Shown here: positions 1 through 64,000 of the stretch, one piece after another | How the letters are laid out: each line of letters opens with the position of its first letter | Position numbering within the stretch: the stretch's first letter is position 1 | Source of the DNA: Actinopolyspora xinjiangensis | Lineage (GTDB): Bacteria; Actinomycetota; Actinomycetes; Mycobacteriales; Pseudonocardiaceae | Assembly: GCF_900104475.1 (NCBI RefSeq) | Contig: NZ_FNJR01000006.1 | Span: 124,001 to 188,000, forward strand | Direction: 5' to 3' | DNA: 64,000 nucleotides | The notes under the pieces: model-generated | Database searches by the model: none | Told to the model about the DNA's origin: nothing | The model's input: the letters and a program-made list of their open reading frames with translations, nothing else | Program-made: the position numbers and the translations under genes

Positions 1-450
1 CGCGCTGACCTGTCTGTTCAAGCTGGCCATGACCCGTGCCGGATGGAGATCGAGCTGGTCGAGCAGGAACTCGTCGGGGTGTACCGCCTCGATCTCGTAC
101 GGTTTCAGCGCGTGCTCGGGGAAGTGACGCAGGTTCGCGGTGACGATCACAGCGGCGTTTCCCCGTACGGCGGCCGCCAGCACGTGGCGATCGTCCGCGT
201 CGTTGGTCATGCTGGGGAGCAAGGACTCGTACCCGGTGACCTCGGCGTCGGTGAAGTGCTGACGCATGTTGCGCAGCCGGTGGTCGGCTTGTGCCGTCGA
301 CGTCATCCTGGCCAGATTGCGGTGCAGCTCCTCGAGTACGTCGGCTGACCACAGTGGACGATATATCTCCGCCGAGGCCAGCCGCAACAGGGTGTCGTTG
401 AGATACCCGGGAACGAGTACGCACGTGTCCAGGAAGGCGGGGAAGGACAC
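1..450 (-). CDS. PIN-domain ribonuclease toxin (3' end cut by window)
   Basis: The first 150 residues are visible; the stop lies beyond base 1. The N-terminus reads FLDTCVLVPG, with the first metal-binding Asp of PIN domains at residue 6. The block NDADDRHVLAAA (about residues 92-103) and the following VIVTANLRHFP strand are the classic second half of a PIN fold. Such proteins are Mg-dependent RNases, usually toxins. The GTG start lies 8 nt after the upstream gene's stop and has AGGAG in front of it, so the two genes form one transcript. Family assignment is secure; the RNA target is unknown. Confidence 0.85.
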   Translation of the reverse strand, partial: MSFPAFLDTCVLVPGYLNDTLLRLASAEIYRPLWSADVLEELHRNLARMTSTAQADHRLRNMRQHFTDAEVTGYESLLPSMTNDADDRHVLAAAVRGNAAVIVTANLRHFPEHALKPYEIEAVHPDEFLLDQLDLHPARVMASLNRQVSA

Positions 451-458
451 CGAGGCTC

Positions 459-938
459 CTATTCCTGTGGTAGCGGGCGCAGGGTGTCTTCGTAGAAACC
501 GGTTTCCTGACCGGCCGCGGCCATCTCGTCGAGCGCTTCCTCCCGCTCTTGCCACGTGCGGTGCTGGTAGGCCACGACGTCTTTCAGACGCATCTTCCGG
601 TGACGACCGTGGCGCACGTAGGGGATCTCGCCCGCCTCGAGCCGTTTGATCAGCGTCGGTCGTGAGATCCCCAGCAGGTCGGCCGCCTCCTGGGTGGTGA
701 GCATCGTGTTGTGCGGAGCCACCGTGATGGCCAGTCCTTGCGACATCGCGCTGACGACATCGCGCAGAGCCTGGAACACGGGGCCGGGCAACTCCAGCTC
801 GCTGCCGTCCGGCCCCAGCAGCACCGCGTGCCCGCCTTGCTGCTCGGTGGCGAGTTGCTTGGCCAACACGCCAAGCAGGTTCTGCTCCTCGTCCGCGTCC
901 GGAGGCAACACGGTCTGTTCCTGCATCGTCGCGGTCAC
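459..938 (-). CDS. excisionase-family HTH protein, probable antitoxin of the PIN gene
   Basis: A 159-residue protein. Residues about 80-125 form a MerR/excisionase-type winged helix: LTTQEAADLLGISRPTLIKR followed by IPYVRHGRHRKMRLKDVVAY. The N-terminal 75 residues are acidic and helical. It lies directly upstream of a PIN-domain gene with an 8-nt gap, the usual antitoxin-toxin order. By inference it neutralises the PIN RNase and represses the operon. A free-standing regulator is the alternative, but spacing favours the pair. Confidence 0.8.
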   Translation of the reverse strand: MTATMQEQTVLPPDADEEQNLLGVLAKQLATEQQGGHAVLLGPDGSELELPGPVFQALRDVVSAMSQGLAITVAPHNTMLTTQEAADLLGISRPTLIKRLEAGEIPYVRHGRHRKMRLKDVVAYQHRTWQEREEALDEMAAAGQETGFYEDTLRPLPQE

Positions 939-1054
939 GGGTCGACCCTCCCTCGATGCACAGGCCCGCGAAGGCCACTCGTTCCCTGGTGGACGCCAGT
1001 CTACACACCTGTTCGAAAAACTCGAAACTTCTGGATCTGGCGGAATTGTCCCCG

Positions 1055-1243
1055 TTGGCTTATCTGCTGGTGTTGTTCGCGATGCGGTTGGCTCCGGTCA
1101 GTCTCGTGGCTCCCGCTCGGGAGTTGAGCATCGTGTTGGCGGCTCTGCTGGGGTGGTGGTTGTTGCGGGAGGGCGATCCCGGGCGGCGGATCGCGGGGTC
1201 GGCGGTGGTGGTCAGCGGCGTGGTGCTGCTGGGGATCACCTGA
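1055..1243 (+). pseudogene. C-terminal remnant of an EamA/DMT-family transporter
   Basis: An open frame ending at 1243 encodes PLAYLLVLFAMRLAPVSLVA, then RELSIVLAALLGWWLLREG and a last hydrophobic helix VVVSGVVLLGIT. This is the end of the second EamA repeat of drug/metabolite transporters, which normally have about 10 helices and 280-300 residues. Only about 65 residues and two helices remain. The codons upstream (956-1054) do not resemble a transporter, and no ribosome binding site is evident. I call it a gene relic. Confidence 0.65.
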
Positions 1244-1405
1244 GCGACCCGCGTTCCGGAGGCCCCGGCTCCCGCCAATCTCACGGGGAATCTACGTCCG
1301 GGACACGTGGGTGAGGTGGCGCTGTCCTGGTGATTTCGTGGGAGATCGACACCGCCGGGGGACGCGTGCTCGGCGATTCCGGACGCGATCGGGTAGGACG
1401 GGGGC

Positions 1406-1789
1406 ATGGAGGTTCTCAGTAGCAGGATGATTCTGCGCCCCCGTGACCACGACCGTTCCGTCCGGTTCTACCGCGACACGCTCGGGCTGGCGATCCACCG
1501 CGAGTTTCCCGGCGGCACCGTGTTCTTTCTCGGACAAGGGCTGCTGGAGGTCTCCGGCACCGGCAGCAGCGGCCCCAGCCAGGACCAGATGCTCTGGCTG
1601 CAGGTGCGCGACGTCGCCGAGAGCGTTCGTCAGCTGCGCGAGCGCGGTGTGGAGGTGCTCGCCGAACCCGAGCACCGGCCGTGGGGGCTGATCGAGGGCA
1701 CCGTGGCCGATCCCGACGGGACGCGGCTCGTGCTGGTCGAGGTGCCTGCCGAACATCCGCTGCGCGGTGACGTTCGCCAGCATCGCTGA
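1406..1789 (+). CDS. VOC superfamily (glyoxalase/bleomycin-resistance fold) protein
   Basis: A 127-residue single-domain protein. The start SSRMILRPRDHDRSVRFYRD is the beta-alpha opening of a VOC module, and the end GTVADPDGTRLVLVEVP is the conserved PDG(N/T) strand. VOC proteins are metal-dependent isomerases, dioxygenases or ligand-binding resistance proteins; the substrate cannot be read from sequence. The GTAGGAC box 6 nt before ATG resembles a near-consensus -10, so the gene may be expressed alone. It ends about 190 bp before lepA. Confidence 0.8.
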   Translation: MEVLSSRMILRPRDHDRSVRFYRDTLGLAIHREFPGGTVFFLGQGLLEVSGTGSSGPSQDQMLWLQVRDVAESVRQLRERGVEVLAEPEHRPWGLIEGTVADPDGTRLVLVEVPAEHPLRGDVRQHR

Positions 1790-1979
1790 GGCCTCGTCCC
1801 CGCGATCCCGGTGGGGAGGACGGGTCTCCCGGCTGCCCACAGCTCGGCCACCACGCGTGGCGGGAGCGGAGGCCGTGTGACCGCATCCCCAGGTTGGGGT
1901 CGGGCATTCCGCACTTTCGTGGGACCATGGGCGCAAGCCCTGCCCGTACGCGAGTCGACATCCCGCGAGGAAGACTTCA

Positions 1980-3842
<1,863 letters not shown>

Positions 3843-3922
3843 CCGGGAAGCGCCTGACTCGTCCCGGCTCGTCCCGGAGGGCGCGGTTCGGGGCGTCGAA
3901 CCGGTAGTCACCGTCCCGGCGG

Positions 3923-3949
3923 CGATCTCCCGGGAGGTCCGGGAGATCG
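3923..3949. terminator. bidirectional hairpin between lepA and ramB
   Basis: Perfect inverted repeat: 3923-3933 pairs with 3939-3949 (11 bp) around a GAGGT loop. It sits between two convergent genes. There is no U tract, as is common in GC-rich actinobacteria. Confidence 0.7.
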
Positions 3950-3967
3950 ACGTCCGGGGCCGCGTTC

Positions 3968-5440
3968 CTACTGGTGGGTCTCCAGGAACGAGTAGACGTC
4001 GGCCTCGTCCACTCCGGGGAACGTGTCAGAGGGCAGCGCGGACAGCACGTGCGAGTGCGCCCGCGCCGAGGGCCAGACCATGCCCTGCCAGCGGTTGGCC
4101 AGTTCGGCGGGGGGACGCTGGCAGCACTCGCCGTTGGGGCAGCCCGACCTGGAATGGTTCGTGGTCTCGCGACCTCGGAACCAGCGTGACTCGGTGTAGG
4201 GCACGCCGAGGGTGATGGCGAAGTCCCGCCCCCGGCTCGGATCGACGTGCGCCACGCACCAGTGTGTGGCGCCCGGTTTGTCGGTGTACTGGTAGTAGGT
4301 GGAGTAGCGGTCCGCCGAGGCGAACACCTGTCTGCCGGCCCAGTAGCGGCACATCCGCTGCCCCTCGATGGCGCCGGTGGGGTCGGCAGGGAACTCCAGT
4401 CCGTCGTTGGCGTAGGCCTTGTAGATGATCCCGGTCTCGTCGTTGCGCACGAAGTGGCACACCAGGTCCAGGTACTGCGTGGCCAGGTTGGTGAACCGGT
4501 GGGCCGCCATCTCGTAGGAGACCGAGAACACGTCGCGCAGGTCCTCCACGGCCAGGTCGCGGTCCGCCTTGGCCTGGCGCAGGTAGCTCACGGCCGAGCT
4601 CTCCGGGATCAGCACGGCGGCGGCGAAGTAGTTGGCCTCCACCCGCTGCCGCAGGAAGTCGGCGAAGTCACGCGGCTGGCGGTGGCCGAGGGTGAGGTGG
4701 CCGAGGGTCTGCAGCAGGATGGTGCGGGGGCTGTGCATGCCCAGCGACTCGCGTCGCAGGAAGATCCGGTTGTGCCGCAGGTCGGTGACCGAGCGGACCG
4801 AACGGGGCAGGTCGGTGACGAAGCGCAGTCCGTAGCCGAGGTGGGTCGCGATGGACTGGATCAGCCCCTCGGACAGCGGACCCCCGTGGTAGCCCACGCC
4901 CCGCAGGATGTCCCCGGCGGACTTCTCGATCTCGGGGAAGTAGTTGCCGTGCTCGCGCATCATCCCGCGCAGCTCCGCGTTGGCCGCGCGTGCCTCCTCC
5001 GGGGTCGCCACCCGTTTGGTCTCCCTGCGCCGGAGTTCCTCGTAGAGCGCGAGCACGTGTTCCAGCGCTTCGGTGGGAACCCGTTTGCTGATCTTCAGCG
5101 GCGGCACGTCGAGCTGCTGGTAGAGCGGGTCCAGCTGGGCCTGCTCCACGGCTATCTCCAGCTCGGCGCGCCGGTTCGGTGGTTTCTTGGACATCAGCTC
5201 GTCCACGGAGCTGTTCAACGCGACCGCCAGCGATCGCAGCAGTGACAGCTTCGGCTCGCGGTGCCCGTTCTCCAGCAGGGACAGCTGCGAGGGGGCCCGG
5301 TCGACCCGTTGTCCCAGTTCGGAGAGGGTCAGCCCCGCCGCCTTGCGCATGTGGCGCAGTCGCTGCCCGAAGACGAGCAGGTCCTGCTCGGTGGAAAAAG
5401 TGCCCCGTTCTTCCGTTGACTCGGCTGTAAACTCCGACAT
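3968..5440 (-). CDS. ramB: RamB-type transcriptional regulator of acetate/propionate metabolism
   Basis: A 490-residue protein starting at MSEFTAESTEE; upstream codons run into the promoter region and were not used. Residues about 20-80 are an XRE helix-turn-helix (LRHMRKAAGLTLSELGQRVD, then PSQLSLLENGHREP). A middle IrrE/ImmA-like region carries a degenerate metallopeptidase helix (QTLGHLTLGH). The C-terminus is the DUF2083 domain with four cysteines (CPNGECC). RamB of Corynebacterium and Mycobacterium controls aceA and related genes. Here it is divergent from aceA across a 116-bp AT-rich spacer, as at the M. tuberculosis locus. Confidence 0.92.
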   Translation of the reverse strand: MSEFTAESTEERGTFSTEQDLLVFGQRLRHMRKAAGLTLSELGQRVDRAPSQLSLLENGHREPKLSLLRSLAVALNSSVDELMSKKPPNRRAELEIAVEQAQLDPLYQQLDVPPLKISKRVPTEALEHVLALYEELRRRETKRVATPEEARAANAELRGMMREHGNYFPEIEKSAGDILRGVGYHGGPLSEGLIQSIATHLGYGLRFVTDLPRSVRSVTDLRHNRIFLRRESLGMHSPRTILLQTLGHLTLGHRQPRDFADFLRQRVEANYFAAAVLIPESSAVSYLRQAKADRDLAVEDLRDVFSVSYEMAAHRFTNLATQYLDLVCHFVRNDETGIIYKAYANDGLEFPADPTGAIEGQRMCRYWAGRQVFASADRYSTYYQYTDKPGATHWCVAHVDPSRGRDFAITLGVPYTESRWFRGRETTNHSRSGCPNGECCQRPPAELANRWQGMVWPSARAHSHVLSALPSDTFPGVDEADVYSFLETHQ

Positions 5441-5556
5441 GTAGTTCACCTTAGCAGAAAAAAGCCAAAATTTTGTCCGGATGAGGTCTCGTTTTTTCTT
5501 GGCGAAGTACCAACACTGGGAATCAACAGGCCGCAAGCGATCGGAAGGTGAAAGCC
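5441..5556. promoter_or_regulatory. divergent ramB/aceA promoter region
   Basis: This spacer is far richer in A and T than its surroundings. It holds an A6 run followed by GCCAAAATTTTG near 5458-5475. On the other strand lies a similar box, GCCAAGAAAAAA, near 5491-5504. The two GCCAA boxes face each other and could be RamB operator half sites; this is inference. The aceA ribosome binding site is GGAAGG at 5543-5548. Confidence 0.5.
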
Positions 5557-6879
<1,323 letters not shown>

Positions 6880-6943
6880 GAGGGATTCCTCGGTTCGGGG
6901 AACCCCGGCCGTCCCGGACGGGCCGGACGGTTCTTCGAGCTCC

Positions 6944-6980
6944 CGCCGCGCGGCGGTCGGTGGTGAACCGCCGCGCGGCG
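6944..6980 (+). terminator. hairpin downstream of aceA
   Basis: 6944-6957 and 6967-6980 are perfectly complementary (14 bp, almost all G-C) with a 9-nt loop. It lies 65 bp after the aceA stop. Each arm is itself palindromic (CCGCCGCGCGGCGG). Confidence 0.7.
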
Positions 6981-7128
6981 CACGGGACTCCCTCCGCCGG
7001 GAGCCGGTGAGGCGCCATCCCGGTCTCACGGCGGAGGGTGATGGCAGTGGGCGCCGTACTCCTGCGGCGGCGCTCACCAAGACGCACCAGCGGCCCTGTG
7101 GCGGGGTGTGATGATCGCGGTGGTGCGA

Positions 7129-7164
7129 ATGGGCGGGAACCCGGATCGGCGGGTTCCCGCCCAT
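7129..7164. terminator. 15-bp perfect hairpin upstream of the MOSC gene
   Basis: 7129-7143 pairs perfectly with 7150-7164 around the 6-nt loop GATCGG. There is no U tract. It may be a second aceA terminator or an insulator. The 6880-7286 gap contains these two hairpins and a MOSC promoter and no gene that I can support. Confidence 0.6.
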
Positions 7165-7274
7165 GCTTGTGCGGGGCCTCGTCCGCCGGCGGCCCGTTCT
7201 CGTCGCCCTGTCCCGCTCTTCACGGTGTCCGAATTGATTTCGGAAATTTCTTCGAGCGCGGCTCGTGCGACGCA

Positions 7275-7280
7275 TAGGCT
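7275..7280 (+). promoter_or_regulatory. -10 box TAGGCT for a leaderless MOSC mRNA
   Basis: TAGGCT fits the actinobacterial housekeeping -10 consensus TANNNT and ends 6 nt before the GTG start. This leaves no room for a ribosome binding site. Leaderless initiation is inferred. Confidence 0.5.
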
Positions 7281-7286
7281 GGGCCC

Positions 7287-7913
7287 GTGAGTCGTGTGAA
7301 CAGTGTCAATATCGCCACCGCCCCCAGCACCGGGGACTGGACGGGGCGGATCGGTGCCAGCGGGATCGACAAGCGGCCGGTGGAGGGTCCGGTGTCGGTC
7401 ACCGCTTCGGGAGTCGCGGCGGACACGGTCTGCGACACCGACAACCACGGCCGTTGGTTCCAGGCCGTCTACGCCCACGACGTGGCGGACCTGCGGTACT
7501 GGTCCGGTGAGACGGGGCGTGAGCTGCCGCCGGGCAGTACCGGCGAGAACCTCACCCTGCTGGACTGCGACTGCAGCAACGCGGTGATCGGGGAGCGTTG
7601 GCGGATCGGTACCGCCGTGCTGCGCGTGACCGGACCGCGGACTCCCTGCAGGGTGTTCGCCGGGTTCTGGGGGAGTCCCGGTCTGATCAAGCGGTTCGCC
7701 GAGCACGGCAGGCCGGGCGCTTACTTCGCGGTGGAGCGCCCCGGCGAGCTCGCCGCCGGTGATTCCCGCGAGGTGCTGTCCCGTCCCGAACACGGTGTCA
7801 CCGTGGCCGAGCTGTTCGCGTTCCGGATGGGGCGTGCCACGCCGGAGCTGGCCGCCCACGTGGCCGCCGCCGAGCCCGACCTCCCCGAGCCCTGGGCCGC
7901 GAAGGTTCGCTGA
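7287..7913 (+). CDS. MOSC domain-containing protein
   Basis: A 208-residue protein resembling the YiiM group of MOSC (molybdenum cofactor sulfurase C-terminal) domains. Visible landmarks are GIDKRPVEGPV near the N-terminus, STGENLTLLDCD in the middle and GPRTPCRVFAGFWG, which carries the conserved cysteine after a GPR motif. YiiM-type proteins reduce N-hydroxylated substrates using Mo cofactor; this role is transferred from the family. It is a single gene with its own leaderless promoter. Confidence 0.85.
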   Translation: MSRVNSVNIATAPSTGDWTGRIGASGIDKRPVEGPVSVTASGVAADTVCDTDNHGRWFQAVYAHDVADLRYWSGETGRELPPGSTGENLTLLDCDCSNAVIGERWRIGTAVLRVTGPRTPCRVFAGFWGSPGLIKRFAEHGRPGAYFAVERPGELAAGDSREVLSRPEHGVTVAELFAFRMGRATPELAAHVAAAEPDLPEPWAAKVR

Positions 7914-7934
7914 AGCTCTGCTCGCCCGTGCCGT

Positions 7935-8288
7935 TCAGACGATCAGCATGTCCGCGAGTGCCCGACGCACTTCGGCGAGTTCCTCGTCGGTGGGCGCGAG
8001 TTCCGGGGCGAAGCGCCGGAAGCGCCTCGTCGCCACGGTTCGCACCTGTTCGGTGACGACCCAGCTGTCGGCGGCGGAAACGTGAACCCGGTGCGGGCAG
8101 TCGCTGCGCTCCACATCGGTCAGCGACAGCACGCTGGCCAACGCGCTGTTGGTCAGCTCGAGATGTGAGCGCGAGGAGACCACGAGGACCGGGCGCTCGT
8201 CGCTGCTCTCATCGCCCCGCTCGTCGTCCTGCGTCGGATCGGAGTCGAGGATCCAGACGTCACCGGGATGGATCGGTTGGGCGGTCAC
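7935..8288 (-). CDS. PemK/MazF-family endoribonuclease toxin, apparently orphan
   Basis: A 117-residue protein. It opens with HPGDVWILDSDP, the first strand of the MazF/CcdB barrel. RPVLVVSSRSHLELTNSALASVLSL and VVTEQVRTVATRR match the core strands and the dimer/active-site region of MazF. GTG 8288 is chosen because AGGAG lies 6 nt upstream; an upstream in-frame ATG at 8375 has no such site. Family members cut mRNA at short motifs. No antitoxin frame was found on either side. Confidence 0.75.
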   Translation of the reverse strand: MTAQPIHPGDVWILDSDPTQDDERGDESSDERPVLVVSSRSHLELTNSALASVLSLTDVERSDCPHRVHVSAADSWVVTEQVRTVATRRFRRFAPELAPTDEELAEVRRALADMLIV

Positions 8289-8696
8289 GTGCGCTCCTGG
8301 TGGTCGTTTGTTGGTGCGTCCGCTGGGGTGTCGTGGGCGGAAGGACCTCCGAAGCACTCCCGAGCCGCCTCCCACGAGCGTTGGCGAGGCTCGTGGCTCA
8401 CCCGCGATACGCGGGGAGTGTAGCGAAGTGGGAAGGCCTCGGCGCTTCGTTCGTGCCGACCTCGTTCCGCTCGTTGCCCGGTGCTGGGAGCGGGGGCTGG
8501 ACTGGGCGTCCTCCTACGCCGCGCCGGACGCGGCGAACCCTTCCGGCTCGACCGCTGACCTCACACAATCGTGTTGTGACACAGCACACCCTGTTGTGAT
8601 GTGTTGCATTGGAGCAATGATTGGACTACCAAAAGTTTGGCTTCCAAGCGCATAGCGGGAGTCGGCGACCGGTGCGAGGGAAGGGTGCGTAGCGGA
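8289..8696. promoter_or_regulatory. mmsA upstream region with repeated GTTGTGA boxes
   Basis: No gene was found in this gap. The last 140 bp are less GC-rich. TCACA at 8561-8565 and TGTGA at 8575-8579 form an inverted pair 9 nt apart. GTTGTGA occurs at 8573-8579 and again at 8593-8599, exactly 20 bp (two helical turns) apart. TTGC-N7-GCAA lies close behind. These look like operator sites for control of the valine operon; the regulator is not in the window. A 6-bp hairpin (CCCGCG-ATA-CGCGGG) lies at 8401-8415. Confidence 0.45.
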
Positions 8697-10196
8697 ATGA
8701 CCACCGAGCTGGAGCACTTCATCGACGGCAAACGCGTCACGGGGACCTCGGGGGTCCACGACGACGTGTTCGATCCGAACACCGGAGGCGTGCAGGCCAG
8801 GGTGCCGCTGGCCTCCGCCGGAGAGGTGGACGCCGCCGTGCGCAACGCCGCCGAGGCGCAACGCGAGTGGGCGAGCTGGAACCCCCAGCGCAGGGCGCGC
8901 GTGCTGATGAGGTTCCTCGAACTGTGCCGCGACGAGATGGACTCGCTGGCGCGGCTGCTGGCCTCCGAACACGGCAAGACGGTGCCCGACGCCAGGGGTG
9001 ACGTGCAGCGCGGGCTGGAGGTCGTCGAGTTCGCCACCGGCATCCCCCACCTGCTGAAGGGGGAGTACACCGAGGGCGCCGGCGCCGGCATCGACGTCTA
9101 CTCGATGCGCCAGCCACTGGGGGTCACCGCCGGGATAACCCCCTTCAACTTCCCGGCGATGATCCCGCTGTGGAAGGCGGCCCCCGCGATAGCCTGCGGC
9201 AACTCCTTCGTGCTCAAGCCGTCCGAACGCGACCCCTCGGTACCGTTGCGGCTGGCCGAGCTGTTCATCGAGGCCGGGCTGCCACCCGGAGTGCTCAACG
9301 TGGTCAACGGCGACAAAACGGCGGTCGACGCGCTGCTGACCCACCGGGACGTGGCGGCCGTCGGCTTCGTCGGCTCCTCCGACATCGCCGAGTACATCTA
9401 CTCCACCGCCACGGCCCACGGCAAACGCGCCCAGTGCTTCGGCGGCGCGAAGAACCACATGATCGTCATGCCCGACGCCGACCTCGACCAGGCAGTGGAA
9501 GCCCTGGTCGGCGCCGGGTACGGCTCCGCGGGGGAACGCTGCATGGCCATCTCGGTGGCCGTGCCCGTCGGTGAGCCCACGGCCGAGGCCCTGGTGGAAA
9601 AGCTCACCGAGCGGGTCAAGGGGCTCCGCATCGGGACCAGCTTCGACGACTCCGCCGACTTCGGCCCGCTGGTGACCGCGGCCGCCAAGCAGCGGGTCGA
9701 CGACTACATCGAGCTGGGGGTCGAGGAGGGCGCCGACCTGCTGGTCGACGGTCGCGGCTTCCGGATGCCCGAGCACGAGAACGGCTTCTTCACGGGTGCC
9801 TCGCTGTTCGACAACGTCACCCCGGACATGCGGATCTACAACGAGGAGATCTTCGGCCCCGTCCTGTCCGTGGTCCGCGCCGCCGACTACGAACAGGCGC
9901 TTCGACTGCCCAGCGAGCACCAGTACGGCAACGGGGTGGCGATCTTCACCAGGGACGGCGACGCCGCCCGCGAGTTCGCGGGACGGGTCGACACCGGGAT
10001 GGTCGGCGTCAACGTTCCCATCCCGGTCCCGATCGCCTACCACACCTTCGGTGGGTGGAAGCGTTCCGGTTTCGGCGACCTCAATCAGCACGGTCCGGAC
10101 TCCATCCGCTTCTACACCAGGACCAAGACCGTCACCTCCCGCTGGCCGTCCGGCCGGAAGGAGGAGGCCAGCTTCACCATCCCGACCATGCACTGA
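8697..10196 (+). CDS. mmsA: methylmalonate-semialdehyde dehydrogenase (CoA-acylating)
   Basis: A 499-residue aldehyde dehydrogenase. It oxidises methylmalonate semialdehyde to propionyl-CoA with NAD and CoA, the last step of distal valine catabolism. Seen: the Rossmann entry GITPFNFPAMIPLW, substrate/NAD region FVLKPSERDPS, GSSDIAEYIY, QCFGGAKNHMIVMPDADLD typical of MMSDH, and the catalytic Cys in GERCMAIS. The start MTTELEHFIDG was chosen over an upstream in-frame ATG at 8601 because family proteins begin here. It heads a four-gene valine operon. Confidence 0.95.
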   Translation: MTTELEHFIDGKRVTGTSGVHDDVFDPNTGGVQARVPLASAGEVDAAVRNAAEAQREWASWNPQRRARVLMRFLELCRDEMDSLARLLASEHGKTVPDARGDVQRGLEVVEFATGIPHLLKGEYTEGAGAGIDVYSMRQPLGVTAGITPFNFPAMIPLWKAAPAIACGNSFVLKPSERDPSVPLRLAELFIEAGLPPGVLNVVNGDKTAVDALLTHRDVAAVGFVGSSDIAEYIYSTATAHGKRAQCFGGAKNHMIVMPDADLDQAVEALVGAGYGSAGERCMAISVAVPVGEPTAEALVEKLTERVKGLRIGTSFDDSADFGPLVTAAAKQRVDDYIELGVEEGADLLVDGRGFRMPEHENGFFTGASLFDNVTPDMRIYNEEIFGPVLSVVRAADYEQALRLPSEHQYGNGVAIFTRDGDAAREFAGRVDTGMVGVNVPIPVPIAYHTFGGWKRSGFGDLNQHGPDSIRFYTRTKTVTSRWPSGRKEEASFTIPTMH

Positions 10197-10362
10197 GCCG
10201 CTCCACCACGAGCTCGTGGCCGTCCACGGCGCGCCGCGTCCGCGCCACCGGTGGTGATCCCACCGGCGGCGCGACCACCACGGACGGCCCACCGGCGGGG
10301 CCCGCCACCGCGAGAGGCCCCGGCGCCGCGATCCGGCGTCCCCGATCGAGCAGGAGTCCCAC

Positions 10363-11544
10363 ATGACCGCTTCCGTGATCGCATCCGAGCCACCCCGATC
10401 CCCGTTCGCGCTCACCGACGACCAGCGTGCGCTCAAGGAAACGGCGGGTGAGTTCGCCGCCGAGCGCATCGCTCCCGAGGCGGTGCGGTGGGATCGGGAC
10501 AAGCACTTCCCCGTGGACGTGCTGGCCGAGGCGGGCCGGCTCGGCATGGGCGGCATCTACGTCGACGAGCAGTACGGCGGCACCGGACTCAGCCGGTTCG
10601 ACGCCGCGCTCGTCTTCGAGGAACTGGCCACCGGCTGTCCCACCATCGCCGCCTACATCTCGATACACAACATGGTCGCCTGGATGATCGACGCGTTCGG
10701 CGACCAGCGGCAGCGCGAGCAGTGGTTGCCCGAGCTGTGCGCCATGCGCAGCCTGGGAAGTTACTGCCTCACCGAACCCGAAGCGGGGTCGGACGCGGCG
10801 GCGCTGCGAACCAGGGCGGTGCTCGACGGGGACGAGTACGTCGTCAACGGCGTCAAGCAGTTCATCTCGGGCAGCGGCTACTCCGACGTCTACGTGGTGA
10901 TGGTCCGCACCGGGGAGTCCGGTTCCGGAGGTATTTCCACCCTCGTCATCGACGGTCGCAGCGAGGGGATCTCCTTCGGCCCGGAGGAGAGCAAGATGGG
11001 GTGGAACGCCCAGCCGACCAGGCAGGTCGTGTTCTCCGACGTGCGGGTTCCGGTGCGCAACCGGCTCGGGGAGGAGGGCATCGGCTTCCGCATCGCCATG
11101 TCCGGGCTGGACGGCGGCAGGCTCAACATCGGCGCGTGCTCGTTGGGAGGGGCGCGCGCGGCACTGGAACGGAGCCTGACCTACGTGGGGCAGCGCTCCG
11201 CCTTCGGCAGCAGGCTCGGCGACTTCCAGGCGCTCCGGTTCAAGCTGGCCGACATGGCCACCGAGCTGGAGGCCGCCCGCACCCTGTTGTGGCGGGCCGC
11301 CGCCGCGCTGGACGCAAAGGACCCCGAGGCGACCAGGCTCTGCGCCATGGCCAAACGGCTCGCTACCGATAGCGGCTTCAACGTGGCCAACGAGGCCCTT
11401 CAGCTCTACGGAGGTTACGGCTACCTTTCCGAGTACGGCATGGAGAAGATCGTTCGCGACCTGCGGGTGCACCAGATCCTGGAAGGCACGAACGAGATCA
11501 TGCGACTGATCATTTCCCGCGGACTGCTGGAGTCGAACCAATGA
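10363..11544 (+). CDS. acyl-CoA dehydrogenase, probably isobutyryl-CoA dehydrogenase
   Basis: A 393-residue flavoenzyme. Seen: an N-terminal helical domain, the FAD-contacting YCLTEPEAGSDAA, KQFISGSG, and the C-terminal QLYGGYGYLSEYGMEK. The catalytic glutamate sits in LEGTNEIMR. Overall it resembles mammalian ACAD8, which converts isobutyryl-CoA to methacrylyl-CoA. Position between mmsA and a 3-hydroxyisobutyryl-CoA hydrolase gene supports that substrate; the assignment is by context. Its stop overlaps the next start (ATGA). A 166-bp gap with GGTGG/CCACC-rich repeats separates it from mmsA. Confidence 0.9.
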   Translation: MTASVIASEPPRSPFALTDDQRALKETAGEFAAERIAPEAVRWDRDKHFPVDVLAEAGRLGMGGIYVDEQYGGTGLSRFDAALVFEELATGCPTIAAYISIHNMVAWMIDAFGDQRQREQWLPELCAMRSLGSYCLTEPEAGSDAAALRTRAVLDGDEYVVNGVKQFISGSGYSDVYVVMVRTGESGSGGISTLVIDGRSEGISFGPEESKMGWNAQPTRQVVFSDVRVPVRNRLGEEGIGFRIAMSGLDGGRLNIGACSLGGARAALERSLTYVGQRSAFGSRLGDFQALRFKLADMATELEAARTLLWRAAAALDAKDPEATRLCAMAKRLATDSGFNVANEALQLYGGYGYLSEYGMEKIVRDLRVHQILEGTNEIMRLIISRGLLESNQ

Positions 11545-12599
11545 CAACTCACGCCGCCGAACAGCAGCAGGTGCTGCTCGACGTGCAGGGACACCTCGGG
11601 CGCATCACGCTCAACCGGCCGAAGGCGCTCAACTCGCTGACCATGGAGATGGTCACCGCGGTGCTGCGCGCGCTGGAGGAGTGGCGCTCGGACGACCGGG
11701 TGCGCACGGTGCTCGTCGAGGGCGCGGGAGAGCGCGGCCTCTGCGCGGGCGGGGACATCCGAGCCATGTACGACGCGGTCAAGGCGGGCGAGCCCGAACT
11801 CACCGAGCGGTTCTGGGCGGCCGAGTACCGGATGAACGCCGCGCTGGCGCACTATCCCAAGCCGGTCGTGGGCATCATGGACGGCATCTGCATGGGCGGC
11901 GGTGTCGGGATCTCGGCACACGGCTCGCACCGCGTGGTCACCGAACGCTCCAAGGTCGGGATGCCCGAGGTGGGGATCGGCTTCGCCCCCGACGTGGGCG
12001 GTACCTACCTGCTCTCCCGCGCACCGGGCCGGCTCGGTACCCACATGGCGCTCACCGGAGCCCCGGTCAGCGGTGCCGACGCGATCCACTGCGGGCTGGC
12101 CGACCACTACGTCGACAGCTCCGAACTCGACGGACTCGTCAACGCCCTCACCGAGGGGGAGGCGTCAGCCGTGCTGGACAAGTACGGCACCTCGGCCCCG
12201 GAGTCGGGCCTGGCCGCCGCCCGGCCCTGGATCGACGAGGTCTACGCCGCCGATTCCGTGGAACGGATCCTCACCGAGCTGCGCTCCAGGAACGAACCGG
12301 AGGCCGGGGAGGCGGCCGAGACCATCGCCACCAAGTCCCCCACCTCGTTGAAGGTGACGCTGCGCGCGCTGCGCTCGGCGGCCGAGCTGGGCTCCCTGGA
12401 GGAGGTGCTCGACCAGGAGTACCGGGTGTCGCTGGCCTGCGTGCACCGAGGTGACTTCCTGGAGGGGGTGCGCGCCACCCTCGTGGACAAGGACCGCTCC
12501 CCGGCCTGGTCGCCGGGCCAGCTGGAGGATGTGGGCGAAGAGCACGTCGCGGCGTTCTTCCGGCGCCCCACCAACGGGGACCTCGGTCTGTCCGGCTGA
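11541..12599 (+). CDS. 3-hydroxyisobutyryl-CoA hydrolase (crotonase family)
   Basis: A 352-residue crotonase-fold protein, longer than typical enoyl-CoA hydratases (about 260) and matching HIBCH length. Seen: the oxyanion-hole segment LCAGGDIRAMYD, IMDGICMGGGVGISAHG, and MPEVGIGFAPDVGGTYLLSR, the hallmark of HIBCH enzymes. It releases free 3-hydroxyisobutyrate from its CoA ester. Start overlaps the preceding stop by 4 nt, so translation is coupled. Its product is the substrate of the next gene. Confidence 0.93.
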   Translation: MTTHAAEQQQVLLDVQGHLGRITLNRPKALNSLTMEMVTAVLRALEEWRSDDRVRTVLVEGAGERGLCAGGDIRAMYDAVKAGEPELTERFWAAEYRMNAALAHYPKPVVGIMDGICMGGGVGISAHGSHRVVTERSKVGMPEVGIGFAPDVGGTYLLSRAPGRLGTHMALTGAPVSGADAIHCGLADHYVDSSELDGLVNALTEGEASAVLDKYGTSAPESGLAAARPWIDEVYAADSVERILTELRSRNEPEAGEAAETIATKSPTSLKVTLRALRSAAELGSLEEVLDQEYRVSLACVHRGDFLEGVRATLVDKDRSPAWSPGQLEDVGEEHVAAFFRRPTNGDLGLSG

Positions 12600-12655
12600 A
12601 TCCGCTCCACCCCGGTTTTCGTGACAATGTCGGCTCGCGAGAAAGGTAATCGACC

Positions 12656-13543
12656 ATGGCGGTCATCGGATTCATCGGGTTGGGGCACATGGGCGGCCCG
12701 ATGTCGAGGAACTTGGTCAACGCCGGGCACACCGTGCGGGGGTTCGACCTGTCGCCGGAGGTGGTCGGCCGTGCCGCCGACCAGGGGGTGACCACGGTCG
12801 AATCCGCCGCGGCGGCGGTCACCGGTGCCGACGCCGTGATCACGATGCTGCCGGGGGGCAAACAGCTGCTGGACTGCTACGATGAGTTCCTGGCCTCGGT
12901 CGGGCGGGGGACGCTGCTGATCGACTCCTCCACCGTGGACGTGGCCGACTCGCGTAGGGCCCACGAGCTGGCGGCGGGGGCGGGGCTCGACGCGATCGAC
13001 GCTCCCGTCTCCGGGGGCACGGCGGGTGCCGAGGCGGGCACGCTGACCTTCATGGTCGGCGGTTCCGAACGGGCCTTCCAGACAGCCCAGCCCTTCCTGG
13101 AGCCCATGGCGCGGAAGGTGATCCACTGCGGGGGTGACGGCAACGGCCAGGTCACCAAGATGTGCAACAACCTGATGCTGGCAGCGGCCATGCTCGGCAC
13201 CGCGGAGGCCTTCGTGCTGGGAGAGAAGCTCGGTCTCCCGCACCAGGCGCTCTACGACGTCACCTCCGTGTCCACCGGGCAGAGCTGGTCGTTGACCACC
13301 AACTGCCCCGTGCCGGGCATGGTGGAGACCAGCAGGGCCAACCACGACTACGAGCCCGGCTTCGCCGCGTCGCTGATGCTCAAGGACCTCAACCTCGCCG
13401 TCTCGGCCGCCGAGCAGAGTGGCACCGACACCGAGGTGGGGCGGTTGGCGGCGCGGATCTACGACCGGTTCAACTCGGAGGGCGGCGGTGGGTACGACTT
13501 CAGCGCCGTGATCGAGTCCATCCGGCGCCACTCCGAAAGCTAG
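12656..13543 (+). CDS. mmsB: 3-hydroxyisobutyrate dehydrogenase
   Basis: A 295-residue beta-hydroxyacid dehydrogenase. Seen: NAD-binding IGFIGLGHMGGPMSRNLVNAG at the N-terminus, substrate motif DAPVSGGTAGAEAGTLTFMVGG (about 118-139), and GNGQVTKMCNNL with the catalytic lysine. It oxidises 3-hydroxyisobutyrate to methylmalonate semialdehyde, which MmsA at the head of the operon consumes. Starts 56 bp after the hydrolase stop, with GAGAAAGG as ribosome binding site. Confidence 0.95.
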   Translation: MAVIGFIGLGHMGGPMSRNLVNAGHTVRGFDLSPEVVGRAADQGVTTVESAAAAVTGADAVITMLPGGKQLLDCYDEFLASVGRGTLLIDSSTVDVADSRRAHELAAGAGLDAIDAPVSGGTAGAEAGTLTFMVGGSERAFQTAQPFLEPMARKVIHCGGDGNGQVTKMCNNLMLAAAMLGTAEAFVLGEKLGLPHQALYDVTSVSTGQSWSLTTNCPVPGMVETSRANHDYEPGFAASLMLKDLNLAVSAAEQSGTDTEVGRLAARIYDRFNSEGGGGYDFSAVIESIRRHSES

Positions 13544-13585
13544 CTTCGGAGTTTCATTCCTGTCCGGTTGCTTGGGTGGTCGGTT

Positions 13586-13698
13586 GGCGGAACCTCCGGC
13601 ACGGCTCTCGCCGCGGGCAGGCCCGACATCGGGTAGCGACCTACACAACGTCGGGCCTTCCTCGCGAGAGCCGCACCGGAGAACCCGCGGCGGTGCCG
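13586..13698. repeat. structured 113-bp dispersed repeat, copy 1
   Basis: Near-identical to 14880-14992. It folds on itself: CGGCTCTCGC (13602-13611) pairs with GCGAGAGCCG (13664-13673), AGGCCCGAC (13619-13627) pairs with GTCGGGCCT (13650-13658), and GTAG-CGAC-CTAC forms an apical hairpin. The outer stem and apical loop are conserved between copies, while the middle stem differs in both arms. This suggests selection on structure: a MITE-like element or a structured RNA. Confidence 0.75.
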
Positions 13699-13701
13699 GT
13701 G

Positions 13702-13797
13702 GCGAGAGTGGTCGGAGCTCGGCCTGCGGGAGTAGTCGGAGTGCGACTTGCGAGGGTGGTCGGAGCTCGGTCTGCGGGAGTGGTGGGAGTTCGGCGC
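13702..13797. repeat. four tandem 24-bp units
   Basis: Consecutive units all begin GCG(A/G)G(A/G)GT and continue (G/A)GT(C/G)GGAG. Units 1 and 3 are nearly identical, as are parts of 2 and 4, so the array may have grown as 48-bp pairs. It begins 3 bp after the structured repeat. No frame is conserved across the units. The rest of the 13544-13974 gap shows nothing else. Confidence 0.7.
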
Positions 13798-13974
13798 GGG
13801 TGCGAGGGGCGAGCGTCTGGTCGGGATCGACGCGACCGAGTACGGCAGCCGATTCACGTCCGATCCAGGAGTACCCGGCTGGACCGGTCCAGTGAGTCTC
13901 GGTACTGCGGGCCGTTCCGTCGCCCGGGGTGCCCGGCGCACGCTGGAACCACCCTGGGAGTACGCTGACGGTCC

Positions 13975-14253
13975 GTGATGGGCGAGCTGGTCGCGCTGTG
14001 GGACGGAGCCGAGTCGTGGCTCGTGCTGCTTCCCTACCCGTTCCAGGTGGCGCTGGTACTCGTGGTGCTCGTGCCGCTGTGCTGGCTGGTGGCGCGGCTC
14101 GTCGACCGCATCGTCGACGAGATCTCGGCCAAGGCCAGCAGGGTGCGCGATGCCGAGCCCCCGCTGCGCAGCCGGGAGCGCTACGAGCGCCGTACCGGCG
14201 ACGGGAGCTCCGGGCACCACCACGTCGTATCGGGGCAGCAGGGTGCCCCGTGA
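13975..14253 (+). CDS. small membrane protein of unknown function
   Basis: A 92-residue protein not recognised beyond its topology. Residues about 14-42 form a strong hydrophobic helix (LVLLPYPFQVALVLVVLVPL then CWLVARLV). A charged helix DRIVDEISAKASRVRDAEPP and a polar, basic tail follow. TACGCT 8 nt before GTG 13975 suggests a leaderless start; ATG 13978 is the alternative. It lies in a barstar-containing cassette flanked by direct repeats. A role in membrane anchoring would be a guess. Confidence 0.6.
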   Translation: MMGELVALWDGAESWLVLLPYPFQVALVLVVLVPLCWLVARLVDRIVDEISAKASRVRDAEPPLRSRERYERRTGDGSSGHHHVVSGQQGAP

Positions 14254-14280
14254 CCACGGACCGTTCGGCGGGAGGCGAGG

Positions 14281-14373
14281 GTGAGTTCGCGCGCTCGGAT
14301 CACCGGCACCCTGGTGGTGCTGCTCGCGTTGGTGGTTTTCGGCTGGCTGGTTCGGTACGTCGACGTGATGTGA
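14281..14373 (+). CDS. 30-residue single-helix membrane peptide
   Basis: GTG start preceded by a strong GGGAGGCGAGG ribosome binding site. The product begins SSRARITGTLVVLLALVVFG and ends WLVRYVDVM: a short basic N-terminus and one membrane-spanning helix. It begins 27 nt after the previous gene and 53 bp before barstar, on the same strand, so it is probably co-transcribed. The good ribosome binding site and hydrophobic composition argue for a real gene; function is unknown. Confidence 0.5.
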   Translation: MSSRARITGTLVVLLALVVFGWLVRYVDVM

Positions 14374-14425
14374 GCGTCGTGGACTCCAGTCACCGATCCG
14401 GCAGGATTGAATCGCACGGTTGGTC

Positions 14426-14842
14426 ATGATGAATGCCGCAGGCTTCCTGAAGCGACGCACCAGGAAGGACACGTCAGTGGTCGAGCCCGCCCCGTTGCCC
14501 GTCGTGGGTACGACCGAACAAGCGGTCGAACAGGCCCGTTCGGCGGGTGCCTACGCCCACGTCGTCGACGGGAGCGAACTGGTCAGCAAGCGCACGATGC
14601 TGGACGCGATCGCGGCCCAGCTCTCGTTCCCCGAGTGGGCCGGGCGCAACCTCGACGCGCTCTACGACTGCCTGATCGACCTTTCCTGGCTTCCGAGAGG
14701 GGAGCACGTGCTGGTCTGGTCGAGCCACCGGGTGCTGGCCGAGCACGACCCCAAGGCGTACCGCGGTATCGGTTCGGTGCTCGTCGCCGCGGCGCAGGAG
14801 TCCGGTGAACGAGTTTTCCGCGCCGTCTGCACTACGGACTGA
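14426..14842 (+). CDS. barstar-family (barnase inhibitor) protein
   Basis: A 138-residue protein whose C-terminal 95 residues are a barstar domain: VVDGSELVSKRTMLDAIAAQ, then FPEWAGRNLDALYDCLIDLSWL, which is the barstar signature (GxNLDALyDcL). Barstars bind and block barnase-like RNases. No barnase gene is in the window. The start is uncertain: ATG 14426 is used, but GTG 14477 (with GGAAGG 9 nt upstream) would still keep the whole domain. Co-oriented with two small membrane-protein genes inside a repeat-flanked cassette. Confidence 0.88.
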   Translation: MMNAAGFLKRRTRKDTSVVEPAPLPVVGTTEQAVEQARSAGAYAHVVDGSELVSKRTMLDAIAAQLSFPEWAGRNLDALYDCLIDLSWLPRGEHVLVWSSHRVLAEHDPKAYRGIGSVLVAAAQESGERVFRAVCTTD

Positions 14843-14879
14843 GCGCACTCGGCCGCTCGGTTTGCCGGGCGGTGCGGGT

Positions 14880-14992
14880 GGCGGAACCTCTCGCACGGCT
14901 CTCGCTGCGGGTCCGGCGACATCGGGTAGCGATCTACACAACGTCTCCGGCGTCCTCGCGAGAGCCGCACGGGAGAACCCGCGGCGGTGCCG
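14880..14992. repeat. structured 113-bp dispersed repeat, copy 2
   Basis: Same orientation and same length as copy 1 at 13586-13698. The outer stem CGGCTCTCGC/GCGAGAGCCG and the apical GTAG-CGAT-CTAC are kept. The middle stem has changed on both sides (GGTCCGGCGAC against GTCTCCGGCGTCC) yet can still pair in part. It begins 37 bp after the barstar stop. Confidence 0.75.
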
Positions 14993-15008
14993 ATTACGTG
15001 CGTGGTGA

Positions 15009-15028
15009 TTCGGCGCTCGCGCGCCGAA
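15009..15028 (+). terminator. hairpin behind the barstar cassette
   Basis: TTCGGCGC at 15009-15016 pairs with GCGCCGAA at 15021-15028 around a TCGC loop. It lies 16 bp after repeat copy 2. Confidence 0.45.
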
Positions 15029-15162
15029 GAACACCATCGCTCGGCTCTCATCCACGTAACGGGACCTCGGTGGGAGCCAGTGGGACTGAAAGGTGCTGCG
15101 CAGGACGTACGGGAGAACGGGGACGCCGCGAGCTTCCGAGCGGGCGACGTCCCCGCCGGGGC

Positions 15163-15939
15163 TCAGTCCCGCTCGGGTACCCAGTTGGGGGAGCGCTTCT
15201 CGGCGAAGGCCCGCATGCCCTCCTGCCCCTCCTCACCGGCGAAGTGCTCGGCGGACAGGCGCAGCATGTCGGCGAAGTTCCCGTCGAGGTCGTCCGGGCG
15301 CGGTCGGCGCAGCATCTCCTTGGTGGCCGCCATGGCGTTGGGGCCGCCCCTGGCCAGCATGTCGAGGTAGCGTTCCACGGCGCTGTCCAGCTCCGCCTCC
15401 GGAACGGCCGCGTTGAGCAGGCCGATCGCCTCAGCTCGCCGTGCGTCGAAGGTCTCGCCGGTCAGGAACAGCTCGTGGGCCTGCCTGGCGTGCAGCCGGG
15501 GTAGCACGGTCACCGAGATCACCGCGGGCACGACCCCGATGCGGACCTCGCTGAACGCGAAGGTGGCCCCCTCCGCCGCCACGGCGATGTCGCAGGCGGC
15601 CACGAGCCCGATGCCGCCCGCCCGCGCGGGACCGCCCAGTTTGGCCACCACCGGTTTCGGGCTGTTCCAGATGCGCTCCAGCAGGCCGGGAACCTCGTTG
15701 ATCCCCTGGTTCTCGGCGCTCTCCGAGCGGGACTCCTTGAGGTCCATGCCGGCGCAGAAGACCGTGCCGGTGTGCGTCAGCAGGATCACGCGGACCGCCT
15801 CGTCCGCGATCGAGCTCCGCAGCGCTTCCAGCAGTTCTCCGCGCAGCTGCGCGGACAGCGCGTTGCGGTTGTGCGGTGAGTCCAGGGTGATCGTGGCGAT
15901 GCCGCCTGCCACCTCGCGGTGCACGAGTTCGTCAGCCAT
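15163..15939 (-). CDS. enoyl-CoA hydratase/isomerase-family protein
   Basis: A 258-residue crotonase. Seen: ITLDSPHNRNALSAQLRGEL, oxyanion-hole residues in FCAGMDLKE, and GGPARAGGIGLVAACDIAVA with SEVRIGVVPAVIS. The first catalytic Glu of hydratases (GGG.E region) is not obvious, and the second position reads V-P-A, so it may be a lyase, isomerase or hydratase with altered chemistry. Monocistronic, with a TAGGCT -10 box 7 nt before ATG. Similar actinobacterial genes are annotated as enoyl-CoA hydratases; the substrate is unknown. Confidence 0.85.
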   Translation of the reverse strand: MADELVHREVAGGIATITLDSPHNRNALSAQLRGELLEALRSSIADEAVRVILLTHTGTVFCAGMDLKESRSESAENQGINEVPGLLERIWNSPKPVVAKLGGPARAGGIGLVAACDIAVAAEGATFAFSEVRIGVVPAVISVTVLPRLHARQAHELFLTGETFDARRAEAIGLLNAAVPEAELDSAVERYLDMLARGGPNAMAATKEMLRRPRPDDLDGNFADMLRLSAEHFAGEEGQEGMRAFAEKRSPNWVPERD

Positions 15940-15946
15940 GCGCCGC

Positions 15947-15952
15947 AGCCTA
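15947..15952 (-). promoter_or_regulatory. -10 box TAGGCT for a leaderless hydratase mRNA
   Basis: Read on the minus strand, TAGGCT lies 7 nt before the ATG at 15939, too close for a ribosome binding site. Confidence 0.5.
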
Positions 15953-16120
15953 GTCGGGCTCGGAAGGCGTCACTACGGTGTGCGCGTCGGAACGAGCCGG
16001 TCGCTGCCGGTCGGGTCAGCCGGAGCACGGCCGTGGGATCGAACCCTCGGGCGGAGGACGCGGTGCGGCGACCGGTGATCCCGGTGTGCCGCACCGCGCC
16101 GGTGTCGCCGGGCGTTACCG

Positions 16121-16294
16121 TCACGTCCGGAACGCGGAGGGCGAGTCCCCGGAGACGGGGTCGGTGTCCTCCGCCGAATCCTCCGGACCGTCCTGATCGA
16201 GCTCCTCACGCAGGATCCGGTCGATCGTGTGGTTCGCCCGCCGCAGCGACAACACCACCCAGACCGCGCCACCGAGCTTTGGCTGAAGCCGCAT
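16121..16294 (-). CDS. possible small protein, low confidence
   Basis: A 57-codon frame begins MRLQPKLGGAVWVVLSLRRA, continues TIDRILREELDQDG and ends in an acidic tail. The composition looks protein-like (amphipathic helix, then Asp/Glu-rich). There is no ribosome binding site, and it runs away from the AbiE promoter. It could be a remnant. The rest of the 15953-16354 gap shows nothing recognisable. Confidence 0.25.
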   Translation of the reverse strand: MRLQPKLGGAVWVVLSLRRANHTIDRILREELDQDGPEDSAEDTDPVSGDSPSAFRT

Positions 16295-16354
16295 GCTGGT
16301 TGGGTCCAGCGCGAGTATGCCAGTGGCGCAGCTATGCTTGTGTGTGGCATGAGA

Positions 16355-16371
16355 GTAGGCTGTTAGCCTAC
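16355..16371. promoter_or_regulatory. inverted repeat in the abiE promoter, probable AbiEi operator
   Basis: GTAGGC-TGTTA-GCCTAC lies just before the ribosome binding site GGAGG (16372-16376). AbiEi proteins bind inverted repeats upstream of their own operon, so this is the natural autoregulatory site; binding is inferred. Confidence 0.55.
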
Positions 16372-16384
16372 GGAGGTGACGGTA

Positions 16385-17017
16385 ATGGCACACATCACGG
16401 CGCGCGTGCCCTCACTGCTGCTGCGGGGGTCTTCCAGGGTGTTGCGGCCTCGCGACGCTGCCGGTGTGTATGTCAACCCGCGTCCTGAGTTCGCGCGGCT
16501 GGCCCGTGCCGGGGCGTTGCACCGGTTGGCGACCGGTTATTACGCCGTGGTTCCCGATGATCAGCTCGACCGGGGCTGGATTCCCGAGCTGGAGGCGGCC
16601 GCGCTGGGTATCGCGGTCGCTGACGTGGGTATCGACTCGGTCGCGCTGATGGGGTTGTCCGCCGCCCGTGTTCACGGGGCTGTCCCGCGGGCACTGGGGG
16701 TTGCGGTCGTGGCTGCCACTCGTCACCGGCCGACGTTGCGTTTGGCCGACCGCGAGGCCACCGTGCGTTTCGTTCGTCGTCGCGTAGCCGCCCTGGACGT
16801 GCAACGCCACACCAGCGAGCTGGGCCAGGGGTGGGTCACCACGGTCGAACAGACGGTGCTCGATCTTGTCGCCCGCCCCGATCTGGGGGGGCTGCCCGAG
16901 CAGGCCCGTGCCGCCGCCCACGATCTGTTGGACCGTTGTGATCGTCGACTGCTGGATGAACTGGCAGTCGGACAGCGCCGCCAAGCCAGCCTTGCCCGTC
17001 TACTTGAAGTCGTCTGA
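16385..17017 (+). CDS. AbiEi-type antitoxin (type IV toxin-antitoxin)
   Basis: A 210-residue protein of the AbiEi group. Characteristic segments are ARAGALHRLATGYYAVVPDD, the end of the winged-helix domain, and YVNPRPEFARL before it. SALMGLSAARVHGAVPRALG and the later WVTTVEQTVLDLVARPDLGG belong to the C-terminal antitoxin domain. AbiEi represses the operon and counters the toxin without direct binding. ATG 16385 was chosen because GGAGG lies 8 nt upstream. The toxin gene starts 2 nt after the stop. Confidence 0.88.
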   Translation: MAHITARVPSLLLRGSSRVLRPRDAAGVYVNPRPEFARLARAGALHRLATGYYAVVPDDQLDRGWIPELEAAALGIAVADVGIDSVALMGLSAARVHGAVPRALGVAVVAATRHRPTLRLADREATVRFVRRRVAALDVQRHTSELGQGWVTTVEQTVLDLVARPDLGGLPEQARAAAHDLLDRCDRRLLDELAVGQRRQASLARLLEVV

Positions 17018-17019
17018 CC

Positions 17020-17799
17020 ATGCTCGATCCTCAGGAGGAAGCCGCCGTCGCCGAGCAGTTCGGCGTGGCCCGCGCCCAGGTGCGCCGGGACCATCTCATC
17101 TCCCACCTGCTCGCGGCCATCAGTGACCGGCTGGCCGATGAGGTCGTCTTCTTCGGCGGCACCGCACTCTCCCGCACGTTGGCCCCCGAGGGGCGGCTGT
17201 CCGAAGACATCGACCTCATCGCTCGCAGCGGTCGCAGCAGCACAGCCGAGGTGCTCGAGACGACCCTGATTCGCGGGACCCGGCGCGAATTCCCGGGGCT
17301 ACGCTGGCAACCGGCACTCACCTCGGTCCGCGATGTGACGCCCGCCGTGCTCGTCGCCCCCGAAGGCCCGACCGTGCGCGTGCAGCTGCTGAGCTCCACC
17401 GGTTATGCGCCCTGGCCGACCGAGCGGTGCCGGCTCGTGCAGCGTTACAGCGACGCTGGACCCGCCGTGCTGCGTGTGCCTACCGCAGCCGCCTTCGCGG
17501 CCTGGAAAACCATCGCCTGGGCGCACCGCGCCACCTCACGAGATCTCTACGATCTCTGGCTGCTCGCCCGTCTCGGGGCCATCACCACCGAGGCGGCGGA
17601 GCTGTTCACACGCTTCGGTCCCACCAACAGGCCTCCGTCGAACGCGCTCTTCACCCACGCCCCCGACGAGGAAACGTGGCAGCGAGAACTCGCGGGGCAA
17701 ACCCACCTCGACATCACCGCGCACGCCGCCCTCGCCCACGTACGCGACGCCTGGCTCGACGCCCCATCACAGGAAAACCACGGCGGAAATGCTCGGTGA
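17020..17799 (+). CDS. AbiEii nucleotidyltransferase toxin
   Basis: A 259-residue protein with the nucleotidyltransferase motif FFGGTALSR (residues 44-52) and SEDIDLI (61-67) supplying the metal-binding acidic pair. AbiEii/MenT toxins transfer nucleotides to RNA, including tRNA acceptor ends, and cause reversible growth arrest, often as phage defence. The C-terminal half has W-K-and R-D-L-Y-D-L-W-L, the AbiEii lysine/DLxDL region. It starts 2 nt after abiEi, so translation is coupled. All key residues appear present, so it should be active. Confidence 0.9.
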   Translation: MLDPQEEAAVAEQFGVARAQVRRDHLISHLLAAISDRLADEVVFFGGTALSRTLAPEGRLSEDIDLIARSGRSSTAEVLETTLIRGTRREFPGLRWQPALTSVRDVTPAVLVAPEGPTVRVQLLSSTGYAPWPTERCRLVQRYSDAGPAVLRVPTAAAFAAWKTIAWAHRATSRDLYDLWLLARLGAITTEAAELFTRFGPTNRPPSNALFTHAPDEETWQRELAGQTHLDITAHAALAHVRDAWLDAPSQENHGGNAR

Positions 17800-18237
17800 C
17801 CACTCGCGGACAACGCGTCATCCATCCAGCCGCACCCGGGACGACAGTGCGCAGCTCGTCTCTCCGACCCACCCTGCCGGGGACAAATTTTCCGAGGTGT
17901 GACGTTCGGGAGTCCGCTCTCCGGGCGGCTTGTCTCTCGTCGGCGAGCCGATCGGCCATTCGTGGGGCCAGTATTGGCCGTAACAGCCCGGTGAGCTCCT
18001 TGTGCCCGGTCTTGTCGCGGGGTGGGAAGGTTTTCTCGTGCCTCGGTGGTGCCGGCGAATCGTGATCCGGGACACTGATACTTGTCCGGTGCGTTCGCTT
18101 GCGCGCCACGCTGACTTTTCGCTCGGTCCAGGCGTCGATCAGGTAAAGGGCCCACGGAACTCCGCGGTAGTCAGAGCTCACTCCTGCCTCGTCTCGACCA
18201 GGGCGGGTTCGAGCAACCTCATCGGCGGCTCAAGTCG
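17800..18237. other. intergenic region with no supported gene
   Basis: I find no convincing gene here. A minus-strand frame (about 17850-18181) has a helical-looking stretch ELTGLLRPILAPRMADRLAD but no start signal and no recognisable family. GGGCGGGTTCGAGC near 18201-18214 resembles a tRNA T-loop, but no cloverleaf can be built. It probably holds remains of the insertion that brought in the RHS fragment. Confidence 0.4.
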
Positions 18238-19665
18238 GTGCTCGTGACGCTTTTCCGTTTTTGCGTTGCATCACTGTGGGAAACCCCGAACGCCACGACA
18301 ACGTTCACTTATCTGCGCGCCGGGTTGATGACGGAGAAGAAGCGTACCGCCGGTTCTTCGACGGAAACCGTCTCGTACGAGTACGACCCGGCGGGCAACC
18401 TGGTCTCGATGACCGATCCGAACGGGGAGACCAGCTACTCCTACGACGCCGGTAACCGGCTGATCTCCATGACCGACGCGAGCGGTCAGACCACGACATT
18501 CGGCTACAACGCAGCTGATCAGCGCACCAGCGTCACGTTCCCCGGCACCGGTAAGCAGATCACGACCTACGACGCCGCCGGGCGACAGACCGGCATCACG
18601 GTCACCGGCACCGACGGTGCCACGAAGTTCGAGACGAGCTACTCCTACGCCGCGTCGGACGGTTCGGACACCACCCTGCTGCAGTCCCGGAACATCGACG
18701 GCACCGGCAACAGCTACGACTACGACGCACTGCGACGCGTCACTTCCAGCGGATCGGGCAGTGGTTCGTACGGTTACGACACCGCCTCGAACATCACCAG
18801 TGGTCCGAGCGGAACGAGCTACACCACCAACGCCGCCGACCAGCTCACCCAGAAGGGAGACACCAGCTACAGCTACGACGGGGCCGGGAACCTGACCGGC
18901 AGCAGCAGCGGGGCGAGCTACGAGTACAGCGCGACCAATCAGCTGACCAGCGCGCAGCTGCCCTCGGGAAGCATCGACAAGGCGGTCTACGACACCACGG
19001 ACCAGGCCACGCCCCGTTCCCTGACCGAGACCACCGACGGCGACACGGTGCGACACGTGTTCACCCACACCGCGGTGGGGATCACCAGCATCGCCGACAA
19101 CGGGCAGCGCACCGGTTACTTCCGTGACCCATCCGGAAAACCGATCACCGAGGCCGGACCGGACGGTACGCGCTACAACGCGATCACCGATCAGCGTGGC
19201 ACGGTGCTGGCGTTGCTGGCCGAGGACGGCACCATCGTGGGGAGTTACGAGTACGGCACCTACGGTGAGACCATCGTCAGTGGGGAAGCCGCCAAGGAGA
19301 ACCCGTTCCGCTACACCGGCGGGTACCAGCTCGACACCGGTGACTACATGTTCGGCCATCGTTACTACGACACCGACACCAAGCGGTTCACCCAGACCGA
19401 CCCCAGCAGGCAGGAATCGAACCTCTACGCCTACGCCGAATGCAATCCGACCAACAAAACCGATCCTAATGGGCTTATATGCCAGCACGACCCCATTTAT
19501 AATAATCCGGCGCTCAACGGGGATGAACTTACCTGTGGAACCTACTCCTTGGGGTTCGCGTCGCTGGGCTTGCTTGCTGAATTCCACCCGATCAGCAGTA
19601 AGGCGAAATATCTCACGAGGGTTATTGCGGTCTCTGGGGCTGCTAATGGTGTGATGTCATGCTAG
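18238..19665 (+). pseudogene. C-terminal fragment of an RHS-repeat protein with variable tip
   Basis: The frame encodes 475 residues. From TTFTYLRAGLMTEKK on it consists of YD/RHS repeats (YDPAGNLVSMTDPNG, YDAGNRLISMTD, YDGAGNLTGS). It ends in the RHS core: RYTGGYQLDTGDYMFGHRYYD, then NLYAYAECNPTNKTDPNGL. The last 61 residues after DPNGL are the variable toxin-like tip, AT-rich and weakly hydrophobic (YSLGFASLGLLAEF). Full RHS proteins exceed 1500 residues and carry a secretion signal; both are missing here. I call it a displaced 3' cassette. The GTG at 18238 is only the frame's first start codon. Confidence 0.85.
18240..18280. repeat. duplicated gene end at the left edge of the RHS cassette
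   Basis: The 18-bp core TTTTCCGTTTTTGCGTTG (18251-18268) recurs at 20149-20166, with similarity on both sides. On the minus strand it would encode QRKNGKASRAPT and a stop. This matches QRKNGKTSPRA at the end of the complete small membrane-protein gene at 20122-20358. Confidence 0.7.
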
Positions 19666-19837
19666 TCTCTTTCGTGTGATCCAATAATCCCACTGGTTGC
19701 CTGCCTTGTGTTTGATCAGGGCAGGCTCCAATTGCTTTGACGACCCATGGTTGGTGAGTATTCTGGTGTCGTTGAGCGCTGTATCAGCATGGACGGCTCG
19801 ATGCTCGCTATGTGATTTACTTACGTGTTAGGTTTCT

Positions 19838-20089
19838 GTGGTGAAAAAGTTTGTTTCTTCGGTGAAAAAGTGGGCCAAAGAACCGGATGACCCGGGTAGT
19901 GTTGATTACTTGCTGTCTGGTGGTGCTTTCTATTTTTTGGTGGCAATTTTCTTTTGGTGGGGGTCGATAAATTTTGAGGAAGGTTCGAAGTACAGGCTGT
20001 TTGCGATAGTGTTTACGGCGATGGTGGCCGCCGTTTTGATCCGTTTTTCCGCAGCAAGGATAAAGAGAATTATAAAAAATAAAAAATGA
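19838..20089 (+). CDS. small two-helix membrane protein, possible RHS immunity protein
   Basis: An 83-residue basic protein. The N-terminus is MVKKFVSSVKKWAKEPDD, followed by two membrane helices (YLLSGGAFYFLVAIFFWWGS and FAIVFTAMVAAVLIRFS) and a Lys/Arg-rich end. Base composition is strikingly AT-rich against the neighbours, as is the RHS tip just upstream. A small gene directly after an RHS tip is normally the cognate immunity gene; that is the inference. GTG 19838 or 19841 may be the start; no clear ribosome binding site. Confidence 0.6.
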   Translation: MVKKFVSSVKKWAKEPDDPGSVDYLLSGGAFYFLVAIFFWWGSINFEEGSKYRLFAIVFTAMVAAVLIRFSAARIKRIIKNKK

Positions 20090-20121
20090 AGATAAATTTC
20101 GGCAAATTTTGTCGTCCGAAA

Positions 20122-20358
20122 TTATTGGGGGATCGCTCGTGGGGAAGTTTTTCCGTTTTTGCGTTGAATCGCTTTGGTGGTGCCCAGGAAAATCAGGGAG
20201 ATGCATCCGGACAGCAGCGTCGCCAGCGCGATGAGCGACCACCAGGGTGCCTTGTCCACGGGACCGAGCGTCCACTCCGCCAGCAGGGGGAAGAGTGCTC
20301 CTACGGCGATCATCAGGAAGAGGTGGATCCGGTTCGTTCCGCGGTTCGTTCGCCGCAT
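20122..20358 (-). CDS. small two-helix membrane protein
   Basis: A 78-residue protein. After MRRTNRGTNRIHLF come helices MIAVGALFPLLAEWTLG and WWSLIALATLLSGCISLIFLG, then a basic tail QRKNGKTSPRAIPQ. It faces the 83-residue gene tail to tail. Its 3' end is duplicated at 18240-18280, on the other side of the RHS fragment. Architecture resembles small immunity proteins of the polymorphic toxin type; no family recognised. Confidence 0.55.
   Translation of the reverse strand: MRRTNRGTNRIHLFLMIAVGALFPLLAEWTLGPVDKAPWWSLIALATLLSGCISLIFLGTTKAIQRKNGKTSPRAIPQ
20135..20178. repeat. duplicated gene end at the right edge of the RHS cassette
   Basis: Partner of 18240-18280. GCTCGTG, then the shared 18-bp core at 20149-20166, then ATCGCTTTGG against ATCACTGTGG. 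Here it is the real 3' end of the 78-residue membrane-protein gene. Confidence 0.7.
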
Positions 20359-20485
20359 CGTTCGGAGCGCTCCTGCCGTGTCGCCCTGTCGCCGAGCCGC
20401 CCGTGGACAGCGGCCCGGTTCCCGTGAACGGTGATGGTAACTCCAATGCTACCGGTACCGCGTCCACTCCGGAGATTCCCGCCGT

Positions 20486-22906
20486 TCAGGAAGCGGGGTA
20501 GCGCTCGAACCACTCCGGGGTCTCCGGCGGGTTCGGGCCGAACTCCAGGCAGCCCTCCTCGGCGAGCGTTCGGACGGTTTCGCCGAGTTCGAGCTGCTGC
20601 GTCCAGTGCTCGGGGATCTCCTCGTCCGCCGACATCGCCAGCAGCGCGCCCGTCACCGCGCCGCACACCCCGCTGTTGCCGGAGTGGTTCACGGCGGTGC
20701 GCAGCCCGGCCGCGAAGTCCCCCTCGGCCACCAGCGCAGCGTACAGCCCGATCGCCAGCGCCTCGGCCGCGTTGAAGCCCGTGCCGAGGGTGCGTTCCAG
20801 CCGCTCCGGTTCGACGACGCCGGACTCGGCGAGTCTGCGGGCGGAAGCGATCCTGCTCGCCACGGGATCGTGCTCCGGGTGCCGCGACAACTCGGACTCG
20901 GCGGCGCCCACGGCCTCGGTGAGCCCCTCGCCGCGGGCCAACCGCGAGACGATCACCCCCAGCGCACCCGCGCTCAGCCGGGCGGTGGCGTGCCCGTGGG
21001 TGAGCGCCGCGGCCTCGGTGGCCACCCGGAAGGTCTCGTCCGCCCGGGGAGTCCAGAGCATCGCCGGGACCGCCCGCAGCAGCGCGCTGCTGCCGTCCGA
21101 GTCGCTGATCGGCTCCTCCGGCGAGCCCATGCCCTGCTGGCCCTTCGCGAAGGCGATCAGCGTGCGCATCATGGTCCTGCCGGGGCTGCGGGTCTGGAAC
21201 AGTCCGCGCAGCCCCACCAGCCAGCCGTCCGGTTCGGGCGCCACCGAGAGGAACTCCCCGGCGGCGCGGGGCCAGCTCAGGTGCTGGGTGTGCAGCCACC
21301 GCTGGTAGGCGTGCTGCACGTGCCGCGTGGGGCGCGGCACCCCGCCGAGCGTGCGGCGGGAGACCCCGGCACGGATGGTTCCCTCCAGCGTGAACAGCAG
21401 CAGCTGGGTGTCGCTGCCGATCCGGCCGGAGGGGTGCCCGGCGGGCACGTACTCCCGCAGTCCCTCCTCGCCGTAGCGGTCCCTGATCTCGCGCCAGCTG
21501 TCCCCGGTGACGGCCCCGCCCAGTGCCTCCCCGACGGCGCACCCCAGCACGGCCCGCGCGAAACGCGGTGCCCACGCCGAACCGGCGAGACCGGCAGCGC
21601 TCTCGCCGCTCCCACCGGCATCGTCCTCCTCCCAGCCGGAGAGCTCGGCGGAGTGCTCCTCACCGGCGGCGGGGAGCCCAACCGGATCCGGTCCGAACTC
21701 GGCGATCGCGGCCTCGGCCACCCGTTCCAGCAGCGGAGCTATCTCCGGCGTTCCGGGCGCGGAACCGGTCACCTCCTCCGGACCGCGCAGCGCGCCGAGC
21801 AGCTGGCCGCACAGCGTCGCGGCGGTGACGACGTCGCCGTCGTGGCTCGCGGCGAGGCGGATCGCCGTCGCCGGGTCGCCGGAGGCCGACAGCGCCGCGC
21901 GCAGCGCGATCGCGAGCACGCCGCTGCCGGTGCCGCCGTCGGCGGCCGCCACCAGGTTCCCACCGGTGGGCAGCGTGTTCGCAGGATGGAAGCGGGCCAG
22001 TCGCACCGCTTCGAAGAGCTCCCCCGAGATCTCCGCGTGGGAGCACTGCTCGATCGCGCGCTCCGCTGCTTCCGCCAGCCCCGCGCCGCGCAGCAGCCGG
22101 GACACCAGCACGGCGAGCACTCCGGCGGGCAGGTGGCCCCTCGGCCCACCGTGCGTGGTGGCCGCGATCTCGCTGCCGAGCCGGAAAGCGCTCCGGTCGT
22201 CCTCGGCCCAGAGCGCGGCGACCGCACCCAGCGGCACGGCTGCGGCCGCCTCGACACCGTTGCCGGGGTGCTCCGGAGTCCCCGGTGCCCTGCCCACGTC
22301 GAGCCGCGCCAGTTCCGCGAGCATCACGGGATCACCACCGCCGGAACCCACCAGCCTCGGATCGTTCGGCAGCCGATCGCGGGACGGTTCGGACCCGGAG
22401 CGCTCGACGGGGGCATCGACCGGAACCCCCCGGCTGCGCAGCCACCGCCGCTGACCGGCCAGCACCGCCCGCGCCGGATCGGCCCGCCCTCGTACCCGCA
22501 GCTCGGCGTGGGCGTCGGTCAAGCCGTCCAGCGCGCACAGCAGCGCGGCGGTGCGCTCCGTGCCCCGCATGTCGTGCCGCGCGGTGGTCTCCCCGATCGC
22601 GGCGCCGTGGAGCATCCCCAGCAGTCGTCCGGGGGAGCGGGCGACGAAGCCGTCCGCGTCGAACAGCCCGCCGGACATCCCGGAAGCCGGTCTCCCGGTC
22701 GGTGCGGTGCCGTCCGCGAGCCGGTGGCGCAGCCCGGTGGCCCAGAGAGGAGTGCTCGCGGACTCGGCCACGAGTTCCCGCCACCGCCGCACCAGCCACG
22801 ACGAGGGGGCGGCCGTCATCTCCGATTCGGCTCTCCGGGAGCGCGAGGCCTCGCGCTCCCGGAGAGCGGTCAGTAACCGCTTCTCGTCGTCTTCCATATC
22901 GTCCAC
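20486..22906 (-). CDS. protein with two degenerate ADP-ribosylglycohydrolase-like domains
   Basis: An 806-residue protein with no signal peptide. Domain B (about 450-802) aligns with the ARH domains of the upstream gene. It starts LGCAVGEALGGAV where active enzymes have GDALG, keeps GRIGSDTQLLLFTLEG, and has NHSGNSGVCGAVTGAL where they have NHSGDSDST. Domain A (about 92-405) is further decayed (LGMLHGAAIGE; ASHDGDVVTAATLCGQLLGAL). Most metal-binding Asp residues are lost, so catalysis is unlikely; it may bind ADP-ribose or a partner. The N-terminal EKRLLTALREREAS matches the linker before the third ARH domain of the neighbour, suggesting duplication. The same-strand gap to that neighbour is 224 bp. 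Confidence 0.8.
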   Translation of the reverse strand: MDDMEDDEKRLLTALREREASRSRRAESEMTAAPSSWLVRRWRELVAESASTPLWATGLRHRLADGTAPTGRPASGMSGGLFDADGFVARSPGRLLGMLHGAAIGETTARHDMRGTERTAALLCALDGLTDAHAELRVRGRADPARAVLAGQRRWLRSRGVPVDAPVERSGSEPSRDRLPNDPRLVGSGGGDPVMLAELARLDVGRAPGTPEHPGNGVEAAAAVPLGAVAALWAEDDRSAFRLGSEIAATTHGGPRGHLPAGVLAVLVSRLLRGAGLAEAAERAIEQCSHAEISGELFEAVRLARFHPANTLPTGGNLVAAADGGTGSGVLAIALRAALSASGDPATAIRLAASHDGDVVTAATLCGQLLGALRGPEEVTGSAPGTPEIAPLLERVAEAAIAEFGPDPVGLPAAGEEHSAELSGWEEDDAGGSGESAAGLAGSAWAPRFARAVLGCAVGEALGGAVTGDSWREIRDRYGEEGLREYVPAGHPSGRIGSDTQLLLFTLEGTIRAGVSRRTLGGVPRPTRHVQHAYQRWLHTQHLSWPRAAGEFLSVAPEPDGWLVGLRGLFQTRSPGRTMMRTLIAFAKGQQGMGSPEEPISDSDGSSALLRAVPAMLWTPRADETFRVATEAAALTHGHATARLSAGALGVIVSRLARGEGLTEAVGAAESELSRHPEHDPVASRIASARRLAESGVVEPERLERTLGTGFNAAEALAIGLYAALVAEGDFAAGLRTAVNHSGNSGVCGAVTGALLAMSADEEIPEHWTQQLELGETVRTLAEEGCLEFGPNPPETPEWFERYPAS

Positions 22907-23017
22907 GGCACCCGTGATCGTAGTCTGCTCGCGTTCGACCGGTCACCACAGCGGGGTGGAAAGCGCTCGAATCCTCGCGAGCCGGTTCGCCCGGCCACCA
23001 CGGGCACGAGTCGAACC

Positions 23018-23064
23018 CGATTCCGAAGTCCTCTCGGGACTGTTCGGGGAGGACCTCGGAATCG
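23018..23064 (-). terminator. 16-bp hairpin between the two ADP-ribosylglycohydrolase genes
   Basis: 23018-23033 pairs with 23049-23064 with one mismatch; the loop is 15 nt. No U tract on either strand. It may end the 1705-codon transcript or process an intergenic mRNA. GGTTCGA next to it looks like a T-loop, but no tRNA fold forms. Confidence 0.55.
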
Positions 23065-23130
23065 TTACACCATCCTCTCGCGGTTCTCCGGGACCGCCGG
23101 AACCCGGCGGGCGGCCGAGGTGCCCGGCAC

Positions 23131-26100
23131 TCAGCTTCGCTCGTCGTCGGCGACGTAGGCGCGCGCCCAGGAGGGGAGCTTGCCCTCCGGGGTGATGGCC
23201 GGAACGTTCCGCCGGTCGGCGAGCAGTCTGTCCAGGATCTCGCGCACCTCCAGCCGGTCCAGCCACTTCGCGGGCAGGGCGCCGCTCCCGCGTGAGACAC
23301 CGAGCACGGCACCGCAGATCGCGGCGGTGGCTGCGCTGTTGCCCGCGTGTCCTGCCGCCAGCACGACGGCGCGCCGCCATGAGTCCGGGTAGGACAGTGC
23401 GGCCAGCACGCCGATGCCGAGCGCGCCGGGGCCGTACCACCCCGTTCCCAGCGAACGCAGCGTTTCCGGGGTCGGCGTTCCCCGCCGGGCCAGTCGCACG
23501 GCCGAGCGCAGTGCCTCGCCCGTGTTCTCGGCGCCCGCGTACTTGTCCAGCTCGGCAAGGACCGTCCCCACCGCGTCCGCCAGCGGTTCGCCCCGCAGCA
23601 GCGCGTTGCTCAGCGCCGCCAGCGCCCCGGCGGGCAGGTAGCCGTCCGGAGAGCCGTGGGTGAGCGCGGCCGTTTCCGCGCCGAGGGTGAAGGCCGTTCC
23701 GACATCGGGGGCGAACAGTCCCAGCGGAGCCGCCCGCGCCGTGGCCAGGAACCCGGCGTCGTCGTTGGGCGGATCCGACGGGCTCGGGACGCTTTCCCGG
23801 GTGTGCGCCTCGGCCAGGGCGGCGGTACCCGCGTGGTCCGGAAAGCGCTGGGCGTTGAGCTCGGAGCACCGTGAGAGCCAGTCGGTCGTGGCCGGTGGCT
23901 CCACGGCCACCCCCTGCGTGCTGAGCCAGTGGCGCAGCGCCTCGTGCACGCTCGCCACGTGGGTGGTCTCCGCCGCGTGACGCCGTTCGAGCACCTCGGC
24001 GCGGATCGTTCCCGCCAGCACGAAGGCCAGCTGCTGGGTGATCGCGGTGCCGCGCCCCCTGCCGCCGAACGCCTCTGCGAGCTCGATCGATTCGGCCCGT
24101 TCCAGCCGGTCGGCCCGGCCGAGTATCCAGGGAGCGGCGAACGCGTCACCGCAGGCCGCTCCCAGCACGCAGCCCGCGAGCCTCTCGTCGAACTCCAGCC
24201 GCAGCGGGGTCTCCCGCACCAGCACCTCGGACCCGGCGGTCTCCTCGGACCGCTCACCGAACAGCAGTGCTGCCCGTTCCGCGCCGAAGGCCCGCACCGT
24301 GAGCTCGCGCAGTTCCCCGGCGAGCTCCGCCGGAACCTCCTCGGGGGAGTCCCGCAGCTTCCGCCACGCCGTGAGCAGCCGCGTCTCCTCCTCGGAGAGG
24401 TCCTCTTCGGGGAGTGCGTCGTCGGCGTCTTCGGACTCCTCCGGGGCTCCGTCCGTTCCCCGAGTCGGCGGGACCGTCGGGGAGGGGGTTTCCCCGCGGT
24501 CCTCTTCCGCCGGGGTGGTCTCGGCACCGTCCTCTTCCTCGGTGGTGGCCCCCTCCTCCCGCCGCTCGCTCATGCCGGTTTCGCGCTCCTCGCCGGTGTT
24601 CGCCGAACGCTCGGTGGTGCGGCGGTCCTCCTCGGCCACGGTGCTGACCGGTTCGTCCGCATCGGTCTGGGGGTCGGTGTCCTCGAACGAGGAGATGTCC
24701 GTCGCCGCGAAGTCCGCCGCCGTCGCGAACTCGGTCGCCGACCGGGAACTCCCCTCGGGCGCGGTGATCCCGGACGGGGTCTCGCTCCCGTCCGGCGCGG
24801 TTTCGAGGGAGGTGTCCCGTCGTTCGTCCTCGTGGTGCTCGGACCGCCCGGTCTCCCCGGCCTCGGGCTCGGCCTCCGCCGTGCTCGTTTCTTCCGTTCC
24901 CTCCCGGACTGGTTCGAGCTGTTCCTCACCCGCTTCGGGGAGAGCGGACGGCTCTTCGGCGTCGTGGTCTCCCGACGCCTCGGCCAGCGCTCCCGCCCGC
25001 AGCGGCCACCTCGGCGATGTAGCCGAGGCGCTCCCCCGATTCGGGACGGGGTAGCGCCGCTGCCACTCCGATTCGGGGGGTGTACCGGTGCCGAACTCCA
25101 GTTCGGCGTCCCGCGCGAGCCGTTCGATCACTTCGCGCAGTTCCAGCGCCGCCAGCCACTCCGCCGGAATCCGTTCGGCGGACAGGGCGCTGCCCATGAT
25201 GTTGCCGCAGACGGCGGCCGTGGAGTCGCTGTCGCCGGAGTGGTTGGCCGCCAGCCGGACGGCGTCGGCGAACGAATCCGGATGGCTCAGCGCCGCGTAG
25301 ACCGCTATGGCCAGGGCTTCCTCACCCACCCAGCCGCCGCCGAGCTGCTGTTCGATCACTTCTGGGCCCGGTGCGCCCAGTGAGACCAGCTCGCGCGCCC
25401 GCAACAGGCAGTCGGTGGTCTCCTCGTGCCCGTCCCAGTTCGACAGGTGGGACATCGCGGTGTCGAGGGCCTGCCGCAGTGTGTCCCCCTCCAGCAGCCT
25501 TCGGACCAGCACGGCCAGGGTTCCGGCGGGCAGGTAACCGCTGGGGTGACCGTGGGTCAGCACACCGGTCTCCGCTCCGATGCGGAAGACCTCGGCGGGG
25601 TCGGCCGACCACAGCGCGGCGGGGGCGGCACGCATGACCGCGCCACACCCCTTGGAGTCGTTCAGCGGGTTGTCCATCGAGCCGGGAGCCCTGCCCGCCG
25701 CGAAGCCGTGCAGCGCCTTCACGCAGGTGGTTCCCGGAGCGCGCCTGTTGAACAGTTCCTGCTGGGAGAGCAGCCAGCCGTCGGGCTCGGGGCAGCCGGG
25801 GCCGGTGACCTGCTCGCCGTCGAAGCCCTGCGTGTACAGCCAGCGCTGGTAGGCGTGCTGGACCAGCTCGACCGGATCGGTGGCGAGGCCGCGACGGAGG
25901 CTGTGACCGGCCCGGACGAGCCCCTCCATCGTGAACAGCGTCATCTGGGTGTCGTCGCTGATCCGGGCCGGGGCGTCGGTCCGCTCGAAGCCGGTGATCC
26001 CCTCGGGGCCGAATCGCTCCCGGATCGTGCGCATCGACTCGAACTCCACCGCGTAGCCCAGCGCGTCACCGACCGCTCCGCCCAGCAGGCAGCCGAGCAC

Positions 26101-28248
26101 GGGTTCGCGTGCCGCACCGGTCGTGGCGCGGTCGTGCCCGGCGGACACCTCGCTGCCCGTTGTGGACGGTGTCTCCGTCTCCGCTCCGTTCTCCGGGGGT
26201 GTCCCGGCGGGTTGGTCCACTCCTCCGGTCTCTTCGGACGGTTCGTCGGGGGAGTCCGTCTTCTCGTCCGGCGCGGCGTGATCCTCGGCGCTCGCCGCGA
26301 GCACCGCGGGGAAGCCGGTGCTGAACGGCAGTTCGGAGGTGTCCCGCCGTCCCGGGTACCGCTGCCGCCACGTGGGATCGTCCGGTGGCTCTGCGGTGAA
26401 CTCCAGCATCGCGTCCCGAGCGAGGCTCTCGATCGTCTCGCGCCCTCGCAGGTCGCGGAGCCAGGTCCCCGGCAGGGCCTTCCCGCCGTACCGGGCCCCC
26501 GCCAGAGCGCCGCAGATCGCTCCCGTGGAGTCGCTGTCCCCGGAGTGGTTGACGGCCAGCAGTACCGCGTCCGCGAGGCTTTCGGTGCTCAGCAGCGCGC
26601 AGACGGCGATGGACAACGCCTCCGGCCCGCTCCACCCGCCGCCCAGAGCGTCCTTGATCCGCTCCGGGGTGGGGCGACCGTGTTCGGCGAGGTTCACCGC
26701 CGCCGCGAGCGCCTGCTCGGTGGCGGACTCGGCCACGTGTTCGGACAGCACGCGCCTGGCCTCGGCCAGCGCCTCGTACGGCGTGGTCCCGTGCAGCAGT
26801 TCGCGCAGCAGCACCGCGAAGGTCCCGGCGGGCAGGTAGCCGTCCGGCTCGCCGTGGGTGAGCGCGGCGGCGCAGGCGGCCAGTTCGAACACCTCGTCGG
26901 CGTCGTCCGACCACAGTGCCGCCCCGACCCCGCGCAGCACCGCACCGTGGGTGCCGGAGTGGTAGAGCGGTCGCTCGATGGTGCCCGGCACTCCCGAGGA
27001 GGCGAACTCGCGCAGCGCGCTGATCGAGCTGCTGGCCGGCGAACGCACCGCGAACAGCTCCGGCCGTTCCACGAGCCAGCCGTCCGGTTCGGGGTGGGTC
27101 GTCGCGAACGGGCCCGCTACACGCGCCCAGGAGTACCCCTGGCTGTGCAGCCAGCGTTGCAGCGCCAGCTGCACCGCCGGCAGTGGTGTTTCCGCGACCC
27201 CATGGCGCACCGCGATGTGACCGCGGAGGAACCCTTCCAACGCGAACAGCATCAGCTGGCTGTCGTCGGTGAACGAGCCCTGCTGCTGTCCGTCGCGGTC
27301 GTAGTCGGTCACCCCTGCCGCGCCGTAGCGGTTGCGGATCTGCTCCACCGGGTAGAACTCCACCGGGGCTCCGAGCGCGTCACCCGCCGCGGCGGTGAGC
27401 AGGCTGCCGAGCAGGCGCCCTCCCCACTCGTCTGGTTCGGCTTCCCCGGTGAGCTCCCCCGTGGAGTCCGCCACCTGGGCCGTGGTGTTCCCGGCGGGAG
27501 TAGGAGGTGGGGGCGTCGGGGAAGTTTCGGAGGGTGGCTGTGCGGCCGTCGATCTCGCCGGAGTGGCGGGTGGAGGAGTGGGGGCCGGTTGGGGTGATCG
27601 CTGGTGGGTCCCGACGTCGGTGAGCACGGTGGTCGCTTCCGCACCGTTGCGCGGTGCGTTCGCGTGGGTCTGGAGCGGGATTCCGGCCGCCCGGATCAGG
27701 TCCTCGCAGGGAACGCGTGCCTTGGCGGGGCTGAGCGGGTTCACCTGTAGATCGGTGCCGACCGGTCGCAGCTCCGCCAGGGTCCTGCCGGACATGCGCT
27801 GCCAGCTGGTCCAGTTGTGCGGTAGGTGCCCCTCGGAGGTGAACACCTGCAGCTGGTTGCGCCCCGACTGGTGCTCGAAGGTGAACAGCCCTTCGCCCTG
27901 GGGTTGGGCGAACAGGATGAGTTCGGCCTCCAGCAGCGCGCCGAGCAGGGTTTGCGAGGGCGCGTAGCCGGTAGTGGTCAGTTGCAGCGCTCGTTCCACG
28001 TCGTTGGTGGGAGCGGGCAGCCGCAGTGCCACGGGGGAGGGGCGGTAGTTGGGGTTCGGGGAGAAGTCCGAGGTGATTTCCCCGTGCTCGTCGACGCGGA
28101 ATCCGCCGATGAAACCCCACGGGGGCACTTCCGCGTTGGGGTCGGTGAAGATCGGGTCCACCACGTACAGCCAGCTGTTCGGCTGTTGCGCGGCCTGTTC
28201 CCGCATCGCGGGTGTGATCACCGGTCGGCTAGGTTGCTGGCTGTTCAT
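23131..28248 (-). CDS. giant protein: T7SS-associated N-terminus plus three ADP-ribosylglycohydrolase domains
   Basis: A 1705-residue protein. Residues about 10-190 match the type VII secretion-associated family (AQQPNSWLYVVDPIF, VPPWGFIGGFRVDEHGEI, NYRPSPVALRLP). A Pro/Thr linker follows. ARH1 (276-632) has GDALG (289-293), FTDDSQ (326-331) and NHSGDSDST (567-575). ARH2 (716-1067) has GDALG (728-731), SDDTQ (764-768) and NHSGDSDST (1002-1010). An acidic linker (1070-1345) is followed by ARH3 (1355-1697), where TDDSQ is replaced by TAITQQ and NHSGDSDST by GHAGNSAAT. ARHs remove ADP-ribose from proteins or nucleic acids. Thus two domains look active and one decayed. GGGGGAG abuts the ATG. Confidence 0.88.
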   Translation of the reverse strand: MNSQQPSRPVITPAMREQAAQQPNSWLYVVDPIFTDPNAEVPPWGFIGGFRVDEHGEITSDFSPNPNYRPSPVALRLPAPTNDVERALQLTTTGYAPSQTLLGALLEAELILFAQPQGEGLFTFEHQSGRNQLQVFTSEGHLPHNWTSWQRMSGRTLAELRPVGTDLQVNPLSPAKARVPCEDLIRAAGIPLQTHANAPRNGAEATTVLTDVGTHQRSPQPAPTPPPATPARSTAAQPPSETSPTPPPPTPAGNTTAQVADSTGELTGEAEPDEWGGRLLGSLLTAAAGDALGAPVEFYPVEQIRNRYGAAGVTDYDRDGQQQGSFTDDSQLMLFALEGFLRGHIAVRHGVAETPLPAVQLALQRWLHSQGYSWARVAGPFATTHPEPDGWLVERPELFAVRSPASSSISALREFASSGVPGTIERPLYHSGTHGAVLRGVGAALWSDDADEVFELAACAAALTHGEPDGYLPAGTFAVLLRELLHGTTPYEALAEARRVLSEHVAESATEQALAAAVNLAEHGRPTPERIKDALGGGWSGPEALSIAVCALLSTESLADAVLLAVNHSGDSDSTGAICGALAGARYGGKALPGTWLRDLRGRETIESLARDAMLEFTAEPPDDPTWRQRYPGRRDTSELPFSTGFPAVLAASAEDHAAPDEKTDSPDEPSEETGGVDQPAGTPPENGAETETPSTTGSEVSAGHDRATTGAAREPVLGCLLGGAVGDALGYAVEFESMRTIRERFGPEGITGFERTDAPARISDDTQMTLFTMEGLVRAGHSLRRGLATDPVELVQHAYQRWLYTQGFDGEQVTGPGCPEPDGWLLSQQELFNRRAPGTTCVKALHGFAAGRAPGSMDNPLNDSKGCGAVMRAAPAALWSADPAEVFRIGAETGVLTHGHPSGYLPAGTLAVLVRRLLEGDTLRQALDTAMSHLSNWDGHEETTDCLLRARELVSLGAPGPEVIEQQLGGGWVGEEALAIAVYAALSHPDSFADAVRLAANHSGDSDSTAAVCGNIMGSALSAERIPAEWLAALELREVIERLARDAELEFGTGTPPESEWQRRYPVPNRGSASATSPRWPLRAGALAEASGDHDAEEPSALPEAGEEQLEPVREGTEETSTAEAEPEAGETGRSEHHEDERRDTSLETAPDGSETPSGITAPEGSSRSATEFATAADFAATDISSFEDTDPQTDADEPVSTVAEEDRRTTERSANTGEERETGMSERREEGATTEEEDGAETTPAEEDRGETPSPTVPPTRGTDGAPEESEDADDALPEEDLSEEETRLLTAWRKLRDSPEEVPAELAGELRELTVRAFGAERAALLFGERSEETAGSEVLVRETPLRLEFDERLAGCVLGAACGDAFAAPWILGRADRLERAESIELAEAFGGRGRGTAITQQLAFVLAGTIRAEVLERRHAAETTHVASVHEALRHWLSTQGVAVEPPATTDWLSRCSELNAQRFPDHAGTAALAEAHTRESVPSPSDPPNDDAGFLATARAAPLGLFAPDVGTAFTLGAETAALTHGSPDGYLPAGALAALSNALLRGEPLADAVGTVLAELDKYAGAENTGEALRSAVRLARRGTPTPETLRSLGTGWYGPGALGIGVLAALSYPDSWRRAVVLAAGHAGNSAATAAICGAVLGVSRGSGALPAKWLDRLEVREILDRLLADRRNVPAITPEGKLPSWARAYVADDERS

Positions 28249-28915
28249 CTCCCCCGTTGCTCCCCGTTTCCGGCTCGTGGTTTCACAGGGTTCGCCCTGC
28301 GGCTTCCCGGTGGTCGGTTATCCGCCGGAACAAGCACTCGGCAGGTTGTGACGATCGGACGCGACGCGTCGGGCGATCGGTTCCGAGGTCTCTCCGTACG
28401 ATCGTTACTGTCTCATGACCTCATGGAGTGAATTTCGGTATCTCCTGTTTACCAGCCGTGATGTGTTGTTCCTGTTCGGTGTTCGGTTCCCTGGGTGGGA
28501 GCCCACGTGCGTTCCACGGACGACGGTGTTCGTTAGTGGGTCGGAGCCGCCTTCCAGCGGGGCTCGTGCTTCTCGTTCCGAGAGCCGGGTGTATCGCCGG
28601 GATCGTTCCGAAACGCGCGGGGGAGTTCGTCGTGGTGCTCCGATCAGGTGTGAATTCATTTCGAAAATGGTGGTGTGGGAGGTCTCGAAGGTGGGTAGCT
28701 ACACCACCGAGCGAGGGTGCTCCGTCGCGCAGGGCACGGCGGACGCCGTCTCGTCCTCCTCGAGACCCGTCGGCTCTGGTCCGTGCCGGGCAGGCGGGGA
28801 CGTACGACTCGATACGAATCGGTGACCCGTTTCGGGACAACCCGAACTCCGCCGCGGCGTCTCCCGAGGCGAAAGGATCATCGAGCGATCCCGAACGAAA
28901 GGTGGCTCGACAAGG
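28249..28915. other. intergenic region, 667 bp, no supported gene
   Basis: It separates two divergent genes. Short palindromes occur (for example CGACGCGTCG near 28359-28369), and CGTTACTGTCTCATGACC near 28400 is relatively AT-rich and could hold the promoter of the 1705-codon gene. A minus-strand frame across 28421-28840 has no start signal and atypical composition, and I do not call it. Confidence 0.4.
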
Positions 28916-29851
28916 ATGCGCAAGACTTTCGCGATAGCGGCGGCGATGCTGACCATGCTCGGCGGCCTGGGCAGCGCCGCCGCAGTGGAGAGGTCCGGCT
29001 CCGAAGCGCAGTCACCCCGGGGTGGCCACCAGAGCCAGGAGGGGCTGTTCACCAGCGCCACCGGAATCCTGGTGCGTGACGACCAGGGCTATGCCCTGGA
29101 GGCAACGGACGACGGCACGAGCTATCGGCTCACCGGGGCACCGGGAATGCTGCTGCCCTACGCGGGCGATCGGGTCAAGGTGACCGGAAGCGAGCCCGGG
29201 CGGGACTCGGAAACCGAGCGGCTCGCCGTCAGAACGGTGGAGCCGGTCGCGCGCGGCGAATCGTTGCCGCGGCGCGGCACCACGCGACTGAACTTTCGGG
29301 TGAGCACCGACGGTGTCATCAGCGGCAGTACCACGTTCTACGGGTTGTTCGGCACGCCCGGGCCCGATCCGCGCGGCGAGGTCGCCGACATCGAGGAGCT
29401 GGGCGCGGTCGCGCTGCGCGACGACGACGGTGACGGTGTCTACTCCGCTCCGATCGGCCTGCGCGCCGGGCAACGTGTCGTCGCACGCATCGCCATGGGC
29501 AACAGCGTCGTGGGGCCGAGGGAGGTGATCCATCCGCGCAGTGTCGTCCAGCGGGACAACACCGTGGTACTGGACGGTGACACCACCGTCTCCACCGAGT
29601 ACACCCCCACGCGTTTCTGCGGTGACGTGCCCTTCACCCCGAACTCGGACCACGGTGCCTTCGGCATCAAGACGAACGGAGTGGACTGCGACACCGCTCG
29701 CGACGTGGCGGCCGATGCCGAGAACCGAATCGGGCGGGACTACCGCAGCCACGATTTCGAGTGCTCGGCGACCGAGGCGGGCGGCCAGCTCGGTGGCTAC
29801 GACTACACCTGCCGTGACGAGGAGCGCGAGATCACCTTCTCCGCCTCCTGA
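28916..29851 (+). CDS. secreted protein with C-terminal four-cysteine domain
   Basis: A 311-residue protein with a clear Sec signal peptide: MRKT then FAIAAAMLTMLGGLGSAAA, cleavage expected near residue 24. The middle (about 40-225) reads as beta-rich (LNFRVSTDGVISGSTTFYGL), unidentified. The last 75 residues carry four cysteines in an order common in actinobacterial exported proteins: FCGDVPF, GVDCDTARDVA, DFECSAT, YDYTCRDEE, closing with EITFSAS. Two disulfides are expected. Function unknown. GAAAGG 17 nt upstream is a weak ribosome binding site. Confidence 0.7.
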   Translation: MRKTFAIAAAMLTMLGGLGSAAAVERSGSEAQSPRGGHQSQEGLFTSATGILVRDDQGYALEATDDGTSYRLTGAPGMLLPYAGDRVKVTGSEPGRDSETERLAVRTVEPVARGESLPRRGTTRLNFRVSTDGVISGSTTFYGLFGTPGPDPRGEVADIEELGAVALRDDDGDGVYSAPIGLRAGQRVVARIAMGNSVVGPREVIHPRSVVQRDNTVVLDGDTTVSTEYTPTRFCGDVPFTPNSDHGAFGIKTNGVDCDTARDVAADAENRIGRDYRSHDFECSATEAGGQLGGYDYTCRDEEREITFSAS

Positions 29852-29873
29852 ACCGGTGTGTGACCGGTGATCG

Positions 29874-29911
29874 GAGTTCGGCCGGCGCGGGCTTCCGGGC
29901 CGGCCGAACTC
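29874..29911 (+). terminator. 13-bp hairpin after the secreted-protein gene
   Basis: 29874-29886 pairs perfectly with 29899-29911 around a 12-nt loop, 23 bp after the stop. The remainder of the gap to 30191 holds nothing that I can name. Confidence 0.75.
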
Positions 29912-30191
29912 TCGTTGTGTGCCGTGGCGGTCAACCGGATCTCGGACCGACGGTGCTCGGTACGTGCCCGGTCCGAGGTCGGCGGCGACGAACCGTGATC
30001 TCTCGCCGCGCTGGCTCGCTTCTGGTGGAGCTGTTCGCGTGGAGAAAGAGCTAGCGCGTCGGGAAGGTTCGAACGCGCCCGACGGAGCGTGGCCCGGAGG
30101 TAGCGGAGACACCGTGCGACGGAGAAGCGCCGTACCCGTCCCGGAGACACGACGGCCGCGCGGGAACCGGTGAGTGCCGTGGGACCGTCTC

Positions 30192-30950
30192 CTAGGTGGC
30201 GTGAGCCAACAACCCGGGCCTCGCGGCCAGCGCCGCCTCGTAGCGCTCGATGACCAGCTCGGCCAGTTCCGGTGCCGCTCCCATCGTGTCCGCCAGCACG
30301 GGACGCTCGACGTGTTCGGCGGCCCGTTCGAGTACCCGGTCGGGCAGCCTGCCGGGAGCCAGGAACCACGAGCCGACGGCGAACCGCCGCGCCCCCCACG
30401 CGCGCAGTCGCTCCAGTGCGGCGGGGACGTCCGGCTCGGCAGCGGCGGCGAACGCCGCCACGGCCCCCGCCCAACGGCTGTGTCGTTGCCAGACCTCGGC
30501 CACCTCGGAGACCAGCCGGTTGGCGGACTCGTGCGCCGAACCGGCACCGGCCAGCACGACGCCGAGTTCCGGATCACCCGGATCGGCACCACCCTCGAGC
30601 AACCGCCGCCACGCCGCCTGTCGTAGCCTGCGGTCCGGGCCCAGCACCTCGGCGATCCGTAGCCGCAGCAGTGGATTGCGGCGTTCGGCCTCGCGGGCCG
30701 CGTTCGGGATGTCCACGCTCGCGTGGTAGGCGTGGCCGAGCAGCAACGGGACGATCACCGCCTGCCCGCTCCCCTCGGCGTGCAGGGCGTCCAGCACGTC
30801 GCCGAGCCCGGGAGCGGACAGTTCCAGGAAAGCGGTCCGTACGTCCAGTTCGGGGCGAACGGAGCGGACCACGTCCAGCAGCTCCCGGATCGTGGCCGCC
30901 GAACGTGGGTCACGACTGCCGTGCGCCACCGCGACCAGCGGTGCGTTCAT
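30192..30950 (-). CDS. sirohydrochlorin chelatase family protein (CbiX/SirB type)
   Basis: A 252-residue two-repeat chelatase. The N-terminus LVAVAHGSRDPRSAATIREL carries the catalytic His of the AHGS motif, and LLLGHAYHASVDIP carries the second metal-binding His. The second half is degenerate, as in long CbiX/SirB proteins. It inserts ferrous iron (or cobalt) into sirohydrochlorin. As the last gene of the sulfate-assimilation operon (16 nt after cysN), it most likely makes siroheme for the sulfite reductase at the operon head. M. tuberculosis has a similar chelatase next to its cysH/nirA pair. Confidence 0.9.
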   Translation of the reverse strand: MNAPLVAVAHGSRDPRSAATIRELLDVVRSVRPELDVRTAFLELSAPGLGDVLDALHAEGSGQAVIVPLLLGHAYHASVDIPNAAREAERRNPLLRLRIAEVLGPDRRLRQAAWRRLLEGGADPGDPELGVVLAGAGSAHESANRLVSEVAEVWQRHSRWAGAVAAFAAAAEPDVPAALERLRAWGARRFAVGSWFLAPGRLPDRVLERAAEHVERPVLADTMGAAPELAELVIERYEAALAARPGLLAHAT

Positions 30951-30966
30951 CCGCGAACTCCGGTCG

Positions 30967-32322
30967 TCATCGAGTCACTGCCGAGGCCAGCGGGTCCAGC
31001 GGAACACCGATCAGCCCCGCGGCGAGCGTGGAACCGTCGGAGGGGTCGAGCACGATGAACGAACCGGTGCGCCTGCTGTCGGCGTACGCGTCGATCGGCA
31101 ACGACTCCGAGGTCCGGAACCGGACCTTGCCGATCTCGTTGAGCTCCAGTCGCTCCGGGGCATCCACACTCGACAGTTCCTGCTCGTCGAACCGGGTGGC
31201 CAGTTCGGTGGCCATCGCCTGCACCGTCCGAGTGCCGTGCTTGATCAGCACCTTGGCACGCGGTGAGAGTGGCTTCTCGGCGAGCCAGCAGACCGTGGCG
31301 TCGAACTCGTCGGTCACCGAGGGCTGGTTGTCCGCGGAGACGATGACGTCGCCCCGCGCGATGTCCAGGTCGTCCTCGAGCAGCACCGTGATCGAACGTC
31401 CGGCCGCGGCGCTCTGTGCCGGTCCGTCCGGAGTGTCCACCATGGAAACCCTGCTGCGTGCTCCACCGGGGAGCACCACCACTTCGTCACCCTCGTTGAC
31501 GACCCCGGCGGCCACCTGGCCCGCGTAACCACGGTAGTCCGGGTACTCGGCGGTGCGCGGCCGGATCACGTACTGCACCGGCAGCCGGAACGGAACGTCG
31601 TGCGGGTCCGGAGCGACCGGGACGGTCTCCAGGTGCTCCAGCAGCGCTGGTCCCTCGTACCAGGGGGTGCGTTCGGAACGCTCGACGACGTTGTCACCGT
31701 GCAGCGCGGAGACCGGGACCGTCACCACGTCCTCGTCGGAGTAGCCGAGAGCCCTGGCGTGCCGCGCGAACTCCTGGGCGATGGCGGTGTGCACCGACTC
31801 GTCGAAGTCGACCATGTCGATCTTGTTGACCGCCAGCACCAGGCGGGGCACTCCCAGCAGCGCCAGCACCGCGGCGTGCCTCCTGGTCTGCTCCACCACG
31901 CCCTTGCGGGCGTCGACCAGCAGCACCGCGAGCTGCGCGGTGGAGGCACCGGTGACGGTGTTCCTGGTGTACTGCACGTGACCGGGGGTGTCGGCCAGCA
32001 CGAAAGTGCGCTTGCCAGTGGCGAAGTAGCGATAGGCGACATCGATGGTGATGCCCTGCTCGCGCTCGGCGCGCAGCCCGTCCACCAGCAGCGACAGGTC
32101 CGGCGTGCTGAGTCCGCGGTCGGCGCTGGCGCGGTGCACCGCGTCCAGCTGGTCGGCCAGCACCGACTTCGTGTCGTGCAGCAGCCGTCCCACCAGCGTG
32201 CTCTTGCCGTCGTCCACCGAGCCCGCCGTGGCCAGTCGCAGCAGGTCGGTGTGCACCGGAAGTGCCACTTCCGTTCCGCTGTCCGGGGCGAACCTGGTGA
32301 GGGTTTCGGTCTCGTCGCTCAT
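30967..32322 (-). CDS. cysN: sulfate adenylyltransferase large subunit (GTPase)
   Basis: A 451-residue EF-Tu-like GTPase. Seen: GSVDDGKSTLVGRLLHD (G1), GITIDVAYRYF (G2), DTPGHVQYTRN (G3) and NKIDMVD (G4), then two beta-barrel domains. With CysD it couples GTP hydrolysis to activation of sulfate to APS. There is no C-terminal APS-kinase domain, unlike mycobacterial CysNC; this fits direct reduction of APS by the adjacent CysH. TGATG overlap with cysD means coupled translation. Confidence 0.96.
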   Translation of the reverse strand: MSDETETLTRFAPDSGTEVALPVHTDLLRLATAGSVDDGKSTLVGRLLHDTKSVLADQLDAVHRASADRGLSTPDLSLLVDGLRAEREQGITIDVAYRYFATGKRTFVLADTPGHVQYTRNTVTGASTAQLAVLLVDARKGVVEQTRRHAAVLALLGVPRLVLAVNKIDMVDFDESVHTAIAQEFARHARALGYSDEDVVTVPVSALHGDNVVERSERTPWYEGPALLEHLETVPVAPDPHDVPFRLPVQYVIRPRTAEYPDYRGYAGQVAAGVVNEGDEVVVLPGGARSRVSMVDTPDGPAQSAAAGRSITVLLEDDLDIARGDVIVSADNQPSVTDEFDATVCWLAEKPLSPRAKVLIKHGTRTVQAMATELATRFDEQELSSVDAPERLELNEIGKVRFRTSESLPIDAYADSRRTGSFIVLDPSDGSTLAAGLIGVPLDPLASAVTR

Positions 32323-33284
32323 CAGAAGTAGCCCTCTCGCTTACGGTCCTCCATGGCTGCCTCGGACATCCTGTCGTCGGCTCGGGTCGCCCCTCGTTCG
32401 GTCAGATGGCTGGCCGCGACCTCGGCGATCACGTCGTCCACCGTGTACGCCTCGGACTCCACCGCGCCCGTGCACGAGCCGTCCCCGACGGTGCGGTAAC
32501 GAACCGTCTTCTCGTGGACCTCCTCGTCCTCGCGTGGCCCGCCCCACGGGCCGGAGGTGAGCCACATCCCGTCGCGGTGGAAGACCTCCCTGCGGTGGGC
32601 GTAGTAAAGCTTGGCGAGTTCGATCTTCTCGCGCTGGATGTAGCGCCACACGTCCAGCTCGGTCCAGTTGGACAGCGGGAAGACCCGCATGTGCTCGCCC
32701 GCCCGGTGCTTGCCGTTGTACAGGTTCCACAGCTCGGGCCGCTGCCTGCGCGGGTCCCACTGACCGAAGGAGTCCCGCAGGCTGAAGACGCGCTCCTTGG
32801 CGCGGGCGCGTTCCTCGTCACGCCTGCCGCCGCCGAAGACGGCGTCGAAACGGTTCTGCTCGATCGCTTCCAGCAGGGGCTGCGTCTGCAGCGGGTTGCG
32901 CGTGCCGTCCGGGCGTTCGCTGAGCCTGCCGTCGTCGATCCAGTCCTGGACCCTGGCCACCACGAGCCTCAGGTCGTGGCGGCTGACCAGCTCGTCGCGG
33001 AACTGCAGGACTTCCTCGAAGTTGTGGCCGGTGTCCACGTGCAGCAGGGGGAACGGCACGGGAGCGGGACGGAACGCCTTCAGTGCCAGGTGCAGCAGCA
33101 CCGTGGAATCCTTGCCCCCCGAGAACAGGATCACCGGGCGATCGAACTCCCCAGCGACCTCCCGGAAGATGTGGATCGCCTCGGACTCCAGCGCATCGAG
33201 GTTGTCCACTTGTGGCGGTGCCTCGGATGTCGCCGGATCCTCCGGCAGGTCGAGATTTTGATCCATGATCGCTTCCGTCGTCAT
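32322..33284 (-). CDS. cysD: sulfate adenylyltransferase small subunit
   Basis: A 320-residue PP-loop ATP pyrophosphatase. PP motif LFSGGKDSTVLLHLALKAF lies near residues 53-72. Family blocks HVDTGHNFEEVLQFRDE, FDAVFGGGRRDEERARAKERV and FPLSNWTELDVWRYIQ are all intact. It forms APS from ATP and sulfate with CysN. ATG 33284 is used; an internal ATG (residue 7) is possible. The gap to the upstream cysH is 94 bp, the only sizeable gap in the operon. Confidence 0.96.
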   Translation of the reverse strand: MTTEAIMDQNLDLPEDPATSEAPPQVDNLDALESEAIHIFREVAGEFDRPVILFSGGKDSTVLLHLALKAFRPAPVPFPLLHVDTGHNFEEVLQFRDELVSRHDLRLVVARVQDWIDDGRLSERPDGTRNPLQTQPLLEAIEQNRFDAVFGGGRRDEERARAKERVFSLRDSFGQWDPRRQRPELWNLYNGKHRAGEHMRVFPLSNWTELDVWRYIQREKIELAKLYYAHRREVFHRDGMWLTSGPWGGPREDEEVHEKTVRYRTVGDGSCTGAVESEAYTVDDVIAEVAASHLTERGATRADDRMSEAAMEDRKREGYF

Positions 33285-33378
33285 CAGCGTGCCCTTACAC
33301 AGTTACCAGTTCATCCCATCGGGTGATGTCCTGGTGTCGGTCCCGCCCGGCGTTCCCCGGAGTTCCCCAGCGTGCGGA

Positions 33379-34104
33379 CTAAGCGTGCAGTCCGCATTCC
33401 GTCTTCGTGCTGCCCGCCCAGCGGCCGCTGCGCCGGTCGGCGCCCGGAGCCGGCTTGGCGGTGCACGGCTGGCACCCGATCGAGGGATACCCGGCGGGGA
33501 CCAGCGGATTCACCAGCACATTGTGCTCGGCGATGTAATTGTCCATGTCCTCGTCGGTCCAGGCAGCGAGCGGATTCACCTTGACGAGGTTGTTGCGTTC
33601 GTCCCAGGTCACGAGGGGAGTGTCGGCCCTGCTCGGGGAGTCCACCCGACGTAGCCCGGTGATCCACGCCTCGTACCGGGCCAGCGTGTTACGGAGCGGA
33701 ACGACCTTGCGCAGGTGGCAGCACCGTCCCGGGTCCCGTTCGTAGAGCCGGGGACCCTCGGTGGCGTCCTGCTGTTCGACGGTCTGATCGGGCGTCGCGT
33801 TGATGATGTTGACGTCGTAGGTCTGCGAGACCGCGTCCCTGGTGCCGAGCGTCTCGGCGAAGTGGTAGCCGGTCTCCAGGAACAGCACGTCCACACCCGG
33901 CCTGACCTTCGAGACGAGGTCTATCAGCGAAGCGTCCTCCATGTTGGAGGCGACGATCAGGTTCTCGCCGAACGTGCGCACGGCCCAGTCGAGTACCTCC
34001 GAGGTGCCGGCCTCGGCCAGCTGCTCGGAGGCCTCCTCCGCGAGGGCACGGAGCTCGTCGTCACCACGTCGAATGCCGATGTGGGAGGTGTTGTCGACGG
34101 TCAT
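33379..34104 (-). CDS. cysH: adenylylsulfate (APS) reductase, 4Fe-4S type
   Basis: A 241-residue reductase. The four iron-sulfur cysteines are visible in RCCHLRK and IGCQPCT, which separates APS reductases from PAPS reductases that lack the cluster. The catalytic cysteine is in KTECGLH at the C-terminus. It reduces APS to sulfite with thioredoxin. Start MTVDNTSHIG overlaps the preceding stop (ATGA); a longer upstream frame was rejected on that basis. No cysC (APS kinase) is present, consistent with this type. Confidence 0.95.
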   Translation of the reverse strand: MTVDNTSHIGIRRGDDELRALAEEASEQLAEAGTSEVLDWAVRTFGENLIVASNMEDASLIDLVSKVRPGVDVLFLETGYHFAETLGTRDAVSQTYDVNIINATPDQTVEQQDATEGPRLYERDPGRCCHLRKVVPLRNTLARYEAWITGLRRVDSPSRADTPLVTWDERNNLVKVNPLAAWTDEDMDNYIAEHNVLVNPLVPAGYPSIGCQPCTAKPAPGADRRSGRWAGSTKTECGLHA

Positions 34105-34292
34105 GGTTCTTCGTCCTCCTCGGTCAGCGCCAGCCCGGCCAGTCGTACCGTGAACACACGGCGGCACGCCTGGCATTTCCACGCGCCCACGGGTTCAGCC
34201 TCCGGTGTGAGTTCCTCGTCACCGCAGTACGGGCAGTAGAACGGAACAGCCCTGCCCTCGGGACCCGCCTCCGCCGATTGCCCCCCACTCAC
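34101..34292 (-). CDS. 63-residue zinc-ribbon protein in the sulfite reductase operon
   Basis: A small protein with two CxxC pairs: FYCPYCGDEEL and WKCQACRRVF, a rubredoxin-like or zinc-ribbon fold. An acidic tail ends EEDEEP. It overlaps sir by 4 nt (GTGA) and cysH by 4 nt (ATGA), so all three are translationally coupled. Streptomyces coelicolor has a small unnamed gene in the same place. It may bind zinc or iron and assist sulfite reductase or electron delivery; that is inference. Confidence 0.8.
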   Translation of the reverse strand: MSGGQSAEAGPEGRAVPFYCPYCGDEELTPEAEPVGAWKCQACRRVFTVRLAGLALTEEDEEP

Positions 34293-36001
34293 GTTAGCTC
34301 CTCGTCACCGACGCGGTTCGCCCACTGGGCGAAGGTCTCGTCCGCACCGCGCTGGTCGGCGTAACGGCGCACCAGGCGTTCCACGTAGTCCCCTACCTCC
34401 GCGGAGGTCACCTTGTGCCCCCGGATCTTGCGGCCGAACCCCGCGTCCCGTCCCAGGCCACCACCCAGGTGCACCTGGAATCCCTCCACCTGGTTGCCCT
34501 CGTCGTCCTGCACCAGCTGGCCCTTGAGCCCGATGTCGGCGACCTGGGTGCGCGCGCAGGCGTTCGGGCAGCCGTTCAGGTTGATCGTGACGGGTTTCTC
34601 GAGGTCGCGCTGCACGTCATCGAGCCTGCGCTCCAGGTCCTCGACCAGCTCCATCGCCCGGTTCTTGGTCTCGACGATCGCCAGCTTGCAGAACTCGATC
34701 CCGGTGCAGGCCATGATGCCGCGTCGCCAGGAGGACGGCCGCGCCCGCAGGTCGAGCCGGTCCAGGTCCGTGACGAGGTTCTCCACCTCCGAGCCGGGCA
34801 CGTCGAGCACCAGCAGGTTCTGCTCCACGGTGGTGCGGATGCGGCGCGAGCCCACCCGTTCGGCGGCCTTGGCGACCTCGATCAGCTTGGACCCGTTGAC
34901 GCGGCCCGCCACCGAGGTCACTCCGACGTAGTAGTTGCCGTCGACCTGTTCGTGAACGCCGACGTGGTCACGCGGTCCGTCCGGCAGCGGGGGAGCGGGG
35001 CCGTCGGTCAGCGCGCGGCCGAGGTACTCGTTCTCCAACACCTCGCGGAATTTCTCGGCTCCCCAGTCCGAGACCAGGAACTTCATCCGGGCCCGGTTGC
35101 GCAGCCGCCGGTAGCCGTAGTCGCGGAATATCTGCACCACGGCGTTCCAGACCTCGGCCACCTCCTCCACCGGCACCCAGGTGCCGAGCCGCACCGCAAG
35201 TTTGGGATTGGTGGACAGCCCACCACCGACCCAGAGGTCGAAACCCGGGCCGTGCTCGGGGTGGTGCGCCCCGATGAACGAGACGTCGTTGGTCTCGTGG
35301 ACCACGTCCTGGCGCGGGGAGCCCGATATGGCCGTCTTGAACTTGCGGGGCAGGTTCGAAAGCGACTTGTCACCGATGTAGCGCTCGGTGATCTCCCTGA
35401 TGGCGGGGGTGCCGTCCACGACCTCGTCGGCGGCGATGCCCGCCACCGGGGAACCGAGCACGACGCGCGGGCAGTCGCCGCAGGCCTCCGTGGTGTACAG
35501 TCCCACCGACTCCAGCTTCTCCCAGATGGCGGGCATGTCCTCCACCCGGATCCAGTGCAGCTGGACGTTCTGCCGGTCGGTCACGTCGGCGGTGTCGCGG
35601 GCGTAGGTCTGTGAGATCTCGCCGATCACCCGCAGCTGCTCGGTGGTCAGCGCGCCGCCGTCCACCCTGATGCGCAGCATGAAGTACGAGTCGTCGAGCT
35701 CCTCCGGCTCGATGGTTCCCGTCCGCGCGCCGGGGATGCCCGGGGCGCGTTGGGTGTACAGGCCCCACCAGCGGAACCGGCCCCGCAGGTCGGAGGGATC
35801 GATGGAGTCGAAACCACGCAGCGCGTAGATGTTCTCGATGCGACTGCGGACGTTGAGCGGGTTGTCGTCCTTCTTGGACTGCTCGTTGCCGTTGAGGGGT
35901 TCGCGGTAACCGAGCGCCCACTGGCCCTCCGCGCGGCCCTTGCCCTTGCGTGCGGGTGCGCGGCGTTGTGCCGGGCTCGGTGCTTCCGTCGGGGGGACCA
36001 T
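34289..36001 (-). CDS. sir: assimilatory sulfite reductase (ferredoxin-type, siroheme)
   Basis: A 570-residue nitrite/sulfite reductase. The 4Fe-4S/siroheme cysteines lie in ACTGIEFCKLA (C-x5-C) and NLNGCPNACAR (C-x3-C). Two ferredoxin-like repeat domains are present, including the SNLPRKFKTAISGS segment that binds siroheme carboxylates. It reduces sulfite to sulfide with six electrons from ferredoxin. M. tuberculosis SirA/NirA is the close relative. It heads the operon and is preceded by a leader peptide with a Cys codon. A nitrite reductase role is possible, but the cys neighbours argue for sulfite. Confidence 0.95.
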   Translation of the reverse strand: MVPPTEAPSPAQRRAPARKGKGRAEGQWALGYREPLNGNEQSKKDDNPLNVRSRIENIYALRGFDSIDPSDLRGRFRWWGLYTQRAPGIPGARTGTIEPEELDDSYFMLRIRVDGGALTTEQLRVIGEISQTYARDTADVTDRQNVQLHWIRVEDMPAIWEKLESVGLYTTEACGDCPRVVLGSPVAGIAADEVVDGTPAIREITERYIGDKSLSNLPRKFKTAISGSPRQDVVHETNDVSFIGAHHPEHGPGFDLWVGGGLSTNPKLAVRLGTWVPVEEVAEVWNAVVQIFRDYGYRRLRNRARMKFLVSDWGAEKFREVLENEYLGRALTDGPAPPLPDGPRDHVGVHEQVDGNYYVGVTSVAGRVNGSKLIEVAKAAERVGSRRIRTTVEQNLLVLDVPGSEVENLVTDLDRLDLRARPSSWRRGIMACTGIEFCKLAIVETKNRAMELVEDLERRLDDVQRDLEKPVTINLNGCPNACARTQVADIGLKGQLVQDDEGNQVEGFQVHLGGGLGRDAGFGRKIRGHKVTSAEVGDYVERLVRRYADQRGADETFAQWANRVGDEELT

Positions 36002-36067
36002 TCGTCCGACCTCCGCGATGACGTGGCGTGATTACGCCGCGAGAATTTTTCCGGGAAAGAGTGCTCA

Positions 36068-36094
36068 CGATCCGGTTGCCGAGTCACCGGATCG
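36068..36094 (-). promoter_or_regulatory. hairpin between leader peptide and sir
   Basis: 36068-36076 pairs with 36086-36094 (9 bp, 9-nt loop). It sits in the 120-nt region between the leader stop and the sir start, where an attenuator or a structure hiding the sir ribosome binding site would act. Confidence 0.45.
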
Positions 36095-36121
36095 GCGGGA
36101 AGACGCGAAACGCGACGGGAA

Positions 36122-36214
36122 CTAGTCCGTGTTACGGCACAGCGCGCTGGAGACCCGTCGTAGATCCAGGTAACGGCGGGCGACCAGCAGCAGCTCGGTG
36201 GGGGTCGCGTCCAT
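36122..36214 (-). CDS. 30-residue leader peptide of the sulfur operon
   Basis: Start ATG at 36214, stop TAG at 36122. The peptide begins MDATPTELLLVARRYLDLRR and ends VSSALCRNTD. The RRVSSALCR core matches the actinobacterial 'putative leader peptide' found upstream of sulfur-assimilation genes, with its single Cys codon near the end. In mycobacteria such upstream frames sense cysteine by ribosome stalling at Cys codons. The same mechanism is inferred for this operon. It precedes sir by 120 nt, same strand. Confidence 0.75.
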   Translation of the reverse strand: MDATPTELLLVARRYLDLRRVSSALCRNTD

Positions 36215-36498
36215 GGTCGTCAGCGTGCCACGCGCTCACCGGGTGGTCCAGGATCATCCGCATGCTGGGACGGGCTCGCACGGGACCGCCGGAGCGCGTG
36301 TCCACCAGCGCTCGGCTCCCGTGAGGCCGTTCGCGGCCCCGCCGCCGGGGCTCCGGTCGCTTCCGGTGGGAGGAAGCTCACACCCACCCCGCCGGGCGGG
36401 CCGCCATCGGAGCGGGGCGGGCCCGGTGGATCCGTGCCGCGACCGTTCCTTCCCGCTCGGGCGGTGAGGTGATCGGGAGCCGCTGGGAGAATGGGGGC

Positions 36499-37728
36499 GT
36501 GAGCGCACTTCCACCGACCGGCGAACAGCCACCGGAACGGGGGACGCTGCCCACCACCGCACTCGCGGGAGTGGGACAGCGGCCGTTCGGGATATACGTG
36601 CACGTGCCGTTCTGCGCGACCAGGTGCGGCTACTGCGACTTCAACACCTACACCGCCGACGAACTCGCCGGTGGCGGCAGTTTCCGCGGCTGGCTGGATG
36701 CCCTCAGGGCCGAACTGGACCTGGGGGTGCGGGTGCTGGGCGAGCACGGCGGGCCGGTCCCCCGGGCCGACACCGTGTTCGTCGGTGGCGGGACCCCCTC
36801 GCTGCTGGGAGGGTCCGGGCTCGCCGAGGTACTCGACGCGGTGCGTTCCTCCTTCGGGCTGAGGCCGGGAGCCGAGGTCACCACGGAGGCGAACCCGGAG
36901 TCCACCTCCCCCGAGCTGTTCGCCTCGGCGCTGGAGGCCGGTTACACCCGGATCTCACTGGGTATGCAGTCCGCGGCCGAGCACGTGCTGCGGGTACTGG
37001 ACCGCAGGCACACCCCCGGCCGTGCCGTGGCGGCCGCCCGTGAGGCGATGTCGGAGGGGTTCGAGCACGTCAGCCTCGACCTCATCTACGGCACTCCCGG
37101 GGAGAGCACCGACGATCTGCGGACTTCGCTGGAGGCTGTGCTGGACGCGGGCGTGGACCACGTCTCGGCCTACTCCCTGATCGTCGAGGACGGTACGGCC
37201 ATGGCCCGGCGGGTCCGTCGCGGCGAGCTGCCGATGCCGGACGAGGACGTGCTGGCCGCCGACTACGAGTTGGTCGACTCCGTGCTCTCGAAGGCCGGAT
37301 TCGACTGGTACGAGGTCTCCAACTGGGCCCGCGGGGAGGCGGCCCGTTGCGGGCACAACCTCGGGTACTGGCGAGGTGGTGACTGGTGGGGCGCGGGGCC
37401 GGGGGCGCACAGCCACGTCGGCGGGGTGCGATGGTGGAACCTCAAATATCCGGCCCGCTACGCGGCCGCCCTGAGCGAGGGGCTGTCTCCCGCCGTCGGG
37501 CGGGAGGTGCTCGGTGCGGAGGACCAGCGCGTCGAACGCGTCATGCTGGAGCTGCGGCTGAGCGAGGGGCTCGCGGTGGAGGCGCTCGACGAAGCCGGGG
37601 TGGCGGAGGCGTGGCGCGCCGTCGCCGACGGTCTGTTGCGGGCCGACGCGCTGCGCGCGGGTCGCTGCGTGCTCACCGACCGGGGAAGGCTGTTGGCCGA
37701 CGGTGTGGTTCGCAGGCTCATCGCGTGA
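36499..37728 (+). CDS. hemW: heme chaperone HemW (radical SAM)
   Basis: A 409-residue protein of the HemN/HemW family. The radical-SAM cysteines are C39, C43 and C46 in FCATRCGYCDFNTY. The N-terminus lacks the extra Cys of coproporphyrinogen oxidase HemN (motif CxxxCxxC only), so heme trafficking is the likely role. GGGTPSLLGG and the C-terminal HemN domain (GAGPGAHSHVGG) are present. GTG 36499 gives the typical SALPPTGE start; an earlier in-frame ATG at 36469 is less likely. It precedes hrcA-dnaJ2, the common actinobacterial order. The gap 36215-36498 shows nothing. Confidence 0.93.
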   Translation: MSALPPTGEQPPERGTLPTTALAGVGQRPFGIYVHVPFCATRCGYCDFNTYTADELAGGGSFRGWLDALRAELDLGVRVLGEHGGPVPRADTVFVGGGTPSLLGGSGLAEVLDAVRSSFGLRPGAEVTTEANPESTSPELFASALEAGYTRISLGMQSAAEHVLRVLDRRHTPGRAVAAAREAMSEGFEHVSLDLIYGTPGESTDDLRTSLEAVLDAGVDHVSAYSLIVEDGTAMARRVRRGELPMPDEDVLAADYELVDSVLSKAGFDWYEVSNWARGEAARCGHNLGYWRGGDWWGAGPGAHSHVGGVRWWNLKYPARYAAALSEGLSPAVGREVLGAEDQRVERVMLELRLSEGLAVEALDEAGVAEAWRAVADGLLRADALRAGRCVLTDRGRLLADGVVRRLIA

Positions 37729-38043
37729 ACCCGAGCCCCTTACGGGAACGGGGCCCGGTGCTCTCTCGGCGGGAGTACCCTCGGCGTCCCCGATGGACGG
37801 CGCAGCCCGGGCGAGGCGCGTCACGTGCTCCGGTGGTCCACGGGGCCGCTCACCCCTCGGGGAACGGCGCTCGGAGCGGCCTCCGGACGTGCTCGCGTCC
37901 GCCGCGTACCTGCCACCCCCCTCGTGGGCCTCGGCTCAACGGTCGAAACACCGTAAACTCGGACGGTGGACCGCGGGCGCAGGACGTGCCCGCAGGGGCG
38001 GACGTGTCCATCACGGGGCGCGCCGAACGAGGAGGTGACGCTG
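37729..38043. other. hemW-hrcA intergenic region
   Basis: 315 bp without a gene. No CIRCE element (the HrcA operator with TTAGCACTC arms) is visible. GGTCGAAACACCGTAAACT near 37940-37958 contains TAAACT, a possible -10 box for hrcA-dnaJ. Confidence 0.35.
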
Positions 38044-39066
38044 GTGAACGCGGACGAGCGCCGCTTCGAGGTGCTGCGCGCGATCGTTGCCGACTACGTT
38101 TCCACCAATGAGCCGGTCGGTTCGAAGACGCTCGTCGAGCAGCACAACCTGGGTGTGTCGAGTGCCACGGTACGCAACGACATGGCCGTGCTCGAGGAGG
38201 AGGGACTCATCGCGCAGCCGCACACCAGCGCGGGACGGATCCCCACCGACCACGGGTACCGTACCTTCGTCGACCGGTTGCACGAGATCAAGCCGCTGAC
38301 CTCGCCGGAGCGTCGCGCCATTCACGCCTTCCTGGAGGGGGCGTTGGATCTCGACGACGTGATGCGGCGGAGCGTCCGGCTGCTGGCCCAGCTCACCCAG
38401 CAGGTCGCCGTGGTGCAGTACCCCACGCTGACCCAGTCGACCGTGCGGCACGTCGAAGTGGTGACCATCACCCCGGCGCGCCTCATGCTGGTGCTGATCA
38501 CCGATACCGGCCGTGTCGACCAGCGTATGGTCGACCTGGGCGACGTCATCGGCGAGGAGGACGTCTCACGGCTGCGCACCGTGCTCAACTCGGCGATGGC
38601 GGAGAAGCGGCTCGCCGACGCCTCGGCCTCGGTGGCAGAACTTCCCGAGCAGGCCCCGCCCGAACTGCGGGAGACCATGTCCCGGGTCTGTGCGGTGCTC
38701 ATCGAGACGTTGGTGGAACACCCCGACGAGCGAATGGTGCTCGGCGGCACGCCCAATCTGACCCGCAACGTGGCCGATTTCCCCGGTTCACTGCGTCAGG
38801 TCCTGGAAGCGCTCGAGGAACAGGTGGTCGTGCTGCGGTTGTTGGCCGCGGCACGGGACTCCGAGGGCGTGACGGTTCGTATCGGGATGGAGAACGAGGC
38901 CGAGGAGATGCAGACCACCTCGGTCGTTTCCACCGGTTACGGTTCGCATGGGACGGTACTGGGGGGTATGGGCGTGGTCGGCCCCACTCGGATGGACTAT
39001 CCGGGAACGATGGCAGCGGTTCGTGCCGTTGCGTCCTACGTGGGAGAGATCCTGGCGGGGCGGTGA
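38044..39066 (+). CDS. hrcA: heat-inducible transcription repressor HrcA
   Basis: A 340-residue protein. The N-terminal winged helix reads [20 protein letters not shown] and [20 protein letters not shown], then [20 protein letters not shown], all signature HrcA blocks. The GAF-like dimerisation region and VRIGMENE follow. It represses chaperonin genes by binding CIRCE; GroES/EL are not in this window. GTG 38044 is chosen because GAGGAGGTGA lies just upstream. dnaJ2 follows 90 bp later. Confidence 0.95.
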
Positions 39067-39156
39067 CGTCCGTGTGGCACGTGTGGCGCGCCACGACCGG
39101 CCCTTCGGAACTCTTCGGCATGTACCCGCTAGACGAGCAGAGGAAGAGCGCACAAG

Positions 39157-40335
39157 GTGGCCAAGGACTACTACGGGATCCTCGGGGTATCCAAGGACGC
39201 GACCCAGGATCAGATCAAGCGGGCTTACCGCAAGCTTGCGCGGGAACTCCACCCCGACGTCAACAAGGAGGAGGGAGCGCAGGAGCGCTTCCGAGAGGTG
39301 AGCACTGCTTACGAAGTTCTTTCGGATCCGCAGAAGCGTCAGATGGTCGACCTGGGCGGCGATCCGATGGACAGTGGGGGAGGCGCCGCGGGCGGACGTG
39401 CCGGTGGTGACCCCTTCGCCGGGTTCGGCGGCCTCGGCGACATCATGGACGCCTTCTTCGGCGGTGGAGCGGGCGGCGGTTCCACGCGCGGGCCGCGCAG
39501 TCGCGTACAGCAGGGTTCCGACGCCCTGCTGCGGCTGGAACTGACCCTCGAGGAGTGTGCCCAGGGCGTGAACCGCGACGTCACCGTCGACACGGCGGTC
39601 GTGTGCGACACCTGCCAGGGTGGTGGCTCCAGTGCGGGCAGTGCTCCCGCCACCTGTGACACCTGCGAGGGCCGCGGCGAGATCCAGTCGGTGCAGCGCT
39701 CCTTCCTCGGGCAGGTCATGACCTCGCGTCCCTGCCCGGTGTGCCGTGGCTTCGGTGAGGTCATCACCGATCCGTGTCAGCAGTGCGGCGGTGACGGCCG
39801 CGTGCGTTCCAGGCGGTCCATCACGGTCAAGATTCCCGCCGGTGTGGGTGACGGTATGCGCGTCCGCCTCGCCGGTGAGGGCGAGGTCGGCCCCGGCGGC
39901 GGTCCCGCGGGCGACCTCTTCGTCGAGGTCGAGGAGCTCCAGCACGAGCGGTTCGTCCGTGACGGTGCCGATCTGCACTGCCACGTGCAGGTCCCCATGA
40001 CGGCGGCCGCGCTCGGCACCGTGGTCAACATCCAGACCCTCGACGACGAGGAGGAGCTGACGGTCGAACCGGGCACGCAGCCGGGCACCGAGTACGTGCT
40101 CAACGGTCGGGGACTACCCAAGCTGCGTTCGAACGGGCGGGTCAGCGGCCACGGCGACCTGCACGTTCACCTGGACGTGCGGGTGCCGACGAAGCTGGAC
40201 GGCGAGCAGGCCGACCTGCTGCGCCAGCTGGCCACGGCGCGTGAGGAGGAACAGCCCGAGCCCAGCGTGAGCGCGAGCGGCAACGGGCACCGCAACGGCA
40301 TCTTCTCCCGCTTCCGGGGCTTCGGCCACCGCTGA
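39157..40335 (+). CDS. dnaJ: molecular chaperone DnaJ (DnaJ2 type)
   Basis: A 392-residue DnaJ. The J domain (residues 1-70) has [20 protein letters not shown] and the HPD motif in [11 protein letters not shown] Gly-rich segment follows. The zinc centre has four repeats: [24 protein letters not shown] and CQQCGGDG. C-terminal substrate-binding domains complete it. It stimulates DnaK ATPase and delivers clients. It is the hrcA-linked paralog, not the one encoded with dnaK. GTG start. Confidence 0.96.
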
Positions 40336-40340
40336 CTCCG

Positions 40341-40364
40341 CGGGCCCCGCGGTGGCGGGGCCCG
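40341..40364 (+). terminator. 10-bp hairpin after dnaJ
   Basis: 40341-40350 (CGGGCCCCGC) pairs with 40355-40364 around GGTG, 5 bp after the dnaJ stop. Confidence 0.7.
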
Positions 40365-40436
40365 GTCGGAACACGGTTTCCGACGTGGCGGATTCGTTCG
40401 CCCCGTCCCGATTCGTCTCCCGGAGAAGGTAGCGCG

Positions 40437-41177
40437 ATGCCATCCACCCTGCCGGTCTTCTCTGTCGACGACCTGCCAGTGGGCCGGTTCGCCAGACTCG
40501 ACGGTCCCGAGGGCAAGCACGCCGCCACGGTGCGCCGGATGCGCTCCGGCGCTCAGCTGATGCTGTCCGACGGTCGCGGTGGTCTGGCCGAGTGCCGGGT
40601 GACCGACGTCGCCAGGGACGCTCTCGACCTGGAGGTGCTGCGGCGGGAACGGATTCCGGCCTCCGAGCCCCGGGTCAGGCTGGTGCAGGCGCTGGTCAAG
40701 GGTGATCGCGGTGAGCTCGCGGTCGAGCTGGCCACGGAGGCGGGTGTGGACGTGGTCACCCCTTGGCGGGCCGAACGCTGCGTGGCTCGCTGGGAGGAGG
40801 GCCCTCGCGGTGCCAAGGCGCTGGCGCGGTGGCGCAACTCGGCCCTGCAGGCCGCCAAGCAGGCCCGCAGGGCATGGACCCCCACGGTGACCGAGCCGTA
40901 CTCCACCTCCGGGCTGGCCGAGGTGCTCGCGGACGCCGACGCCGCGTTCGTGCTGCACGAGTCCGCCGACGCCGGTCTGACCGACGTCGAGCTTCCCGCC
41001 GCCGGTGAGATCGCCGTGGTGGTCGGCCCGGAGGGCGGTGTCACCGAGGGGGAGTTGTCGAGTCTGGCCTCGATGGGGGCGCGTCCGATGCGCCTGGGGC
41101 ACGAGGTGCTGCGCGCCTCCACGGCCGGCGCCGTGCTCCTCGGGGCACTGGGGGTCCTGACCCCCCGATGGCGGTGA
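40437..41177 (+). CDS. rsmE: 16S rRNA (uracil-1498-N3)-methyltransferase
   Basis: A 246-residue SPOUT methyltransferase. The N-terminal PUA-like domain (GPEGKHAATVRRMRSGAQLML) precedes the knotted catalytic domain with QALVKGDRGELAVELATEAGV, the SAM-binding VVVGPEGGVTEGEL and LGHEVLRASTAGAVLLGAL. RsmE methylates U1498 of 16S rRNA at the decoding centre. GGAGAAGG lies 8 nt before ATG. Usual neighbour of dnaJ2 and the HIT gene in actinobacteria. Confidence 0.95.
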   Translation: MPSTLPVFSVDDLPVGRFARLDGPEGKHAATVRRMRSGAQLMLSDGRGGLAECRVTDVARDALDLEVLRRERIPASEPRVRLVQALVKGDRGELAVELATEAGVDVVTPWRAERCVARWEEGPRGAKALARWRNSALQAAKQARRAWTPTVTEPYSTSGLAEVLADADAAFVLHESADAGLTDVELPAAGEIAVVVGPEGGVTEGELSSLASMGARPMRLGHEVLRASTAGAVLLGALGVLTPRWR

Positions 41178-41219
41178 CCGGCCGGGCGGAGCACCTGTCG
41201 CGCAGTGATCAGCGGTGGA

Positions 41220-41225
41220 TAGTCT
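41220..41225 (+). promoter_or_regulatory. -10 box TAGTCT before the HIT gene
   Basis: Ends 7 nt before ATG 41233, indicating a leaderless mRNA starting close to the initiation codon. Confidence 0.5.
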
Positions 41226-41232
41226 CACGGGC

Positions 41233-41583
41233 ATGACCGAGAGCGATCCCTCCCTGTTCGAACGGATGATCGCGGGGGAGATTCCCGCCGACTTCGTGCA
41301 CAGCGACGAGCGCACCATCGCGATCCGCGACATCAGCCCGCAGGCACCGGTTCACGTGCTGGTCGTCCCCCGTGAGCGGTACCGCAACGCCGCCGAGCTG
41401 GCCGCGGCGGATCCGGAGCTGCTGGCCGAGCTCTTCCGGGTGGCGGCTCGGATCGCCGAGAGCGAGGGGGTCGCCGAGTCCGGTTACCGCCTGCTGTTCA
41501 ACACCAACGCCGACGCCGGGCAGACCATCTTCCACGTGCACCTGCACCTGCTCGGCGGGCGGGAGCTGGGACCGCTGGCCTGA
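41233..41583 (+). CDS. HIT-family purine nucleotide hydrolase (HINT type)
   Basis: A 116-residue protein. Catalytic triad motif HVHLHLLGG near the C-terminus (residues about 102-110) and RDISPQAPVHVLVVPRERY in the first half define the Hint branch. These hydrolyse nucleoside phosphoramidates and AMP-lysine. ATG 41233 was chosen because a TAGTCT -10 box lies just before it. Conserved next to rsmE and phoH in actinobacteria. Confidence 0.93.
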   Translation: MTESDPSLFERMIAGEIPADFVHSDERTIAIRDISPQAPVHVLVVPRERYRNAAELAAADPELLAELFRVAARIAESEGVAESGYRLLFNTNADAGQTIFHVHLHLLGGRELGPLA

Positions 41584-41667
41584 CCCGCATGAGCGGTAAG
41601 GGGGCGCCCGCCGTCGGGTGGGCCCGACTGCGGGGCGGTCCAGTTGCCGGTTGCTCTACCATTGACA

Positions 41668-42804
41668 GTGACAGGATCCAGTACCGAAATCGCGCTTCGG
41701 CGCAGGAAGCAGGCCGGTAACAGCGTGGCCGGAACCGCAGCGGATGGGGCAGCGGCCCGATCGGGGAATCAGTCGTCCCAGCCCCAGAAGGCACAGTCCA
41801 CCCGTACCGTGCCCGACACGGCGGTGCTCGCTCTGCTCGGCTCGAAGGACGAGAACCTTCGAACCGCCGAGGACGTACTCGACGCGGACTTGCACGTGCG
41901 GGGCAACGAGGTCAGCATCTCCGGCGAACCCTCCGAGGTGGCGTTCGCCGAGCGGGTGTTCGACGAGCTCATCGAACTGGTTTCCAAGGGCAACCAGCTC
42001 ACCCCCGACGTCGTGCGCCGCAGCGTGACGATGCTTTCCGCCAGCGACGGGGACTCGCCCAACGACGTGCTGACCATGGACGTGCTGTCACGTCGTGGGC
42101 GCAGCATCCGACCGAAGACCGCCAACCAGAAGCGCTACGTCGATGCCATCGACGAGAACACGGTCGTCTTCGGGATCGGCCCCGCCGGGACCGGCAAGAC
42201 CTACCTGGCCATGGCCAAGGCCGTGCAGGCCCTGCAGGCCAAGGAGGTCAACCGGATCATCCTCATCCGGCCGGCCGTGGAGGCGGGGGAGCGGTTGGGC
42301 TATCTGCCCGGCAGCCTCTACGAGAAGATCGATCCGTACCTGCGGCCGCTCTACGACGCGCTGTACGACATGATCGACCCCGAGTCGGTTCCCCGCCTGA
42401 CCCAGGCCGGGACCATCGAGGTCGCTCCGCTGGCCTACATGCGCGGACGTACCCTCAACGACGCGTTCATCATCCTCGACGAGGCGCAGAACACCACCCC
42501 CGAGCAGATGAAGATGTTCCTGACCAGGCTGGGGTTCGGCTCCAAGATCGTGGTCACCGGCGACGTGACCCAGATCGACCTGCCCGGCGGGCAGCGCAGC
42601 GGTCTCAAAGTGGTGCGCGAGATCCTGGAGGGGATCGACGACATCTGCTTCTCGGCCCTGGACAGCCAGGACGTGGTGCGTCACCGCCTGGTCGGTGAGA
42701 TCGTGAACGCCTACGACCGCTGGCAGGCGCACCAGGACGGTGAGGGCGGCGATCCCGCCCGAAAGACACGATTTCCCGAGGGGCGGGCGCACGAGCAGGC
42801 ATGA
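41668..42804 (+). CDS. phoH: PhoH-like ATPase
   Basis: A 378-residue protein. Walker [20 protein letters not shown] and Walker [18 protein letters not shown] are intact, with [22 protein letters not shown] between them. Sensor segment [19 protein letters not shown] follows. The N-terminal KH-like part covers residues about 60-110. PhoH with YbeY takes part in rRNA or RNA quality control. The start is uncertain: GTG 41668 has TACCAT 5 nt before it and no ribosome binding site, suggesting leaderless initiation; TTG 41644 is the alternative. Overlaps ybeY by 4 nt. Confidence 0.94.
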
Positions 42805-43364
42805 GCATCGAGATAGCCAACGAGTCCGTTGTCCGGGTTCCGGAGACCACCATCGTCTCCGTCGCCCGTTTCGCGCTGGACCGCATGGGCGTGAGTCAGT
42901 TGGCCGAGCTGTCCATCGTGCTGGTGGAACTCGACGTCATGGCCGACCTGCACGAACGTTGGATGGACCTGTCCGGTCCGACCGACGTGATGGCATTCCC
43001 GATGGAGGAGTACGAGGCGCCGCGCGGACCCGAGTCCACCGAGGCCAGCCCGGGGCTGCTCGGTGACATCGTGCTGTGTCCCGAGTTCGCCAGGGACCAG
43101 GCGCGCAAGGCCGGGCACGGGATGGAGGACGAGCTCTACCTGCTCACGGTGCACGGCGTGCTGCACCTGCTCGGGTACGACCACGCCGAGCCCGAGGAGG
43201 AACGCGAGATGTTCGCGTTGCAGAACCGGTTGCTGAGCGAGTTCCGGGAAGCCAAGACGGAGGCCGATCGCGCCGCGCAGCAACGCGACGCCGACTCACG
43301 GGTGCTCGGGGTGGTCGGGCTGGACGACTCCCAGCGGAGCGGCGACGGCGAATCCGAGCGGTAA
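42801..43364 (+). CDS. ybeY: endoribonuclease YbeY (rRNA maturation)
   Basis: A 187-residue metalloprotein. The zinc motif [11 protein letters not shown] has its three histidines at 118, 122 and 128, followed by [12 protein letters not shown]. The central [14 protein letters not shown] block is also conserved. YbeY matures 16S rRNA 3' ends and supports ribosome quality control. ATGA overlap with phoH. The last 30 residues are a polar lineage-specific tail. Confidence 0.95.
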
Positions 43365-43378
43365 CGGACGTTCTCATC

Positions 43379-44701
43379 GTGTTCACCGGTACCACCGCGC
43401 TGCTGGCGTGGGCTGTGCTGTTGGTGCTCGCCGCCGGGGTCTTCGCCGCTGCCGACGCGGCGATCGGTACGGCTTCGAGCGCCCGCGTCGAGGAGCTGTT
43501 GCGGCAGGGGCGCGGCGGAGCGCGGCAGTTCGCCCGCGTGCTGGCCGACCGCCCCAGGCACGTCAATCTGCTGTTGTTGCTGCGGCTGACCTGTGAGCTG
43601 ACGGCGACGGTGCTGGTCACCGTGGTGGTGCTCGAAGTGGGTTCCTCGTCCGGCTGGTCGGTGCTGTTCGCGGTGCTGATCATGCTGGTGGTTTCCTACG
43701 TACTGGTCGGCGTGGGGCCGCGCACCGTGGGTCGGCAGCACCCGTACGGGGTGGGGCTCGTGGTCGCGGGACCCGTGGCCGTGCTCGCGCGGCTGCTCAA
43801 CCCGCTCACGCGGCTGCTGATACTCGTCGGCAACGCCATCACGCCGGGGCGCGGCTTCCGGGAGGGGCCGTTCTCCTCGGAGGTGGAGTTGCGCGAGCTC
43901 GTTGACCTGGCCGGGGAGCGCGGCGTGGTCGCCGCGGGGGAACGCGAGATGATCCACTCGGTCTTCGAACTCGGCGACACCACCGCACGCGAGGTGATGG
44001 TCCCGCGCACCGAGATGATCTGGATCGAACGCGTGAAGTCCCCCAGACAGGCGCTGGCTCTGGCGTTGCGTTCCGGCTTCTCCCGCATTCCCGTCATCGG
44101 CGAGAGCGTCGACGACGTCGTCGGGGTCGTCACTCTCAAGGAGCTGGCCAGGGCAACCACCGAGCGCGCCGCCGATTTCGACGCCGAGCGGGGGCAGGTC
44201 GCCGACCTGATGCGGGAGGCGAGCTTCGTGCCGGACTCCAAGCGGCTCGACGAGCTGCTCAAGGAGATGCAGCTCTCGCGCAGTCACATGGCCGTGGCCG
44301 TGGACGAGTACGGCGGTACTGCCGGGCTGCTGACCATCGAGGACATCATCGAGGAGATCGTCGGCGAGATCACGGACGAGTCGGACCGGGAGGAGCACCG
44401 TCCGGTCGAGTGGCTCGACGAGGAGCTGGTGCGGGTCAGTTCACGGCTGCCGGTCGCGGATCTGGCGTCCCTGTTCGAGGTGGAGTTGGACGACTCCGAG
44501 GTCGAGACCGTGGGTGGGCTGCTCGCCCAGCGTCTCGGTCGCGTTCCGCTTCCGGGGGCGGAGGCGGTGATGTCCGGACTCCGGTTGCGTGCCGAGGGCG
44601 GCAAGGATCACCGAGGCCGAATCCGTATCAACGCGCTGCTGGTCCGCAGAGCGGGAGAGTCCGACGGGCACAACGGCGCCGACGACGAAAGGAGCTCGTG
44701 A
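43379..44701 (+). CDS. CNNM/CorC-family transporter (hemolysin C-like) with CBS pair
   Basis: A 440-residue membrane protein. The N-terminal CNNM (DUF21) domain has about four membrane segments ([58 protein letters not shown]). [26 protein letters not shown] leads into two CBS domains with GVVTLKEL and [19 protein letters not shown], then a C-terminal CorC_HlyC domain. The family moves Mg and perhaps Co across the membrane. GTG 43379 lies 15 nt after ybeY. Standard position between ybeY and era. Confidence 0.92.
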
Positions 44702-44702
44702 C

Positions 44703-45068
44703 ATGGGTGAACGCACCGAGTTCGTGACCGAACAGCTCGACGCCGAGGACGCCAAGATCGTGACCCTGGCGCGTTCGGCTCGGGCGCGTATCGGCGCTGC
44801 CGAGGGGAGTGCCGTGCGCGACACCGACGGCAGGACCTACACCGGGTGCACGGTGCGTACCGCGACACTGTGGTTGAGCGCGCTGCAGGTGGCGGTGGCC
44901 AACGCCTTCTCCAGCGGCGCCGAGGGGTTGGAGGCCGCGGCCGTCGTCACCGAGGCCGAGGAGGTGGACTCGGACTCCGTGGCCGCCGTGCGCGATCTGG
45001 CCAGCGGGGCTCCGATCTTCCGCGCGGGCGGTGACGGTCGGGTCGTGGAGGTCTCACGTCCCTCCTGA
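44703..45068 (+). CDS. cytidine deaminase-like protein lacking catalytic motifs
   Basis: A 121-residue protein whose fold follows small cytidine deaminases: ARARIGAAEGSAVRDTDGRT, then GCTVRTATLWLSALQVAVAN. At the position of the catalytic C-A-E the sequence reads S-A-L, and no P-C-x-x-C zinc pair follows. Zinc binding and deamination are therefore unlikely. Similar genes sit between CNNM and era across actinobacteria, so a kept structural or regulatory role is probable. Starts 1 nt after the CNNM stop. Confidence 0.75.
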   Translation: MGERTEFVTEQLDAEDAKIVTLARSARARIGAAEGSAVRDTDGRTYTGCTVRTATLWLSALQVAVANAFSSGAEGLEAAAVVTEAEEVDSDSVAAVRDLASGAPIFRAGGDGRVVEVSRPS

Positions 45069-45097
45069 GGGAACTCGGACGGTTCCGGCCGGGTGGT

Positions 45098-45598
45098 CTA
45101 CTGCCACTCGGTCAGGCCCGCGTCGTAGGGCGAGGCGCGTGGTGGTGGCTCCTCGCCCGCCTCGGTGAATGCCTGTAGCGCCCGTACCAGTCCCGCGCGG
45201 TCCTCGTGCGGGATGCGCTCGACGATGGCCGATATCTCGCTGCGGCGGTACTCGGTGACCCGGTCCACCAGGTCGCGACCGGCGTCGGTGAGACTGACCG
45301 TGATCTCCCTGCGGGAGTCCGGGTTGCTGTTGCGCTGCGCCCATCCAGCCGTGACCAGCCTGTCGACCGTTCTGGTCGCCGTGGACGGGTTGACTCCCAG
45401 CATCTCCGCCAGCGAGACCAGCTTCAGTGGCCCCCGTGAGCCCAGCGCCACCAGCAGTCGGAACTGCGGCAGCGTGATCGGCCCGGCGACCGCGGCGACC
45501 GACTTCGCCGAGACCCCCACCAGTAACCGGGACGCGGTCAGCACCGCCTCGGTGATCGCGTCCACCTCACCACCGTTCGGCGGTATCTCTTCGCTCAT
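45098..45598 (-). CDS. MarR-family transcriptional regulator
   Basis: A 166-residue protein. Helix-turn-helix region LVSLAEMLGVNPSTATRTVDRLV and wing SNPDSRREITVSLTDAGRDLV identify MarR. The start MSEEIPPNGG was chosen over a longer frame that would cross the divergent promoter. It faces a ClC gene, and a perfect palindrome lies between them. Ligand unknown. By inference it represses the ClC gene and itself. Confidence 0.9.
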   Translation of the reverse strand: MSEEIPPNGGEVDAITEAVLTASRLLVGVSAKSVAAVAGPITLPQFRLLVALGSRGPLKLVSLAEMLGVNPSTATRTVDRLVTAGWAQRNSNPDSRREITVSLTDAGRDLVDRVTEYRRSEISAIVERIPHEDRAGLVRALQAFTEAGEEPPPRASPYDAGLTEWQ

Positions 45599-45633
45599 GT
45601 CGCTATTTTCACATTGACGTGCACAGGGCAAGA

Positions 45634-45648
45634 ATTGCATTATGCAAT
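45634..45648. promoter_or_regulatory. perfect palindrome, probable MarR operator over the ClC promoter
   Basis: ATTGCAT-T-ATGCAAT is symmetric over 15 bp, typical of MarR sites. TTGACG (45614-45619) and CATTAT (45638-45643), 18 bp apart, form a plausible promoter whose -10 lies inside the palindrome. A bound repressor would block RNA polymerase directly. Confidence 0.65.
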
Positions 45649-45652
45649 GGTG

Positions 45653-47428
45653 ATGGCGGAAGCCGTGAAACGATCGATAGCCCTGCCCGTGGCGGTACGT
45701 GGGCGGATCGGAATCTGGCTCCGCGAACGTGGCAGCGGCCTGATGGCCCTAGCACTGCTCGTCGGCCTCGGTTCGGGGCTCGGCGCCATCGCGTTCCGGT
45801 GGCTGATCACGTCCGCGACCGAGCTGTTCTCCGGGCGTCCCGAGTACACCGAAGTACCCGGTGCTTCGCACCCCTGGCTGCCTGGTCTCGGCGTGTGGTT
45901 CCTGGTGCTGGTTCCCGCCGTCGCCGGGCTGATCTACGGTCCGTTGGTCTACCGGTTCGCGCCCGAGGCCAAGGGGCACGGCGTGCCCGAGGTCATGTAC
46001 GCGGTCTCCGAGCGCGGCGGTCGGATCAAACCCCAGGTCAGTCTGGTCAAGGCGTTGGCGTCGGCCCTGTGCATCGGCGGTGGCGGCTCCGTCGGTAGGG
46101 AAGGGCCGATCGTGCAGATCGGTTCCGCTCTCGGCTCGACGATGGGGCGCGGGATGCGACTCACCGAGCGGAGGATGCGGGTGTTGGTCGCCTGCGGCGC
46201 GGCGGGCGGCATCGCCGCCACGTTCAACGCGCCCATGGCCGGACCGTTCTTCGCGATGGAACTCATTCTGCGCGACTTCACGGTCGAGTCCTTCGGCGCC
46301 GTGGTGCTCTCCAGCGTCACCGCCAGCGTGATCGGCCGTGCCGTGATGGGCAACGAGGCATTCCTGTCCCTGCCCGCGTTCCACCTGCGGAACCCCGGCG
46401 AATTCCTGCTGTTCGCGCTGCTCGGCGTGCTCGTCGGTGCCTCGGGAGTGCTGTTCTCCAAGGTCCTCTACAGGATCGAGGACCTCTGCGACCGGGTATG
46501 GCGTGGCCCTGAATGGCTGCGTCCCGGCGTGGGCGGGCTGCTGCTCGGGCTGCTGCTGGTGGCGCTGCCGCAGATGTACGGTGTGGGATACCCGGTGCTG
46601 GGCAACGCCATCAATGGGAACTACGCGATCTGGTTCCTGGTGATACTGCTGCTGGGCAAGATGCTGGCCACCAGTCTGACCATCGGCATCGGCGGCTCCG
46701 GCGGTGTGTTCGCTCCCGCGCTGTTCATCGGCGGTATGGGCGGGACCGCGTTCGGCATGGTCGCCCACGGCCTCTTGCCGGAGATCGCCGGTTCGCCGGG
46801 CGCTTACGGACTGATCGGCATGGGCGCGGCCTTCGCCGGCTCGGCACGGGCACCGATGACGGCCGTGATCATCCTGTTCGAGCTCACGGGGCAGTACTCG
46901 ATCATCCTGCCACTGATGCTCGCCGTCGTGGTAGCCACGTTGATCAGCAGGACCCTCAGTCGCGACACGATCTACACCACCAAGCTCAGCAGGCGTGGCA
47001 TCGACCTCGACGCCAGGCAGCGGCGTGGCCGGTTGCCGGACCGCACCGTCGCCGACGTGATGGAACCGCTGCCGCACACACTGACCACGCGCACCAAGCT
47101 CTCCGAAGCCGCACAGCGGTTGGCCCAGAGCACGGACTCGGTGCTGCCCGTCGTCGACGAGGACGGGCGCTACAAGGGATGCGTCACGGCGGGAGCCGTC
47201 GCCGAAGTGCTGGGGGACGGCACCACCGACAACGGCGAGGTCGGTGACCTGCTGGAGATTCCTCCCGCGATCGCTTCCGGCACCAAACTCGTCGACGCGC
47301 TCGACGCGCTCGTCTCCGTGGAGGTGACGGCCGCGCCGGTGCTGGAGGAGCAGGGCACCCAGCCGATCGGTTGGATCAGCCACCGCACGTTGCTGAGCTG
47401 CATGGGCAGCACCGCCAACACCGGCTGA
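45653..47428 (+). CDS. ClC-family chloride channel/transporter with CBS pair
   Basis: A 591-residue protein from ATG 45653 (ATG 45647 overlaps the palindrome and is less likely). The ClC motifs are KGHGVPEVMYA, GGGGSVGREGPIVQIG with the gating glutamate, and GIGGSGGVFAPALFIGGMGG. About ten membrane segments span residues 20-440. Two C-terminal CBS domains (VADVMEPLPHTLTTRTKLSE and GDLLEIPPAIASGTKLVDAL) probably sense nucleotides. The gating Glu suggests a chloride/proton antiporter. Divergent from marR, and inserted between the deaminase-like gene and era. Confidence 0.92.
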   Translation: MAEAVKRSIALPVAVRGRIGIWLRERGSGLMALALLVGLGSGLGAIAFRWLITSATELFSGRPEYTEVPGASHPWLPGLGVWFLVLVPAVAGLIYGPLVYRFAPEAKGHGVPEVMYAVSERGGRIKPQVSLVKALASALCIGGGGSVGREGPIVQIGSALGSTMGRGMRLTERRMRVLVACGAAGGIAATFNAPMAGPFFAMELILRDFTVESFGAVVLSSVTASVIGRAVMGNEAFLSLPAFHLRNPGEFLLFALLGVLVGASGVLFSKVLYRIEDLCDRVWRGPEWLRPGVGGLLLGLLLVALPQMYGVGYPVLGNAINGNYAIWFLVILLLGKMLATSLTIGIGGSGGVFAPALFIGGMGGTAFGMVAHGLLPEIAGSPGAYGLIGMGAAFAGSARAPMTAVIILFELTGQYSIILPLMLAVVVATLISRTLSRDTIYTTKLSRRGIDLDARQRRGRLPDRTVADVMEPLPHTLTTRTKLSEAAQRLAQSTDSVLPVVDEDGRYKGCVTAGAVAEVLGDGTTDNGEVGDLLEIPPAIASGTKLVDALDALVSVEVTAAPVLEEQGTQPIGWISHRTLLSCMGSTANTG

Positions 47429-47468
47429 GGGGCTTCGTCCTCACCGCTCGCGTTCGAGCCGCTCCCGT

Positions 47469-47499
47469 TCGCGGCGGGCGGAGTCCCCGCCCGCCGCGA
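47469..47499 (+). terminator. 13-bp hairpin between the ClC gene and era
   Basis: 47469-47481 pairs with 47487-47499 around AGTCC. It lies 40 bp after the ClC stop and just before era, isolating the two transcripts. Confidence 0.75.
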
Positions 47500-47526
47500 G
47501 GGCGGCGAGCACGTCAGAATAGAGCC

Positions 47527-48435
47527 GTGACCAGCTCAAGCGAAACACACCGATCCGGATTCGCCTGCTTCGTGGGACGCCCGAACGCCGGCAAGTCGAC
47601 GCTGACCAACGCCCTGGTCGGCACGAAGGTGGCCATCACCTCCAGCAAGCCACAGACCACGCGGCACGCCATCCGGGGGATCGTGCACCGCCCCGACGCG
47701 CAGTTGGTCATCGTGGACACGCCGGGACTGCACCGTCCCCGCACCCTGTTGGGGGAACGGCTCAACGACCTGGTGCACGAGACCTGGTCAGAGGTCGACG
47801 TCATCGGCTTCTGCGTACCCGCCGATCAGAAGATCGGCCCGGGGGACCGCCATATCGCCGCGGAGCTCGCCAAGGTCGCCCGCCGCACCCCCGTGATCGG
47901 TGTGGTCACCAAGACCGACCTGGTGAGCAGGCAGCGCGTCGCCGAGCAACTGGTCGCGCTGCAGGAGCTCATGGAGTTCGCCGAGATAGTACCGGTATCT
48001 GCCGTGGACCGTTTCCAGGTGGACCTCCTCTCCGACCTGCTGGTGCGGCAGGTCCCGGAGGGGCCGCAGCTGTATCCGGACGGCGAGATCACCGACGAGC
48101 CGGAGGAGTCGCTGATCTCCGAACTCGTCCGCGAGGCGGCGCTGGAGGGGGTTCGCGACGAACTGCCGCATTCCCTGGCCGTGGCCATCGACGAGATGTC
48201 ACCGAGGGAGGGCTACGACAACCTGGTGGACATCTACGCCTCGCTGTACGTGGAGCGCTCCAGCCAGAAAGCGATCGTGATCGGCAGGAGTGGCGAGCGG
48301 CTCAAGGAGGTCGGCGAGACCGCCCGCCGGCACATCCAGGCGTTGCTGGGAAGCAAGATCTTCCTGGATCTGCAGGTGAAGGTGGCCAAGGAGTGGCAGC
48401 GTGATCCCAAGCAACTCCGCAAGCTGGGCTTCTAG
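47527..48435 (+). CDS. era: GTPase Era
   Basis: A 302-residue protein. GTPase motifs: GRPNAGKSTLTNAL (G1), SSKPQTTRH with the G2 Thr, DTPGLHRP (G3), TKTD (G4) and VSAVD (G5). C-terminal KH domain with GRSGERLKEVGETARRHIQ and the terminal KVAKEWQRDPKQLRKLGF. Era binds the 3' end of 16S rRNA and assists 30S maturation, together with YbeY encoded upstream. GTG 47527 gives the expected N-terminus. Confidence 0.96.
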   Translation: MTSSSETHRSGFACFVGRPNAGKSTLTNALVGTKVAITSSKPQTTRHAIRGIVHRPDAQLVIVDTPGLHRPRTLLGERLNDLVHETWSEVDVIGFCVPADQKIGPGDRHIAAELAKVARRTPVIGVVTKTDLVSRQRVAEQLVALQELMEFAEIVPVSAVDRFQVDLLSDLLVRQVPEGPQLYPDGEITDEPEESLISELVREAALEGVRDELPHSLAVAIDEMSPREGYDNLVDIYASLYVERSSQKAIVIGRSGERLKEVGETARRHIQALLGSKIFLDLQVKVAKEWQRDPKQLRKLGF

Positions 48436-48646
48436 GAGAATCCCCTGGTCCGCTCCGCCGGGAACTCCCGGCCGGGAAGCTCCTGCGGGCCCGGCGCACG
48501 GCGGGTGATTCCGTGTGGTGGAGTCCGCGGTGCCGTCGCGGGGCCCGGCAGAAGTTCGTCCTGTCGAGTCCGGGGCGGGCGGCCGTTCTGCCGGGAGTTC
48601 CAGCAGCCCTGCCACAAGTGGTTCGACAGCAGCAGGGACACATTCG

Positions 48647-49366
48647 TTGAGCGATCCGCACGATCCGCGCTCCGGGCCGCCACCGTCGTGGTACCCGGGC
48701 GGGCAGTATCCGCACCACGAGACACGACCGCCCGGCGAACAACCCGGTTCCGCCCAGTCACGGGCGGCCGGGACATGGCCGCCCCACCCGCCCGGTGCCC
48801 CCGCTCCGGGAGTCCTGGTGTACGACCCGTTCGCGCACTGGGGGGTCCGCGTGGTCGGGTACCTGATAGACGGGCTGATCGTCTTCGCGGCGTTCCTGGC
48901 GCCGGCGTTGCTGGGGGTGGTGATCGGTTCGCTCGTGATGATCGAGGGGTTCACCGCCGCGGGCGCCGCGATCATGCTCACCTTCGCGCTCCTCGGACTG
49001 CTCTGCGAGATCTCGGTCGTGATCTGGGATCTCGTCTATCTCCGGGGCACCACGGGGCAGACGGTGGGGCAGCGGATCATGAGGATCAAGACCGTCGACG
49101 AGTTCCGGGGGCGACCCATCGGCTTCGGCTACGCCCTGCTCCGCCAGCTGTGCCACGTGGTCGACGCGCTTCCCCTCTACATGGGCTTCTTCGCTCCGCT
49201 CTGGGAACCCCGGAAGCAGACCTGGGCCGACCGGATCGTGAAGACCGTGGTGGTCCACGTGGATCCGCCGACGGATGGGGTGCCGGAGGCGGGCCATTCG
49301 TGGGCCGGGCCACCGGGAACGTGGTATCGGGTACCACCCCCTGACGGTGTGCCGCCGAGACAGTGA
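48647..49366 (+). CDS. RDD-family membrane protein with proline-rich N-terminus
   Basis: A 239-residue protein. The first 60 residues are Pro/Gly/His rich and disordered. From YDPFAHWGVRVVGYLIDGLI starts an RDD domain with its conserved Arg and Asp. Further membrane segments FTAAGAAIMLTFALLGLL and ISVVIWDLVYL precede GQTVGQRIMRIKTVD and KQTWADRIVKT. The TTG start gives SDPHDPRSG, typical of actinobacterial homologs. Function unclear; some RDD proteins are ion antiporters. Convergent with a DUF4190 gene. Confidence 0.82.
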   Translation: MSDPHDPRSGPPPSWYPGGQYPHHETRPPGEQPGSAQSRAAGTWPPHPPGAPAPGVLVYDPFAHWGVRVVGYLIDGLIVFAAFLAPALLGVVIGSLVMIEGFTAAGAAIMLTFALLGLLCEISVVIWDLVYLRGTTGQTVGQRIMRIKTVDEFRGRPIGFGYALLRQLCHVVDALPLYMGFFAPLWEPRKQTWADRIVKTVVVHVDPPTDGVPEAGHSWAGPPGTWYRVPPPDGVPPRQ

Positions 49367-49447
49367 GGTCTCGGTTCCGGTGCGGAGGCCGGAACTCCTC
49401 GGGCGGGCGGCGCCGGTCGTGTCGAGGCCGTCTGTGGTGGTCCGCGT

Positions 49448-49479
49448 CGGTCCGGTGCTCGGTCCCGGGCACCGGACCG
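49448..49479. terminator. bidirectional hairpin between RDD and DUF4190 genes
   Basis: 49448-49458 pairs with 49469-49479 (11 bp, 10-nt loop), between two convergent genes. Confidence 0.65.
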
Positions 49480-49526
49480 GACGGCACACGGTGCTGCCCG
49501 CGGCGACGCGGTCCCGTCCCGCTGGC

Positions 49527-49952
49527 TCAGACGCTTCCCGCCGGAATGAGCGCGATCATGCTGATCAGCGCCATGACGTAGGCGACCAGGGCCCCAGTGA
49601 TGATCCAGCCGAGGATGAGCCCGGCCAACGTTATCCCCCAGCCCTCGTAGCGCTGGTCCTCCCGTAGCCGGTTGCGGGCCATGTGACCGGTGATCACTCC
49701 TCCGATCGCGGGCAGCACGCAGAACATCCCGGCCAGAGACAGGATCAACGAGGTGATCGCGAGTGGGTGGGTCGGGCGATACGGCACCATGTAGCCGTAC
49801 ATCGGGGCACCCTGCTGCGGCATCCCCTGTTGGGGCATCCCCTGCTGCGGCGGCGGTGGCATGTTCCGCGGGAACCCGGCGTTGCCCTGCTGGTAATCGC
49901 CCTGGTAGTGCTCCTGGTTCGCGTTCCAGGGGGTGTCATGGGAGTTGTCCAT
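49527..49952 (-). CDS. DUF4190 membrane protein
   Basis: A 141-residue protein. A Gln/Pro-rich, repetitive N-terminus (three GMPQQ/GAP units around residues 38-50) precedes two membrane helices of the DUF4190 type: HPLAITSLILSLAGMFCVLP with GGVITGHMARNRLRE, then WGITLAGLILGWIITGALVA. Role unknown. A paralog follows upstream on the same strand, with an 89-bp gap. ATG 49952 was chosen; a much longer upstream frame overlaps the paralog and was rejected. Confidence 0.78.
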   Translation of the reverse strand: MDNSHDTPWNANQEHYQGDYQQGNAGFPRNMPPPPQQGMPQQGMPQQGAPMYGYMVPYRPTHPLAITSLILSLAGMFCVLPAIGGVITGHMARNRLREDQRYEGWGITLAGLILGWIITGALVAYVMALISMIALIPAGSV

Positions 49953-50041
49953 CTCGCTGCCGAAGAGGTCCTTCCGGTGAGCACGTTCGTCCCGGACACT
50001 TGTCGTGCGCCGCGTGACCGAGGGTACGACGGGTGCGGGTG

Positions 50042-50482
50042 TCACATGCTGCCCGCGCTCATCAACGGCAGACTGAGTCCGATCACCAGCAGCACGACGA
50101 CCGCTACCACCAGCCCGAGCAGGCAGTAGCCGATCACCAGCCCGGCCGTGGCCATGCCGTCCCCGTAACTCCCGTCGCGCTGGATCTGCTTCTTGGCCAT
50201 GTGCCCGAACACCACGCCCAGAATCGCGGGTACGATTCCGAACCCCCACATGCAACTGAACGGGATGGCCGCGAGCGAGAGCACCATCGAGGCGATCGCC
50301 ATTCCGTTGTTCGGGGGATGCCCGCCGGGATACCCCGGGGCGACCGGCTGGTACTGCGGGTACTGCTGCCCGGGTTGGTAACCGGGGTAGAAGCCCCCGC
50401 CGTACGAGGACTGATAGGGCTGAGGGAACCCACCGCTGTCCGACGGCGGGTTGTGCGGTCCTGAACCGTAAGGATTGGTCAT
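50042..50482 (-). CDS. DUF4190 membrane protein, paralog
   Basis: A 146-residue protein with a Tyr/Gly/Pro/Gln-rich first 55 residues (YPGYQPGQQYPQYQP) and the two DUF4190 helices: NNGMAIASMVLSLAAIPFSC with GIVPAILGVVFGHMAKKQI, then MATAGLVIGYCLLGLVVAVV. AAGGAG lies 4-5 nt before ATG. The helix blocks align with the downstream gene (SLILSL/SMVLSL; GHMA), so the pair arose by tandem duplication. Confidence 0.8.
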   Translation of the reverse strand: MTNPYGSGPHNPPSDSGGFPQPYQSSYGGGFYPGYQPGQQYPQYQPVAPGYPGGHPPNNGMAIASMVLSLAAIPFSCMWGFGIVPAILGVVFGHMAKKQIQRDGSYGDGMATAGLVIGYCLLGLVVAVVVLLVIGLSLPLMSAGSM

Positions 50483-50762
50483 GATACTCCTTCACGCTTT
50501 CGGGTGGATCCAACCACGCTGGACGATCTCGCTGGGTGGTGCCCCGAGCCGGCCCGGTGCCGCTACGATCAGACCGGTGCGGCTCCCACCGCCAGCGCCG
50601 GGGCGCACTGCTTCGAGGTAGGACACCGCTCGTTCGGTTCCGTCCGTTTCGGAGATCACCGACCCGGTACCACGACGACACCGCCGCTCCCCTCGGGAAC
50701 TCGGGACGGGCGATGGTGCCGGATCGACCGGTACCGGTGTTCGTCGGTTCCGTTCGAATGGG

Positions 50763-51194
50763 ATGCGCTGGAGGTACCTGGTGAGCCCGATGTTGGTGCC
50801 ACGCCGGTTCGGCCCCGTCCGAACGTTGGCGGTCGCCGGTGGCCTCGCCATCACGGCGGGACTGTTGCTGATCTCACCAGTGGGGCCGCCGTGCCCGTTC
50901 AAGATGTTGGGACTGGACGGTCCCATGTGCGGCGGGACGCGCATGCTCCGGGCGCTGCTGGCGGGTGATCCGCTGCGCGCCTTGGACCTCAACGCCTTCG
51001 CGCTGGTGGTGCTGCTCCCGTTGGGGGGTTCGCTGTTCGTTGCGGGAGCGCGTTACGAGCTGGGAACAGCACGACGGCTCTGGCCTGCGGGAGCGGGGGG
51101 CGCGGTGTCCGCCTACCTGCTCGGGGGCGGACTGCTGCTGTGGACGATCCTCCGCAACATCCCGGTGCCGCCCTTCGCGGTGCTGTCCGCATGA
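50763..51194 (+). CDS. DUF2752 membrane protein
   Basis: A 143-residue protein. The family signature is CPFKMLGLDGPMCGGTRMLRALLAGD, containing the C-P-x-x and C-G-G-T-R motifs, followed by ALDLNAFALVVLLPLG. Three membrane helices are expected. Function unknown; the paired cysteines may form a redox or metal site. Divergent from the DUF4190 pair and 28 bp before recO. The 280-bp spacer upstream shows no gene. Confidence 0.82.
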   Translation: MRWRYLVSPMLVPRRFGPVRTLAVAGGLAITAGLLLISPVGPPCPFKMLGLDGPMCGGTRMLRALLAGDPLRALDLNAFALVVLLPLGGSLFVAGARYELGTARRLWPAGAGGAVSAYLLGGGLLLWTILRNIPVPPFAVLSA

Positions 51195-51222
51195 GAGAAC
51201 TCCTCGATGGGACACTCGGGAT

Positions 51223-52095
51223 GTGAGCCTGTATCGGGATGTCGGTGTCGTGCTGCGGGTGAGCAAGCTGGGTGAGGCGGACCGTATCGTCACCCTGCTG
51301 ACCCGCAGGTACGGCAAGGTGCGCGCGGTGGCCAAGGGAGTGCGCAGGACCGGTTCCAGGTTCGGCGCACGGCTCGAACCGTTCGCCCACGTGGACGTGC
51401 AGCTGCACACCGGCAGAACGCTCGACGTGGTCACCCAGGTGCAGACACTGGACGCCTTCGGCGTGGGGATCGTCGACGACTACCGCCGTTACACCACGGC
51501 CTGCGCCGCGCTGGAGACCGTCGACCGCATCGTGACGGAGGAACGAGAACCGGTACTGCGCATGTACCTGCTCACCGTGGGGGCGCTGCGGGCCTTCAGT
51601 GGACGGGTTCGCGATCCCTCGTTGGTGCTGGACTCCTTCGTGCTGCGGGCGATGGCGTTCGCCGGGTGGTCACCGGCGTTGGGGGAGTGCGCTCGCTGCG
51701 GCCTGGCCGGTCCGCACGGCACGTTCAGCGTGATCGCCGGGGGGACGGTGTGCGCCGCTTGCAGGCCCGCTGGTGCGGTGCGGCCCGCCGCCGCGACCGT
51801 GCGACTGCTCGACGCCCTGCTCAACGGTGACTGGACGACGGCGGAGGCCTCCGAGGAAGCGGCGCGGGGAGAGGGCAGCGGTCTGGTCGCGGCCCACCTG
51901 CAGTGGCACCTCGAACACCGGCTGCGTTCGCTTCCGCTGGTGGAACGCCACGAGGCGACGATCGACCGCGAGACGCGACAGCCGGAGTCCTCGAATCCCG
52001 TGCCGGAGCTCATCCGGCAGCGCGCGAGTGCTCTGGAGGAGGGGAACGGTCCCGTTTCGTCCCCCGGGCCCGTCAACACCCCGGGGCACTCGTGA
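51223..52095 (+). CDS. recO: DNA repair protein RecO
   Basis: A 290-residue protein. N-terminal OB fold: DVGVVLRVSKLGEADRIVTL, LTRRYGKVRAVAKGVRR, GARLEPFAHVDVQLHTGR. Helical middle. A zinc site C-x2-C (ECARCGLAG and CAACRPAG) lies near residues 160-185. RecO loads RecA at gaps with RecR. GTG 51223 gives SLYRDVGVVLR, the normal N-terminus. The stop overlaps the next start (GTGA). Confidence 0.95.
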   Translation: MSLYRDVGVVLRVSKLGEADRIVTLLTRRYGKVRAVAKGVRRTGSRFGARLEPFAHVDVQLHTGRTLDVVTQVQTLDAFGVGIVDDYRRYTTACAALETVDRIVTEEREPVLRMYLLTVGALRAFSGRVRDPSLVLDSFVLRAMAFAGWSPALGECARCGLAGPHGTFSVIAGGTVCAACRPAGAVRPAAATVRLLDALLNGDWTTAEASEEAARGEGSGLVAAHLQWHLEHRLRSLPLVERHEATIDRETRQPESSNPVPELIRQRASALEEGNGPVSSPGPVNTPGHS

Positions 52096-52730
52096 GAATC
52101 CGTGCCGTCCGCCTGCCGGAGGACGGCGTGGCGGTGCGCCGGATCTGCGTGGCCACGGGGGACGCCGGTGACCACTCCCGTCACATCCTGCGGGAGCCGG
52201 AGCTGATGGCCCACGTCTTCGCGGGGCCCTATCTCGCCCTGCAGCCGCGGCTGTGCTTCCTCGCGGAGAGCTCGGGGCAACCACTCGGTTACGTGGTCGC
52301 CGCACTGGACTCGGCGGAGTTCTACCACCGCTGGCAGCGGGAATGGGCTCCCGCGTTCGCGGCCGACCACCCGCTCACCGGTACCGAGGAGCACTCCACC
52401 GACGCCGACGCGCAGCTGCGGCTACTGCTGCACCGGCCACTGCGTATGCTGTTGCCGGACTCGGAGACCTATCCCTCGCACCTGCACATCAATGTCCTTT
52501 CCGGTGCTCGGCGCAGCGGGGTGGGCGCTGCGCTGTTGCGCACCCTGTTCGCCGCTCTGGAACGGGCCGGGTCTCCGGGGGTGCAGCTCGGTGTGCGTGC
52601 CACCAACGCCGCCGCGCACGCGTTCTACCGTGCGATGGGTATGACCCGACTGCCGTTGGACGACGGTCCCGCCATCCGGTTCGGCCGACCACTGGGCGGG
52701 CGGTACCGCCGCGTCCGGGAGAATGGGTGA
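52092..52730 (+). CDS. GNAT-family acetyltransferase
   Basis: A 212-residue protein. The acetyl-CoA loop is HINVLSGARRSGVGAALLRTL (variant of R/Q-x-x-G-x-G/A). GVRATNAAAHAFYRAMGMT is the C-terminal GNAT signature. The long insertion between these and the N-terminal RAVRLPEDGVAVRRIC strand resembles the acetyltransferase-like domain linked to bacterial O-GlcNAcases. Substrate unknown. It overlaps recO by 4 nt, so translation is coupled. Confidence 0.85.
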   Translation: MRIRAVRLPEDGVAVRRICVATGDAGDHSRHILREPELMAHVFAGPYLALQPRLCFLAESSGQPLGYVVAALDSAEFYHRWQREWAPAFAADHPLTGTEEHSTDADAQLRLLLHRPLRMLLPDSETYPSHLHINVLSGARRSGVGAALLRTLFAALERAGSPGVQLGVRATNAAAHAFYRAMGMTRLPLDDGPAIRFGRPLGGRYRRVRENG

Positions 52731-52775
52731 CGGTTCGGGATCGACTCGGCTCAGCGACCACGAAGGGGACCATCA

Positions 52776-53621
52776 ATGCTGCGACGCCGTGGGCGGGGAA
52801 AGGACGCGCCGGACGTACGGGCGCCCGACCCACATCCTGCCGGGGCGGAACCTCCCTCGCTTCCCCCGGAAGCGGTACCCAACCACGTCGCCGTGGTCAT
52901 GGACGGCAACGGCAGGTGGGCGAACGAACGCGGGCTGCCGCGCATCGAGGGGCACAAGCGCGGCGAGGCGGTGGTTCTGGAGCTCACGCGCGGTGCCATC
53001 CAGCTCGGGGTGCAGTGGCTGTCGTTGTACGCGTTCTCCACCGAGAACTGGAAGCGCAGCCCGGAGGAAGTCAGGTTCCTGATGGGCTTCAACCGCGACG
53101 TCATTCACCGCCGGGTGGACGAGCTCGACGAGCTCGGAGTGCGGGTGCGTTGGGCGGGCCGGCGCCCCAAGCTCTGGCGCAGCGTCGTCGACGAGCTCCG
53201 GGCGGCTGAGGAACGCACCGCGGGCAATCAGGTCATGAACCTGACGATGTGCGTCAACTACGGCGGGCGTGCCGAGATCGGCGACTCGGCGAGGGAGATA
53301 GCCCGGCTCGCCGCGGCGGGCAAGATCAATCCGGACAAGGTGGACCAGCGCACCGTGGCTCGGCACCTGTACCAGCCCCAGATGCCGGATGTGGACCTGT
53401 TCATCCGTCCGTCCGGTGAGCGGCGGACCTCCAACTTCATGCTCTGGCAGTCCGCCTACGCCGAGATGGTCTTCCAGGACACGCTGTTCCCGGATGTGGA
53501 CCGCACCCATCTGTGGGACGCCTGCGCCGCCTACGCGCGGCGTGACCGCCGTTTCGGCGGTGCCGTCGACCGGAGTGATCAGAACACGAGCTCGACCGAG
53601 CCGGAGCGGGAGCAACGTTGA
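52776..53621 (+). CDS. uppS: isoprenyl transferase (polyprenyl diphosphate synthase, UppS family)
   Basis: A 281-residue cis-prenyltransferase. Seen: [20 protein letters not shown] with the Mg-binding Asp, [28 protein letters not shown], and the C-terminal [21 protein letters not shown]. It makes the C50/C55 lipid carrier for cell-wall assembly; in actinobacteria the recO-linked copy usually makes decaprenyl diphosphate. The first 40 residues are a variable polar extension. Stop overlaps the next start (TGATG). Confidence 0.95.
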
Positions 53622-54079
53622 TGTCGAGGGAAGCCGCTGGTACGGCCGAGCTGCTGACGGCGGCCAAGCGCGCGTTGGAGAACTACTACGAGGTTAGGGT
53701 CGACGACGACGGCGCCCTGACCTTTCTACATTCCGGTACGCCGTGCGCCCTGCAGGCGATGCGCCTCGCGGAGGGGCTGACGGTGCTGAGCCTGACCTGC
53801 GTGGTGGCCTGGGATCTGCCGCAGGACGACCGGATCGCGCGTTGGGTGGCCGAACGGGCCGGTCAGGGCATGTTCGGCACGCCCGGGGTGGTGCGCACCG
53901 AGGGGGGCATGGACCTCACGCTGCGCTACACTTTCCCCGCCGACGGGCTCACCGAGAATCCGCTGGCGACACTGCTGATGCTGGTGGTCTCAGGCGCTTC
54001 GCAGCTCAGGGGCGAACTGGCCGAGACCTTCGGCGTCGGAGTCGGAGACGGCCCCGACGAGCCGTGTCAGCAGCCGTGA
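53621..54079 (+). CDS. YbjN-domain protein
   Basis: A 152-residue protein. Pattern of a YbjN/T3SS-chaperone-like alpha-beta fold: LLTAAKRALENYYEVRVDDD, LQAMRLAEGLTVLSLTCVVA, then LRYTFPADGLTENPLATLLM. No membrane segment or signal peptide. Such proteins bind partners in envelope stress in other bacteria; here the role is unknown. It is translationally coupled to uppS. Confidence 0.7.
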   Translation: MSREAAGTAELLTAAKRALENYYEVRVDDDGALTFLHSGTPCALQAMRLAEGLTVLSLTCVVAWDLPQDDRIARWVAERAGQGMFGTPGVVRTEGGMDLTLRYTFPADGLTENPLATLLMLVVSGASQLRGELAETFGVGVGDGPDEPCQQP

Positions 54080-54209
54080 CGGAACCGGCCCACGCGGTCT
54101 ATGGGGGTGCGTGAGGCGACACTCCTCGGTATCGCCCGGAGCCTGCCGACGTTCCCGTCTCGTGTGCCCACTCGCCGGGGCGGTGGTTCGTGTTCCGTTC
54201 CGCCGGGGC

Positions 54210-54236
54210 ACCACCGCCGCCCGAAGCGGCGGTGGT
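54210..54236. terminator. 11-bp hairpin between zur and the YbjN gene
   Basis: 54210-54220 (ACCACCGCCGC) pairs with 54226-54236 around CCGAA. It touches the zur stop codon on the minus strand and lies between convergent genes. Confidence 0.75.
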
Positions 54237-54652
54237 CAGATCACGCACTCCGAACAGGTGCCGATGATCTCCACCGTGTGGTGCACCTCGGAGAAACCGT
54301 GTTCGGTGGCGATCCGCTCCGCCCAGTCCTCCACCGGGGGATCGGCCACCTCGACCGTCCTGCCGCAGTGTCTGCAGACCAGGTGGTGGTGGTGATCGGT
54401 GGAGCACTTCCGGTAGACGGCCTCGCCGGAGTCGCTGCGCAGCACGTCTATCTCGCCCGCGTCGGCCAGCGACTGCAGGGTGCGGTAGACGGTCGTGAGC
54501 CCGATGCCCTCCCCGCGGCTCCGCAGCTGTTCGTGCAGTTCCTGCGCCGAGCGGAAATCGTCGATCTCGCTGAGCAGACGCGACACCGCGGCCCGTTGCT
54601 TGGTGGCCCGAAGCCCCGGGATCGCGGTCGAGGAACGCTCGCTGGAGGTCAC
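54236..54652 (-). CDS. zur: zinc uptake regulator Zur (Fur family)
   Basis: A 138-residue Fur-family repressor. Winged helix: ATKQRAAVSRLLSEIDDFRS and GIGLTTVYRTLQSLADAGEI. Metal ligands: HHHHLVCRHCGRT and the C-terminal IGTCSECVI, giving the structural CxxC...CxxC zinc site. It represses zinc uptake when zinc is replete. The upstream arsR gene on the same strand and the divergent glyS copy the M. tuberculosis Rv2358-furB/zur locus. Confidence 0.93.
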   Translation of the reverse strand: MTSSERSSTAIPGLRATKQRAAVSRLLSEIDDFRSAQELHEQLRSRGEGIGLTTVYRTLQSLADAGEIDVLRSDSGEAVYRKCSTDHHHHLVCRHCGRTVEVADPPVEDWAERIATEHGFSEVHHTVEIIGTCSECVI

Positions 54653-54682
54653 GCTTTCTCCGTCTTCTGCTCGGTTGTGTGC

Positions 54683-55066
54683 CTAGGTCGCTTGTGCCGC
54701 GTCCCCAGTGGGGGTGGTCTCCTCCTCCGAACCTTCCTCCGCGTGGGCCACGGCGTCCACGACTATGTGCGCCAGGTGATCGTCGACCAGTCGGTAGACC
54801 ACCTCGCGCCCGTTGCGGTGCCCGGATACCACACCTGCGGTTTTCAGTACCCGGAGGTGCTGGCTGATCAGCGGTTGGGCCACCCCGAGCGCGTCGACGA
54901 GCTCGTGCACACAGCGTTCCCCGGCCCGTAGCTGCAGCACGATGGCGATCCGCACCGGGGCGGCCAGGGCGCGCAGCAGCTCGCCCGCCTCGGCGAGGGT
55001 GCCCGGGTCACAGGCGGGTACCAAGGCCGGTGCGGTTCGCTCGCCGGAGTGCTCGTCGTTGCTCAT
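54683..55066 (-). CDS. ArsR/SmtB-family metal-responsive regulator
   Basis: A 127-residue protein. Winged helix: LLRALAAPVRIAIVLQLRAG, CVHELVDALGVAQPLISQHL, RVLKTAGVVSGHRNGREVVY. C-terminal helix DHLAHIVVDAVAHAEE carries the D-x-H...H-x3-E-type alpha5 metal site of zinc-sensing SmtB proteins. It lies 30 nt before zur on the same strand. By analogy with mycobacteria it derepresses zur when zinc rises. Confidence 0.92.
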   Translation of the reverse strand: MSNDEHSGERTAPALVPACDPGTLAEAGELLRALAAPVRIAIVLQLRAGERCVHELVDALGVAQPLISQHLRVLKTAGVVSGHRNGREVVYRLVDDHLAHIVVDAVAHAEEGSEEETTPTGDAAQAT

Positions 55067-55422
55067 GAGAGATGATCAGCGGCACGACCCGTGGGGGACC
55101 GACAGCCTGCCCGTCCCGGGAACACGAGTTCACCAAGGTACACGCGGCGTCGCCTCGTGGTCGAGGAGATCCTTTCGTCGCCTTGTCGCGAGTTGGTCGT
55201 GGTACGCCCTCCATCCTACGGGCGTCGTCCACTTTCGGCTGGCGCGGCCGATACCACCGGTCCTGTCACTGCGGGGTGGGGTCGCATCGCCTCCGAAGTG
55301 GCCTCGGTACGCTGGGAAACTCACCGTCGGGAATCCGCGGGAACAGCCCGGCCGACTCGTCGCGCACCCACTGTCGACCCTCGGCCGGAGCCCGAGCAAC
55401 CAGCGAGAAGCGTGGAGTGAAC
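55067..55422. other. arsR-glyS divergent intergenic region
   Basis: 356 bp without a gene. No T-box, no clear Zur-type AT-rich palindrome. GAGAGATGATCAGC just before arsR contains TGATCA and could be part of a metal-regulator site. The glyS ribosome binding site GGAG lies at 55414-55417. Confidence 0.4.
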
Positions 55423-56808
55423 GTGCCCACCGACCAGATCGAAACGATCGTGAATCTGTGCAAGCGTCGTGGCTTCGTCTACCCGAGCGGCGAAATTTAC
55501 GGCGGTACCCGGTCGGCATGGGATTACGGGCCGCTCGGTGTGGAACTCAAGGACAACATCAAGCGCCAGTGGTGGCGCAGCGTGGTGCAGGGCAGGGACG
55601 ACGTCGTCGGTCTGGACTCCTCCGTCATCCTGCCCCGCGAGGTGTGGGAGGCCTCCGGCCACGTCCAGGAGTTCGTGGACCCGCTGGTCGAGTGCACCGC
55701 GTGCCACCACCGGCACCGTTCCGATCAGCTCGCCGAGGAGTACGCCGAGCGCACCGGCAAGGACATCGACGACAGCGACCTGTCCGACGTTCCCTGCCCG
55801 AACTGCGGCAACCGCGGCCAGTTCACCGAACCGAAGATGTTCAACGGGTTGCTCAAGACCTTCCTGGGGCCGGTGGACTCGGAGGAGGGGCTGCACTACC
55901 TGCGCCCGGAAACCGCCCAGGGCATCTTCGTCAACTTCCTGAACGTGATGACCACGGCGCGCAAGAAACCACCGTTCGGCATCGGCCAGGTGGGCAAGTC
56001 GTTCCGCAACGAGGTGACCCCCGGCAACTTCATCTTCCGCACCCGCGAGTTCGAGCAGATGGAGATGGAGTTCTTCGTCGAGCCGGGCGAGGACGAGTCC
56101 TGGCACGAGTACTGGATCTCCAACCGGACCGAGTGGTACACCGACCTCGGCATCGACCCGAACAACATCCGGCACTACGAGCACCCCAAGGAGAAGTTGT
56201 CGCACTACTCCAAGCGGACCGTCGACATCGAGTACCGCTTCGGCTTCAGCGGCAACGAGTGGGGTGAGCTGGAAGGCATCGCGAACCGGACGGACTTCGA
56301 CCTGACGACCCACTCCAACCACTCCGGGGTGGATCTGTCGTACTTCGACCAGACGAGCAATTCCCGCTACCGGCCCTACGTGATCGAGCCGGCGGCCGGA
56401 CTCGGCAGGCCGTTGATGGCCTTCCTCATCGACGCCTACCGCGAGGACGAGGCCCCCAACGCCAAGGGTGGCGTGGACAAGCGCGTGGTCCTCAAGCTCG
56501 ATCGCAGGTTGGCACCGATCAAGGTGGCGGTGCTGCCGCTGTCGCGCAACGCGGATCTCTCGCCCAAGGCCAGGGACGTCGCCGCGACGCTGCGTCGCAA
56601 CTGGAACATCGACTTCGACGACGCCGGGGCCATCGGCAGGCGGTACCGCAGGCACGACGAGATCGGGACACCGTTCTGCGTCACGGTCGACTTCGACTCG
56701 TTGTCCGACCACGCCGTGACGGTGCGCGAACGCGACACCATGGAGCAGGAGCGGGTGGCCATCGACAAACTGGAGGCCTACCTCGCGGCCCGACTGGTCG
56801 GCTGCTGA
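55423..56808 (+). CDS. glyS: glycyl-tRNA synthetase (alpha2 type)
   Basis: A 461-residue class II synthetase. Motif 1 region begins [21 protein letters not shown] zinc-binding pair CTACHHRH and [10 protein letters not shown] lies in the insertion. Motif 2 is [26 protein letters not shown], and motif 3 is [20 protein letters not shown]. The C-terminal anticodon-binding domain starts [11 protein letters not shown]. It charges tRNA-Gly. GTG 55423 was chosen with GGAG about 6 nt upstream; GTG 55417 is possible. Confidence 0.96.
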
Positions 56809-56856
56809 TCGCGGGGCCCGCGCGTCGGGGGTGGTGGATCTGCAACGATACGTGTC

Positions 56857-57513
56857 GTGAGCCATCCCCCCGAATCCGCACAGCCAGGGCGCCGCGGCCG
56901 GGCCGCCGTCTGGGCCCGCAGGACCGTTCTCGGTGCGCTGCTGGTCGCTTCGCTGGTGCTCGGTGGAACGGCCTTCCGGGTCTGGCAGGTGGCACTGGTC
57001 GACCAGCGGCACAGTGCCGACATGATCGTGGTGCTCGGGGCGGCGCAGTACAACGGGGATCCGTCCCCGGTGCTGCGCGGTCGTCTGGAGCACGCCCTGG
57101 AGCTCTACCGCGACGGGCGCTCCGAGCACATCGTCACCGTCGGGGGCAACCAGCGTGGTGACAACTACACCGAGGCTCAGGCGAGCCGCATCTGGCTCGT
57201 CGAGCACGGGGTCCCGGAGCGTGACGTGTTCGAGGCCGAGTTCGGCAGCGACACGCTCCGCAGCATCCGCGCCGTCTCCGAACTGGCCGGGCGGCACGAC
57301 TGGAACTCCGCGCTGATCGTCAGCGATCCGTGGCACTCCTGGCGCTGCCGCACGATGGCCGAGGACCAGGGGTTGCGGGCGATGGTCTCGCCGACGCGGA
57401 GCGGGCCGACCGGTGAGGTGCGGACCGCCTACATCCTGCGGGAGGCGGCGGCGATGCTGTTCTACCGCGTCATGCACGCCTCGGCCGACATCACCGGCTA
57501 CGGGCTCGATTGA
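56857..57513 (+). CDS. YdcF/SanA-family (DUF218) membrane-anchored protein
   Basis: A 218-residue protein. One N-terminal membrane helix (TVLGALLVASLVLGGTAFRV). The DUF218 fold has ADMIVVLGAAQYNGDPSPVLRGRLEHAL, IVTVGGNQRGDNYTEAQ and ALIVSDPWHSWRCRTMAEDQG. The first has the conserved G-A-x-x...R and the last the S-x-x-x-H. SanA-type proteins contribute to envelope integrity in other bacteria; the biochemical activity is not established. It is a single gene between glyS and dgt. Confidence 0.85.
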   Translation: MSHPPESAQPGRRGRAAVWARRTVLGALLVASLVLGGTAFRVWQVALVDQRHSADMIVVLGAAQYNGDPSPVLRGRLEHALELYRDGRSEHIVTVGGNQRGDNYTEAQASRIWLVEHGVPERDVFEAEFGSDTLRSIRAVSELAGRHDWNSALIVSDPWHSWRCRTMAEDQGLRAMVSPTRSGPTGEVRTAYILREAAAMLFYRVMHASADITGYGLD

Positions 57514-57604
57514 GGGGGCACGCCCGGGTGTGCCGGTTCCGGGCACCAGCCCGTCGCCTCCCGACGCGCTGAGTCGTGCGCGGTGGCCTGTCGGACGGAT
57601 TACG

Positions 57605-57610
57605 TAGGCT
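57605..57610 (+). promoter_or_regulatory. -10 box TAGGCT before dgt
   Basis: Ends 7 nt before ATG 57618; the same hexamer and spacing as at the MOSC and hydratase genes. Confidence 0.5.
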
Positions 57611-57617
57611 GTGGTCG

Positions 57618-58910
57618 ATGTCCGAGTCCGAGCCGCCCGGCTACACCGAGCACGACCGGCAGCGGTTGCTCGACGAGCCCCCCAAGGTCGCCGAGTCGAG
57701 CGACGGTGAACCGCTGTCGCGTTCGCCGTTCGCGCGCGACCGCGCGCGGGTGCTGCACTCGGCGGCGCTGCGTCGGCTGGCGGGCAAGACCCAGGTGATG
57801 GGGCCGGAGGAGGGGGATGTCCCCCGCACGAGGTTGACCCACTCCCTGGAGGTCGCTCAGATCGGTCGCGCCATCGCCCTGGACCTGGGGGCCGACCCCG
57901 ACGTGGTGGACACGGCCGGCCTGGCCCACGACATCGGCCATCCGCCGTTCGGGCACAACGGGGAGCACGCGCTCGCGGAGCTCGCGGCGGATTGTGGTGG
58001 TTTCGAGGGCAACGCGCAGACGTTGCGCATCCTGACGCGGTTGGAGCCCAAGTCGGTGGCTCCGGACGGCACCGGGTGCGGTCTCAACCTCACCCGTGCC
58101 TGCCTGGACGCGGCCACGAAGTACCCGTGGCCGTTGTCGTGCGAGGCAGGTGGCAAGTTCGGGGTCTACGAGTCGGACCTGGCGGTGTTTCGGTGGTTCC
58201 GGCGGGCGGCGCCGGCCGGGCGGCGTTGCCTGGAGGCACAGATCATGGACTGGGCCGACGACGTCGCCTACTCGGTGCACGATCTGGAGGACGGGGTGCA
58301 CACCGGGCGGATCTCGCCGCGTGCGCTGCTGGACTCCGAGGAACGGGGGGAGATCCTACGCATCGCGGGCAAGTACTTCCGGCAGCAGCGCTGGCTGGAC
58401 GCCGGACTGCTGGAGTCGGCGGCCTCCGAGCTGGTCACCGGTCCCGCTCTCGCCGCGGTGCTCGACTACGACGGTTCGGTGGCGGCGCAGGTGGGGCTCA
58501 AGCGGTTGACCAGTGAACTGGTGGGCCGCTTCGTCTCGGCGGCGGTGCGTGCCACGCGGGCGGAGTTCGGCAGCGGACCGCTGATCCGGTACACGGCCGA
58601 CCTGGTGGTGCCGGAGCAGGTGGCCGCCGAGGTGGCGGTGCTCAAGGCCATGGCCCTGCGCTACGTCATGAGCGATCCGGAGCGGCTGCGGCTGCAGCAG
58701 TACCAGCGCCGGGTGCTGACAGAACTGGTGAACGCGCTCGTCGAGCGAGCCCCCGCCTCGTTGACCCCGGCGGCGGAAGCGGCGTGGGAGGCCGCGCCGA
58801 ACGACAGGGCTCGGTTGCGAGCCGTGCTCGACCAGGTCGCCTCGTTCACCGACGCGCAGGCGGTGTCCTGGCATGCACGCTGGGTGTTCGGAACCGATTG
58901 TTCGGTGTGA
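57618..58910 (+). CDS. dgt: deoxyguanosinetriphosphate triphosphohydrolase-like protein
   Basis: A 430-residue HD-domain protein. Metal ligands: RLTHSLEVAQIGRAIA (first His), LAHDIGHPPFGHNGEHAL (HD pair) and ADDVAYSVHDLEDGV (last Asp). N-terminal SRSPFARDRARVLHSAALRR is the nucleotide-binding start of Dgt type 2. It splits dNTPs into deoxynucleosides and triphosphate. ATG 57618 follows a leaderless -10 box. It lies upstream of dnaG, as usual in actinobacteria. Confidence 0.94.
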   Translation: MSESEPPGYTEHDRQRLLDEPPKVAESSDGEPLSRSPFARDRARVLHSAALRRLAGKTQVMGPEEGDVPRTRLTHSLEVAQIGRAIALDLGADPDVVDTAGLAHDIGHPPFGHNGEHALAELAADCGGFEGNAQTLRILTRLEPKSVAPDGTGCGLNLTRACLDAATKYPWPLSCEAGGKFGVYESDLAVFRWFRRAAPAGRRCLEAQIMDWADDVAYSVHDLEDGVHTGRISPRALLDSEERGEILRIAGKYFRQQRWLDAGLLESAASELVTGPALAAVLDYDGSVAAQVGLKRLTSELVGRFVSAAVRATRAEFGSGPLIRYTADLVVPEQVAAEVAVLKAMALRYVMSDPERLRLQQYQRRVLTELVNALVERAPASLTPAAEAAWEAAPNDRARLRAVLDQVASFTDAQAVSWHARWVFGTDCSV

Positions 58911-59043
58911 GCTATGTCAGACAGGGCAGCGCAGCGGCGGGTTTTTGGGGCACGCTGACACGCAGCGTGATTTTCGCTGGTTAAGATTGCAACTTTCGTG
59001 TGAAGATTTGCGGCAATCCCCGACAAGCCGCCAGGAGCCCCCG

Positions 59044-59238
59044 ATGTCCAACGATCTGAACCGACATCACATCCAGAAGGTCGTCGTCGACGGCGAGCCC
59101 TACGTCAACTCCGACAACGTCGCCGACTGGGTGACCGACCTGCGCTGGCAGGACCCCGCCGCCGAGCGCGCGGCCGGTTACATCGCCCAGGAACTCCGGC
59201 TGATGGGGCTGGCCGACATCGAGGAGACACTGGACTGA
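59044..59238 (+). CDS. 64-residue conserved-looking protein of unknown function
   Basis: A small soluble, acidic protein: SNDLNRHHIQKVVVDGEPYV, then NVADWVTDLRW and a helical end RAAGYIAQELRLMGLADIEE. AGGAGCC lies 7 nt before ATG 59044. The upstream 130 bp are less GC-rich (CTGGTTAAGATTGC) and probably hold its promoter. Not recognised; no membrane segment, no cysteine. Confidence 0.6.
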   Translation: MSNDLNRHHIQKVVVDGEPYVNSDNVADWVTDLRWQDPAAERAAGYIAQELRLMGLADIEETLD

Positions 59239-59362
59239 CGGGGCCGGTCCCCGACGACCGCCGTGGCGCCGCCCTGATCCGGGGCTCGCCTCACGGCCCC
59301 CATCACTGGCAGACTCGCCTCCGGTAAGCGCCTCGCGAGACCGATCGGAGGACCGCGTCGCC

Positions 59363-60472
59363 GTGAACTCCCATGTCCGGTTCCTGTGGCGGTTGCACCG
59401 GCGGCTCGCCCCCGATGCCCGCGAGGACTTCTGCTGGTCCCCCCACTCGGTGGCGGCGACCCTCGGACTGCTGGCCGCCGTTTCGCGGGGACGCACCCGC
59501 GAGGAAGTGGCCGAAGCTCTCGGCTCGGACCCGGCCGGGGCCGAGTTCGTCGAACCGCTGAACGCGGCCGCGCACCTCGACGCCGAGTCCCGGGACCGGG
59601 TCCGCCTGGCGGTCGCCAACCGGCTGTGGGTCGACGAGCGACTGCCGCTCGCCCCAGCCGGCCCGCGAACCCTCGAAGGGCGGTTCGCCGCCGAGATCCG
59701 CGCCGCCGACTTCCACGACGACCCGGAACGGGCCAGGGAGCGGATCAACGCCGACGTCGCGGACGTGACGCGAGGGCTGGTCCCCGAGCTGGTCGAACCG
59801 GGAGCGGTGAACTCGGAGACCGTCGCCGCGCTGGTCAACGCGCTCTACCTGAAGGCCCCGTGGCACGAGGCGTTCGACCCGGACGACACGGTCTCCGGCT
59901 CGTTCCGCACCCGTCGAGGGACGTCGTCGGTGCTCTTCATGCGACTGACCACCCGGCTCGGCTACGCGGCTCGGCACGGTTGGCAGGTCGTCCGGATGGG
60001 CGTGGTGGGCGGAATCCAGGCGTTCGTGCTGCTGCCCGACGCCGAGCTGGCCACCGCCGAACCCGAGCTCGACCACGACCGGCTGCCGGAACTGCTCGAC
60101 GCGGTCGAGGAACGGCCGGTCCGGCTCTCGCTGCCGCGCTTCGCGGTGTTCGGCTCCGGAGCGTTGGACGAACCCCTCGCCGCCCTGGGAGTGCGACGGG
60201 CCTTCACCCCGGCCGCCGACTTCACCCCTTTGACGCCGCGGCCGCTGCGAGTGTCCACCGCGCTGCACGAAGCAGTGCTGCGGATCGACGAGCAGGGGCT
60301 CGAAGGAGCCGCAGCCACCGCGGCGATGATGCGGCTGACCTCACTGTTCGACGATCCCGTGCGGGTGAGTGTGGACCGGCCGTTCCTGTTCCTGGTCCGG
60401 CACCGGGACAGCGGCGTGGTGCACTTCCTGGCCAGGATCACCGATCCCGACCGCACGGCGACCGACGGTTGA
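59363..60472 (+). CDS. serpin-family serine protease inhibitor
   Basis: A 369-residue full-length serpin without signal peptide. Landmarks: FCWSPHSVAATLGLLAAVSRGRT (residues 23-45, helix B/C), AVANRLWVDERLPL (84-96), RINADVADVTRGLVPELV (127-144), VNALYLKAPWHEAFDP (158-173), the reactive-centre hinge EQGLEGAAATAAM (310-322), and DRPFLFLVRHRDSGVVHFLAR (338-358). The Ala-rich hinge is the mark of inhibitory serpins, though P14 is Leu instead of Thr. The scissile bond likely lies in MMRLTS (322-327). Bacterial serpins are uncommon. It is probably cytoplasmic, with the target protease unknown. Confidence 0.9.
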   Translation: MNSHVRFLWRLHRRLAPDAREDFCWSPHSVAATLGLLAAVSRGRTREEVAEALGSDPAGAEFVEPLNAAAHLDAESRDRVRLAVANRLWVDERLPLAPAGPRTLEGRFAAEIRAADFHDDPERARERINADVADVTRGLVPELVEPGAVNSETVAALVNALYLKAPWHEAFDPDDTVSGSFRTRRGTSSVLFMRLTTRLGYAARHGWQVVRMGVVGGIQAFVLLPDAELATAEPELDHDRLPELLDAVEERPVRLSLPRFAVFGSGALDEPLAALGVRRAFTPAADFTPLTPRPLRVSTALHEAVLRIDEQGLEGAAATAAMMRLTSLFDDPVRVSVDRPFLFLVRHRDSGVVHFLARITDPDRTATDG

Positions 60473-60502
60473 GGGGTTCCGCGCTTCGCCGGGGCGAGCC
60501 CG

Positions 60503-61468
60503 TCAGACACCTCCGTGCGGGTAGGAGACCCTGGTCAGTTTGTCCGGGTTGACGATGTCGTGGATCTCGGCGACGCAGCCGTCGCGCACCGCGAACCCGA
60601 CCACCCGGGCCGACACCGCTCCTTGGGAAGTACCGTCGCCCCGAACTCCGGGGAGGAGCAGTCCCGGGTCCCCGTTGACCAGTACCGAGCGCGGATTCAG
60701 CAGCGTGGCTGACGGGTACTTGCGCATCATGCTGAGCAGGAAACGGGTGACCTTGTCCCGGCCGTACACCGGTCGCAGCGCCGTGCGCGCCTTGCCGTCG
60801 CTGTCGCCGTGCACGCTCACGTGCGGGTGAAGCAACCGCGCCAGCCGCCACTGGTCACCCGCCGCCAGCGCGGTGAGCAGCGCCTCGATGAGTTCGTGCT
60901 GCTCGGCGGCGGGCACCCGTTGCGGTGGCCGCGCCTCGTTCATGGCACGCCGCGCCCGCGAGGCGTACTGGCCGGCGGCGGTGACCGTGCAGCCGAGCAG
61001 TCCCGCGATCCTGTCGAACGGGATCTCGAAGTTCTCGTGCATCACCAGCGCGATCCGCTGCTCCGGGGTGAGCTGTTGCAGCACCCGCAACGCCGCCATG
61101 CGCACGTCCTCGGCGCGCCCGATCGTCTCCAGCGGATCGGGGGTCCGGGTGTTCGCCTGCCGCGTCACGATCGGCTCGGGCAACCACGGCCCCACGTAGT
61201 GCTCGCGTCGCGCCGCGCCTGCCAACGCCCGTTCGATCGAGAGTTTTCCGGGTGGGCCGCACAGCCACTCGTCCGGGGCATCCCCGGACGGGTCCGCGTG
61301 GCTCCGGGGCGCGACCGATCGCGGTTGGGTCCGCCGCACCACCTCCTCGGAGTCGGTGATGCTGCCGGTGAGCCGGTAGACGAGTCCGAGCAGCCGCGCA
61401 CGCGGGCTGTCGAACTCCGACGTAAGAGCTTCCTCAGCCGATCGCACACCGCGATTGTGCCCGAACAA
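60503..61468 (-). CDS. ECF41-type RNA polymerase sigma factor (SigJ-like)
   Basis: A 321-residue protein. Region 2: LLGLVYRLTGSITDSEEVVR. The ECF41 marker YVGPWLPEPIV follows. Region 4: LQQLTPEQRIALVMHENFEI and IAGLLGCTVTAAGQYASRAR. The last 120 residues are the SnoaL-like extension, ending EIHDIVNPDKL, with the NPDKL motif of the group. Region 2.2 contains unusual sequence (RTQPRSVAPRSHADPSGD) where QDAWLRW-type residues are expected, so core binding may be altered. Start uncertain (GTG 61447 possible). The usual oxidoreductase/COE partner gene is absent. Confidence 0.87.
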   Translation of the reverse strand: MFGHNRGVRSAEEALTSEFDSPRARLLGLVYRLTGSITDSEEVVRRTQPRSVAPRSHADPSGDAPDEWLCGPPGKLSIERALAGAARREHYVGPWLPEPIVTRQANTRTPDPLETIGRAEDVRMAALRVLQQLTPEQRIALVMHENFEIPFDRIAGLLGCTVTAAGQYASRARRAMNEARPPQRVPAAEQHELIEALLTALAAGDQWRLARLLHPHVSVHGDSDGKARTALRPVYGRDKVTRFLLSMMRKYPSATLLNPRSVLVNGDPGLLLPGVRGDGTSQGAVSARVVGFAVRDGCVAEIHDIVNPDKLTRVSYPHGGV

Positions 61469-61626
61469 TCCGCCGTTGCCCTGCTGAGAATCCTTTTCGG
61501 AAATGTTCCGTGCCGGTTGAGGCCCGGGCTCGCGGCCCCGCCCGGCGGGTCGGCGCCCGCCACGCCGAGCGAACCGCTCCGCGATGAGTTCCGAAGCCGT
61601 TCCGCGAGTCCGGCCGAGGCGACCTC

Positions 61627-61632
61627 TAGACT
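61627..61632 (+). promoter_or_regulatory. -10 box TAGACT before dnaG
   Basis: Ends 6 nt before the GTG start of dnaG; no ribosome binding site fits between, so the mRNA is probably leaderless. Confidence 0.5.
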
Positions 61633-61638
61633 GGATCC

Positions 61639-63540
61639 GTGGCGGGACGAATCCGGGAAAGCGATATCGCCGAAGTACGCGAGGGCAACCGGATCGACGA
61701 TGTCGTCGGTGAGTACGTCGCGTTGCGCCGTTCCGGCGGTGACGCGTTCAAGGGGCTCTGCCCGTTCCACGACGAGAAGACCCCCTCCTTCAACGTGCGA
61801 GCCAACCACGGCACCTTCCACTGCTTCGGGTGTGGTGAGGGTGGTGACGTCATCGCCTTCCTGATGAAGACCGAGCACCTCGGCTTCGTCGAGGCGGTGG
61901 AACGTCTGGCCGACCGCGCCGGCGTGCGGCTGCGCTACGAGGACGGCAACCCGACGAGCCGTCGGGAACCCGGCACCCGCGCCCGGCTGGTGGAGGCCAA
62001 CCGGCTCGCCGCGGCGTTCTACGCCGAGCGGTTGCGCTCGGAGGAGGCGCGGCAGGCGCGTGATTTCCTCACCGAGCGTGGTTTCGGGGAGGAGGCTGCC
62101 ACCAGGTTCGGCTGTGGGTTCGCCCCCAGCGGCTGGGACAAGCTGACCAAGTACCTGCTGAACCAGGGGTTCGAACCCGAGGAGCTCTACAAGGCGGGGC
62201 TGTCCCGGGAGGGCAGGCACGGCCCCATGGATCGGTTCCACCGCAGGCTGCTCTGGCCGTTGAAGGACCTCGGTGGTGACGTGGTGGGGTTCGGAGCACG
62301 TCGGATCTTCGACGACGATCCGATCGAGGCCAAATACATCAACACCCCGGCCACGGCGATCTTCAACAAGTCACAGGTGCTGTTCGGCATCGATCTGGCG
62401 AAACGCGAGATAGCCAAGCGCCACCAGGCGGTGGTGGTGGAGGGCTACACCGACGTGATGGCCATGCACCTCGCCGGGGTTCCCACGGCGGTGGCCTCCT
62501 GCGGTACGGCGTTCGGTGACGAGCACATCGCGGTGCTGCGTCGACTGATGATGGACGACGACACCTTCCGAGGTGAGGTCATCTACACTTTCGACGGCGA
62601 CGAGGCGGGGCAGAGCGCGGCGTTGAAGGCCTTCGACGGCGAGCAGCGCTTCGCGGCACAGACCTACGTCGCCATCACTCCGGGGGGCGACGATCCCTGC
62701 GAACTGCGGCAGCGCCGGGGGGACGAGGCCGTGCGCGACCTGGTGGCCCGGCGGCGGCCGCTCTTCGAGTTCGCCATTCGCAGCCTGCTCGACGGCTACG
62801 ACCTGGACTCGGTGGACGGCCGGGTCGCCGCCCTCAAGCGCACGGTGCCGCTGGTGGCGCGGATCAAGGACCCCGCGAGCAGGGACGGCTACGCCGTACA
62901 GTTGTCCGGCTGGACCGGTTGGAACGACGAGAACCAGGTGGTGCGACGGGTACGGGAGTACTCCGGTGAGTCCGCCAACGGGAACCGCCGCGCCGCCAGG
63001 CAGCGGCGTGCCGACCGTGAGCCCGCCTCCGGTGAGGAGCGGCTGCCGCAACGGCCGCCGCGCCACGACCAGTTGCGCTGGTCCCAGCGGGAGTCGCTGA
63101 AGGCGGCGTTGCAGATGCCAGCCCTGGCGGGGCCGGTCTACGACTCGCTGCCGGAGGAGGCCTTCACCGAATCGGAGTATGCCAAGCTCCACACCGCCCT
63201 GCTCAAGGCCGGCGGAACCCAGTCCGGCCTAGCCGGCTCGACCCTGGTGGAGGCGGTGCGGGAGCAGTGCCCGGACGAACCTTCCACCAGACTGCTCTCC
63301 CAACTCGCGGTGGAGACGCCGGACACCAAGTCCGAGCAGGATCACCGCTACGTCGGTGGTGTCCTCGCGCGGCTGCGCGAGCGGATGGTGGCGCGGCAGA
63401 TCGACGAGATCAAGTCGCGGGTACAGCGGTTGTCCCCGCTGGACGATGCCGAGGAGTACCACGCCCTGTTCGGGGATCTGGTGGCGCTGGAGCAGTACCA
63501 CAGATCGTTGCAACAGCAGGCCGCGGACGGTGTCGTATGA
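61639..63540 (+). CDS. dnaG: DNA primase
   Basis: A 633-residue primase. The N-terminal zinc finger is LCPFHDEKTPSFNV with HCFGCGEGGD (CHC2 type, residues about 39-66). The core has DRFHRRLLWPLKDLGGDVVGFGAR. The TOPRIM domain follows: VVVEGYTDVMAMHLAGV, then YTFDGDEAGQSA with the metal-binding D-x-D. The C-terminal DnaB-binding region ends near SLQQQAADGVV. It lays RNA primers at the replication fork. GTG start. Confidence 0.96.
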   Translation: MAGRIRESDIAEVREGNRIDDVVGEYVALRRSGGDAFKGLCPFHDEKTPSFNVRANHGTFHCFGCGEGGDVIAFLMKTEHLGFVEAVERLADRAGVRLRYEDGNPTSRREPGTRARLVEANRLAAAFYAERLRSEEARQARDFLTERGFGEEAATRFGCGFAPSGWDKLTKYLLNQGFEPEELYKAGLSREGRHGPMDRFHRRLLWPLKDLGGDVVGFGARRIFDDDPIEAKYINTPATAIFNKSQVLFGIDLAKREIAKRHQAVVVEGYTDVMAMHLAGVPTAVASCGTAFGDEHIAVLRRLMMDDDTFRGEVIYTFDGDEAGQSAALKAFDGEQRFAAQTYVAITPGGDDPCELRQRRGDEAVRDLVARRRPLFEFAIRSLLDGYDLDSVDGRVAALKRTVPLVARIKDPASRDGYAVQLSGWTGWNDENQVVRRVREYSGESANGNRRAARQRRADREPASGEERLPQRPPRHDQLRWSQRESLKAALQMPALAGPVYDSLPEEAFTESEYAKLHTALLKAGGTQSGLAGSTLVEAVREQCPDEPSTRLLSQLAVETPDTKSEQDHRYVGGVLARLRERMVARQIDEIKSRVQRLSPLDDAEEYHALFGDLVALEQYHRSLQQQAADGVV

Positions 63541-64000
63541 CTTCGCTGCTCAGGAGAGTGCGCGCGTTGTTGACCGGGGAGCGCGAGCTGCCCGACGACT
63601 TCGGCGGCGTGCTCGGGGACGAGGAACGCGTGCTGGCCACGGCCACGGGGGCCGAAGGGCCGTTGGTGGCCACCAACCTGGGGTTGTGGGTGCCGGACGA
63701 GTCGGGCGCGCGACGTGTCGGCTGGCACCTGCTGAGCAAGGTGCGGTGGCAGGACGGGCTCCTCGGGCTCGTCGAGGCCGAGGAGTGGTGGTGGGTCGAG
63801 GGGGCGGTGCTGCTCCGGGACCGGCCGCGCCGGGATTACCGGTTGGACGCGGCGGGCAAACTGCCCGATGTGGTGCACAGTCGGGTGACCCGCTCCATCC
63901 GCTCCACCCAGCACCGCGAGCTGCCCTCCGTGGGAGGGGCGCGTTTCGTGCGCCGTAGGATACCGGGGCGCGACGGCACGGTGCTGCAGGTCAGGGCGGA
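63537..64000 (+). CDS. conserved hypothetical protein downstream of dnaG (3' end beyond window)
   Basis: At least 154 residues are visible. It begins MTSLLRRVRALLTGERELP and contains ATATGAEGPLVATNLGLWVP, the Trp-rich GLVEAEEWWWVEGAVLL and RSIRSTQHRELPSVGGARFV. It reads as a beta-rich, PH-like domain. ATGA overlap with dnaG means coupled translation. Similar genes follow dnaG in many actinobacteria; function unknown. Confidence 0.8.
   Translation, partial: MTSLLRRVRALLTGERELPDDFGGVLGDEERVLATATGAEGPLVATNLGLWVPDESGARRVGWHLLSKVRWQDGLLGLVEAEEWWWVEGAVLLRDRPRRDYRLDAAGKLPDVVHSRVTRSIRSTQHRELPSVGGARFVRRRIPGRDGTVLQVRA

Follow-up and report, generated by a model that had tools for sequence, protein, structure and literature searches.

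A conserved two-gene array of five ADP-ribosylglycohydrolase domains joined to an NF033532 domain in Actinopolyspora xinjiangensis, a candidate guard against ADP-ribosylation

The window, by which we mean the whole 64,000-nucleotide stretch of the Actinopolyspora xinjiangensis genome analysed here, carries two adjacent genes on its minus strand. P1 (23131-28248, 1705 aa) contains, in this order, an NF033532 (lone7para_assoc) domain at 27694-28179 (residues 24-185), the ADP-ribosylglycohydrolase (ARH) domains ARH1 (26470-27408) and ARH2 (25159-26094), an acidic linker (24229-24996) and ARH3 (23269-24174). P2 (20486-22906, 806 aa) lies 224 bp behind P1 and contains ARH4 (21773-22561) and ARH5 (20612-21553), all of these features being on the minus strand as well. 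The initial annotation, made from the sequence alone, had called five ARH domains across two genes and a type VII secretion-associated domain, and both calls are borne out. In a Pfam scan with PF03747 (cut-off 26.2), P1 has three matching stretches, which sum to 575.9 bits, and P2 has two, which sum to 252.8 bits, and in a genome-wide profile search every one of the five domains lies above that cut-off: ARH1 scores 209.6 bits, ARH2 254, ARH3 141.5, ARH5 181.6 and the weakest, ARH4, 83.8 in a partial match (profile 49-283). By their sequence all five belong to the ARH family, the decayed ones included. The NCBIfam model NF033532, ‘type VII secretion system-associated’, scores 143.5 bits in P1 against a cut-off of 85. 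Both genes are long open frames, with a third-position G+C of 0.87 (P1) and 0.90 (P2), and the array is real and no assembly artefact, because the same genes stand in the same place in independent genomes.

The metal sites were read in 15 array orthologues, at residues that we take, from general knowledge of the family, to be the metal-binding ones. ARH1 keeps GDALG...E, TDD and DSDS in all 15. ARH2, whose motifs are intact in the window copy, keeps GDALG...E in 15, SDD in 12 (SDE in the other three) and D-S-D in 14, and in ARH3, ARH4 and ARH5 both acidic motifs are incomplete in every orthologue. The claim that ARH1 and ARH2 alone have intact metal motifs therefore extends to the orthologues, for ARH2 nearly throughout. 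The initial annotation had also described a stepwise loss of metal-binding residues; the loss in the last three domains is there, but it is uneven. In ARH4, the most decayed domain, the second motif still has its first acid in 15/15 orthologues, ARH5 retains one acid of the first motif, likewise in 15/15, and one copy of ARH3 (that of L076) retains one acid of the second motif. On these motifs ARH1 and ARH2 probably have an enzyme-type metal site, and ARH3, ARH4 and ARH5 probably lack one. A P-x-W-x-x-R-Y-P type tail had been assigned to all of the domains, which proved too generous: W-x-x-R-Y-P ends only ARH1, ARH2 and ARH5, the full P-x-W form is confined to ARH1 and ARH5, ARH3 has a decayed form, and ARH4 has no tail motif.

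The array is a stable feature of the genus. All ten same-genus genomes, the source genome included, have an NF033532 match inside a frame of 1594-1811 aa and, besides it, a frame with ARH domains that is 799-842 aa long; this second frame shows two ARH places in nine genomes and at least one in G007, both being present in L075, which is apparently the same genome as G007. Across the family, 135 of 150 genomes give some match to the NF033532-ARH1 profile, and at least 23 of the 150, from seven genera, have NF033532 and ARH in one frame of 1041-2042 aa, a count that covers the P1-type fusion only and includes some genomes in which it takes the form of two adjacent pieces. This breadth disposes of the worry, raised with the initial annotation, that the joining of the N-terminus to the ARH domains might come from the assembly. 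Among the matches listed, two further genomes of another genus have shorter fusions, the frames being 861 and 929 aa long.

At 16 of 16 array loci compared, cbiX stands on one side and an enoyl-CoA hydratase gene (ech) on the other, and sir-cysH-cysD-cysN, a sulfate-assimilation group with cbiX as its last member, precedes cbiX as far as the sequence compared extends; one of these loci, G022, holds only two ARH domains. In the window, Pfam and the conserved gene order place the sulfite reductase gene and the genes that we presume to be cysH, cysD, cysN and cbiX upstream at 30192-36001, and ech downstream at 15163-15939, all on the minus strand. The number of ARH domains in the gap between cbiX and ech is one in G019, two in G022, seven in G010 and five in the others compared. 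An independent origin of the NF033532-ARH fusion, with at least two changes, was considered and dropped, since the fusions of G010 and G019 occupy this same gap; a single fusion in Saccharothrix (L079) is without these flanks. Inheritance of the array at this locus is vertical, and the locus is under strong constraint. That it might be a mobile element was rejected, as none of 43 matching plasmid records covers 80% of the NF033532-ARH1 query.

Other genes of the neighbourhood are less constant. A divergent gene with a DUF5818 match (28916-29851), upstream of P1, is matched at 8/8 other Actinopolyspora-type loci and at 0/7 array loci of other genera. An AbiEii-type nucleotidyltransferase gene (17020-17799) has as its neighbour a 190-aa gene in which Pfam finds no family, and the two recur at L072, L074 and L109, which are further array loci. 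Between P2 and ech there is a low-G+C RHS fragment, 18238-20089 overall, which has a short tail and is followed by an 83-aa frame. The initial annotation had named RHS systems as one possible source of toxins; the fragment proper (18238-19665) holds RHS repeats only, by Pfam, and is matched at 2/15 other array loci, and on these grounds an RHS partner for the array was rejected.

The source genome (33 contigs, 5.04 Mb) has eight ARH places, five of them in the array. Of the remainder, two share a 1459-aa frame on contig C14 and one lies in a 361-aa frame on C19. The 1459-aa frame (6486-10790 of L009) forms a second array, between rpoC and rpsL. Among six loci chosen because they hold such two-ARH frames, both flanks are present in four (the source genome, G007, G003 and G022) and one flank in two, rpoC in G014 and rpsL with fusA in G021, in the sequence compared; G014 and G021 also have NF033532-ARH fusions at this locus. 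One further NF033532 place in the source genome is on contig C16. A stand-alone NF033532 gene lies near genes that we take, from their N-terminal sequence, to be purF- and purM-like (9454-10221 of L128, and L130, L132 and L133), in this genus and two others.

Elsewhere, NF033532 is found directly behind ADP-ribosyltransferase toxin domains. The initial annotation had suggested that the array protects against ADP-ribosylating toxins, and what stands of this tie is that its parts are linked to such toxins at other loci, without the RHS connection. Of 61 related genomes, 13 have Scabin-like domains (PF22596), with 15 such places in all, and NF033532 lies within 1 kb of four of these places (G009, G016, G006 and G040), against 0.006 expected by a rough estimate that ignores gene clustering; the match in G040 is weak, in a 69-aa frame, and is probably a remnant. 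NF033532 follows the giant gene in two more, at the gene's stop in G021 and about 1.4 kb on in G036, and a further pair in G036 is about 7 kb apart. When these 15 loci are taken with 23 from a further search, seven of the 38 have NF033532 within 1.5 kb of the Scabin-like domain, in each case downstream and on the same strand, with none upstream and none on the opposite strand. Ten of the 23 are frames of 216-279 aa, which are probably stand-alone secreted enzymes. In a sample of 30 PF03496 loci from a longer list, NF033532 lies within 1.5 kb of the domain at one, again downstream on the same strand, so that 31/38 Scabin-like loci and 29/30 PF03496 loci are without it at that distance. An ARH domain within 1.5 kb of a transferase domain was found at 0/68 loci.

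Where the pairing exists, some of the toxins carry marks of type VII secretion. By Pfam, one toxin flanked by NF033532 (L168) has a T7SS signal and another (L169) a WXG100-like domain, each with a C-terminal Scabin-like domain, and the toxin and NF033532 frames overlap by 4 bases in L169 and by 8 bases in L167. In a single case, the L147 cassette of G026 (1790-7026), a toxin with a T7SS signal and an ADPrib_exo_Tox domain is directly followed by an ARH gene and then by NF033532. That the array is a known anti-phage system was rejected, as PADLOC recognises neither P1 and P2 nor the pair in L147. One open frame in L170 (11295-13637) joins a TNT toxin domain to an NF033532 domain. In L175 (from G010) our own profiles give a Scabin-like/NF033532 pair in two frames in neither of which Pfam finds a family, and Pfam places a TNT toxin close to NF033532. 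Other NF033532 genes have giant genes nearby that contain a glutamine deamidase and a weak glycosyltransferase match, and with such toxin-like domains in giant genes the link of NF033532 is not to transferases alone.

Profile-profile comparison adds a likeness between the two partners. A stretch of about 33 residues within the NF033532 domain (28030-28128, minus strand; residues ~26-58) aligns with the last part of Scabin-like domains at 94.9% probability when all rows are used. Toxin-linked NF033532 rows give 95.3% against the type VII-side set and 36.2% against the short Streptomyces-type set; rows without a toxin link give 83.1% and 15.2%. Among the controls, the PF03496 set and ARH reach 0.1-0.3%, 20 column shuffles 0.1-0.4% and the reversed profile 2.1%, and the highest score among 50 further shuffles is 20.5, the real comparisons scoring 25.9-53.9. 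The shared stretch could reflect mimicry, descent of a short piece from one ancestor, or a tail motif that both have. A confident AlphaFold2 model of the NF033532 domain has a mean pLDDT of 94.5 and a pTM of 0.82; against solved structures the domain gives a borderline best E of 0.0061, and the aligned stretch alone 0.45.

We tentatively propose, with somewhat less than even confidence, that P1 and P2 make up a guard against ADP-ribosylation in the cytoplasm, a blocker fused to an eraser and built from immunity parts. We read them in this way because their parts match two known ways of stopping ADP-ribosylating toxins. The place of NF033532 behind toxin domains elsewhere, two plasmid regions among them, speaks for this reading, as do the L147 cassette, the nearness of its ARH domain to ARH1 in the ARH tree, and the precedent of the Bxa toxin. 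The NF033532 domain would bind an ADP-ribosylating toxin, or the toxin's target, and so block the toxin; ARH1 and ARH2, if active, would strip ADP-ribose from modified protein; and the three decayed domains would hold the ADP-ribosylated substrate, by binding its ADP-ribose, or serve as a scaffold. The immunity parts would have been fused first and have become core genome afterwards, and their purpose would be protection from the toxins of other cells. Immunity against a toxin of the cell's own was rejected, as the source genome has neither a Scabin-like nor a PF03496 match. Scabin-like matches are absent from six of the ten same-genus genomes, the source included, and in the PF03496 (ADPrib_exo_Tox) search of the source genome the control sequences gave no matches either. 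Scabin-class toxins would be expected to leave ADP-ribose on guanosine in nucleic acid. For ARH1 and ARH2, protein is a likelier substrate than nucleic acid marked in this way, because an ARH-like Streptomyces enzyme was described as not reversing guanosine RNA ADP-ribosylation (PMC11833690).

Several results weaken the guard reading. Two toxin models found no partner in the source genome; the nearly frozen NF033532 domain is unlike an immunity protein in an arms race; most Scabin-like, PF03496 and plasmid loci lack the toxin/NF033532 pairing; ARH beside a transferase comes down to the one L147 cassette; the L175 toxin frame, Scabin-like by our own profile, is without a Pfam family; and the result for the Streptomyces enzyme concerns the very type of mark that Scabin-class toxins should make. 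A larger claim, which we consider rather unlikely in its full extent, is that NF033532 is a widespread immunity module against type VII ADP-ribosyltransferase toxins, carrying the toxins' C-terminal end, and that Pseudonocardiaceae-type actinobacteria, by fixing it in fusion with two erasers and with three readers of ADP-ribose, have made it a permanent defence in their core genome, another array being placed between rpoC and rpsL.

The strongest competitor to the guard is a regulator in the cell's own housekeeping, in which the array would de-ADP-ribosylate an endogenous protein or nucleic acid, NF033532 would recognise a conserved cell partner, and immunity would be only the origin of the parts; we regard this as a serious, if doubtful, possibility. 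In six within-genus pairs, analysed with our own Nei-Gojobori script, the dN/dS of the NF033532 domain is 0.00-0.08, and between genera the domain keeps ~80% identity, with ~60% for ARH1. This very strong constraint, together with the unvarying locus, suits a housekeeping role nearly as well as a guard role. The same role is favoured by the lack of a Scabin-like or PF03496 partner in the source genome, by the stand-alone NF033532 gene near purF/purM-like genes, and by the second ARH gene at rpoC-rpsL. Against it, the number of ARH domains at one and the same locus varies from one to seven, a spread not usual in a dedicated regulator, and the substrate is hypothetical, the search for an endogenous ADP-ribosyltransferase having covered two toxin families.

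NF033532 might instead be an adaptor in the secretion of giant type VII substrates, its fusion bringing the ARH array to the secretion route and keeping toxins, or toxin-modified things, clean before export. Nine Streptomyces plasmid regions, drawn from 43 and 16 matching records, bear on this. In two of them (L241 and L242, which of the four NF-only matches listed come closest to the window in identity) a Scabin-like match lies just upstream of NF033532, in L242 a short 84-aa frame; in the other seven there is none within the stretch read. In six of these seven, NF033532 stands behind a very large same-strand gene, immediately so in three and separated from it by one gene in the other three; only the last part of these genes was read, and two are annotated ‘lonely Cys domain’. 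This position without a Scabin-like match is the reason why the domain may serve secretion. In the seventh region NF033532 lies ~5 kb from eccCa, as one NF033532 of G021 does from an EccC gene. At the array itself, the proximity to ESX genes that the initial annotation had wanted mapped is not found: the array is on contig C13, on which no WXG100 match was found, and the only EccC match above the cut-off in a genome-wide search, together with a WXG100 pair, is on C14. We hold an adaptor role to be improbable for P1.

That the decayed domains are useless leftovers, the array being two enzymes plus drift, is less probable again by a wide step. In the same six pairs ARH4 does evolve fast (dN/dS 0.30-0.63), and the linker between ARH2 and ARH3 faster (0.59-0.84). 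ARH3 (0.18-0.49) and ARH5 (0.05-0.43) are nevertheless under purifying selection, the intact ARH1 and ARH2 having values of 0.13-0.24 and 0.09-0.26, and all three decayed domains stand at identical positions in the 15 loci compared. A tree built from 76 ARH domains gathers every one of the five array positions into a clade of its own, with support of 100/97 or better; the array is therefore older than the genera compared. The set nearest to ARH1 comprises seven domains, four fused to NF033532, one from L147 and two from G015, joined to it with support of 89/86, which is not full, within a wider set at 99/97. Least credible of all is that P1 and P2 are themselves secreted effectors: the ‘type VII-associated’ label speaks for it, but Pfam and NCBIfam scans find no WXG100 or T7SS-signal domain in either protein, and the genes lie in core-genome synteny.

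If the array is indeed an ADP-ribosylation guard, NF033532, a family named after its neighbourhood, would gain a function, immunity parts could turn into a permanent multi-domain guard, and pseudo-ARH domains, kept in 15/15 orthologues, would be probable ADP-ribose readers. Whichever way this is decided, what these actinobacteria ADP-ribosylate becomes a testable question. In the literature searched, which left most subscription journals outside and was seen in part, we found neither the five-domain array nor its fixed place described, and likewise nothing on the second array or on NF033532 being linked to transferase toxins; immunity enzymes of the ARH family are already known, as are polyimmunity proteins.

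Among solved structures, the best relative of the NF033532-ARH1 profile is DraG (2woe, E 7.1e-19), the dinitrogenase reductase-activating glycohydrolase, which is a single domain with a known target; P1 scores 146.3 bits with the DraG model TIGR02662, below its cut-off of 337.05. A further sequence relative is chain 6dre (E 1.8e-16), which we take to be Tri1. Tri1 is reportedly a bifunctional immunity protein against Tre1, an ARH with an extra toxin-facing part. P1 is not a Tri1, because it reaches 113.5 bits with the model NF041672, whose cut-off is 490, and its extra part is, unlike that of Tri1, the NF033532 domain. Also related are the ARH immunity enzyme Imm-ARG and the polyimmunity proteins, which have tandem immunity domains in one protein (PMC3482391); P1 and P2 likewise contain ARH domains in tandem, with a putative immunity role. 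Imm-ARG is described as strictly associated with toxin transferases (PMC3482391), whereas the array is vertically inherited and no transferase toxin was found among its ten neighbouring genes by Pfam. The Bxa toxin of Bacteroides stercoris is countered by two immunity proteins, the ARH1-type hydrolase BAH and the blocker Bsi (PMC11699363). These are two small, separate genes next to the toxin, unlike the candidate blocker and five ARH domains of the array, set in two core-genome genes with no toxin found beside them. The division of labour that we propose for P1 and P2 would, by analogy, be that of the Bxa system, with one part removing ADP-ribose and another blocking the transferase.
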